A DNA stretch of 38,092 bases from Candidatus Kuenenia stuttgartensis (GTDB lineage Bacteria; Pseudomonadota; Alphaproteobacteria; SMXS01). The translations under genes were made by a program, and so were the position numbers. Where the stretch lies: assembly GCA_943329845.2 (NCBI GenBank), contig CALQFM020000037.1:1-38092 (forward strand), in the 5' to 3' direction. Shown piece after piece: positions 1-38,092 of this stretch (its first letter is position 1; every line of letters starts with the position of its first letter). The notes beneath the pieces were generated by a model. The model ran no database searches. It saw only the letters and a program-made list of their open reading frames with translations, and was not told the origin of the DNA.

Positions 1-148
1 CAAGCTGTTGCTACGAAAGGCAGCCGAACGATCCGTCGAGGCAACCTGGCGCCGCGTCGGCAACCTGCTCGACGCATTCCCTGCGCACGAATGCGCCAAC
101 TACTTCAGAAACTCCGGATACGCTTCAACCTAAATGAAAACGAGTCTA
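1..148 (+). mobile_element. Right end of an IS630-family insertion sequence (partial)
   Basis: The first 133 bases encode the C-terminus of an IS630-type transposase. Within a few bases the reading switches to the C-terminal part of an unrelated oxygenase, so an IS end must lie between about 134 and 155. IS630 elements insert at TA dinucleotides, and the TA at 147-148 is the best junction candidate. The terminal inverted repeat cannot be verified because the left end is outside the window. Seen: the two adjoining protein fragments. Inferred: the exact boundary. Confidence 0.6.
2..133 (+). CDS. IS630-family transposase, C-terminal fragment (cut by window edge)
   Basis: The open frame enters from outside the window and ends at TAA 131-133. 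It gives 43 residues that finish with ECANYFRNSGYAST. That ending, preceded by a basic helix and a WRRVGNLLD segment, is the characteristic C-terminus of IS630-family DDE transposases. The catalytic DDE residues would lie upstream and are not visible, so activity cannot be judged. The fragment directly abuts a decapitated oxygenase gene, which supports a real insertion event. Confidence 0.75.
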   Translation, partial: KLLLRKAAERSVEATWRRVGNLLDAFPAHECANYFRNSGYAST

Positions 149-302
149 TTCCGCTGACCAGGACGCGTACTGCTATTCGATCTACCCGAAGCCCGGCCGT
201 TTGCTGGTATTCGACAGCACTCTCTATCACCGGGGCGGGGTTCCATCCAAGTTCTTCCACGGTCCGCGGATGAGTGTTGCGATCAAGTTTTCCGCTGCCT
301 GA
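147..302 (+). pseudogene. 2-oxoglutarate/Fe(II)-dependent oxygenase, C-terminal remnant
   Basis: The frame is open from 138 and ends at TGA 300-302. It has no start codon or ribosome site in the expected place. The roughly 50 residues contain YPKPGRLLVFDSTLYHRG and end in MSVAIKF. In 2OG-Fe(II) oxygenases (prolyl-4-hydroxylase/phytanoyl dioxygenase fold) the distal iron-binding His lies in such a PG.l..F.s...HRG strand, and a following Arg binds 2-oxoglutarate. The N-terminal two thirds, including the HxD iron ligands, is missing and replaced by the IS630 end. Seen: the C-terminal motif and truncation. Inferred: that the gene was once intact here. Its original substrate is unknown. Confidence 0.65.
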
Positions 303-365
303 ACAGCCCGCCTCCGCCCATGCCTTCACTGCCGCGTCCCGGACATCCTAGTCCGGTCAACCTGA

Positions 366-2213
366 CTATGCGTCCAGCAGGATGCGCCCAGGTGTGTCGG
401 ACACCTCTTCCCCAATCTGCCGATTGCCGTCGATGATGCGGTCCACCAGCATGGCCAGGTAGAGCAGGCGCATGAACAGGACGGCGGGTCCCACGCCGGT
501 CCGGAACTTGGCCCAGATCCGCTGCTGCACCATGTTGGTCACGGCGCGGGGCACCAGTTGGCGCCGCCGCAGCTGCTTGCCGGTGGCGAGCATTAGCGCA
601 TAGAGCCTGCTGCGGCCGTCGTCGCGCTTGCGCACCAGCTTCAACGCCGACAGCAACACCGCCGGTGACATCAAGCCCGAGCCGCCAAGGCGGTGGATTT
701 CCGCCTCGATCAGACCGGCGTTGGCCCGGACCAGTTCGGTCGCATCCGGCTGTGATTGGGGGGTCATCGCACGGCGCAGGGCGAACACTTCGGGATGATT
801 GTGCGCTGCGGCGGCCTCGAACATCGCCTTGTCGACGCGCAGGTGCGCCGGAACGTGCCGCGCCATATGCAGCACGCCCAGGTCCATGTAGGGCAGGGCG
901 ATGGGGATGCGGGGCGCCACCAGGCCGCCGCGGATCTGCATCATGTTGGCGATCAGGAACATGTCGAGAAACAGGTGGTCCACGGTGTCGCGTTTGTCGG
1001 CGGCTGTGGGAATGCCATCCAGCATCCCGTCGTAGAACCCCCGCAAGGCGTCCGACAGGCGCGCGGTTTCGCCGTCGGGCATGGCAGCGGCAAGTTTGTC
1101 GATCAGCTCCGGATCCTTGAGCGTCGAGGCGGCCAGTACCTCGTCGCTGCTGTCCAGGCGCAGCGCCCCCTGGCCGAACGCCTCGTCGCCGAACAGCAGG
1201 ATCGGGTCGGACCAGCGGGCTCGCGCATCGGCCGCCGCCGTTTCCAGTGCCCGCAGCTCGAAGCAGGGTTTGCGCATGAACACGCCGGCATCCAGGTGCT
1301 CGCGGAACAGCGGTACAAGTTCGAATGGCGCGGGCAATTGATACAGGTGGTGTTCCACGCCCAGCATCGCCGCCTGACGGCGCGCCACGTCGGCGTCGCT
1401 CCCCGCCCTCGGCATGCCGATGGCGAACGAGAAGGTGCTGAGGTCGTGGCCCGACCGGTGCAGGATGGCGAGCAAGGCTGACGAATCGAATCCGCCCGAC
1501 AGCGCGATCACCGCTTGCCGGCCGGCGACGCGTTCGGCCACCGCGCCGGTGACGCGGGACCAAAGCTCGCGCTGCATCTCGTCCCGGTCGTTCCAGGGCT
1601 CGTGGCCCGGCAGGTGCTGCCAATAGCGGGCGGTTTCGATGCCGGCGCCGGGCGAAAGGGTGGTGATGGTCGCGGGCGGCAGGGCACGCACGCCGCGAAA
1701 CAGCGTTCGGTCGCCCAGCATGATGCCGTTGACGAGGAAGCTGGCCACCATGGCGTCGTCGATCCCGGGCACCAGCTCGGCGAGCAGCGCCGGATCGTCG
1801 GAGATGACGTGTCCACCGTCAAAGGCGGCATGGTAGAGCGGCGCCAGCGCCAGATGGTCGGTCCAGCAGACCAGCCGATTCTGGTCCAGCCACAGGTAGC
1901 TGCGGTGCTGGCGTACTACCGCCCGTAGTCCGGCCGGCGCCATGCCCGCGTCGATCAGCGCGCCTGGCATGGCGATCTCGTTGCCGCCGCCTGTGCCGTC
2001 CAGCGTGACCAGCGGATTGCCGGCGGGAACAATGCCGTCGCCCCAGCGGAACAGCGTCAGCCAGCCGTCCGGGAGGGCAATTCGCACAATGCTGCCAGCC
2101 GCGCCCCGCCGTTCGATTCGGTCGATGGCCGTGTTGGATGGTGCGGCGCTCACGACTGCCGCGAATGTTGCCCTGCGCAAGATGTGCCCCCAGAGGTTGA
2201 GGGCATTTAACAT
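366..2213 (-). CDS. Asparagine-synthase-like ATP-dependent amide/lactam-forming enzyme
   Basis: The 615-residue protein has the two-part layout of asparagine synthetase B. Residues ~50-200 resemble a class II glutamine amidotransferase domain (SDDPALLAEL, FRGVRALPP). The C-terminal half has the PP-loop ATP-pyrophosphatase signature LSGGFDSSALL near residue 240. The protein begins MLNAL, so the N-terminal nucleophilic Cys2 needed to release ammonia from glutamine is absent. The family includes non-asparagine enzymes with this degenerate layout, such as beta-lactam synthetases and lasso-peptide cyclases, in which ATP activates a carboxylate for attack by an amine. No precursor peptide or transglutaminase-like peptidase gene is adjacent. 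The neighbouring gene is an IS-broken 2OG oxygenase. The ATP-dependent amidation fold is well supported; the substrate is unknown. Confidence 0.8.
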   Translation of the reverse strand: MLNALNLWGHILRRATFAAVVSAAPSNTAIDRIERRGAAGSIVRIALPDGWLTLFRWGDGIVPAGNPLVTLDGTGGGNEIAMPGALIDAGMAPAGLRAVVRQHRSYLWLDQNRLVCWTDHLALAPLYHAAFDGGHVISDDPALLAELVPGIDDAMVASFLVNGIMLGDRTLFRGVRALPPATITTLSPGAGIETARYWQHLPGHEPWNDRDEMQRELWSRVTGAVAERVAGRQAVIALSGGFDSSALLAILHRSGHDLSTFSFAIGMPRAGSDADVARRQAAMLGVEHHLYQLPAPFELVPLFREHLDAGVFMRKPCFELRALETAAADARARWSDPILLFGDEAFGQGALRLDSSDEVLAASTLKDPELIDKLAAAMPDGETARLSDALRGFYDGMLDGIPTAADKRDTVDHLFLDMFLIANMMQIRGGLVAPRIPIALPYMDLGVLHMARHVPAHLRVDKAMFEAAAAHNHPEVFALRRAMTPQSQPDATELVRANAGLIEAEIHRLGGSGLMSPAVLLSALKLVRKRDDGRSRLYALMLATGKQLRRRQLVPRAVTNMVQQRIWAKFRTGVGPAVLFMRLLYLAMLVDRIIDGNRQIGEEVSDTPGRILLDA

Positions 2214-2271
2214 CCCAGGGGAGCCACATGCATTGATTTTATGACGCGTCCGGAAACGCGGCCGCGGTCTG

Positions 2272-2568
2272 CTACATGCAGCCGCGCGCCTTCAGGTTCT
2301 GCTGGACCTCGACGGTGGTCTGCGTCTGCCGGAGGTAGCCGGCAAGGGCGACGCATTGCTGCTGTGTCAGCCTGTTGCCGACGCCGCGGCTCAGGTCCTC
2401 TTCCTGGTAGTCGTCGCCGGTCATGCCATCGGCGCTGTTGAGCGGCCCGGCGCCCACGTCGGCCGCCGGCTCGTCGGCCGGCGCGTTGCGCACTTCCTCG
2501 GGCGGGTCGGCCAGGGCACCTGCCGGCATTGCCAGAACAAGCACGATCATCATTGCAGCCAGCCGCAT
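2272..2568 (-). CDS. Small exported protein of unknown function
   Basis: The 98-residue product starts with a clear signal peptide (MRLAAMMIVLVLAMPAGALA). An acidic, probably disordered stretch follows, then a C-terminal helix-like region with two cysteines (QQCVALAGYL and the terminal RGCM). I do not recognise a family. The ATG lies one base past the stop of the upstream DsbA-like gene and is preceded by GGAGGG at about 5 bases, so the two are almost certainly co-translated. The two conserved-looking Cys in an exported protein encoded next to a thiol oxidoreductase could form a disulfide made by it; that link is inference. The gene is the last of a three-gene envelope set. Confidence 0.75.
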   Translation of the reverse strand: MRLAAMMIVLVLAMPAGALADPPEEVRNAPADEPAADVGAGPLNSADGMTGDDYQEEDLSRGVGNRLTQQQCVALAGYLRQTQTTVEVQQNLKARGCM

Positions 2569-2569
2569 G

Positions 2570-3334
2570 TCAGCCCTCCACCGGCTTGAAAGGTTTGGCC
2601 TTGCGAGCCTTCTCGATAGTTTCCGTCAATGTTTCATAGGGCACCATGCCCTGCAACAACTGGGTGCCGATGATGAAGTTGGGCGTGCCCTCGATGCCCA
2701 GCTTGTCGGCGAGGTCGTGGTTCTCGGCGATCACGTCGTCGATCGTCTCGTCCTTCATGTCCACCTTGAGCTTCGCCACGTCGAGGCCGACCTCGCCGGC
2801 GACACGGTAGAGCACGGTGTCGTCCAGCGGCTCCACCAGGCCCATCAGCGCCATGTGGAAGGCCACATATTTGCCCTGCCGGGCCGAGGCGATGGCGGCG
2901 CGCGCCGCGGTGATCGATTGCGGGCCCAGCACCGGGTACTCCTTGAATACCACACGCACGTTGGGATCTTCCTTCAGCAGCCTCACCATGCTGGGCTGGG
3001 CCAGCCGGCAATAGCCGCAGCGGTAGTCGAAGAACTCCACCACCGTCACGTCGCCGTTCGGGTTGCCCGCCACCATGGCGCCGTCGCTGCCCAGAACGTC
3101 GAACTTGTTGGCGACGATCTTCTTCTCGGCCTCGATCGCGGCTTCGCGGGCGTTCAGCGACTGCAGCCGGTCGATCATCTCCTGCAGCACCTTGGGGTTG
3201 TTCTTCAGATAGTCGCGGACGATCTGCTCGACCTGCGCCTTGTCCCGTTCCGACAGGGCCAGCGCCGGCCGTGCGGCCTGGGCGCCGCACAGGATGACCA
3301 GCGCCACGCAGAGCGCCTTCAAGAAATTGTTCAT
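2570..3334 (-). CDS. Periplasmic DsbA-family thiol:disulfide oxidoreductase (Com1/ScsC-like)
   Basis: The 254-residue product has an N-terminal signal peptide. A helical segment at ~29-72 follows (DYLKNNPKVLQEMI), like the N-terminal oligomerisation region of ScsC/Com1-type DsbA proteins. The thioredoxin fold has active site C106-G-Y-C109 in FFDYRCGYC, and the cis-proline loop is GTPNFI. It probably oxidises or isomerises disulfides in exported proteins. Two ATGs compete: 3340 overlaps the stop of the M48 gene, and 3334 (MNNFLKALCV). GGAGG sits directly against the first and about 6 bases before the second, so 3334 is chosen. Coupling to the upstream protease gene is clear in either case. Whether it acts as oxidase or isomerase cannot be read from the sequence. 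Confidence 0.88.
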   Translation of the reverse strand: MNNFLKALCVALVILCGAQAARPALALSERDKAQVEQIVRDYLKNNPKVLQEMIDRLQSLNAREAAIEAEKKIVANKFDVLGSDGAMVAGNPNGDVTVVEFFDYRCGYCRLAQPSMVRLLKEDPNVRVVFKEYPVLGPQSITAARAAIASARQGKYVAFHMALMGLVEPLDDTVLYRVAGEVGLDVAKLKVDMKDETIDDVIAENHDLADKLGIEGTPNFIIGTQLLQGMVPYETLTETIEKARKAKPFKPVEG

Positions 3335-3336
3335 GG

Positions 3337-4767
3337 TCATCCTCCAGCCTTGTCGTTCTTGCCGCCGTCGTCGGGCGACTCCTCGGGGTCTTCCTCCTGC
3401 GGCGGCTCCTTGCCGCGCCGGCGGTAGGTGTCCTCGACGGCTGCCCGCGCAATCATATAGAGGTCCTGCGCGCGGAACCATTCCGGGGATTGGGGCTTCA
3501 GCTTGTCGACGGCGATCTTGGCCTGCCGGGCAGCGCTCGGCGCTTCTCCCGCGACGGTGTAGCGCTCGGCGGCCGCCAGGGCGGCCATGGCGACGTCGTC
3601 CTTGATGGTGTAGGCGAGGGCGAGCTGGTGCCAGGAGAAGCCGTTGTCGTTCTCCATCTTGTTGGCCGCGACCAGGTTCTCGATGGCTTCGTCGGCGCGC
3701 GACTTGTCCTCTTTCGACAGCAGCGACTGGGCAAGCGATACGCGGAGCAGCGGCTCGTAGGGCGCGGCGGCGACCGCGGCGCGGTACGGCTCTATGGAGT
3801 CCTCGATCCTGCCGCTCTCGAACAGGATCTGGGCTTTCAGTTCGAGATAGTAAGGATCGTGCGGCCGCTCGGCCAGCAGGGCGTCCACTTCTGCCATGGC
3901 CTGGGTCTCGAGCGCCTGCCGGTGATAGGCGATGGCACGGGCATAGCGGGCATAGGAACTGGTGTCGCCGAGCGGATAGGTCTGGAACACGATGGTGGGG
4001 TGCTCCAGGAAGCCGACCAGCTTGGCCTTGATCCGCTTCAGCCGCTCCACGTCCTCGGGCCTTGCCGGCGTGTCCCAGTAGGGGCTTTTTTCGGCGTCGG
4101 TGCGCAGCCGGTCGATGCGGTCCTGGGTCATCGGGTGGGACCGCACATATGGGTCCTTGTTCTCGGTCATCAGCGACTCCTGGTCGCCGAGATACTCGAA
4201 GAAGCTGATCAGGCCGCTGCCCGACTGGCCCGACGCCGTCAGGAAGCCCAGGCCGGCCTGGTCGGCGGCGGATTCCTGGGTGCGGGTGTATATCAGGAAC
4301 GAGCGGGTGGCGAACTCGCCGCCGCTGCCCAGGATCGCCGCGCCGGCGGCGGGCGCGCCGGCCGCCATGGCGGCGGCGCCCAGCACCAGGCTGAGGATCG
4401 AGATCGTCGAGGCGCCCTTCAGACCGTCCTGGAACCGGGCCAGGTGGCCGCCGGTGATGTGGCCGGTCTCGTGCGCCAGCACGCCGATGACCTGCAGCGG
4501 ATCCTCGGCCACCTTGAGCATGCCGGTGAACACGAAGATGCGCTGTCCGGCGGCGACAAACGCGTTGATCGAGTTGTCGTTGACCAGATGGACGCGCACC
4601 ACGTCGGGATCGAGACCCGCCGCGCGCCAGATCGGCGTCGCGTAGATCTTGATGTCGCGCTCGATCTCCGCGTCGCGGATGATCGATATCTGCTGGGCAT
4701 GTGCCGGAGCGATGGCCGAGACGATGATCAGCAGGGCGCAGAGCGCGGTTTTGAAGGCGTGCCGCAT
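3337..4767 (-). CDS. Exported M48-family zinc metalloprotease with TPR-like C-terminus (BepA-like)
   Basis: The 476-residue protein has a signal peptide (residues 1-24, ending APAHA). The M48 zinc site is H99-E-T-G-H103, with the third ligand at E165 in QESAAD. A hydrophobic Ala/Gly-rich segment lies at ~120-148. From about residue 270 the helical repeats (ALETQAMAEVDALL, LAERPHDPYYLELKAQ) resemble tetratricopeptide repeats, as in BepA/YfgC. Such proteins degrade or rescue stalled outer-membrane assembly intermediates in the periplasm. The ATG at 4767 places the signal peptide at the N-terminus and has GAGG upstream; longer in-frame starts at 4785 and beyond would bury it. The gene follows rne by 83 bases on the same strand and overlaps the start region of the DsbA-like gene. 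Confidence 0.88.
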   Translation of the reverse strand: MRHAFKTALCALLIIVSAIAPAHAQQISIIRDAEIERDIKIYATPIWRAAGLDPDVVRVHLVNDNSINAFVAAGQRIFVFTGMLKVAEDPLQVIGVLAHETGHITGGHLARFQDGLKGASTISILSLVLGAAAMAAGAPAAGAAILGSGGEFATRSFLIYTRTQESAADQAGLGFLTASGQSGSGLISFFEYLGDQESLMTENKDPYVRSHPMTQDRIDRLRTDAEKSPYWDTPARPEDVERLKRIKAKLVGFLEHPTIVFQTYPLGDTSSYARYARAIAYHRQALETQAMAEVDALLAERPHDPYYLELKAQILFESGRIEDSIEPYRAAVAAAPYEPLLRVSLAQSLLSKEDKSRADEAIENLVAANKMENDNGFSWHQLALAYTIKDDVAMAALAAAERYTVAGEAPSAARQAKIAVDKLKPQSPEWFRAQDLYMIARAAVEDTYRRRGKEPPQEEDPEESPDDGGKNDKAGG

Positions 4768-4850
4768 CGTGCCTCGTAAAAACATTGAGACAAAAGTAGG
4801 TGCGCGGTGACCAAGGGTCAACGCGCGCCGCCCGCGGACGAGCTTTTGTC

Positions 4851-7379
4851 TCAGCCCCGGTTCCACCACCCCTGGCGGCGCGGCCGCTTCGGCTCGTCGG
4901 TCGGACTGGCATCTGCGGTCGCGGGTTCCGGCTCGGGCACTGGTTCCGTCACCGGGTCGGCGGCGTAGGGCTCGGGCTCGGGCACATGGGTCTCGGGCAC
5001 ATAAGGCTCGGGCTCAGGCGCCTCGGTCATGGCGTCTGCCATGACGGGTTCCGGCTCGTACCCGGCGGGCTGATCGATGTTTTGCTCCCGCGGGGGCGCC
5101 TCGTAGGGCTCGGTCCATTCGGCCGGGGCGGGCGTCGACAGCTCCTCGGTGTAGCTTGCGTATTCCGGCTGCGGCGCGCCGGCCGAGTAGGCGGCGGCCG
5201 GTTCAAACTCGGGCTCGCCGCCATCGGCGTCTTCCCAGTCGCCCTGGCTGTCGTCACCCTGTCCGTCGCCGGCTTCGCCGCCCTCGGCGGCGTTCGTCTC
5301 GGGCTGGCCATCCGTGCGCTGCTTGCGCCGGCGGCGTCCGCCGCGGCGTCCCCGGCGCCGCTTGGCGCGCTGTTCCTCGGTGGTCTCGGCGCCGTCGGTG
5401 GATTGCTCGGTCGCAGCCTCGGCTGCGGCGTCCGAGTCCATGTCCGCATCGGCTTCCACATCGGCGTCGGCGTCGGCGGCCTGCGCCGGCGGCTGGACGT
5501 CGCCCCTCGGGCGATCCCGGTCGCGGCCACGGCCGCGGCGGCGGCCTCGACCCTCGCGGCGCGGGCCATCCTCGCGGTCTTGGGGTTCGCGGCTTTCCGC
5601 CTCGCGGTCTTCGGCCTCGGCGGCCTCCGCTTCCTCCTCGACGTCTTCCGGCTCGGCCACGTCGGGCTCGTCATCCTCGGCGACCATGAAGTTGTCCTGG
5701 GTGATCACCCGGGGCTCGTTCTCCACTTCCTGCTGGCCCTCGCGGCGCAGGACGTAGTGCGGCCGGTGCATGGCGGAGTCGCCGGAAATCTGCACGGAGA
5801 TGTGGAAGCGTTCCTCGATGGCGTTAAGGTCGTGGCGCTTGTGGTTGAGGATGTACAGCGCCACGTCGAGCGGCACGGTCAGGTACACGGTCAGCGCCCG
5901 GCCCTTGATGCCCTCTTCCTCGATCACGCGCATGATCTGCAGCGCGCTCGATTCCACGGAACGGACCGAACCGGCGCCAGCGCAGACCGGGCAGACCACG
6001 GTGCTTGATTCGAGCAGGCCGGGACGCAGCCGCTGGCGCGACATCTCCAGCAGGCCGAAGCTGCTGATCCGGCCCACCTGCAGGCGCGCGCGGTCGGTCT
6101 TGAGCGCTTCCTTCATCCGGCGCTCGACGGCGCGGTTGTTGCGGCTCTCCTCCATGTCGATGAAGTCGATGACGACCAGGCCGGCCAGGTCGCGCAGCCG
6201 GAGCTGGCGGGCCACTTCGTCGGCCGCTTCCATGTTGGTGCGGAAGGCGGTGCGCTCGATGTTGCGCTCGCGGGTCGACTTGCCCGAGTTGACGTCGATC
6301 GAAACCAAAGCCTCCGTCGGGTTGATCACCAGATAGCCGCCCGATTTCAGCGGCACGGTGGCGTGGTACATGGTCTCGAGCTGGCTCTCCACCTGGAAGC
6401 GGTGGAAGAGGGGGATCGGATCCTTGTATTGCTTCACCTTCTTGGCGTGGCTGGGCATCAGGAGCTTCATGAACTCCTTGGCGTCCTTGTAGCCCTCTGC
6501 GCCCTCGACCAGCACCTCGTCGATATCGCCGATATACATGTCGCGGATGGCGCGCTTTACCAGGCTGCCTTCCTCGTAGATCAGCGCGGGCGCGATCGAC
6601 TTCAGCGTCAGGTCGCGGATGTTGCCCCACAGCCGCAGCAAATAGGAATAGTCGCGCTTGATCTCGGCCTTGGTGCGGCTGGCGCCGGCGGTGCGGATGA
6701 TGGTGCCCATGCCTTCCGGCACCTCGAGCTCACCCAGGATGGACTTCAGCCGCTTGCGGTCGGTGGAGCTGGGGATCTTGCGGCTGATGCCGCCACCCCG
6801 CGCCGTGTTGGGCATCAGCACGCAATAGCGGCCGGCCAGCGACAGATAGGTGGTCAGCGCCGCGCCCTTGGTGCCACGCTCTTCCTTGACCACCTGCACC
6901 AGCAGGATCTGCCGGCGCTTGATGACTTCCTGGATTTTGTAGCGGCGCTGCATGGGCGACCGGCGTACCTCGGCGGCATCGTCGTAGCCGTCGTCGGCGC
7001 CGACCTGCTCGACATCGTCGCCGTCCTCGCCCTCGCTGCTGTTGCCGCGGCTGCGCGGCTCGTCGCTGAATTCGTCGCGGCGGCTGGCGTCATGGGCCGC
7101 CTGCTCGGCGAGCAGGGCGCGCCGGTCCTCGATCGGAATCTGGTAGTAGTCGGGGTGGATTTCGGTGAAGGCGAGGAAACCGTGGCGGTTGCCGCCGTAC
7201 TCGACGAAGGCCGCCTGGAGCGAGGGTTCGACCCGCGTCACGCGGGCCAGGTAGATGTTTCCTCTCAGCGAGGCCTTGCTGGCGGCCTCAAAGTCGAATT
7301 CCTCAATGCGGTTGCCGCGGACGACAGCCACCCGGGTCTCTTCCGGGTGGGCCGAATCTAGAAGCATGCGTGTGGACAT
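4851..7379 (-). CDS. rne: Ribonuclease E/G
   Basis: This is the endoribonuclease scaffold of the RNA degradosome, for mRNA decay and rRNA/tRNA processing. The 842-residue product starts MSTRMLLDSAHPEETRVA, the usual alphaproteobacterial beginning. An S1 domain at ~30-200 is interrupted by an acidic/polar insertion (~90-170). The metal-binding catalytic Asp lies in VSIDVNSGKSTRE near residue 360 and the second in VVIDFIDME near 403. The zinc-link motif CPVC is at about 461. Beyond about 560 the tail is disordered, with Glu/Asp-rich, Arg-rich (GRRRGRGRDRDR) and Pro-Glu blocks, ending RQGWWNRG. A further in-frame ATG exists at 7367; 7379 is preferred with GGAG upstream. The long 5' gap fits the autoregulatory leader known for this gene in other bacteria. 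Confidence 0.96.
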   Translation of the reverse strand: MSTRMLLDSAHPEETRVAVVRGNRIEEFDFEAASKASLRGNIYLARVTRVEPSLQAAFVEYGGNRHGFLAFTEIHPDYYQIPIEDRRALLAEQAAHDASRRDEFSDEPRSRGNSSEGEDGDDVEQVGADDGYDDAAEVRRSPMQRRYKIQEVIKRRQILLVQVVKEERGTKGAALTTYLSLAGRYCVLMPNTARGGGISRKIPSSTDRKRLKSILGELEVPEGMGTIIRTAGASRTKAEIKRDYSYLLRLWGNIRDLTLKSIAPALIYEEGSLVKRAIRDMYIGDIDEVLVEGAEGYKDAKEFMKLLMPSHAKKVKQYKDPIPLFHRFQVESQLETMYHATVPLKSGGYLVINPTEALVSIDVNSGKSTRERNIERTAFRTNMEAADEVARQLRLRDLAGLVVIDFIDMEESRNNRAVERRMKEALKTDRARLQVGRISSFGLLEMSRQRLRPGLLESSTVVCPVCAGAGSVRSVESSALQIMRVIEEEGIKGRALTVYLTVPLDVALYILNHKRHDLNAIEERFHISVQISGDSAMHRPHYVLRREGQQEVENEPRVITQDNFMVAEDDEPDVAEPEDVEEEAEAAEAEDREAESREPQDREDGPRREGRGRRRGRGRDRDRPRGDVQPPAQAADADADVEADADMDSDAAAEAATEQSTDGAETTEEQRAKRRRGRRGGRRRRKQRTDGQPETNAAEGGEAGDGQGDDSQGDWEDADGGEPEFEPAAAYSAGAPQPEYASYTEELSTPAPAEWTEPYEAPPREQNIDQPAGYEPEPVMADAMTEAPEPEPYVPETHVPEPEPYAADPVTEPVPEPEPATADASPTDEPKRPRRQGWWNRG

Positions 7380-7810
7380 AATAACGGACTCCAAGCCCAC
7401 GGGCGGCGCGTCTTGAGGGCGCGTCCTGCCTGGGCGGTTTGTTGGGGGATACGGCCCGGAAAGACGCTTCGTCAAGAAGCGCCACGCCTTGATTCAACGT
7501 GAAATCTAGGTCAGGAACGGGCCGCGGGTTCATCAGTATCCTTACGATCTGTCTTCATTCCGCGGTTAGCGATCAACCGGCGTTTCATCGGCGCTGACAG
7601 GATTGGCGCCGTCCTTGGACGGCCTCCGCTGCTGCATCCGGAAAACCCGCTTCGGTTTGCCGCGAAAGACGAGAACCGGGCAACAATAGCGTGACAAGCC
7701 TCTGAATTGCAATGAAAACCGGCGGCCGCCACCATTCCTGCCATCTCGCTCTGGCCAAGCCGCATGATGATGATTACCTTTCCCCAATGGGGCTGTCCGA
7801 AGATGGGTCA
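7380..7810. other. Divergent rne/amidase intergenic region with long leaders
   Basis: About 430 bases separate the two divergent starts. I find no convincing gene here; short open frames lack ribosome sites and recognisable composition. Two hairpins are visible. One is at about 7465-7481 (CGCTTC paired with GAAGCG, inside the rne leader). The other is a perfect 7-bp palindrome with a two-base loop at 7608-7623. Neither has a U-tract, so they are not obvious terminators. RNase E is known to autoregulate through its 5' UTR in enterobacteria, so the leader may be regulatory; this is inference. Promoters for both genes must lie here but no strong -35/-10 pair stands out. Confidence 0.5.
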
Positions 7811-9040
7811 ATGGGTAGGTTCGGGGACGGGCGCGGTGGCCGCGCCTGCATGATTCTGCTTGCTTTTGTCACGTTTTTCGCTGGCCTGTGCGGCGCGTCG
7901 GCGCAACCTTCCGTGACCGGCGTCCGGATTGGGGCGCACCCGGATTCCACCCGCTTCGTGCTCGACCTTTCCGAGAATATCCAGGTGAATGTCTTCACCC
8001 TGGCCGATCCGTACCGGGTCGTCATCGACATGCCCGCGCTCGACTGGAAAGCGCCCGATGGCGGGCAGGGCGAGGCGGGGGAGACCGACGGACTGGTCGA
8101 GCGCTACCGCTTCGGCCTGTTCCAGCAGGGCAATGCGCGTCTGGTGGTGGACCTGCGCAAGCCCGCCGCGGTGCGCCAGGCGTTCGTGCTGCCACCGCAG
8201 GGCGCCTATGGCTACCGCTTCGTCCTCGACCTGGAGGCGACCGACCGCGCCAGCTTCATGAAGACCGTGCAGGTGCCGCCCGCGGCGCCCACGTCGCCGC
8301 CGCCCGCGGCGATGCAGTCGGCGCCGCACAAACGCGACGACAGCCGCCGCACCGTGGCCATCGACGCGGGCCATGGCGGCGTGGATCCGGGCACGATCAG
8401 CGGCGACGGAACATACGAGAAGCAGGTGACGTTGAGCGTGGCGCTCGAGTTGAAGCGCCAGCTGGAACGGACAGGCCGCTACAACGTGATCGTCACCCGC
8501 CAGAGCGACATCTTCATCCCGCTGGGCGAGCGGGTCGAGATCGGCCGCCGCGGCAAGGCCGACCTGTTCATCTCGCTGCATGCGGACGCCATCGCCAACA
8601 AGGACATCCGCGGCAGCACCGTCTACACCCTGTCCGAGACGGCCTCCGACAAGGAAGCTGCCGCGCTCGCCAGCAAGGAGAACAAGGCCGACATCATCGC
8701 CGGCGTCGATTTGGGCAAGCAGTCGCCCGAGGTGACCGACATCCTGATCGACCTGATGCAGCGCGAGACGATGAACTACTCCATAGAGTTCGCCACCCTG
8801 CTGATCCCCAATCTCGAACAGTCCGTGCAGATGCGCGCCAACTCCCACCGCTTCGCCGGCTTCCGGGTGCTGAAGGCGCCGGACGTACCATCGGTGCTGG
8901 TCGAGATGGGCTATCTGTCGAACGCCCAGGACACAAGGTACCTGAATTCCGAAAAGGGCCGGCGCGAGATCGCCGCCGCCGTCGCGGTCGCGGTCGATGA
9001 CTATTTCCAGCGCCATGCATCACGGCTTTCGTCGCCATGA
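7811..9040 (+). CDS. N-acetylmuramoyl-L-alanine amidase with AMIN domain (AmiC-type)
   Basis: A periplasmic zinc amidase that cuts the bond between MurNAc and the stem peptide, normally to separate daughter cells. The 409-residue product has a hydrophobic export signal (MILLAFVTFFAGLCGASA). An AMIN domain at ~35-145 targets it to the septum or peptidoglycan, a Pro-rich linker follows, and then an Amidase_3 domain from ~180. Zinc ligands are visible in DAGHGGVDPG (His), the Glu of YEKQVTL, and SLHADA (His). The catalytic Glu is in VEMGYLSN. Candidate ATGs at 7712 and 7787 lengthen the leader; 7811 leaves the signal nearest the N-terminus, though a basic pre-region of ~15 residues remains. The gene precedes mrcA, the usual alphaproteobacterial order. 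Confidence 0.92.
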   Translation: MGRFGDGRGGRACMILLAFVTFFAGLCGASAQPSVTGVRIGAHPDSTRFVLDLSENIQVNVFTLADPYRVVIDMPALDWKAPDGGQGEAGETDGLVERYRFGLFQQGNARLVVDLRKPAAVRQAFVLPPQGAYGYRFVLDLEATDRASFMKTVQVPPAAPTSPPPAAMQSAPHKRDDSRRTVAIDAGHGGVDPGTISGDGTYEKQVTLSVALELKRQLERTGRYNVIVTRQSDIFIPLGERVEIGRRGKADLFISLHADAIANKDIRGSTVYTLSETASDKEAAALASKENKADIIAGVDLGKQSPEVTDILIDLMQRETMNYSIEFATLLIPNLEQSVQMRANSHRFAGFRVLKAPDVPSVLVEMGYLSNAQDTRYLNSEKGRREIAAAVAVAVDDYFQRHASRLSSP

Positions 9041-9149
9041 TCCGGCCGTTCCGGGACGCGGCCGATGGCCGCTTGTCGCCGACGGCCGGGTACCATATTT
9101 TCCGGGTGTCTCCCGGCCCGAATCCCGTCGGGCGAGAGCATAAGGGCCG

Positions 9150-11609
9150 ATGGCTACAAGCAACGCAAATCGTTATGTGAAGATCGCGGCAGGCGCTGTC
9201 GGCGCCATCGTCGTGATCGTCGTCATCGCCGTGTTCGTCCTGCTGTTCCGCTATGGCGCGGCGTTGCCGGACGTCGACCAGCTGCGCAATTACGAGCCGC
9301 CAGTCACCACCCGCATCCATGCCGCCGACGGCCGGCTGGTGGGCGAGTACGCCCGCGAGCGGCGGCTGTTCGTGCCGCTCGAGGCGATCCCCGAGCGGGT
9401 GATACAGGCGTTCATGGCCGCCGAGGACAAGAACTTCTACGACCATGGCGGCATCGACTACATGGGCATCATCCGCGCCGTGTTCGAGAACGTCTACAAC
9501 AAGGCTACGGGCCACCGGCTGGTCGGCGCCTCGACCATCACCCAGCAGGTGGCGAAGAACTTCCTGCTGACCAACGAGGTTTCCTATTCGCGCAAGATCA
9601 AGGAGGCGATCCTCGCCTACCGCATCGAGCGCGCGTTCGACAAGAAGCAGATCCTCGAACTCTACCTGAACGAGATCTATCTGGGCCAGGGCATGCACCC
9701 GCAGGGTTCCTACGGTGTCGCGGCAGCGGCCCAGTCCTATTTCGACAAGTCGCTGTCCGAACTGGACCTGGCGGAAACCGCGTATCTGGCCGCGCTGCCC
9801 AAGGCGCCCAGCAACTACCATCCGGTCAAGCATCCCGAGGCCGCCAAGGGCCGCCGCGACTGGGTGCTGCGCCGCATGGCCAGCGACGGGTTCATCACCC
9901 GCGACGAGCGCGACGCCGCCATCGCCGAGCCGCTGCGGATGCGCGCGCCGCAGGGCGAGCAGATGTTCACCGCCGACTATTTCAACGAGGAAATCCGCCG
10001 CGAGATCGCCGGGCTCTATGGTTATAACGCGCTCTATGACGGCGGGCTGTCGGTTCGCTCGACGCTGGATTCCAGGCTGCAGGAGATCGCCGAGACGGCG
10101 CTGCGCCACGGCCTGGTGACCTATGACCGCCGCCATGGCTGGCGCGGCCCGCTCGGCCACATCGAGCTCGACGACTGGAAGAAGAAGCTGGCCGCGCTGA
10201 AGATCTCCAGCGGCCCGCGCGACTGGCGGCTCGCCGTCGTGCTGTCGGTCGACGCCAGCGGCGCCAGCATCGGCACCATCGACGGCGACCGCGGCACCAT
10301 TCCGTTCTCGCGCATGACCTGGGCGCGGCCGACATTGAAGGAACAGGACGTCGGGCCCGCGCCGTCGAAGCCGTCGGAAGTGGTCAAGCCCGGCGACGTC
10401 ATCGTCGTCGCCAAGGTGACGGACGAGGGCGCGGGCGCCTACGAATACAGCCTGCAGCAGATCCCCAAGGTCGAAGGCGCGATCATCGCCATGGACCCGC
10501 ACACCGGCCGGATCCTGGCGCTGGTGGGCGGCTTCGACTACAAGGGCAGCCAGTTCGACCGTGCCGTGCAGGCGATCCGGCAGCCGGGCTCGGCGTTCAA
10601 GCCGTTCGTCTACGCCGCGGCACTCGACAGCGGCTTCACCCCGTCCGACCTGGTGCTCGACGCGCCGTTCGTCATGGACCAGGGCCCAGGCCTGCCGAAA
10701 TGGCGGCCGCAGAACTATTCCAACGAGTTCTACGGCCCCAGCACGCTGCGCATGGGCATCGAGAAGTCGCGCAACGTCATGACCGTGCGGCTCGCGCAGC
10801 AGGTCGGCATGACCAAGATCTCGGCCTACGCCCACAATTTCGGCATCACCGACAAGATGCCGAAGGTGCTCGCCATGTCGCTCGGCGCGGGCGAGACCAC
10901 GGTGATGAAGCTGACCACCGCCTACGCCATGCTGGTGAACGGCGGCAAGCGGATCACCCCCAGCCTGATCGACCGCATCCAGGACCGCTGGGGACGCACC
11001 GTCTACCGCCACGACAAGCGGCCATGCCCGGGCTGCTCGGCGCCGGGCTGGGGCAACCAGCAGGCTCCGGTGATCCCGGACAACCGCGAACAGGTCATCG
11101 ACCCGGCGACCGCCTACCAGATGGTCTCCATGCTGGAAGGCGTTGTCCAGCGCGGCACCGGCGCGCGGATCAGCGCCGTCGGCAAGCCGCTCGCCGGCAA
11201 GACCGGAACCACCAACAACAATTTCGACAACTGGTTCGTCGGCTTCGCGCCCGACCTGGCGGTCGGCACCTATGTCGGCTTCGACACGCCTGGCACCCTT
11301 GGCCACAAGGAGACCGGCGCCAGTTCGGCCGCGCCGATCTTCCAGGAGTTCATGGAAAAGGCGCTGAAGGGCCAGCCTGCCATTCCATTCCGCATTCCGC
11401 CGGGCATCAGGCTGGTGCGGGTCAACAGCAAGACCGGCCAGCCCACGTCGCCCGACGACCACAACGTGATTCTCGAGGCGTTCAAGCCCGGCACCGAACC
11501 GAACGGCCAGCGCAACGTGCTCGATGGATCGGGGGTTGACGGATCGGACGGCGGCATGCCATCTCCCTCGGAGAAATCCGCCCCGGTCGGTACCGGCGGC
11601 CTTTACTAG
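9150..11609 (+). CDS. mrcA: Penicillin-binding protein 1A, bifunctional transglycosylase/transpeptidase
   Basis: A class A PBP that polymerises lipid II and cross-links peptidoglycan. The 819-residue protein has a short cytoplasmic tail and a transmembrane helix (~11-33). The GT51 domain has its catalytic Glu in E92-DKNFYDHGG, followed by STITQQVAKNFLL. An inserted OB-like domain lies at ~310-440. In the transpeptidase domain, S481-A-F-K484 follows QPG, the SxN-equivalent is in EKSRNV, and K684-T-G686 is followed by TTNNNFDNWFVGF. The C-terminal tail (~770-819) is Gly/Ser/Pro-rich. Start ATG 9150 has AGGG upstream. All catalytic motifs are intact. It lies between the amidase and prfB, so a cell-wall turnover enzyme and a synthase are probably co-expressed. 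Confidence 0.96.
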   Translation: MATSNANRYVKIAAGAVGAIVVIVVIAVFVLLFRYGAALPDVDQLRNYEPPVTTRIHAADGRLVGEYARERRLFVPLEAIPERVIQAFMAAEDKNFYDHGGIDYMGIIRAVFENVYNKATGHRLVGASTITQQVAKNFLLTNEVSYSRKIKEAILAYRIERAFDKKQILELYLNEIYLGQGMHPQGSYGVAAAAQSYFDKSLSELDLAETAYLAALPKAPSNYHPVKHPEAAKGRRDWVLRRMASDGFITRDERDAAIAEPLRMRAPQGEQMFTADYFNEEIRREIAGLYGYNALYDGGLSVRSTLDSRLQEIAETALRHGLVTYDRRHGWRGPLGHIELDDWKKKLAALKISSGPRDWRLAVVLSVDASGASIGTIDGDRGTIPFSRMTWARPTLKEQDVGPAPSKPSEVVKPGDVIVVAKVTDEGAGAYEYSLQQIPKVEGAIIAMDPHTGRILALVGGFDYKGSQFDRAVQAIRQPGSAFKPFVYAAALDSGFTPSDLVLDAPFVMDQGPGLPKWRPQNYSNEFYGPSTLRMGIEKSRNVMTVRLAQQVGMTKISAYAHNFGITDKMPKVLAMSLGAGETTVMKLTTAYAMLVNGGKRITPSLIDRIQDRWGRTVYRHDKRPCPGCSAPGWGNQQAPVIPDNREQVIDPATAYQMVSMLEGVVQRGTGARISAVGKPLAGKTGTTNNNFDNWFVGFAPDLAVGTYVGFDTPGTLGHKETGASSAAPIFQEFMEKALKGQPAIPFRIPPGIRLVRVNSKTGQPTSPDDHNVILEAFKPGTEPNGQRNVLDGSGVDGSDGGMPSPSEKSAPVGTGGLY

Positions 11610-11636
11610 AACCGAAAATAAAAGGTTATCAATACG

Positions 11637-12768
11637 ATGCGAGCCGAAATTCAGGCGCATGTTGACTCAATCGAGCAGTCGCTGGAACTGCTGAGGAGGT
11701 CTCTTTGACTGGGATCGGGCGGTCAGGCGTCTCGACGAGCTGAACCAGCTTTCCGAAGACCCCAATCTCTGGAACGACCCGGGCAGGGCGCAGAAGCTGA
11801 TGCGCGAGCGCACCCGGCTGGATCAGGCGGTCACCGCCACCAGGCAGATCGAATCCGGTCTGGCCGAGAATCTGGAGCTGGCCGAGATGGCCGAGGCCGA
11901 AGGCGACACGGCGATGGTCGACGACGCGCAGCAGGCGCTCAAGGACCTGGCCACTCTTGCTCACGCCAAGCGCATCGACGCGCTGCTGTCGGGCGAGGCG
12001 GACGGCAACGACACCTACCTGGAAATCCACGCGGGGGCCGGCGGCACCGAGAGCCAGGATTGGGCGTCCATGCTGCTGCGTATGTACACCCGCTGGGCCG
12101 AAGCCCACGGCTACAAGACCGAGCTGATGGAAAACAGCGACGGCGAGGAGGCCGGCATCAAGTCGGCCACCATCCAGATCAAGGGTGAGAACGCCTTTGG
12201 TTGGCTGAAGACCGAGGCGGGCGTGCACCGGCTGGTGCGCATCTCGCCCTATGATTCCAATGCGCGGCGGCACACCAGCTTCGCCAGCGTCGGCGTCTAT
12301 CCGGTGGTCGACGACACCATCGAGATCGAGATCAACGACAAGGACCTGCGCATCGACACCTACCGGTCCTCGGGCGCCGGCGGCCAGCATGTCAACACCA
12401 CCGACAGCGCCATCCGCATCACCCACATCCCGACCAACATCGTCGTGCAGTGCCAGAACGAGCGCTCCCAGCACAAGAACCGCGCCACGGCGATGAAGAT
12501 GCTGCAGAGCCGGCTCTACGAGGCGGAACTGCGCGCCCGCGAGGAAAAGGCTGCCGCGGCCGCGGCCTCCAAGACCGACATCGCCTGGGGCCACCAGATC
12601 CGCTCCTACGTGCTGCAGCCCTACCAGATGGTGAAGGACCTGCGCACCGGCGTGGAATCCTCCCAGCCCGACCTGGTGCTCAACGGCGGAATCGATGAAT
12701 TCGTCGCCGCCGCGCTGGCCCAGAAGGTCGACGGCAAGGCGGGCGAGGCGATCGAGGATCTGAGCTAG
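11637..12768 (+). CDS. prfB: Peptide chain release factor 2, expressed by programmed +1 frameshift
   Basis: RF2 releases polypeptides at UGA and UAA. The coding sequence is in two frames. 11637-11705 encodes 23 residues ([11 protein letters not shown]...LLRRSL), followed by an in-frame TGA at 11706-11708. Skipping one base continues at GAC 11707 to the TAG at 12766-12768. The joined product is 376 residues, normal for RF2. The GGQ catalytic motif is at 248-250 ([15 protein letters not shown]). The stop-recognition loop reads SPY in [15 protein letters not shown], where the Escherichia coli protein has SPF. An annotation starting at the ATG at 11800 would lose about 54 N-terminal residues. It closely follows mrcA and is convergent with the next gene, which ends three bases beyond. 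Confidence 0.95.
11694..11709 (+). promoter_or_regulatory. prfB programmed +1 ribosomal frameshift site
   Basis: The segment reads AGGAGG, three spacer bases, then CTT TGA C. A Shine-Dalgarno-like AGGAGG just before a slippery CTT and a UGA-C stop is the classic RF2 autoregulatory element. When RF2 is scarce the ribosome pauses at the poorly recognised UGA, the internal Shine-Dalgarno pushes it forward, and tRNA-Leu slips from CUU to UUU. Seen: all elements with canonical order and spacing. Function follows from the well-studied RF2 mechanism. Confidence 0.94.
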
Positions 12769-12770
12769 CT

Positions 12771-13121
12771 CTAAGAATTGTCAGATTGCTCGATTATTTC
12801 GAATTCGTGCGAGTAGTCGAGATTTTTTCCCCAAGTCGTGATTACGGCTTTCTCGATTACATCATTCCTGATCCATATATCAAAGATGATGTCTTCGATT
12901 CCACAGGAAGAGCACTTCCGCGGCACGACTGATATTCCATTGACCCTGACGAGTGCGTGGCCGGGATCACCGTGGGGAATCCCGCGCTCCCAGCTAATCT
13001 TGTCGCCCAAGGAGTAAACGTCTTCCCAACAGCCGCCGAATTTATATTGGATGAAGTACACATCTTCATGGCCGCAGGCAGGGCATGCGCAGTCCGTCTT
13101 TAAATTTGATGCGACTCCCAT
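12771..13121 (-). CDS. Zinc-ribbon-like hypothetical protein, AT-richer than surroundings
   Basis: A 116-residue cytoplasmic protein with no signal or membrane segment. Two CxxC pairs (CPAC near the N-terminus and CSSC in the middle) suggest a four-Cys zinc site. The rest is rich in aromatic and acidic residues (KFGGCWEDVYSLGD, DIIFDIWIRND). I do not recognise the family. The gene and its upstream ~80 bases are visibly poorer in G+C than all neighbours and use codons such as AAT, ATA and GAT freely, which suggests recent acquisition. It ends three bases from prfB (convergent) and sits downstream of the bactofilin terminator, so it must have its own promoter. Its position as a lone insert between conserved genes resembles a cargo or immunity-type gene; that is only a guess. 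Confidence 0.7.
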   Translation of the reverse strand: MGVASNLKTDCACPACGHEDVYFIQYKFGGCWEDVYSLGDKISWERGIPHGDPGHALVRVNGISVVPRKCSSCGIEDIIFDIWIRNDVIEKAVITTWGKNLDYSHEFEIIEQSDNS

Positions 13122-13198
13122 ATCAATTCCATTTACCTGTGTCGGATACCTTTATCCAGTTAATATAGCGCACAATCGAACAGTTGAAAAATGGTGGG
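13122..13198 (-). promoter_or_regulatory. AT-rich upstream region of the zinc-ribbon gene
   Basis: This AT-rich stretch lies between the intrinsic terminator of the bactofilin operon and the start of the orphan gene. On the minus strand it contains TATATTAA preceded by TTCAAC about 15-17 bases upstream, a plausible though imperfect sigma-70 promoter. It must carry the promoter for the small gene because the upstream operon ends at the hairpin. Confidence 0.35.
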
Positions 13199-13206
13199 AA
13201 AACGAA

Positions 13207-13232
13207 AAAGGGCGGCATCGCTGCCGCCCTTT
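13207..13232 (-). terminator. Intrinsic terminator of the bactofilin operon
   Basis: A perfect 11-bp inverted repeat (AAAGGGCGGCA / TGCCGCCCTTT) with a four-base loop. On the minus strand it runs into TTTCGTTTTC, a U-rich tract. It sits 32 bases after the bactofilin stop codon, the correct place for a Rho-independent terminator of the minus-strand genes. Confidence 0.9.
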
Positions 13233-13263
13233 GCTCAACTGAACAGGTCGAACTGGCTTTTCT

Positions 13264-13785
13264 TCAGTTCGCCGGCGTCGTAGGGCGGACCGGTGCACCG
13301 CCGTTGTTCGGCGCCTCCGTCGACGCGGTGGGCTGAACGACCGGCTTGGCGCCGGCGGGACGGCCGGGCGCGGCTTCCAGCGGGTTGTCGACATGGACGA
13401 ACTGGCCCTCGATGTGGGCGCCCGCCTCGATGGAGATGATCTCGTGCCACACGTCGCCCTGGACCTTGGCGGTGCGCTCCAGGCGCACGCGGCGGGCGCG
13501 GATGGTGCCCTTCAGCTTGCCGTGGATGATTACTGTCTCGGCGACCACGCTGCCGGTGACCTCGGCGCTCTCGCCGATGGTGAGCGAGCCGCAATGCAGG
13601 TCGCCTTCCATGCGGCCATCGAACTGCACTTCGCCGACGGTGATGAGGTTGCCTTTGAGCTGGACATCGCCACCGATGATCGACGGCGTGTTCGCGGCGG
13701 AGCGGTTCGGATTGGTGGACACTAGGTTGCCTTCCCTTTCTTTGATTGGCTGCTTGCCGTCGCGGGGGTCAGATTGCCTGAACAT
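13264..13785 (-). CDS. Bactofilin (polymer-forming cytoskeletal protein)
   Basis: The 173-residue protein has the bactofilin layout. A short N-terminal tail (MFRQSD...) leads into a right-handed beta-helix core at ~35-135 with hydrophobic-Gly repeats (IIGGDVQLKGNLITVG, GRMEGDLHCGSLTIG, GSVVAETVIIHGKLKG). A disordered Pro/Ala tail closes it. Bactofilins form nucleotide-independent filaments at the membrane and position cell-wall enzymes. The ATG at 13785 overlaps the end of the M23 peptidase gene by 17 bases and has AAGG upstream. A GTG at residue 22 is a possible alternative, but starts of the MF.. type are usual in the family. Overlap with a LytM-type peptidase is the recurrent arrangement and implies a shared role in cell shape. 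Confidence 0.93.
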   Translation of the reverse strand: MFRQSDPRDGKQPIKEREGNLVSTNPNRSAANTPSIIGGDVQLKGNLITVGEVQFDGRMEGDLHCGSLTIGESAEVTGSVVAETVIIHGKLKGTIRARRVRLERTAKVQGDVWHEIISIEAGAHIEGQFVHVDNPLEAAPGRPAGAKPVVQPTASTEAPNNGGAPVRPTTPAN

Positions 13786-15124
13786 GCTGTGCTGCCTTGA
13801 AGACCTTCACCGGATTGATGGGCGTGCCGTTGAAGCGGACTTCATAGTGCAGATGAGTGCCGGTACTGCGACCGGAACTCCCCATGACACCGACTTCCTC
13901 GCGCAAGGCGACACGTTGGCCCTGTCTTACCATGATCTTGCTGAGGTGCCCATAGCGGGTCACGAACCCGTTGCCGTGATCCAGCTCGACCATCAGGCCA
14001 TAGGCGCCGTCCCGGCCCGCGAACGAGACCTTGCCGGGAGCGGTGGAAAAGATCGGCGACTTTTCCATGTGGCTGCCGAGATCGACGCCGGCATGGAACG
14101 CCGGGGCGCCGTTGAACGGATCGGGCCGGCCGCCGAAGGTGCTGGAGATATAGAACTCCTCGACCGGTAGCGACAGCGGCGCGCGCTCCAGCGTCTTGTA
14201 GATCAGGCTGAGGCGGTCGACATTCTGCATCAGCGAAATCAGCGCCTGGGTCTGGCTCTCGTCGTCGAAGGTGGTGAAGCGCATGGGCAGATAGGGGCCG
14301 CCCATGCCGGCGGCGATCCGGCGGGGGCCGGCGGCCAGCACCTTGTCGGTGCTCAGGCCGGCGATCTTCAGCGCCTGCTCGTAACGATTGATGGTGTCGC
14401 GCACCTGGTTGTCCATACGAACGATCAGCACGCTCTGCATGCCTTCGAGTTCGTCGAGCTTGCTGCCCAGCGGGTCACCGGCGTCGGAGGTGCGCTCGCC
14501 GCGCAGGACGATGGGCAGTCGCTGGTTTTTGTGCTTGCGCTGGTCCGGTGTCTGGCCGACGCGCGGCACCAGGCTCGGCGGCACGTCCGTGGTTTCGGGG
14601 CCGCCGACGGGCAGCTTCTCGTCGGCGCCGGGCTTGTCGATAATGACCGGATAGCGGCCGGCCAACTCGCGGCTGGGCAGGTTGCCCATCATGGCATCCT
14701 TGGAGCGCGACAGCAGGCCGTCGATCATTTCCTGGCGGGCCTGCAGGGTCTGGGTGCGGTTCAGGATGTCGTCCTGCAGGTTCAGCAGCTGCTTGTGCAG
14801 GTCGCCGCGAATCTCGCGCAGGTCGGCGATCTGCCGATCCTTGCTCTCGATCACCTGGTTGCCGAAGATCATGGTTGCCGAGGCGATGCCGACCCAGCAG
14901 GTGACGGTGAAGGCGACGGCCAGCGAAATTGACTGGAAACGGGGCGACAGCGACACGAAGCGCACCACACCACGCGAGCGAAAATAGATCTGACGCTCGG
15001 GAAAGTGATGTTGGTACTGCTTCGTGAGGTACACACGAAGCGCTTCCAAACGCGGCAACTCGCGTTTCTGCAAAGCCTTTAGCCCTCGCTCGGCGTTCTG
15101 TTGAACCAGCCGGGTTTCTAACAA
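13769..15124 (-). CDS. M23/LytM-family peptidoglycan endopeptidase, membrane-anchored
   Basis: From the TTG start the product is 451 residues. A basic N-terminal region is followed by a transmembrane helix at ~65-87 (ISLAVAFTVTCWVGIASA), a coiled-coil-like segment at ~90-140 (SKDRQIADLREIRGDLHKQL), and a C-terminal LytM domain. Zinc/active-site motifs are HAGVDLG and HLHYE, both intact, so it is probably an active peptide-crosslink cutter rather than a degenerate activator. The true start is uncertain: TTG 15124 lacks a ribosome site, whereas GTG 15034 (residue 31) has GGAAG about 8 bases upstream and yields an N-terminus starting close to the conserved FPERQIYFRS segment. It is coupled to bactofilin, which probably localises it. 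Confidence 0.92.
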   Translation of the reverse strand: MLETRLVQQNAERGLKALQKRELPRLEALRVYLTKQYQHHFPERQIYFRSRGVVRFVSLSPRFQSISLAVAFTVTCWVGIASATMIFGNQVIESKDRQIADLREIRGDLHKQLLNLQDDILNRTQTLQARQEMIDGLLSRSKDAMMGNLPSRELAGRYPVIIDKPGADEKLPVGGPETTDVPPSLVPRVGQTPDQRKHKNQRLPIVLRGERTSDAGDPLGSKLDELEGMQSVLIVRMDNQVRDTINRYEQALKIAGLSTDKVLAAGPRRIAAGMGGPYLPMRFTTFDDESQTQALISLMQNVDRLSLIYKTLERAPLSLPVEEFYISSTFGGRPDPFNGAPAFHAGVDLGSHMEKSPIFSTAPGKVSFAGRDGAYGLMVELDHGNGFVTRYGHLSKIMVRQGQRVALREEVGVMGSSGRSTGTHLHYEVRFNGTPINPVKVFKAAQHVQAI

Positions 15125-15147
15125 ACTTCACCGCATGAAGCGACTCA

Positions 15148-15966
15148 TTACGAACCGGCGACGGACGCCGTGCACAGGCCGTCGGCGAAATCCGGCGGAA
15201 ATCCGGCCTTTTCCCGGGCTTCAAGGTTGAATGGCGGCTTCAACGCGCCGCGGAAATGCCGTTTGACCAAATTTCGCCACATATGCAGCGAATCATTACG
15301 GGTTCGGTCGCACAGCCAGTCGAACCATCGCTTTCCTACCGCCACATGTCCGATCTCGTCGCGCAGGATGATGCGCAGGATGTCGGCGCTCGCCGTGTCG
15401 CCGGCGCCGTCGAAGCGACGGATCATGCCGGGCGTGACGTCGAGCCCGCGGGCTTCCAGCACCAGCGGCACGATGGCCAGCCGGGCCAGCAGGTCATGGG
15501 CGGTTTCCTCGGCCGCTTCCCACAGGCCGTCATGGGCGGGCAGGTCGCCATAGTGCGCCCCGAAGTCCCCCAGCCGGTCGGCCACCAGCAGGAAGTGCAG
15601 CCCTTCCTCGTCGCCGACGGTCACCCAGTCGTCGAAGAACGCCCTCGGCAGGTGGGTCGTCGGGGCAAAGCGGGCGATCAGGTCCCAGGCCAGGTCGACG
15701 GCGTTGAGCTCGATATGGGCCAGCGCATGCAGCAGCGCCACACGCGTGGTGTCCGATCCGGCCGACCGCCGCTTCGGCATCCTGCCCGGCGCCAGCAGTT
15801 CGGGGCGCTCTGGCCGGGCAGGGCGGTCCGGCGGCACGGCGCCGCCGATGTCCGGCAGAGCGCCGGTCCGCCACGCCTGCGCCACCTGCCGCGACAACGC
15901 CGCCTTCGCCCTTGCGTCGGCGGTGCCCAGCACGGCGCAGGCGCCCTCGGTCAGTGTGGCGAACAT
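15148..15966 (-). CDS. DUF455-family ferritin-like protein
   Basis: From ATG 15966 the protein has 272 residues. It is largely helical, with paired acidic/His motifs that fit a di-iron ferritin-like fold: ALAHIELNAVDLAWD, WVTVGDEEGLHF, WEAAEETAHDLLARL and RDEIGHVAVGKRWF (the ExxH pattern recurs). DUF455 members are ferritin-like proteins of uncertain function, some resembling tRNA-hydroxylase MiaE. An in-frame ATG at 16011 would overlap bcp by about 38 bases; 15966 lies 7 bases past the bcp stop and gives the standard MFATLTEGA start. It is the last gene of the glnE-bcp run. The iron-site assignment is by motif; the reaction is not known. Confidence 0.82.
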   Translation of the reverse strand: MFATLTEGACAVLGTADARAKAALSRQVAQAWRTGALPDIGGAVPPDRPARPERPELLAPGRMPKRRSAGSDTTRVALLHALAHIELNAVDLAWDLIARFAPTTHLPRAFFDDWVTVGDEEGLHFLLVADRLGDFGAHYGDLPAHDGLWEAAEETAHDLLARLAIVPLVLEARGLDVTPGMIRRFDGAGDTASADILRIILRDEIGHVAVGKRWFDWLCDRTRNDSLHMWRNLVKRHFRGALKPPFNLEAREKAGFPPDFADGLCTASVAGS

Positions 15967-15973
15967 GGCCTGG

Positions 15974-16444
15974 TCAGAGCGCCTGTACGGCGGCCAGCAC
16001 TTCGTCGGCATGGCCCTTCACCGACACCTTCGGCCAGACCTGGCGGATCACGCCGTCGCCGTCGATCAGGAAGGTCGCGCGCATGATGCCCATGTATTTC
16101 CGGCCATAGAGCGACTTCTCCTGCCAGACGCCGTAGGCCTCGGTCACCGTGCCGTCCTCGTCGGCGCCCAGGGCCACCGCCAGCTTGTGCTTGGCGGCGA
16201 ACTTCTCGTGCTTGGCGACGCTGTCACGCGAGACGCCGATCACTTCGGCGCCGGCCCTGGCGAATTCGGGCTTCAGCCGGGTGAACTCGATGGCTTCGGT
16301 CGTGCAGCCCGGGGTGTCGTCCTTGGGATAGAAATACAGCACCACTTTCTTACCCTTCAGGTCCGCGAGCGAAACCTTGCCGCCGCCGTCGCGGGTCATG
16401 GAGAACGCCGGCGCCTTGTCGCCGACTTCAAGTTGCTTTGCCAT
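15974..16444 (-). CDS. bcp: Thiol peroxidase of the BCP/PrxQ family, apparently 1-Cys type
   Basis: A 156-residue cytoplasmic peroxiredoxin that reduces hydroperoxides. The peroxidatic Cys is in DDTPGCTTEA (about residue 47), within the typical YFYPKDDTPGC strand. Most BCP proteins have a resolving Cys five residues on (TPGCTxxxC). Here the sequence is TTEAIEF, with no Cys, and no other Cys is present in the protein, so an external thiol must resolve the sulfenic acid. The C-terminus (RATFLIDGDGVIRQVWPKV) is normal. The start ATG overlaps the 3' end of glnE by 17 bases, indicating translational coupling. DUF455 follows at once. Confidence 0.93.
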   Translation of the reverse strand: MAKQLEVGDKAPAFSMTRDGGGKVSLADLKGKKVVLYFYPKDDTPGCTTEAIEFTRLKPEFARAGAEVIGVSRDSVAKHEKFAAKHKLAVALGADEDGTVTEAYGVWQEKSLYGRKYMGIMRATFLIDGDGVIRQVWPKVSVKGHADEVLAAVQAL

Positions 16445-19430
16445 GGTCTTCCTCCTGGGGTGGTAGCTTGGACGCGGGGCCGGCGATCATCTCGTCGAAA
16501 ATCTGCCGCACGCGGGCCTCGGCCGCCAGCAGCGCCTTCTCCAGCGCGCCGAAACCGCTGAACCCGGTCGAACGGGTCAGGGCGCCGAGCAGCGCTGGCG
16601 AGGCATGCTGGGCGGGATCGAAATCGCCGCCCAGCGTCTGCCGGGAGAAGCCGCGGATGGAGTCCATCAGCACCCACGCGCGCTTTAATTCGTCTACCAG
16701 CGCCGACGGGATCAGTCCGGCGCCGAGAATATTGTCGAACGCGACAGGCGTCCGCGGGCTGAACAGACCGGGGTCGCCGATACCGTGGCATAGCTGCAGG
16801 TACTGGGCGATGAATTCCAGGTCGAGCAGGCCGCCGCGCACATGCTTGACCGACCAGGGGTTCTCGGTGCCGAACTCGGCGGCGAGGCGCCGGCGCATGT
16901 CGCCGACGGTGAACAGCACCCGGTCCGGATCCCGCGGCATGGCCAGCACTGAATGGATCAGGCTGTCGATGTCGGCCATCAGGTCGAGCGGGCCGGCGAC
17001 GGGACGGGCGCGGGTCAGCGCCATGTGCTCCCACAGCCAGGCCTGGGACCGCTGGTAGGTCTCGAAGGTCTCGACCGTGACGGCGAGCGGGCCGGCGCGA
17101 CCCGATGGCCGGAGCTGCATGTCGACCTCGTAGAGCCTGCCTTCGCCGGTCAGAGCGGTCAGCGCGTTGATGACGCGCTGGCCCAGCCGTCTGTAATACT
17201 GGCTGACGGGGAGGGAGCGATCACCGTCCGAGGCGGCATCCGGGCCAGGCGTGCGATAGATGAAGATCAGGTCCATGTCCGACGTAAAGGTCATCTCCGA
17301 GCCGCCAAACGACCCCATGGCGACGATCGCCAGCCCGCCGCCCGGCACGCGGCCGTGCCGGCGGGCAAAGTCCTCCTCGACCGGCGCGAGCATGCCGCGC
17401 ACGACCGCCTCGGCCAGCGCCGTGTGGGCGGCGGCGGCGTCGGCGGCGCTGATGATGCCGTGGAGCAGCTGGACGCCGATCTGGAACTTGCGCTCGTTGG
17501 CCCACCGCCGCGACAGGTCCATGACGTCCTGGAAGTCGGCGGCGGCGGAGAGCGCCCGGTCGAGATCCTGCTCCAGTTCGCGCTCGCCCGGCAGCCGGGT
17601 CATGAAGCCCGGGCTGAGCACGGAATCGAGCAGCAGGTGATTGTGGGCCAGGAAGTCGGACAGGGCAGGTGCCGTCCCCAGGATCTCGGCGACCAGCTCC
17701 AGCAGCTTTGGGTTGGCCTGGAACAGGGTCAGCAACTGCACGCCCGACGGCAGCTTCGACAGGAAGTCGTTGAAGCGCTGCAGCGCCTTGGTGGGCTCGG
17801 CCGTCTTGCCGAAAGCGTCGAGGATCACGGGAATGAGGATCTTCAGCAAGGCTCGTGCCCGTTCGGTGCGCAACGCCCGGAACCGGCCCGTCGACCACGA
17901 GCGCACCATTTCGACGACCGCCTCGGGGGATTCGAAGCCCAGCGCCGCGATGTCGCCCAGCATCTCGGCCGATGGCTCCGCCGCGTCGAACAGGCGGCTC
18001 CAGCGCTCGTCTTCGCTCAACGTGTGCGCATCGCTGAACATGTCGTCGTAGCGCCGCCTTACATTGCCCAGGTGACGCAGCATGTCGGCCTCGAAGTCGG
18101 CCAGCGTCGCATAACCCAGGAAGACGGCCAGGGCGGCGACTCCCTCCGGCTTGTCCGGCACCTTGTGAGTCTGCTCGTCCCGGGTCATTTGCAGCCGGTG
18201 CTCGACCGTGCGGAGGAAGCGGTAGGCCCCGGTCAATTCGGCCGCGTCCGCGTCCGAGATGGTGCCCAGCCCGCGCAGTACCTCCAACCCGGCAATGGTC
18301 TGCTTCACCCGCAGCTCGGGTGTCCGCCCGCCGGAGATGAGCTGGTGGGCGCTGACGAAGAACTCGATCTCACGGATGCCGCCAGGGCCGAGCTTGACGT
18401 CCTGGCCGGCGACCCGGATGCCCTGGTGGCGATGGTGGCTGTGTATGCGCGCCTTCATGGCGTGGATGTCCTCCAGCGCCACATAATCAAGATGCTTGCG
18501 CCAGACGAAGGCCTTGATCCGGTCGAGGAAGCCGCGTCCGGCATCCAGGTCGCCGCCAACCGGCCGCGCCTTGATCATGGCGGCGCGCTCCCAGTTCAGG
18601 CCGACGCTCTGGTAGTAGATTTCCGCCGCGTCGGCTGATATGGCGACCGGGGTGGCGCCGGGATCCGGGCGAAGCTGCAGGTCGACGCGGAACACGTAGC
18701 CGTCAGCGGTACGCTCCTGCAGCAGCTTCACCAGGTCGCGGGTCATGCGGATGAAGCAGTCATGGGCGTCGCGCCGGCCGACATAGCGGATCACTTCCGT
18801 GTCGAACAGCACGATGAGGTCGACGTCGCTGGAATAGTTCAGCTCGCGGCCGCCCAGCTTGCCCATGCCCAGCACGATATAGCCGGCGCTGCGTCCCAGG
18901 TCCGGCGTGGCGGGCGAATCCTTTTCCAGGGTCCATTCCAGGTCGCCCGCCGTCATCCGGGCCCGCAGGATGTGGGCGACGGCGTGGTCGACGGCCAGCT
19001 CGGCGAAGTCGCTCAGCGCGGTCGTGACCTGCTCCAGCGACCAGGCGCCGGAAATGTCGGCGAGGCCCGTGATCAGCGCGACCTTGGTCCGCGCCTGCCG
19101 CAGCGCGCGCATGAAAGGGTCCTGCGCGTCGATCGTCGGCAATATGGTCCGAAGGTCGAGGACCAGCTCGGCCATCGCCACGTCCGGTCCCCTGGCCATC
19201 AGGAGGTCCAGCGTTTCCGGCGACTTCAGCGCGCAAGCGGACAGGAAGGGGCTGTTGCCGAAGACCGCCAGCATCAAGGCCTCGGCGTCCGGCCGGGCGG
19301 CCATTTCCGCCAGCGCGGCGTGCGCGCCGGTGACCTGGGCGCGCCAGTCGGCGAGTTTCTTCTGCGCCATCGCCGTGTCGAACGGCTTGGGGAGCTTGTC
19401 CAGATCGATTGGCAAGGCTAAGTCTTGCAC
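16428..19430 (-). CDS. glnE: Bifunctional glutamine synthetase adenylyltransferase/deadenylase
   Basis: It adenylylates glutamine synthetase when nitrogen is ample and removes AMP when it is scarce, under PII control. The ~1000-residue protein has two nucleotidyltransferase domains. The N-terminal (deadenylase) motif is GMGKLGGRELNYSSDVDL near residue 190. The C-terminal (adenylylase) motif is AMGSFGGSEMTFTSDMDL near 710. Both Asp pairs are intact. The start is uncertain: the GTG at 19430 gives VQDLALPIDLDKLPKPF, which fits family N-termini, but no strong ribosome site is seen; an ATG about 20 codons in (AMAQKKLADW) is an alternative. The frame stays open further upstream across the opposing gene's 5' end, which is not credible coding. 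It heads a run with bcp and DUF455 and is divergent from the AsmA-like gene. Confidence 0.95.
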   Translation of the reverse strand: MQDLALPIDLDKLPKPFDTAMAQKKLADWRAQVTGAHAALAEMAARPDAEALMLAVFGNSPFLSACALKSPETLDLLMARGPDVAMAELVLDLRTILPTIDAQDPFMRALRQARTKVALITGLADISGAWSLEQVTTALSDFAELAVDHAVAHILRARMTAGDLEWTLEKDSPATPDLGRSAGYIVLGMGKLGGRELNYSSDVDLIVLFDTEVIRYVGRRDAHDCFIRMTRDLVKLLQERTADGYVFRVDLQLRPDPGATPVAISADAAEIYYQSVGLNWERAAMIKARPVGGDLDAGRGFLDRIKAFVWRKHLDYVALEDIHAMKARIHSHHRHQGIRVAGQDVKLGPGGIREIEFFVSAHQLISGGRTPELRVKQTIAGLEVLRGLGTISDADAAELTGAYRFLRTVEHRLQMTRDEQTHKVPDKPEGVAALAVFLGYATLADFEADMLRHLGNVRRRYDDMFSDAHTLSEDERWSRLFDAAEPSAEMLGDIAALGFESPEAVVEMVRSWSTGRFRALRTERARALLKILIPVILDAFGKTAEPTKALQRFNDFLSKLPSGVQLLTLFQANPKLLELVAEILGTAPALSDFLAHNHLLLDSVLSPGFMTRLPGERELEQDLDRALSAAADFQDVMDLSRRWANERKFQIGVQLLHGIISAADAAAAHTALAEAVVRGMLAPVEEDFARRHGRVPGGGLAIVAMGSFGGSEMTFTSDMDLIFIYRTPGPDAASDGDRSLPVSQYYRRLGQRVINALTALTGEGRLYEVDMQLRPSGRAGPLAVTVETFETYQRSQAWLWEHMALTRARPVAGPLDLMADIDSLIHSVLAMPRDPDRVLFTVGDMRRRLAAEFGTENPWSVKHVRGGLLDLEFIAQYLQLCHGIGDPGLFSPRTPVAFDNILGAGLIPSALVDELKRAWVLMDSIRGFSRQTLGGDFDPAQHASPALLGALTRSTGFSGFGALEKALLAAEARVRQIFDEMIAGPASKLPPQEEDHGKAT

Positions 19431-19515
19431 TGGGATGGCTCGTTGTTGCTGCGAGGGCACGACACTGCTGAGTTGCGCTGTCCCGGTCAAGCTGCGTCGG
19501 GCGGCAGACTGATAG

Positions 19516-22500
19516 GTGCTCTTGGCGATCGTTCGATGGATATGGCGGGGTGCGGCGGCGATAGCCCTGCTGGGTATCCTCGCCCTGGCGTTGCTCGTCG
19601 GACGGCTCATGCTGGGTCCGGTCGAGGTCGATTTCCTGCGCCCGACCATGCAACGCGCCCTTGCCGAACAACTCGACGGCTTCACCATCGATTTCGACCA
19701 TACCGTGCTTGCGTGGGGAGGCTGGCGCCGGGCCGTGGACCTGCGGGTCACCAAGGTCAAGCTGAAGGACCGCCACGGCCTGCCGGTGATCGAACTGCCG
19801 CAGCTGGCGGTGGGCTTCAAGGCGACGAACCTGCTGCACGGCAATTACACGCCGCGGCGCATCGAATTCTTCTCGCCGGCGATCATGCTGTCGCGCAAGG
19901 CGGATGGCAGCTTCATCCTGCGCCGCGACGACCGCGCGCAGGAGGGCTCGGAGGTTATCGAGCAACTGCTGAAATCCATGCTGGAGCCGCCTTCCGACAG
20001 GAATGATCTGCGCCAGCTGTCGATTACCGACGCGGTGCTGGATATCGACGACCTGGCGGGAGAGGAAAACTGGCGGGTCAGCGGCGCGACGCTCGACGTG
20101 CGGCGCACGAAAAAGGGGCTGGCCGCGACGCTTGTCGGCACCCTGTCGGGAACCAACCGGCAGACCGGGTTCAAGCTGCGCGCGGATTTCGCGCGGGCCA
20201 CTGGCCGGGCCGCCCTCTCGCTCGACGTCACCGGCGCGGTGCCGTCCATGTTTGCCCGTCCGGAGGGTGCGATGGCCGTGCTGCGCGGCTGGAACCTGCC
20301 GGTCAGCGGCCGGGTGACCGCCAATGCCAAGCCCGACGGCCACGTGGACCGCATCGACTTCGACCTCACGGCCGCGAAGGGCCGTCTGACGATCCCCGCG
20401 CTGGCCGCGCCGCTGACCGTCGATGGCGCGGTTCTCAAGGGCAATCTGGACCGCCCGTCGGGCAGACTGACCCTCGATCCCATGCGGCTGACGGTTGGCC
20501 AGGCGGTAATCGCCGGCAAGGGCGTCGCGTTCGCGTCCACCGCGGGCGAGGGCGGGCAGCTCGAGGCCACGCTCCAGAGCCTGCCGTTCCAGACGCTTGC
20601 GGCCATGTGGCCGCCCGAGTTCAAGACCAACACCCGTGCCTGGATCGCCAAGAACATCGCGGCAGGCGAGATCACCAAAGGCCTGGTCAAGGTCGACATG
20701 CAACCCACGGCGCCAGGGCAGCCGGCCAGGGTGGATTTCGGCCTGGATTTCCAGTTCGAGGGGCTGGAGGCTCATTATCTCCGGCCCATGCCACCGCTCT
20801 CCAAAGCCAAGGGAAGTGGCAGCCTCCGCCCCCAATTCTTCGAACTGTGGGTCGACCAGGGGGTGATCGCCGATCCGGCAAACAATCTCAGCGTCAAGGT
20901 GGCCGCCCTGCACGGCCTGATCGACCATCTGGATCAGAAGGGCACGCAGGTGGCCGATCTCCTGCTCGCCCTCGACACCAGCGTTCCGCAGCTGCTGACG
21001 CTGCTGGACTACAAGCCGTTGGGCTATGCCACCAGCTTCGGCGTGAGCCCGCAGTCGATCGCCGGCCAGATGCGCGGCAAGGTGCGGTTTCGCATTCCGC
21101 TGATCAAGAACCTTCAGATGAGGGATGTGACCTATCAGGCGTCGGTTGTCGCCGAGCAATTCCTGCTGACCAAGGGTCTGGAGAAGCTGGAAGTGCAACC
21201 CGGCAACCTTGAACTGACGCTCGATCCTTCGGGAGTGGTCGCCAGGGGCAAGTTCGTCATGCTGGGTGCGCCGGCGGACCTGGAATGGATCGAGAACTTC
21301 ACCAACAAGTCGGGCACGCCGACCCGCTACACGACGCGCGCCGCCATCGGACCCGACGCCGCCCGCAAGCTCGGCCTGCCGGACGTTTTCGAGATGGACG
21401 GCACCGTGGATATCACCACGGTGCTGGTCGGCAAGGGCTCCAGGATCAGCCAGGGCACGGTGGAGGGCGACCTCAGGAACGCATCCTTTGCGTTTCCTAT
21501 CATGGAATGGAAAAAGCCGGTGGGCGTTCCGGGCACCCTCAACATGGAGATTTCCTCGCTGCCGGGTGGGCTGCTGCCCGGCAAGATGAGCGTCTCCATG
21601 CCCGATCTCGTCACCTCCGGACGCCTGTCGTTCACCCCTGAGGGCGATTTCGCCGCCATCGAGCTGCCGCGATTGCAGCTCGGAGAAACCGACATCGCGT
21701 TCGTTCTCCACAAACCACGGGAAGGGCCTCTCGATATCAAGGTGTCGGGCAAAAAGGCTGACATTCGGCCGTTTCTCGAAGGAGACGATGAAGACAAGGA
21801 CAAGAAGAAGTCTGAGGAGGAGGAAGAGTCCACTTTCGCCGCGACGGTCGGCCTCGACGTGGACGAAGCCATCCTGCCCAAGGGCGTGCCGATCCGCGAC
21901 ATGGACGCGGTGGTCGCCATCGAGCGCGGCGAGGTGATCGACGCCCAGATCACCGGCATCCTCAAGAGCGGCAAATCCATGTCTGTGGACTATCAACTCA
22001 CCGGCGCTAAGCCCGGCGTCGATATCGTCACCGACGACGCGGGCGAGCTGTTGCGTACGCTGGGTCTGCTGAACGGCGTTACTGGCGGCAGCCTCAACAT
22101 CAGCGGCGCGATCAAGGGGCCTCGGGGCAAGCGGCACACCGTCGGCACCATCAGCGCCAGGGATTTCCGGGTCAAGGACTCGCCGATCATGGCACAGATG
22201 CTGACGATCGGCTCGCTCAGCGGCCTTCGCGACATCCTGACCGGAGACGGTATCGGCTTTGCACGGTTCGACTCGGGCTTCGACCTGGGCGAGGGCGCGC
22301 TGCATCTGAAAGACGCCAAGGTGTTCGGCTCCCAGCTTGGCATTCGGGTATCGGGCCGCGTCTATGACGATATGACAAAGCTTGATCTGGAAGGCACGCT
22401 GGCGCCGGCCTATACGCTGAACACGGTTCTCGATTACGTGCCTATCGTCGGCCAGATCCTTTCCGGGGGCGAGAACGAAGGGTTGATCGCGATACGGTTC

Positions 22501-22674
22501 GGCGTGCGTGGAACGACCGAAAAGCCCGACGTGACGGTCAATCCCCTATCGGCGCTGACCCCCGGTTTTCTGCGCAATATGTTCAACGTGTTTTCGACGT
22601 CGCCGGATGAGCGCGAAAAAAGCAGCCGCGAAAAGACCAGACCTCGCGATCAGCCGGAAAAGGCCACGCCATGA
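19516..22674 (+). CDS. Large YhdP/AsmA-like envelope protein (DUF3971/AsmA_2 type)
   Basis: The 1052-residue protein has one N-terminal transmembrane helix (~10-33) and a long periplasmic part dominated by beta strands. The pattern is that of YhdP-type AsmA-like proteins: PRRIEFFSPAIML and LRQLSITDAVLDIDD early, and an AsmA-like end (GSLSGLRDILTGDGIGF, ALHLKDAKVFGSQLG). These proteins form long hydrophobic-groove bridges that move phospholipids from inner to outer membrane. A charged stretch at ~755-770 (EGDDEDKDKKKSEEEEE) interrupts the fold. Start GTG 19516 is the earliest that keeps the membrane anchor; no strong ribosome site is visible. The last bases overlap the start of the next gene as ATGA. 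The lipid-transport role is inferred from the family. Confidence 0.85.
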   Translation: MLLAIVRWIWRGAAAIALLGILALALLVGRLMLGPVEVDFLRPTMQRALAEQLDGFTIDFDHTVLAWGGWRRAVDLRVTKVKLKDRHGLPVIELPQLAVGFKATNLLHGNYTPRRIEFFSPAIMLSRKADGSFILRRDDRAQEGSEVIEQLLKSMLEPPSDRNDLRQLSITDAVLDIDDLAGEENWRVSGATLDVRRTKKGLAATLVGTLSGTNRQTGFKLRADFARATGRAALSLDVTGAVPSMFARPEGAMAVLRGWNLPVSGRVTANAKPDGHVDRIDFDLTAAKGRLTIPALAAPLTVDGAVLKGNLDRPSGRLTLDPMRLTVGQAVIAGKGVAFASTAGEGGQLEATLQSLPFQTLAAMWPPEFKTNTRAWIAKNIAAGEITKGLVKVDMQPTAPGQPARVDFGLDFQFEGLEAHYLRPMPPLSKAKGSGSLRPQFFELWVDQGVIADPANNLSVKVAALHGLIDHLDQKGTQVADLLLALDTSVPQLLTLLDYKPLGYATSFGVSPQSIAGQMRGKVRFRIPLIKNLQMRDVTYQASVVAEQFLLTKGLEKLEVQPGNLELTLDPSGVVARGKFVMLGAPADLEWIENFTNKSGTPTRYTTRAAIGPDAARKLGLPDVFEMDGTVDITTVLVGKGSRISQGTVEGDLRNASFAFPIMEWKKPVGVPGTLNMEISSLPGGLLPGKMSVSMPDLVTSGRLSFTPEGDFAAIELPRLQLGETDIAFVLHKPREGPLDIKVSGKKADIRPFLEGDDEDKDKKKSEEEEESTFAATVGLDVDEAILPKGVPIRDMDAVVAIERGEVIDAQITGILKSGKSMSVDYQLTGAKPGVDIVTDDAGELLRTLGLLNGVTGGSLNISGAIKGPRGKRHTVGTISARDFRVKDSPIMAQMLTIGSLSGLRDILTGDGIGFARFDSGFDLGEGALHLKDAKVFGSQLGIRVSGRVYDDMTKLDLEGTLAPAYTLNTVLDYVPIVGQILSGGENEGLIAIRFGVRGTTEKPDVTVNPLSALTPGFLRNMFNVFSTSPDEREKSSREKTRPRDQPEKATP

Positions 22675-23144
22675 CCAAGCCGCGCAAGCGTTCCAAGCCC
22701 AGCACGATCTTTCCGCCATCGCTGGTGTTCCTGCTGCTGACGATGGCTGGCGTTGGGATCGAATTCGTGCGGGCGCTGCCGATCGCGCCCGGCAACCTGA
22801 TCCGCATCGCGGTGGGGCCGGTGCTGATGCTGATGGGCGCGGTGCTCTGGCTGCTGGCGTGGATCGAGTTCCGGCGGCATGACGAGGTTTTCGGCCACCA
22901 GTACGCAACCGAGACGGTGGTCACCTCCGGGCCGTACCGCATCTCGCGGCATCCGGCATACCTCGCCTATGCGCTGATCATGGCCGGCATCGGCATGCTG
23001 ATCGATTGCGGATGGATATTGCTGCTGCTGCCGGTGGCGGTGTTGGTCGTCAACGGCGCCGCGCGGCGCGAAGAATCCTACCTGATGGCCAGGCACGAGG
23101 GCGCATACCGGCCCTACCGGTCGGAAGTGCGGCGCTGGATCTGA
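22671..23144 (+). CDS. Isoprenylcysteine carboxyl methyltransferase-family membrane protein
   Basis: The 157-residue protein has three to four hydrophobic helices (SLVFLLLTMAGVGIEF, LIRIAVGPVLMLMGAVLWLL, YLAYALIMAGIGMLI, WILLLLPVAVLVV). The SAM-binding signature of the ICMT/PEMT superfamily is present: VVTSGPYRISRHPAYLAY, with RHP and then EE in ARREESYLMARHEGAYRPY. Bacterial members methylate lipids or unknown small molecules; the substrate here is unknown. Its ATG overlaps the stop of the YhdP-like gene (ATGA), so the two are translated together, which suggests action on a membrane lipid; that link is inference. Confidence 0.87.
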   Translation: MTKPRKRSKPSTIFPPSLVFLLLTMAGVGIEFVRALPIAPGNLIRIAVGPVLMLMGAVLWLLAWIEFRRHDEVFGHQYATETVVTSGPYRISRHPAYLAYALIMAGIGMLIDCGWILLLLPVAVLVVNGAARREESYLMARHEGAYRPYRSEVRRWI

Positions 23145-23159
23145 TGGGCCGAAGGCGCC

Positions 23160-23191
23160 GAGGATTATAAAGTTTGAGGATTATAAAGTTT
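23160..23191. repeat. Exact tandem duplication of a 16-bp unit
   Basis: The unit gaggattataaagttt occurs twice back to back (23160-23175, 23176-23191). It is AT-rich in a GC-rich setting and lies between the methyltransferase stop and the convergent DUF6491-like gene. The second copy carries part of that gene's TAA stop codon. It may reflect replication slippage; its AT-rich core could also serve as a weak termination or binding element. Confidence 0.9.
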
Positions 23192-23579
23192 ACTGGGCCT
23201 TGGTGTCGGATCCCTTCGGGATCTCGGTGATGCTGTCGATGATGCAGGGTGTGAAGTTGCTGTCGAGGACGTTGCCGGTGTTGTTCACCGGCACCTCGAT
23301 GGTGTCGACCTCGCAAAGCTTGGCGAGCGACTTGGCATCGTGCCGCCAGGTGCCCTGCATCTTCAGGCCGGGACAGCGATGGGCCAAGGTCATCTTGTAG
23401 TCGCTGCCACCACGCATCTTCAGGATGATGGTCTGGTTGTCCACCACCTTGCTGCTCGACATGCGCGTGATGTCGATGCAGCGCACCAGCGGCTTTTCAC
23501 CATCCGCCGCCATCGCCGGGGCTGCCGCGCCGGCCGCGATGGCGGCGGCGATCAGTCCCGTCGTGATAAACTTGTACAT
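23190..23579 (-). CDS. Exported DUF6491-like protein
   Basis: A 129-residue product with a signal peptide (MYKFITTGLIAAAIAAGAAA, cleavage near AMA-AD). The mature part shows the layout I associate with DUF6491: CIDITRMSSSKVVDNQTIIL, then MRGGSDYKMTLAHRCPGL, then LCEVDTIEV. Four Cys remain after cleavage and may form disulfides in the periplasm. Function is unknown. It follows tyrS by 28 bases on the same strand and may be transcribed with it. Its stop lies inside the 16-bp tandem duplication. Confidence 0.78.
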   Translation of the reverse strand: MYKFITTGLIAAAIAAGAAAPAMAADGEKPLVRCIDITRMSSSKVVDNQTIILKMRGGSDYKMTLAHRCPGLKMQGTWRHDAKSLAKLCEVDTIEVPVNNTGNVLDSNFTPCIIDSITEIPKGSDTKAQ

Positions 23580-23607
23580 GCGGGCTCCGTTCTGCTTTTC
23601 CGCCGGG

Positions 23608-24861
23608 CTAGACCGGGCGCACGATCACATGGCGCTTCTTGCCTGCCGTCAACTTGATGACGCCATCGGAGTTCAGTGCGCCCAGATCGAGGACCAGTGC
23701 TTCGTCCTCCACCTTTGCGTCGTTGACCCGGGCGCCCCCTCCCTGAATGAGACGCCTGGCCTCGCCGTTCGACGCACTCAGCCCCGCCTGTCTTAGAAGA
23801 TTGAGGATACCGACACCCTTTTCAAGCGCCGTCCGCTCGATTTCCACCGTGGGAAGATCGCCGCCTAGTCCGCCCTGCTCGAAGGTAGTGCGCGCGGTTT
23901 CCTCGGCCTGGATCGCGGCGTCGCGGCCATGGGCCAGGGTCGTCGCCTCGGTCGCCAGCACCTTCTTGGCCTCGTTGATGCCCGCGCCCTCGAGCGCGGC
24001 GAGCCGTGCGATTTCGCCGAGCGGCAGTTCGGTGAACAGCTTGAGGAATCGCGCCACGTCGGCGTCGTCCGTATTGCGCCAGAACTGCCAGTAGTCGTAG
24101 GGCGAGAGCTGTTCGGCGTTGAGCCACACCGCGCCCTGGGCGGTCTTGCCCATCTTGGCGCCCGACGCCGTGGTCATCAGCGGCGAGGTGAGGCCGAACA
24201 ACTCGGCCTGGTCGACGCGCCGACCCAGTTCGACGCCATTGACGATGTTGCCCCACTGGTCCGATCCGCCCATCTGCAGGGTGACCTTCAGGCGGCGGTT
24301 CAGTTCGAGGAAATCATAGGCCTGCAGGATCATGTAGTTGAATTCGAGGAAGCTCAGGGGCTGCTCGCGTTCGAGCCGAAGCCTGACGCTGTCGAAAGTC
24401 AGCATGCGGTTGACCGAGAAATGCTGGCCGAAATCGCGCAGGAACGAGATGTAGTTGATCGTCGACAGCCAGTCGTCGTTGTCGACCATGACGGCGTCGG
24501 TCGGCCCATCGCCGAAAGTCAGGAACTTGTCGAACACCTTCCTGATGCCCGCTTTGTTGGTGGCGATGACCTCCTCGGTCAGCATCTGGCGCGACAGGTC
24601 GCGGCCCGTGGGATCGCCGATCTTGGTCGTCCCGCCGCCCATCAGCACGACCGGCTTGTGGCCCGACTTCTGCAGGTGGCGCAGGATCATGATCTGCAGC
24701 AGGCTGCCCACATGCAGGCTGGGCGCGGTGCAGTCGAAGCCGATATAGGCGGTGACCGGACCCTTGCAGAGCGCCGCGTCCAGTCCCTCGAAGTCCGTGG
24801 CCTGGTGCAGGAAGCCGCGGTCGACGATGGCGCGCAGGAAGTCTGATTTCGGTTCGGTCAT
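23608..24861 (-). CDS. tyrS: Tyrosyl-tRNA synthetase
   Basis: A class I aminoacyl-tRNA synthetase of 417 residues. The HIGH-equivalent is HVGS in [13 protein letters not shown] near residue 50. The tyrosine pocket includes [10 protein letters not shown] and [11 protein letters not shown]. The KMSKS-equivalent is KMGKT in [16 protein letters not shown]. The C-terminal ~65 residues form an S4 RNA-binding domain ([17 protein letters not shown]) for tRNA anticodon-arm recognition. Length and motifs are normal for the TyrRS type with short KMGKT loop. It is divergent from anmK with 61 bases between starts, so both promoters lie in that gap. Confidence 0.97.
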
Positions 24862-24922
24862 TACATGCTCGATGCTAGGTTAGCCGACGAAAACTCGCGG
24901 CCCGTACCTAGCACAAGAGCAT

Positions 24923-26047
24923 ATGAGCACAAAGACGGAACTCACCTCCATCGGCCTCATGAGCGGCACCTCGCTCGACGGAATCGACGTGGCGCTGCTG
25001 CGCACCGACGGCGTTACGGTGGAGCATCTCGGGCCGACCTTCTTCGAGCCCTACACGCCTCCCCAGACCATGCGGCTGCGGACCCTGCTGGAAATGGCGC
25101 AGCAGGAGGGGCGCAACCTGATGGGATCGCCGGTGGTGTCCGCCGTGGAGCAGGATTTCACCCGCGCCCATGCCCGTGCCGTCCAGGCGCTACTGGAGCA
25201 GGAGGCGCTGAAGCCGTCCGCCATCGACGTGGTCGGCTTCCACGGCCAGACGATCCTGCATCGCCCGGCCGAACGCTGGACCTGGCAGATCGGCGACGGC
25301 GGCCTGTTGGCGCGGGAACTGGGCATCACGGTGGTCAACGACTTCCGCAGCGCCGATGTGGCGGCGGGCGGGCAGGGCGCGCCGCTGGTGCCGCTTTATC
25401 ATCAGGCGCTGCTGCGTACGCTCGATCCGCCGGACGACGACTGGCCCATCGCGATCCTCAACATCGGTGGCGTGGCCAACGTCACCTATATCGGCCGCGA
25501 CGGAACGGTGGCGGCCTGTGACACCGGCCCGGGCAACGCACTGATCAACGACTGGCTCCAGCGCAACACGGGCGCGTTGCTCGATGCCGGCGGCAAGGTC
25601 GCTGCGTCGGGCAAGGTTCACGAGGACCGGGTGAGGCGCGCGATGCAGCGAGAGTATTTCTTAAGATCATACCCAAAGTCACTGGACCGGAACGATTTTT
25701 TTCTTGATATGCTCGACGGATTGTCGCTGGAGGATGGCGCCGCCACGGTGACGGCGCTGACCGTCGCATCCGTCGCCGCCAGCCGCGACATCCTGCCGGC
25801 GACGCCCGGCCGCTGGCTGGTCTGCGGCGGCGGCCGCAAGAACCCGGTGATCATGGAAGGCCTGCAGCGTACCCTGCAGGTACCCGTCGACCCGGTGGAG
25901 TCCGTTGGCTGGCGTGGCGATTTCCTCGAGGCCGAGGCGTTCGCCTTCCTGGCGGTAAGGTCGATGAAGGGTATGCCGCTCAGCACGCCGACCACGACCG
26001 GCGTGCCAGAACCGATGACCGGCGGCAAGCTGTTCGCGCTGGGCTAG
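24923..26047 (+). CDS. anmK: Anhydro-N-acetylmuramic acid kinase
   Basis: It phosphorylates and opens 1,6-anhydro-MurNAc released during wall turnover, giving MurNAc-6-phosphate for recycling. The 374-residue length is typical. Motifs: GLMSGTSLDGIDVALL (phosphate loop), GFHGQTILHRP, LNIGGVANVTYI, and CDTGPGNALIND containing the catalytic Asp. The C-terminal RWLVCGGGRKNPVI is the adenosine-binding segment. ATG 24923 is the first in frame. Together with the amidase, PBP1a and M23 peptidase in this window it forms part of a dispersed peptidoglycan synthesis, cutting and recycling set. It is divergent from tyrS and convergent with a small antitoxin gene. Confidence 0.95.
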   Translation: MSTKTELTSIGLMSGTSLDGIDVALLRTDGVTVEHLGPTFFEPYTPPQTMRLRTLLEMAQQEGRNLMGSPVVSAVEQDFTRAHARAVQALLEQEALKPSAIDVVGFHGQTILHRPAERWTWQIGDGGLLARELGITVVNDFRSADVAAGGQGAPLVPLYHQALLRTLDPPDDDWPIAILNIGGVANVTYIGRDGTVAACDTGPGNALINDWLQRNTGALLDAGGKVAASGKVHEDRVRRAMQREYFLRSYPKSLDRNDFFLDMLDGLSLEDGAATVTALTVASVAASRDILPATPGRWLVCGGGRKNPVIMEGLQRTLQVPVDPVESVGWRGDFLEAEAFAFLAVRSMKGMPLSTPTTTGVPEPMTGGKLFALG

Positions 26048-26057
26048 GCAGGCAGAG

Positions 26058-26231
26058 TCAGGAAGTTTGGGAATCGGATTGGTTCGAGCGGTAACCCCGT
26101 CGCGCAATCTCCAGCGCGCCATTGTCGCCGATGGTCAAGTCGACCTCGTCGCCCGGCTTCAGATCGAGCGCCTTGACGACGGCCGCTGGCAATCGGACCG
26201 CAAGATCCTTTCCTCGCTTACCAACCCGCAT
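26058..26231 (-). CDS. AbrB/MazE-type (SpoVT-AbrB fold) small DNA-binding protein, orphan antitoxin
   Basis: A 57-residue product starting MRVGKRGKDLAVRLPAAVVK. The swapped-hairpin AbrB pattern is complete: VGKRG.DLAVRLPAAVVKAL, then LKPGDEVDLTIGDNGALEIARR. Such proteins are usually antitoxins (MazE/VapB) that bind their own promoter and, through a C-terminal tail, neutralise a PIN or MazF toxin. Here the tail is only about ten residues (RSNQSDSQTS) and no toxin follows: the next gene downstream is the convergent anmK, 10 bases away. The ribosome site GAGGG about 6 bases before ATG is good. It lies 40 bases downstream of the alpha/beta hydrolase gene on the same strand and may share its transcript. 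The fold is confident; an active antitoxin role is doubtful. Confidence 0.8.
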   Translation of the reverse strand: MRVGKRGKDLAVRLPAAVVKALDLKPGDEVDLTIGDNGALEIARRGYRSNQSDSQTS

Positions 26232-26271
26232 TTGAGGCCCTCGCCAATCCCTGATGGAAATTCACGATGGA

Positions 26272-26913
26272 TCAGGTCTTCAGCCGCTTGTCCAAATAGC
26301 CGTCAACGGAGCCGATCAGCTGCTCCATGTGGTTCTCGTAGAAGTGGCTGGCGCCCGGGATTGTCACGTAGTCGACCTTGATGCCCTTTTGCGCCTGCAG
26401 CTTCTCGGCCAGCTTGGCGGTGGCTTCCTGCGGCACCACCTCGTCGGCGGTGCCCTGGATGATGATGCCCGAGGACGGGCAGGGCGCGAGGAAGTTGAAG
26501 TCGTACATGCTGGCGGGTGGGGCGACCGAGATGAAGCCCTGGATTTCGGGCCGGCGCATCAGCAGCTGCATGCCGATCCAGGCGCCGAACGAGAACCCGG
26601 CGATCCAGCAGCTCGGCGCGTCCGGGTTGTAGGTCTGCAGCCAGTCGAGCGCTGAGGCGGCGTCGCTCAACTCGCCGATGCCGTTGTCGAACTCGCCCTG
26701 GCTGCGGCCGACGCCGCGGAAGTTGAAGCGCAGCACTGCAAAGCCCCGGCGCGCGAAAGCGTGGAACAGGTGATAGACCACCTTGTTGTTCATCGTACCG
26801 CCGTGCCGCGGATGCGGGTGCAGGATCAGCGCGATCGGAGCGTTCTTTACTTTCGGCGGTTGATAGCGGCCTTCAAGTCGGCCGTCCGGGCCAGGAAAGA
26901 TGACCTCGGGCAT
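26272..26913 (-). CDS. Alpha/beta hydrolase, dienelactone hydrolase-like
   Basis: A 213-residue cytoplasmic hydrolase. The catalytic triad is visible: the nucleophile Ser in GFSFGAW (~residue 108), Asp in QGTADEVVP, and His in PGASHFYEN. The oxyanion region is LILHPHPRHGGTMNN. This compact family is conserved in alphaproteobacteria, commonly next to iron-sulfur assembly genes, as here where it is divergent from two cysteine desulfurases. The true substrate is unknown. Start ATG 26913 gives the family-typical MPEVIFPGPDGRLEGRY. Confidence 0.88.
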   Translation of the reverse strand: MPEVIFPGPDGRLEGRYQPPKVKNAPIALILHPHPRHGGTMNNKVVYHLFHAFARRGFAVLRFNFRGVGRSQGEFDNGIGELSDAASALDWLQTYNPDAPSCWIAGFSFGAWIGMQLLMRRPEIQGFISVAPPASMYDFNFLAPCPSSGIIIQGTADEVVPQEATAKLAEKLQAQKGIKVDYVTIPGASHFYENHMEQLIGSVDGYLDKRLKT

Positions 26914-27206
26914 TCACAATACTCCCACGCTTGTCTTTCATGTCGGTCACCCGGCGCCAAAACGCATTTGGTGGCGGTTCAAAAATGCAGTAGAGCCAGA
27001 GCATTGCTGACGCATCTTGAAGCGCGCGGGAATGGCACTCAGATAACCCGTAACCTGACGACTGCAAGAGGTTGGCCCCGGCACTTGCCGGAAATCGCAG
27101 CGCGGCGTGTTATATAGCATCGTCCATCTGCGAAATGCGAGCATCGGATCATGGCATGGGCGGTAAATCTCCGATCGGTGGCTTGGGCGTCGGCCCGAAG
27201 GGGATC
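26914..27206. promoter_or_regulatory. Divergent control region of the hydrolase and iron-sulfur operon
   Basis: About 290 bases without a large gene. On the plus strand TATATA at 27111-27116 is the most -10-like element, with TTGCCG at 27085-27090 as a possible but over-distant -35. A CCGGCA/TGCCGG palindrome covers 27078-27091. Iron-sulfur operons are often controlled by Rrf2 regulators such as IscR, but I could not match a known operator by eye and no regulator gene is adjacent. A 19-codon open frame (27151-27210) lies at the 3' end. Confidence 0.4.
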
Positions 27207-27210
27207 ATGA
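27151..27210 (+). CDS. Possible 19-residue leader ORF coupled to the first cysteine desulfurase
   Basis: ATG 27151 opens a frame encoding MAWAVNLRSVAWASARRGS. It ends with a TGA that overlaps the desulfurase start as ATGA. The ribosome site is weak (GAGCATCGGATC). Three Ala-Trp or Trp-Ala steps in 19 codons are unusual. The overlap could couple translation to the downstream gene, or the frame may be chance. No comparable family is known to me. Confidence 0.25.
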   Translation: MAWAVNLRSVAWASARRGS

Positions 27211-28328
27211 GCGGCTTCACCTATCTGGACTACAACGCCACCGCGCCGGTCCGGCCCGAGGCGGCGGCCGCCATCGCCGAGGCGTTGGGCCGCGTCGGCA
27301 ACCCGTCCTCGGTCCACAAGGTGGGCCGTGCCGCGCGGGCCGCGGTCGAGAATGCGCGGGCGCGGGTGGCCGGGCTGGTTGGGTCGAAGCCGTCCGAGGT
27401 AGTGTTCACCAGCGGCGGTTCGGAAGCTAACATGGCCGCACTGACCCGCACCGGCGCGGCACGTCTGATCGTCTCGGCCGTCGAGCACGATTCCGTCACC
27501 GAAACGGCGGCCGGAAGCGGCCTGCCGGTCGAGACCGTGCCGGTCGACGACAATGGACTCGTTGACCTGGCGGCGCTGGAACGGCTGCTGGCCGACGCGC
27601 CGCGCGATGGCCTCACGCTGGTATCGCTGATGCTGGCCAACAACGAGACCGGCGTGATCGAGCCGGTCGCCGCGGCGGCTTCCATCGCCCGGCGGCACGG
27701 CGCGCGCCTGCACTGCGACGCGGTGCAGGCCGCGGGCAAGATCCCGGTCGATTTCAATGATCTGGACGTGGATTACCTGACCCTGTCCGCCCACAAGCTG
27801 GGCGGGCCGCAGGGCATCGGCGCGCTGGTGGTGCGTGAGGTCTGCGCCCTGACTCCGATGGTGCGGGGCGGCGGCCAGGAGCAGGGCAGGCGGTCCGGCA
27901 CCGAGAACGTTCCCGGTATCGTCGGCTTCGGCGTCGCCGCGGCGCTCGCCGGGTCGCTGGAAGGAAACTCTGTATTGCGCGACGCCTGGGAAGCGCGGGT
28001 GAGGGCAGCCGCGCCCGAGGCGATCATCCTGTCGGCGGGCGCCGCACGCCTGCCCAACACCAGCTGCGTCGCCCTGCCGGGCATCGGCAGCGAGACCCAG
28101 GTGATGGCGCTGGACCTGGCGGGCATCGGCGTCAGCGCCGGGTCGGCCTGCTCGTCGGGCAAGGTCAAGGCGTCGCGGGTGCTGGCGGCCATGGGCTTCG
28201 ACAAGGATATTGCCGGCTCCGCCATCCGCGTCAGCCTGGGCTGGGCGACCACGGCAGAGGACATGGACCGGCTGTTCGCGGCGTGGGAAGCCCTGCGCGA
28301 GCGCATGGCGCGGCGCAAGGCGGGTTGA
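27207..28328 (+). CDS. Cysteine desulfurase, NifS-like (first of two)
   Basis: A PLP enzyme that removes sulfur from cysteine as an enzyme-bound persulfide. The 373-residue product starts MSGFTYLDYNATAPVRPEA. It keeps FTSGGSEANMAAL, the PLP-binding Lys in TLSAHKLGGPQGIGAL, and the catalytic Cys loop in SAGSACSSGKVKASRVL. The long extension from 27072 lacks family similarity, and AAGGGG sits just before ATG 27207. It overlaps the next gene by one base (TGATG). The active loop differs from that of the second desulfurase, so the two copies are probably specialised for different acceptors rather than redundant. Which one feeds Fe-S assembly or tRNA thiolation cannot be told from sequence alone. 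Confidence 0.94.
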   Translation: MSGFTYLDYNATAPVRPEAAAAIAEALGRVGNPSSVHKVGRAARAAVENARARVAGLVGSKPSEVVFTSGGSEANMAALTRTGAARLIVSAVEHDSVTETAAGSGLPVETVPVDDNGLVDLAALERLLADAPRDGLTLVSLMLANNETGVIEPVAAAASIARRHGARLHCDAVQAAGKIPVDFNDLDVDYLTLSAHKLGGPQGIGALVVREVCALTPMVRGGGQEQGRRSGTENVPGIVGFGVAAALAGSLEGNSVLRDAWEARVRAAAPEAIILSAGAARLPNTSCVALPGIGSETQVMALDLAGIGVSAGSACSSGKVKASRVLAAMGFDKDIAGSAIRVSLGWATTAEDMDRLFAAWEALRERMARRKAG

Positions 28329-29491
28329 TGAAGACGGACATCCAGTTGCCGATCTACATGGACTACCAGGCGACCACGCCGCTCGATCCCCGCGTGCTCG
28401 AGGAGATGATGCCGTATCTCACCACCAAGTTCGGCAATCCCCATTCCAGCAGCCACAAGTTCGGCTGGGAGACCGCCGACGCCATCGACCGGGCGCGCGC
28501 ACAGGTGGCCGCGCTGATCGGCGCCGGTCCGAAGGAGATCGTCTTCACCTCGGGCGCCACCGAATCCAACAACCTGGCGATCAAGGGACTGGCGCGTTTT
28601 TACCGCAAGCATCGCAGCCACCTCGTGATCGTCGCCACCGAGCACAAATGCGTGCTGGAGGCTGCCGCGGCCATGGAGCGGGAAGGGATGTCGGTCACCG
28701 TGCTGCCGGTGCGATCGAATGGTCTGATCGACCTTGACGATCTGCGCGCGGCGATCACCGGCGAGACGCTGCTGGTGTCGGTGATGGCGGTGAACAACGA
28801 GATCGGCGTCATTCAGCCTTTGGCCGAGATCGGCGCGATTTGCCGCGAGCGACGGGTGTTCTTCCATACCGACGCGGCGCAGGCGGTCGGCAAGATCCCG
28901 CTCGACGTCGAGGCCATGAACATCGACCTGATGAGCATCTCCGGCCACAAGGTCTACGGGCCCAAGGGCGTCGGCGCGCTCTATGTGAGGGCGAAGTCCC
29001 GGCTGAAATTCGATCCCATCCTCAGCGGCGGCGGGCAGGAGGGCGGACTTCGCTCGGGCACCCTGTCGCCGGCGCTCTGCGCCGGCCTGGGGGCGGCCTG
29101 TGCCGTCGCGGCGGGCGAGATGGATGCGGAAAGCGAGCGCCTCGCACGGCAGTTCGACCGCTTCGTCGGCGGGGTGCTGGCAGGCGTGCCGGGTGCGGTG
29201 CTGAATGGCGACCGCGAGCAGCGGATACCGGGCAATATCAGCGTCAGCTTCCCCGGCGTCGACGGCGCGCTGCTGCTCGCCCAGCTCCGCGAGCTGGCGG
29301 TATCCTCGGGCGCGGCCTGCGCCTCGGCGGTCGCCGGCCCGTCCTATGTGTTGCGCGCCCTGGGCGTCGAGGAGCGGCTCGCCCAGGCAACCATCCGCTT
29401 CGGCATCGGCCGGTTCACCACCGACGCCGAGATTGACTACGCCGTGGAAACGGTGACCCGCAAAGTTACCCAATTGAGAAAGGCGGCATGA
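28328..29491 (+). CDS. Cysteine desulfurase, IscS-like (second of two)
   Basis: A 387-residue PLP enzyme starting MKTDIQLPIYMDYQATTPLD, very close to IscS N-termini. Motifs: FTSGATESNNLAIKGLA, HTDAAQAVGKIPLDV, PLP Lys in SGHKVYGPKGVGAL, SGTLSPALCAGLG, and the catalytic Cys loop SSGAACASAVAGPSYVLRAL. The loop has GAACAS where typical IscS has GSACTS. It overlaps the first desulfurase and then the ferredoxin gene (ATGA). No IscU, IscA, HscA/HscB or SufBCD gene is in the window, so the scaffold must be encoded elsewhere. Confidence 0.94.
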   Translation: MKTDIQLPIYMDYQATTPLDPRVLEEMMPYLTTKFGNPHSSSHKFGWETADAIDRARAQVAALIGAGPKEIVFTSGATESNNLAIKGLARFYRKHRSHLVIVATEHKCVLEAAAAMEREGMSVTVLPVRSNGLIDLDDLRAAITGETLLVSVMAVNNEIGVIQPLAEIGAICRERRVFFHTDAAQAVGKIPLDVEAMNIDLMSISGHKVYGPKGVGALYVRAKSRLKFDPILSGGGQEGGLRSGTLSPALCAGLGAACAVAAGEMDAESERLARQFDRFVGGVLAGVPGAVLNGDREQRIPGNISVSFPGVDGALLLAQLRELAVSSGAACASAVAGPSYVLRALGVEERLAQATIRFGIGRFTTDAEIDYAVETVTRKVTQLRKAA

Positions 29492-29826
29492 TGCCGAAGA
29501 TGACGTTCGTCAGCGCCGACGGAAAGACCCGCAAGGAAGTGACCGCCAAATCGGGCCTGTCGGTGCTGGAAATCGCCCACGACAACGACGTCGATATCGA
29601 GGGCGTGTGCGAGGGCTCCATGGCCTGCTCCACCTGCCACGTCATTGTCGACAAGGCGTTCTACGCGAAGCTGCCCAAGCCCAGCGCCGACGAGGCCGAC
29701 ATGCTCGACCTGGCGTTCGGCCTGCGGCCCACCTCGCGGCTCGGCTGCCAGATCCTGCTGACCGACGCCGCCGACGGGCTGGTGGTGCAACTGCCGGGCC
29801 GCACCGTCAACATGATGGATGTGTAG
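29488..29826 (+). CDS. fdx: 2Fe-2S adrenodoxin-type ferredoxin
   Basis: A 112-residue electron carrier. The cluster ligands are CEGSMACSTC (C-x5-C-x2-C) plus a later Cys in SRLGCQILL, the ISC-type adrenodoxin pattern. It probably supplies electrons for persulfide reduction during Fe-S assembly with the preceding desulfurase, whose stop overlaps its ATG. A second ATG one codon on (29491) is equally possible. The product ends NMMDV, and the next gene begins in the last base of its TAG. Confidence 0.94.
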   Translation: MMPKMTFVSADGKTRKEVTAKSGLSVLEIAHDNDVDIEGVCEGSMACSTCHVIVDKAFYAKLPKPSADEADMLDLAFGLRPTSRLGCQILLTDAADGLVVQLPGRTVNMMDV

Positions 29827-30206
29827 TGGCGGTCAGCGCCGAATACAGCGCCTTCGTGCTTGAACTGCTCGAGCCGCTCGACGGTGTTAGCCTCCGGCGC
29901 ATGTTCGGCGGCGCCGGCCTGTTCTGCCACGGGGTGATGTTCGGGCTGATCGCTGGCGACCGGCTCTATTTCAAGGCGGGCGAGGCCAAGCGGGGCGATT
30001 TCGAGGATGCCGGCTGCGGCCCGTTCACCTACGCGACGAAGAGTGGCGAGCACGGCATCCTGTCCTATTACGAGGCGCCCGATTCCCTGTTCGACGAGCA
30101 GGACGAGATGGTCGACTGGGCCCGCAAGGCGCTGGACGTGGCGCTGAGAGCCAATTCAAAAGGCGGAACGCCGAAGAAGCGGGAGAAGCACTCCCGGTCT
30201 GGGTAG
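29826..30206 (+). CDS. TfoX N-terminal-domain protein
   Basis: A 126-residue protein with the TfoX-N pattern: LRRMFGGAGLFCHGVMFGLI, then DRLYFKAGEA, CGPFTYATKSGEH and SYYEAPDSLFDE. The GTG start 29826 shares its G with the ferredoxin TAG. It lacks the C-terminal TfoX domain, so it is not a full competence regulator; single-domain members are widespread and uncharacterised. The tail is basic (KKREKHSRS). Being the last gene of the iron-sulfur operon suggests, but does not show, a link to sulfur or iron-sulfur metabolism. Confidence 0.85.
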   Translation: MAVSAEYSAFVLELLEPLDGVSLRRMFGGAGLFCHGVMFGLIAGDRLYFKAGEAKRGDFEDAGCGPFTYATKSGEHGILSYYEAPDSLFDEQDEMVDWARKALDVALRANSKGGTPKKREKHSRSG

Positions 30207-30285
30207 CGAGGCATCACGGCGCCATGCCTGCCGGAAAATGGTTATGGCGATGCCGATCTGGATGTAATGTCTGCGTGAATTCAAT

Positions 30286-30317
30286 CCTATCGTGGATCGG
30301 GCCTATCGTGGATCGGG
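30286..30317. repeat. Exact tandem duplication of a 16-bp unit upstream of the FAD oxidoreductase
   Basis: cctatcgtggatcggg is present twice without a gap (30286-30301, 30302-30317), ending 19 bases before the ATG of the FAD oxidoreductase. It falls in the 130-base space where the promoter and 5' UTR of the five-gene cluster must lie, so a copy-number change would alter the leader. A direct repeat of this kind can also be a tandem operator. Confidence 0.9.
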
Positions 30318-30336
30318 GCGGGGGCGGCCAAGGCGC

Positions 30337-31407
30337 ATGGTTGATCGTGTCGACGGCCTGATCATCGGAGGCGGCTTCTTCGGATGCATGATCGCCCTGA
30401 AACTGAAGGCGCTCGGCTTTCGCGACGTCGTGATCGCCGAGCGCGAGGGTCGCCTGATGTCGCGGGCGTCCTATGTCAATCAGGCCCGCGTCCATAACGG
30501 CTATCACTACCCGCGTTCCTTCCCCACCGCCCGCCGCTCGCGGGAGAATTTCGCGCGCTTCTGCGAAGAATTCGGCTATGCCGTCGATCGCGGACTGAAC
30601 AAGTACTACGCCATCGCCGTCGGATCGAAGGTCACGCCCGACCAGTTCCAGCGATTCTGCGAACGGATCGGGGCGCTCTGCAGGCCGGCATGGGCGGCTG
30701 TCGGCAACCGGTTCGACGCCGCGCGGATTCAGGACGTTTTTCGTGTCGAGGAACTCAGCTTCAACGCGGTGGCGCTGGCGAACGGCGTGGCCGCGGACCT
30801 GCGCCGGTCCGGTGTCGAGGTCAGGACGGATACCATTGCGCGGCTGGACTCGTTGTCCGGCGAGGCGATCGCGGTATCGCTGGGCCAGTCGACCGTTTCC
30901 GCGTCCTACGTATTCAACGCCACCTATGCCAGCCTCGATGATGTCGGGGCGTCGATCCGCGCGGGTCTCAAACGCGAACTGGTGGAGATCGCGCTGATCG
31001 AGCCGCCGGCCGGCCTGGATGGAATGGGAGTCACCGTCATGGACGGGCCGTTCTTCTCGGTAATGCCGTTTCCGGCGGAGGGATGCTATTCCCTGAGTCA
31101 CGTCCGCTATACGCCCCATGCCTACTGGTCGGGACCGGACGCTCCCGAGATGGGCCATGGCCGCTCCCATGCGGCGCACATGATCCGGGACGCCAGCCTG
31201 TACATGCCGGCGCTGGCCCGGGCGCGGTACCTGAGGTCGATCTACGACATAAAGACGGTACTGGCGCGTAATGAGGACGACGACGGCAGACCGCTGCTGT
31301 ATGAAATCCATGAGGCCAACGAGCGATTCATCTCCGTGCTCGGGGCCAAGATCGATAATGTCTATGACGTGCTGCAGCTGCTCGAGGCCACTGCATGGAA
31401 GCTGTGA
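30337..31407 (+). CDS. FAD-dependent oxidoreductase (DAO superfamily)
   Basis: A 356-residue soluble flavoprotein. The dinucleotide-binding fold is at the N-terminus (DGLIIGGGFFGCMIALKLKA, with Glu at the second strand end in VVIAEREG). NQARVHNGYHYPRS follows, a segment typical of DAO-type amine/hydroxy-acid oxidases. The middle carries a VFNATYASLDDVG second FAD contact. The substrate is unknown; context suggests oxidation of a sugar- or amino-sugar-linked hydroxyl or amine. ATG 30337 has AAGG upstream and starts just before the fold; an earlier in-frame GTG at 30292 lies inside the tandem repeat. It overlaps the next gene by 13 bases and heads a five-gene run. Confidence 0.85.
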   Translation: MVDRVDGLIIGGGFFGCMIALKLKALGFRDVVIAEREGRLMSRASYVNQARVHNGYHYPRSFPTARRSRENFARFCEEFGYAVDRGLNKYYAIAVGSKVTPDQFQRFCERIGALCRPAWAAVGNRFDAARIQDVFRVEELSFNAVALANGVAADLRRSGVEVRTDTIARLDSLSGEAIAVSLGQSTVSASYVFNATYASLDDVGASIRAGLKRELVEIALIEPPAGLDGMGVTVMDGPFFSVMPFPAEGCYSLSHVRYTPHAYWSGPDAPEMGHGRSHAAHMIRDASLYMPALARARYLRSIYDIKTVLARNEDDDGRPLLYEIHEANERFISVLGAKIDNVYDVLQLLEATAWKL

Positions 31408-32450
31408 GCGTTGTTTCGGCCCGGAAGGCCTCGGTCACCGTGGTGACGGTCGCCGACGCCGCATCACCGTCCGCGGATGATTTCAGCCGGCTGGGGGCGG
31501 TGCTGGGCGCGCATTTCACGGATGTCGAGACGATCATCGTCGCCAATGGTGTCGACCAGTCCGTGACCAGGGCGCTGGCCGACCTGGTGCGCCAGGTGCC
31601 GGACGTGACGATCATGTTCCTGCCGCAGCGCGTCGACCTCAACACCGCGCGGATGGTCGGGATGGAAAGCGCGCTGGGCGACTGGGTACTGGTCTGCACG
31701 CCTACGCCCCAGGAGATCGCGGCCCTCCCGTCGCTGCTTGCCGAGCTGGACGGCCACGACGACATTCTGCTGGGGCAAGGCCGCGCGAAGGCCGAGACCG
31801 GCACCCTCTACAGGCTGTTGCAGCGGCGATTCTACAGGGTCTATGACCGCGTCAACGGGACGACGCTCTCCATGTCCCCAGCGGCGCTGCGGCTCTATAC
31901 CAGGGCTGCCTGCCTGCATCTGGTCAACAACTTCAATGGCGAAATCCTGCTAAAGTCGGATGTCGTGCCGGGAGGCTACACAACCCGGATCATCCCGTGC
32001 GACTACGACGACGGCGCGGATCGCACCAGGCGGCTTGGCGACGCCGGGGCGAGGGGGCTGCGCATGTTCGTCAGTTCCAGCACCATTCCCCTGCGCCTGG
32101 TCAACCTGCTCGCGATCGCGTCGGCGGGGGCGGCGTCGCTGTACAGCCTCTATGTGATCGGCATCTACCTGTTCAAGAACGAGACCCAACCGGGCTGGAC
32201 CACCATGTCGCTGCAGCTTTCGGGCATGATGTTCCTGTTTTCGCTGATGTTTGCCCTGTTGTCGGAATACGTCATCCAGATCCATGGCGCCTCCAGTCCG
32301 CGGCGGCGGCTTACCGTCGCGCGCGAGGTCCGCAGCCCGCACACCCGTCTTTCTGGGCAGCTGAATATCGTCGACCAGGATGGCGCCTATCGCCTGGGCG
32401 CGCCGGACGATGCCGATCTGCCCGGCGGTTCCTCACTGTCGCGGGGTTGA
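31395..32450 (+). CDS. GT2-like membrane glycosyltransferase homolog lacking the acidic metal motif
   Basis: The 351-residue protein has the polyprenyl-phosphate glycosyltransferase layout. A GT-A domain spans ~12-230 and two transmembrane helices lie at ~240-262 and ~275-298, as in DPM1/GtrB relatives. After RVDLNTARMVGMESALGDWVLV, where active relatives have D-A-D-L-Q-D, this protein has CTPTPQE, with no acidic residue to bind nucleotide-sugar metal. Later conserved-looking parts (YRLLQRRFYRVYDRV, LSMSPAALRLY) remain. It may be an inactive partner, a binding subunit, or use an altered mechanism. The gene is embedded in the cluster with overlaps on the 5' side and a one-base gap on the 3' side. 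Confidence 0.75.
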   Translation: MEAVSVVSARKASVTVVTVADAASPSADDFSRLGAVLGAHFTDVETIIVANGVDQSVTRALADLVRQVPDVTIMFLPQRVDLNTARMVGMESALGDWVLVCTPTPQEIAALPSLLAELDGHDDILLGQGRAKAETGTLYRLLQRRFYRVYDRVNGTTLSMSPAALRLYTRAACLHLVNNFNGEILLKSDVVPGGYTTRIIPCDYDDGADRTRRLGDAGARGLRMFVSSSTIPLRLVNLLAIASAGAASLYSLYVIGIYLFKNETQPGWTTMSLQLSGMMFLFSLMFALLSEYVIQIHGASSPRRRLTVAREVRSPHTRLSGQLNIVDQDGAYRLGAPDDADLPGGSSLSRG

Positions 32451-32451
32451 G

Positions 32452-33246
32452 ATGACCGCCGGCTCCGCGCAACACCTTCAAGGCCTGATCGGCCATACGG
32501 GTTTCGTTGGTTCCAATCTCGACGCGCCGGATCGCTTCACGCATCGGTACAACAGCACCAATATAGGCGATCTCGCGCATCGCCGTTTCGGCCGGATCGT
32601 TTGCGCGGGCGTTTCCGCCGCCAAGTGGGTCGCCAATCGGGATCCTGAGGCGGACTGGCGCAATATCGAAGGGCTCATCGACGTTCTCGGGACGGTCACC
32701 GCGAGCCGCTTCGTGCTGATTTCCACCATCGACGTCTATCCGAATCCGTCCTGCCCCTGGGACGAGACGGCCAGCCTCGACGCCCTCGACAACCACGCCT
32801 ATGGCCGTCATCGGCTCGCGCTGGAGAACTGGGCGCGGGCGCATTTTCCGGCGTGCACGATTGTCAGGCTGCCGGCGCTCTTTGGTCCCGGACTCAAGAA
32901 GAACGCGCTTTACGACCTGCTGCACGCCAACATGGTGGAGAGCATCAACCGCAAGGCGCGCTTTCAGTGGTATCCGCTGAAGCGTCTCTGGGACGACCTG
33001 GCGCGTGTCGAGGCCGCGGGCATTCCGCTGATCAACCTGTTTACCGAACCGGTGGGCATGGACCGGATCATCGACCGGCTTTTCCCGGAGGCGCCGGTGG
33101 GCGAAGGCAGCGATCCCGCGCCCGACTACCGGCTACGCACGCGGTACGCGTCGCTGTTCGGCGGAGCGGACGGGTATATGCTGGATGCGGCGTCGGTCAT
33201 GCTGGACATGGCGGCCTATGTCGAGAACGAGAGGGCCGGACCGTGA
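32452..33246 (+). CDS. NAD-dependent epimerase/dehydratase-like (extended SDR) protein
   Basis: A 264-residue protein with a Rossmann start GLIGHTGFVGSNL (GxxGxxG). A strand carrying the catalytic Ser/Thr position follows (RFVLISTIDVYPN), then YGRHRLALENWA where the SDR Tyr-x-x-x-Lys would be. Here the fifth position is Arg instead of Lys. A nucleotide-sugar role is suggested by RLPALFGPGLKKNALYDLL. It is shorter than most epimerases (~310), and the C-terminal substrate-binding lobe is reduced. ATG 32452 is 1 base past the stop of the GT2-like gene. GTGA couples it to the next gene. Reductase, epimerase or dehydratase cannot be distinguished by eye. Confidence 0.8.
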   Translation: MTAGSAQHLQGLIGHTGFVGSNLDAPDRFTHRYNSTNIGDLAHRRFGRIVCAGVSAAKWVANRDPEADWRNIEGLIDVLGTVTASRFVLISTIDVYPNPSCPWDETASLDALDNHAYGRHRLALENWARAHFPACTIVRLPALFGPGLKKNALYDLLHANMVESINRKARFQWYPLKRLWDDLARVEAAGIPLINLFTEPVGMDRIIDRLFPEAPVGEGSDPAPDYRLRTRYASLFGGADGYMLDAASVMLDMAAYVENERAGP

Positions 33247-34049
33247 CGCGGCCGCTGTCCATTTCCAACATCGCCTGGCCGGCCGAGCATGACGACGAGG
33301 CCCTGACGCTGATCCGCGCTCAGGGGTTCACCGGTGTGGAGCTTGCGCCGCGCAAGGTCTTCGGGCCGCTCGACCAGGTCGCTCCGGGCGCCTTGCGGGA
33401 TTACCGGAGCCGGTGCGACTCCATGGGGCTCGGCATCCCGGCCCTGCAGGGCTTGCTGTTCGGCGTCGAGGGCGTGGCGCTGTTCGGAGACGATGCCGGC
33501 CGCGCCGCGCTGCTGGCCGCGCTCAGCGACGTGGCGGTTGCGGCGGGTCTGCTGGGCGCGCACGCCTGTGTCTTCGGCGCCCCGAAGCTGCGTGATCCCG
33601 GCGCCCTTGCGCCCGACGCCGCGTTCGACCTTGCCGTGGGTTTTTTCCGCAGGGTCGGGGAGATTTATGCGGGCGAGGGAACGGCGCTCACCTTCGAGGC
33701 CAACGCCGAAGCCTATGGATGCCGTTTCGTGACCCGGACCGAGGAGGCCATCGATTTCGTCGCCGCCGTCGGCAGTCCGGGCCTGCGGCTACAGATCGAT
33801 ACCGGCACCATGTTCATGAACGGCGAGGATCCCAGCGTTATCGGGCGCGCCGTGCCCTACGCGGGTCATTTCCATGCCAGCGAGCCGCAACTGGCGCCGC
33901 TCGGCACCGGTGGCGATCATGCACCGATCGCCGCGGCGCTCAACGAGGCGGGATATGATGGAAGCCGGTCGGTCGAGATGCGGATTGCCGAGGACTGGCG
34001 AGGCGCGGTGATCGATGCCGCCAGGCTGATGAACACCATCTATGGGTGA
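33243..34049 (+). CDS. TIM-barrel sugar isomerase/epimerase-like protein (AP endonuclease 2 family)
   Basis: A 268-residue protein with the xylose-isomerase-like barrel. Metal ligands are arranged as in the family: Glu in LTFEANAEAYG, Asp in LQIDTGTMF, His in GHFHASEPQ, and Glu in SVEMRIAEDW. The N-terminus (LSISNIAWPAEHDDEAL) is typical. Such enzymes isomerise or epimerise keto-sugars or inositols, or act as dehydratases. GTG 33243 overlaps the preceding stop, and the 3' end overlaps the next ATG by 8 bases. The context predicts a free or nucleotide-linked sugar intermediate; the actual substrate is unknown. Confidence 0.82.
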   Translation: MTRPLSISNIAWPAEHDDEALTLIRAQGFTGVELAPRKVFGPLDQVAPGALRDYRSRCDSMGLGIPALQGLLFGVEGVALFGDDAGRAALLAALSDVAVAAGLLGAHACVFGAPKLRDPGALAPDAAFDLAVGFFRRVGEIYAGEGTALTFEANAEAYGCRFVTRTEEAIDFVAAVGSPGLRLQIDTGTMFMNGEDPSVIGRAVPYAGHFHASEPQLAPLGTGGDHAPIAAALNEAGYDGSRSVEMRIAEDWRGAVIDAARLMNTIYG

Positions 34050-36348
34050 TCCGGCCTGGGAGTTGCCCGCCTTCGAGGCAACCATATTCCGTGACGGGGC
34101 GCACCGGCATGCGCTGGTGATCCCGGTTCTCAACGAGGGCGAGCGCATTCGCGGCCAGCTTCGCCGGCTGGCCGAACTGGCGCCGGCCGTGGATATCGTC
34201 ATCGCCGACGGCGGCTCGACCGATGGCTCGCTCGACGATCCATTTCTGCAATCGCTGGGCGTACGCGCGCGCCTTGTGAAAACCGGCGCCGGCAAGCTGG
34301 GAGCGCAGCTCCGGATGGCCTATGCCTGGTGCCTGGAGCAGGGCTATGACGGCGTCGTCACCGTCGATGGCAACGGCAAGGACGGCATGGAAGCCGTCGA
34401 AACCTTCGTCGCGAAACTGCGCGAAGGATTCGACCTGGTGCAGGGTTCCCGGTTCGTCAGGGGGGGCGAGGCGGTCAACACGCCGCTGGATCGCCACGTC
34501 GCCAATCGTCTTGTACACGCGCCGCTGATCTCGCTCGCCGCCGGATTCTGGTACACGGACACGACGAACGGGTTCCGGGCCTACTCCCGCCGCCTGCTCG
34601 AGGATCGGGCGGTCGCTCCGTTCCGCGACGTTTTCGACCGCTATGGGCTGCTGTTCTACATGTCGGTCCGCGCGCCGCGGCTGGGCTACCGCGTGACGGA
34701 GGTTCCGGTCCGCCGGGCTTATCCCGCGGGGGAGAAGCCGCCGACGAAAATTGGCGGCCTACGCGGCAAGCTGGGTATCCTGGCCGAGCTGGCGCAGGCG
34801 GTGACCCAAGGTTATACGCCGGGCAGCCCGGGCTCTTCCGTGGGGCGTGCTGCTCTGGTCCTCGCCCTTCCAATGATCGCCATGGTGGCGCTTTTTCTCC
34901 GCCACCTGTCGCATCCGCCCTATGGCGCGGATGCGTGGTTCTATTTCGAGCTGTCGCGCAGCGTTTTCCACGATTTCTACCGTGTGGTGACGGAACGCTC
35001 CTTCATGCTCGATGGGCCTTACAGCGCGGCATTTCCGCCGCTCTGGCCGGTGTTGATCGCGGTCACCGATGCGGTCACGGGGCTTGGTGCGAGAAGCGGC
35101 TATGTCCTGGCTTTCCTGGCGTTCTCCATGACATGCCTGTTGTCTGAATGGCTTGCCCGCGACCGGTACCGGATCAGGTGGGCAGGCCTCGCGGCCGCCA
35201 TGCTGCTCATCGCTCTCGCCGGCTTCAGGAAGGAATTGCTGGGGGGCGGCACGGTCCCGCTTCAGGTGCTGCTCTACGCAGCGATGCTGCTGGTATTCCT
35301 GCGGTCGCGCCTTGCCGGCCTGGCGCCCGCCGTCATCCTTGGCGCCTTGGCCGGGATCAGCGTGCTGAACCGCTTCGACGTCATGCCGTTCGCCGCGCTG
35401 CTCGCGGCGGCGATCCTCATCTACACGCGCCGGATCGGGCCTGCCTTGGCGTATATCGCCGTGCTGCTGATTGTCCTGTCGCCATGGATCCTGTATTCAC
35501 ACCAGCAGTTCGGCGTGTTCTTCGCCACCGACAATGGCTGGGTCGCCACGGCGGTCGACAAGACGGCCTATGCGACCGACTGGCGGCCCGACGGCGTCAT
35601 GACGCTGGCCGACGATCCGATCGGCTGGCTGCGCAAGGTCATCGGGAATGCGCTCTGGCTTGTCGTCCTGATGGGCGACGACCTGCTGCCGCCGGTCCTG
35701 GCTCTGGCCGTCGCCGTGAGCCTGCTCGGGCGGTCGCGCGTGGGCGGGCTGAAGGCCGTGGCCAGGGAAGGGCTGCGGGACGACTCGGTCAGGCGCACGG
35801 CCCTGTTCGCGCTGGCCATGGCGGGACCGCTCGCCGGCTATGTTGCCACTGGCTATCTGATAGGCCGCTACTACGGCCCATGGTATTGGCTCGTCCTGGT
35901 GATGGCAATCGGCGTCGGCGCGACCCTGGCCCGCTCGGCGGCCCAGCGGGACGTGCTGGGGGCGGCCCTGCTGCAGGTCGCGGCTCTACTCGTCCTGTTC
36001 TGGAGCATGGTGCCGGGCGCCACATCCGCCGACGGCGTGTCGTTCCCGCGCAACATGGCGCTCGACCGGCTTCACGCGTGCCTGTCAGACCGCCCGAAGT
36101 CGGCCGTGCTGTTCGTGGGCGACGACGTTGCTGCGTCGCGTTTCGGCGCCGTCTACGGCGTCCGCAGCGTGCTGATGCCGCGCAATCTGGATTCGCTGGA
36201 CCCGGCACCGCTGCGCCGCTTCATCGACGCGCGCGGGATCACCCACCTCTTCGTCGCCAAGCCGGAGCTTGCAAAGGACGTGGAGCTTATCCCCGGCCTT
36301 GGCAGGCAGGATGGCTGCGCGGTTCCCCTTTACGTCGTGGCGAAGTAG
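34042..36348 (+). CDS. Fused glycosyltransferase: GT2 domain plus GT-C (PMT/ArnT-like) integral membrane domain
   Basis: A 768-residue two-domain protein. Residues ~20-250 form a GT2 domain (ALVIPVLNEGERIRGQL, IVIADGGSTDGSL, acidic motif VTVDGNGKDG, then DTTNGFRAYSRR). From ~272 to ~680 at least eight hydrophobic helices form a GT-C fold, with an acidic first loop after helix 1 (GADAWFYFELSRSV) matching the catalytic Asp position of PMT/ArnT enzymes. A soluble tail (~690-768) follows. The family logic is that GT2 makes a polyprenyl-phosphate sugar on the cytoplasmic face and GT-C transfers it outside. Having both in one chain is unusual. It is the last gene of the cluster and stops 3 bases from the convergent enoyl-CoA hydratase. 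Confidence 0.85.
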   Translation: MGDPAWELPAFEATIFRDGAHRHALVIPVLNEGERIRGQLRRLAELAPAVDIVIADGGSTDGSLDDPFLQSLGVRARLVKTGAGKLGAQLRMAYAWCLEQGYDGVVTVDGNGKDGMEAVETFVAKLREGFDLVQGSRFVRGGEAVNTPLDRHVANRLVHAPLISLAAGFWYTDTTNGFRAYSRRLLEDRAVAPFRDVFDRYGLLFYMSVRAPRLGYRVTEVPVRRAYPAGEKPPTKIGGLRGKLGILAELAQAVTQGYTPGSPGSSVGRAALVLALPMIAMVALFLRHLSHPPYGADAWFYFELSRSVFHDFYRVVTERSFMLDGPYSAAFPPLWPVLIAVTDAVTGLGARSGYVLAFLAFSMTCLLSEWLARDRYRIRWAGLAAAMLLIALAGFRKELLGGGTVPLQVLLYAAMLLVFLRSRLAGLAPAVILGALAGISVLNRFDVMPFAALLAAAILIYTRRIGPALAYIAVLLIVLSPWILYSHQQFGVFFATDNGWVATAVDKTAYATDWRPDGVMTLADDPIGWLRKVIGNALWLVVLMGDDLLPPVLALAVAVSLLGRSRVGGLKAVAREGLRDDSVRRTALFALAMAGPLAGYVATGYLIGRYYGPWYWLVLVMAIGVGATLARSAAQRDVLGAALLQVAALLVLFWSMVPGATSADGVSFPRNMALDRLHACLSDRPKSAVLFVGDDVAASRFGAVYGVRSVLMPRNLDSLDPAPLRRFIDARGITHLFVAKPELAKDVELIPGLGRQDGCAVPLYVVAK

Positions 36349-36351
36349 CGG

Positions 36352-37146
36352 TCAGCGGCCCTCGAACTTCGCGGGGCGCTTTTCGCGGAACGCGGTCGTG
36401 CCTTCGGTGTAGTCGAAGGTCTTCGACGCGCGGATCTGCAGATTGTATTCCAGCTCGAGCTGCTGGTCGTAATTGTTGGCCCAGGTGGCGGCCAGCGCCT
36501 TGCGAATGAAGGAATAGGCCTTGGTCGGGCCCTTGGCCATGCGCGCGGCGAGCTCCATCACCGTGGGCATCAGCTTGTCGTCGTCGAGCACCTCGGAGAT
36601 CATGCCCCATTCGAGCGCCCGCTCGGCGGGGACGCGCTCGCCCAGCATCATCATCCTGGCGGCCCGGGCCTTGCCGATCAGGCGCGGCAGGATGAAGGTG
36701 CTGCCCGCGTCCGGCACCAGGCCGATATTGATGAATGCCTGCATGAAATACGCCGACCGTGCGGCGTAGACCAGGTCGCCTGAGATCGCCAGGCTCATGC
36801 CGGCACCGGCGGCCGGACCGTTGACGGCGGTGATGATCGGCGCCTTCAGGTCGCGCATGCGCTTCAGCATGGGATGGTAGTAGATGTCGAGCGTGGCGAC
36901 CGTGTTGTCGGGATCGTCCGGATCGGCCGGCTTGCGGTTCTTCAAATTTGCGCCGGCGCAGAAGGCACGGCCTTCGCCGGTGATCACCACCGAGCGCACC
37001 TTGCTCTCGCGGTCCTCCAGGATCCCCAGCACTTCCTTCAGGCTTTGCAGCATGGGCAGGGAGACGGCGTTCATCGCCTCCGGATCGTTGAGCTTCACGA
37101 CGGCTACGCCATCATTGATGTCGAGCGAAACCTTGTCGAATTCCAT
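36352..37146 (-). CDS. Enoyl-CoA hydratase/isomerase-family protein
   Basis: A 264-residue crotonase-fold protein. The oxyanion hole segments are GRAFCAGANLKNRK and NGPAAGAGMSLAISGD. The catalytic-region segment reads FINIGLVPDAGSTFILPRL, with Asp-Ala at the position often holding the second acid; the usual first Glu is not clear. Hydratase versus isomerase activity, and the CoA thioester used, cannot be decided. ATG 37146 has GGGAG at 7 bases; the open frame upstream to 37218 has no support. It is isolated, convergent with the glycosyltransferase cluster. Confidence 0.88.
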   Translation of the reverse strand: MEFDKVSLDINDGVAVVKLNDPEAMNAVSLPMLQSLKEVLGILEDRESKVRSVVITGEGRAFCAGANLKNRKPADPDDPDNTVATLDIYYHPMLKRMRDLKAPIITAVNGPAAGAGMSLAISGDLVYAARSAYFMQAFINIGLVPDAGSTFILPRLIGKARAARMMMLGERVPAERALEWGMISEVLDDDKLMPTVMELAARMAKGPTKAYSFIRKALAATWANNYDQQLELEYNLQIRASKTFDYTEGTTAFREKRPAKFEGR

Positions 37147-37211
37147 GTGCCGTCTCCCATGATTGCCGGCCCTGCTTAATGCGGAAGCCGGGCGTCGGCA
37201 AGACGGCATTG

Positions 37212-37237
37212 CGCGCACGGCCGGACGGCCGTGCGCG
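37212..37237 (-). terminator. Strong GC hairpin after the DUF4167-like gene
   Basis: A perfect 11-bp inverted repeat (CGCGCACGGCC / GGCCGTGCGCG) with a GGAC loop, 22 bases past the stop codon of the minus-strand gene at the window end. No U-tract follows on the minus strand, so it may act as a weak terminator or as a 3'-end stabiliser rather than a classical Rho-independent terminator. Confidence 0.6.
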
Positions 37238-37258
37238 GTCAGCAGCGACGGGAAGGGG

Positions 37259-38092
37259 TCAGGCCGCTTCGGCGGGCGGCTTGCGCGGCGCGCGCGGCTT
37301 GCGGGCGGGCTTGGGCTTGGCGGCCGGCGCCTCGGCGGCGGCCTCCGCGACGGGAGCGGCCGCCTCGGCCTTCGGCTTGGCGGCGCGGCGGCGCGGCTTG
37401 GCCTTGGGTGCGTCCTCGGCCGCAGGCGCAGCCTCGGCGGCGACGGACTCGACGGCGACGGCCTCAGGAGCCGCTGCCTTCGCGGCGCGCGGCTTGCGCA
37501 CCCGCTTCGGCTTGGCGGCCGGCTGTTCCGCGGTCACGTTCGCGCTGGCATCCAGTTCAGGCTGGGCCTGGTATTCCACGGGCGCAACTTCGCCGACGGC
37601 CTCGATGGCGGGCGATTGCTGGCCGGCGTCCCGCGGCTTCTTGCCGCGCGGCCGGCGCTTGCGCTTCGATCTGGGTTCACCGGTCGGTTCCGGGGTGACG
37701 GAGGCCAGCGGCTCGGCGGACCGGGTCTCCGCGACGTCTTCGGGCGCGTCGGTCTCCGAGATATCGAGTTCCAGATCCACCTCGTCCTCGTCATCGTCGG
37801 CGGGGATCGGCGCGATCTTGAAGGTGCGCAGCAGGAATTCGGGGACGTGGTCGCCAAGCCCGACAACGGGTTCGAAGTCGTCATCCCGGGAATACCGGCG
37901 CTCGCCGCCGCGCCCGCGGTCACGGTCGCGGCCCCGGTCACGCGGAGTGGCATCGCGCCTTGGTTCGTCGCGGCGGCCAGAATCTCGCCGGCTATCATCT
38001 CGCCGGCTATCATCTCGCCGGCTATCATCTCGCCGGCTATCGTCGCGCCGGCTATCGTCGCGCCGGCTATCGTCGCGCCGGCTATCGTCGCG
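37259..38092 (-). CDS. DUF4167-like Arg/Asp-rich disordered protein, C-terminal part (5' end outside window)
   Basis: The frame enters from beyond the window and ends at 37259. Reading N to C it begins with DDSRR pentapeptide repeats, then an Arg/Asp/Gly block (RDRGRDRDRGRGGERR). A short conserved-looking motif follows (GDHVPEFLLRTFKIAP), then an acidic patch and a long Ala/Pro/Lys/Arg tail with KPRA and RPRGKK blocks typical of nucleic-acid-binding disordered tails. The HVPEFLLR element and composition resemble the C-terminus of alphaproteobacterial DUF4167 proteins, whose N-terminal domain (outside the window) would decide. An Ala/Lys-rich helicase or ribonuclease tail is an alternative. 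No other gene lies in this stretch; frames reading MIAGEMIAGE are shadows of the repeat. Confidence 0.55.
   Translation of the reverse strand, partial: RDDSRRDDSRRDDSRRDDSRRDDSRRDDSRRDDSRRDSGRRDEPRRDATPRDRGRDRDRGRGGERRYSRDDDFEPVVGLGDHVPEFLLRTFKIAPIPADDDEDEVDLELDISETDAPEDVAETRSAEPLASVTPEPTGEPRSKRKRRPRGKKPRDAGQQSPAIEAVGEVAPVEYQAQPELDASANVTAEQPAAKPKRVRKPRAAKAAAPEAVAVESVAAEAAPAAEDAPKAKPRRRAAKPKAEAAAPVAEAAAEAPAAKPKPARKPRAPRKPPAEAA
37983..38092 (-). repeat. 15-bp in-frame tandem repeat encoding DDSRR units
   Basis: Seven full copies and a partial eighth of a 15-bp unit run from 37983 to the window edge, continuing outside. The plus-strand form is tctcgccggctatca for three copies, a hybrid fourth, and tcgcgccggctatcg for the rest, differing at two third-codon positions. 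The unit length keeps the frame and gives (Asp-Asp-Ser-Arg-Arg)n. The array has two blocks of identical copies, as expected from recent stepwise slippage. Confidence 0.95.

Follow-up and report, generated by a model that had tools for sequence, protein, structure and literature searches.

A conserved and mobile five-gene unit of a flavoenzyme, sugar-type enzymes and polyprenyl-phosphate-type glycosyltransferases, with a proposed role in envelope glycosylation

The 38,092-nucleotide stretch of DNA analyzed here (the window) contains a functional unit that is real, conserved and mobile and consists of known enzyme families. Its five open reading frames all lie on the + strand between positions 30337 and 36348, in the order: a DAO flavoenzyme (g1), a degenerate GtrB-like GT2 protein (g2, the dGT2), an extended SDR (g3), a TIM-barrel epimerase (g4) and a fusion of a DPMS-like GT2 to a multi-TM region (g5). 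The spacings between them are -13, +1, -4 and -8 bp, i.e. successive genes overlap or stand 1 bp apart, which bears out, in coordinates, strand and spacing, the five-gene overlapping cluster described in an earlier note made from the sequence alone (Table 1). We give about an even chance (roughly 0.5) to the proposal that these genes, horizontally acquired as a unit, specify a glycosylation pathway of the three-component type that brings along sugar-remodeling enzymes of its own. From the families, the site residues and the linkage that we observe, we infer which reactions take place and in what order, as well as the sugar and its acceptor. The current annotation of the gene set in Rhodobacterales, Sphingomonas, Azospirillum and others reads 'hypothetical protein' or 'FAD-dependent oxidoreductase', and none of the five proteins encoded in the window reached the cut-off of a curated NCBIfam model; the present proposal would assign the set a role.

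Table 1. The genes of the unit, their flanks and the cassette, with positions in the window
Feature	Positions	Strand	Evidence
g1, DAO-superfamily FAD-dependent oxidoreductase, 356 aa, ATG start	30337..31407	+	PF01266 E 7.6e-20
g2 (dGT2), GtrB/ArnC-like GT2, 351 aa, ATG start	31395..32450	+	PF00535 E 1.1e-5
g3, extended SDR, 264 aa, ATG start	32452..33246	+	PF01370 E 1.1e-7
g4, TIM-barrel sugar epimerase/isomerase, 268 aa, GTG start	33243..34049	+	PF01261 (xylose-isomerase-like) E 3.5e-22
g5, DPMS-like GT2 (~residues 1-260) + multi-TM GT-C-like region, 768 aa, ATG start	34042..36348	+	PF00535 E 4.4e-8
Left flank, outside the unit: TfoX N-terminal domain protein	29823..30206	+	PF04993 E 5.6e-31
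Right flank, outside the unit: enoyl-CoA hydratase/isomerase	36352..37218	-	PF00378 E 1.5e-61
Cassette extent, missing in five congeners	30190..36351	.	Flanking genes adjoin in G001, G002, G003, G004, G005

The five families, which the earlier note had allowed might prove unlinked in other genomes, were found linked across proteobacterial families, on plasmids and on one phage contig. A search of genome contigs with the DAO alone recovered four relatives, and whole-genome profile searches, run on 385 genomes from the class and 398 from the phylum, recovered more. The dGT2, DAO, SDR, TIM and GT2 families occur together in six genomes (G145, G108, G215, G709, G526 and G727), while G340 has the DAO-SDR-TIM trio and the loci in G350, G506 and G634 are interrupted by contig ends. 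An alphaproteobacterial MAG (L002) carries counterparts of g1 to g4 in the same order as in the window; its GT2 and multi-TM genes are separate and lie immediately upstream. Among the 385 class genomes, all six with a strong SDR match fall within the nine that have the DAO (hypergeometric ~2e-11, relatedness ignored), and this coincidence, together with the neighboring positions of the genes, points to more than chance. SDR matches in G220 (E 7e-17) and G277 (E 1e-14) were left out of this count because the other cluster genes are missing there. From locus to locus the genes come in a shuffled order, and this favors selection for the set over the inheritance of a single block. Where the SDR is missing, the DAO is found beside the dGT2 and a classical SDR (G178), or beside the dGT2 and a Gfo/Idh/MocA protein, after which come a GT2 and a multi-TM gene (G114); we read these cases as replacement of the SDR by reductases that are unrelated to it and would perform the same task. 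In two planctomycete MAGs only the DAO and SDR are present, and these count against the main reading.

The same set is encountered on mobile elements. Of 72,556 plasmid records, 12 contain the DAO, and the same 12 contain the SDR; several of these plasmids are closely related to one another. Cluster families are found on plasmids of nine genera, one of them degraded. The set is displayed by plasmids of Azospirillum, Cereibacter, Sphingomonas, Roseobacter, Sagittula, Ruegeria and Psychrobacter, the last of these being only 10.8 kb in size, and a Mesorhizobium plasmid has the DAO, the SDR and a TIM fragment amid insertion sequences; for the plasmid pA22P4, a non-exhaustive literature search turned up no description. 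On viral contigs both the DAO and the TIM lie near the SDR in 26 of 41 SDR loci, with viral DAO relatives lacking the SDR (most of L092-L170) excluded as another subfamily. One temperate-phage contig, of which L054 and L091 are two views, encodes the dGT2, DAO, SDR, TIM, an SMR-like gene, the GT2 and a multi-TM gene, and here the cluster adjoins a CI-like repressor and a phage regulator. The deposited phage genomes, searched with the SDR, yielded one unannotated 4-kb record.

A comparison with five genomes of the same genus (G001-G005) is consistent with such mobility: in each of them the cluster is missing and the tfoX-like and enoyl-CoA hydratase genes adjoin, with 24 bp (G005) to ~285 bp (G002) between the aligned flanks versus 6.1 kb in the window. 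In the closest congener cases the edges of the cassette fall at 30152-30190 on the left and at 36348-36351 on the right; thus, the extra piece consists of the five genes and almost nothing else. Its absence from all five congeners and the presence of the set on mobile elements elsewhere suggest gain in the window rather than loss in the congeners, and we infer that the five genes were acquired horizontally as one unit. The cassette is not marked as foreign by its GC content (66.1% versus 66.0%).

The g1 protein is a member of the DAO superfamily, combining the DAO profile match with a DAO fold that bears the N-terminal GxGxxG. Its AlphaFold model (pLDDT 90) has 3dme, E. coli GlpD and glycine oxidase as closest chains, tied at Z ~31, and an NQAR(V/I)H.GYHYPR motif is kept across the family. 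L-2-hydroxyglutarate oxidase was rejected as a name for it, since the curated models fall far short of their cut-offs. DAO-superfamily enzymes act on both C-N and C-O bonds and the predicted fold of g1 does not discriminate between these, which counts against the main reading. The flavoenzyme could accordingly be imagined to target an amino group or an amino acid, in which case the product would not be an epimer but a modified amino acid or else an amino- or keto-sugar. Many of the folds closest to the model are indeed amine or amino-acid oxidases, but we regard such a target as improbable, given that the best PDB match of the family profile is a glycerol-3-phosphate oxidase, i.e. an alcohol oxidase, that the unit is devoid of an aminotransferase, and that its TIM and SDR partners are enzymes of the sugar type.

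Of these partners, the model of g3 (pLDDT 91.6) matches UDP-sugar epimerases, MoeE5 and RmlD at Z 21-24. It displays the extended-SDR fold even with a YxxxR motif in place of YxxxK, Y117 and R121 being found in 17 of 17 homologs. The Arg at the position of the usual catalytic Lys counts against the main reading; the fold matches include 1e7s, the K140R mutant of GDP-fucose synthase, which has a change of the same kind. In g4, the residues E152, D186, H211 and E245 are invariant across 13 of 13 homologs, and by family position we take them to be metal ligands (two Glu, an Asp and a His). Ketose 3-epimerase and hydroxypyruvate isomerase were both rejected as names for g4, with the curated models again scoring far below their cut-offs. 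The family is related to the ketose 3-epimerases, and a distant relative of g4 is YcjR (6wn6), which is a 3-keto-D-glucoside 4-epimerase (PMC11543891).

The remaining two proteins are related to glycosyltransferases. The dGT2 family profile matches GtrB sll0501 (E 1.6e-36) and ArnC (E 1e-26) across both the catalytic and TM domains, and a hydropathy scan detects two C-terminal TM segments in g2. It thus has the domain plan and C-terminal TM pair of these polyprenyl-phosphate glycosyltransferases, but the DxD site is lost across its family: the region reads TPT in the window and is highly variable among homologs, with the first Asp seen in six and the second in one of 12. The earlier designation of g2 as a degenerate GT2 was therefore correct, and the family represents a natural, conserved glycosyltransferase-like protein without a donor site. 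In the Psychrobacter plasmid (L045) the dGT2 and the GT2 are combined in a single ORF. The profile of the GT2 part of g5 matches DPMS 5mlz (E 1.8e-18) and is also related to AglJ/DPM-type models, by which it appears to be a kind of polyprenyl-phosphate glycosyltransferase. After residue 266, g5 has ~9 hydrophobic/TM segments in a hydropathy scan, and this C-terminal half showed no match to Pfam GT-C families. Thus, of the GT2-GT-C fusion proposed earlier, the fusion of a GT2 to a multi-TM region stands, with GT-C as a label of topology alone; at the homologous position on the phage contig there is a weak PMT_2 match, below the cut-off. L002, L044 and L048 encode the two halves separately, and the G215 and Azospirillum loci have the other five families with no multi-TM gene alongside, i.e. 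the GT-C-like part is not universal. The window cluster is without its own flippase gene, a single GtrA-family gene being located elsewhere in the genome. In relatives, Pfam searches identified small membrane proteins inside the cluster, namely GtrA in L043, L044 and L179 and SMR in L045, and GtrA is also annotated in L046, L048 and L049.

The GT2 is dedicated to the cluster: its subfamily, with an invariant DGN.KD site, is present in 10 plasmid records, all 10 with the DAO and SDR, and in three of the 385 genomes of the class sample, all three with the cluster. Such exclusive co-occurrence speaks against the idea that the unit is a sugar-catabolic or salvage module (oxidize, isomerize, reduce) to which the glycosyltransferases are adjacent by chance. 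This idea can draw on the PDB relatives of the TIM protein, which include catabolic ketose epimerases, and on the trio in G340, which is located a few kb from genes reading like a putative sugar ABC transporter; we nevertheless hold it to be very improbable, as the plasmid loci are surrounded by polysaccharide genes, the dGT2-GT2 fusion exists, and the unit has neither a sugar kinase nor a transporter.

In the pathway that we propose, the DPMS-like GT2 part of g5 would load a sugar onto polyprenyl phosphate at the cytoplasmic face of the membrane. The DAO protein g1 would oxidize a hydroxyl of the sugar to a ketone, the metal-dependent TIM barrel of g4 would invert the carbon adjacent to it, and the SDR g3 would reduce the ketone, leaving an epimerized rare sugar. 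The g2 protein, with its membrane domain retained and its donor-site Asp lost, probably serves to keep either the lipid-linked sugar or the soluble enzymes at the membrane. A GtrA- or SMR-type small flippase, encoded within the cluster in relatives, would then turn the lipid-sugar over, and its transfer to an envelope glycan in the periplasm would fall to the GT-C-like part of g5. This set of functions (oxidize, epimerize, reduce, load, flip, transfer) is suggested by the fit of the layout and by the precedents for redox epimerization. The earlier scheme, by which the genes could oxidize, rearrange, lipid-link and transfer a sugar, is supported in part: it fits the families and the small membrane proteins of the relatives, and the GT-C-like part is not present in every unit.

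The substrate of g1, g4 and g3 might be a lipid-linked sugar, as in the case of DprE1/DprE2, or a nucleotide sugar prior to charging. The persistence of the dGT2, a membrane protein, with the DAO favors action at the membrane, and for the bacterial clusters we lean slightly towards a lipid-linked sugar. Conversely, many phage contigs carry the DAO-SDR-TIM trio without a dGT2 or a GT2 of the cluster kind: the trio can thus work without a lipid carrier, which favors sugar steps that precede loading. Hence, it is possible, with somewhat less weight than we give to the main reading, that a nucleotide-activated rare sugar is the cytoplasmic product of the trio and that the GT2 charges polyprenyl phosphate with the finished sugar, the dGT2 being either a GT2 accessory or a glycosyltransferase whose donor site is unusual. 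Consistent with this, the phage trios occur beside glycosyltransferases and GDP-mannose dehydratase-like genes, the SDR model is nearest to enzymes acting on nucleotide sugars, and the GT2 forms a subfamily of its own whose invariant site would be expected for a special donor. Against it, no nucleotidyltransferase or kinase is part of the conserved unit, and the association of the dGT2 with the DAO even without the SDR and TIM points to a membrane-bound substrate. A more specific form of the membrane-bound alternative, in which the flavin oxidase, the TIM-barrel epimerase and the reductase make a novel surface sugar from a polyprenyl-phosphate sugar presented to them by a GtrB-like protein devoid of its donor site, with spread by plasmids and phages, is rather unlikely to hold in all its parts and is offered as a tentative suggestion. 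If the proposed pathway is right, a route of flavin-dependent oxidation, epimerization and reduction would join the few known ways of diversifying a lipid-linked donor sugar in bacteria, and the loss of this small unit should remove one surface sugar.

The earlier note knew of no characterized pathway with this set, and a literature search, which was not exhaustive, likewise found no description of one; the closest comparisons are with systems that share parts of it. In the three-component systems a sugar is loaded on polyprenyl phosphate, flipped, and handled by a GT-C enzyme in the periplasm, and some of these have epimerases acting on the lipid-linked sugar (PMC11127046); the authors of that study wrote that no further epimerases were known to them from side-chain systems of O-polysaccharides. 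The cluster resembles these Gtr-type systems in having a polyprenyl-phosphate-type GT2, a multi-TM part that is GT-C-like in its topology and extra sugar-modifying enzymes encoded alongside, as well as in its presence on a phage contig; in several relatives a putative small flippase (GtrA or SMR) adds to the resemblance. It differs from them in its remodeling set, which would combine a DAO flavoenzyme with a TIM-barrel epimerase and an SDR, and in the presence of a second, degenerate GtrB-like protein. The pentofuranose three-component systems, unlike the cluster, take PRPP as their starting point and rely on an ORF13-type SDR or on DprE1/DprE2 (PMC11127046).

A precedent for redox epimerization is presented by DprE1/DprE2, which carry out the 2'-epimerization of decaprenylphosphoryl ribose (PMC10307805). 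Common to both is an FAD oxidase paired with an SDR reductase, next to lipid-sugar enzymes; the pair inverts a hydroxyl in DprE1/DprE2 and would do so here. In L002, separate DprE1- and DprE2-like genes lie beside the cluster. The families are nevertheless distinct: DprE1 belongs to FAD_binding_4 and g1 to the DAO family PF01266, though g1 may still resemble DprE1 in function, whereas DprE2 is a classical SDR and g3 an extended one, which matches PF01370 and none of the NCBIfam DprE2 models. Further, g4 has no counterpart in that system. For g4 the parallel is with E. coli YcjQ/YcjR/YcjS, respectively a D-glucoside dehydrogenase, a 3-keto-D-glucoside epimerase and a second dehydrogenase (PMC11543891), which share with the scheme proposed here the succession of oxidation, TIM-barrel epimerization next to the ketone, and reduction. 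In that case the redox steps fall to two sugar dehydrogenases, encoded alongside a transporter and phosphorylases (PMC11543891), whereas here they would fall to a flavoenzyme and an SDR, encoded alongside lipid glycosyltransferases. Thus, the layout of the unit is of a known kind, and it is the remodeling set and the degenerate GtrB-like protein that set it apart.

The pathway genes also occur on mobile elements. On a small Psychrobacter plasmid (L045), genes for the extended SDR, the TIM-barrel epimerase, an SMR-type small membrane protein (a candidate flippase), the DAO flavoenzyme, a fusion of dGT2 (the GtrB-like GT2 without a DxD motif) to GT2 and a multi-TM protein adjoin mobilisation and replication genes, and the pathway is apparently the sole cargo of this 10.8-kb replicon. 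The viral contig IMGVR_UViG_2903814385_000001 (L091/L054) carries the full set plus an SMR-like gene. It also encodes a CI-like repressor and a regulator of zinc-ribbon type, which by eye resembles Ogr/Delta of P2-type phages. This phage-carried set could possibly alter the host surface.

In two further phage contigs (L051, L064) the DAO-SDR-TIM trio has phrog_14998, a conserved gene of unknown function, on one side and a gene resembling DNA methyltransferases on the other, with a UvsX-like recombinase nearby; the trio might be relevant to DNA or virion modification. Many viral contigs (L092-L170) lack the SDR but encode a DAO relative that is more distant, at 25-35% identity.

DprE1-like (273 bits) and DprE2-like (157 bits) genes, both under curated cut-offs, accompany the cluster in an alphaproteobacterial MAG (L002). 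The XrtD-type exosortase gene of a plasmid record (L049) occupies the position held by the multi-TM gene at other loci. At L206 and L205 a Gfo/Idh/MocA or classical SDR protein takes the place of the extended SDR beside DAO and dGT2. Separately, an RRDDS-encoding repeat sits at the window's right end.

Coordinates of the features in the window and at related loci
Feature	Locus	Positions	Remark
Short repeat encoding RRDDS units	window	37990-38092	tail of - strand reading frame
DAO and dGT2 with unrelated reductase	L206	6056-12116	
DAO and dGT2 with unrelated reductase	L205	5184-7947	
Pathway genes	L045, Psychrobacter sp. pA22P4, 10,782 bp	2336-8624	
SIS-domain, transaldolase-like, GHMP-kinase genes near DAO	L066	11298-13515	
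SIS-domain, transaldolase-like, GHMP-kinase genes near DAO	L207	2331-7928	
DprE1-like and DprE2-like genes	L002	5229-7306	divergent from cluster, adjoining it
XrtD-type exosortase gene	L049, Ruegeria conchae	14588-16240	after cluster

At L066 the whole trio lies near the SIS-domain, transaldolase-like and GHMP-kinase genes, a set which, there and at L207, recalls the activated-heptose pathways.
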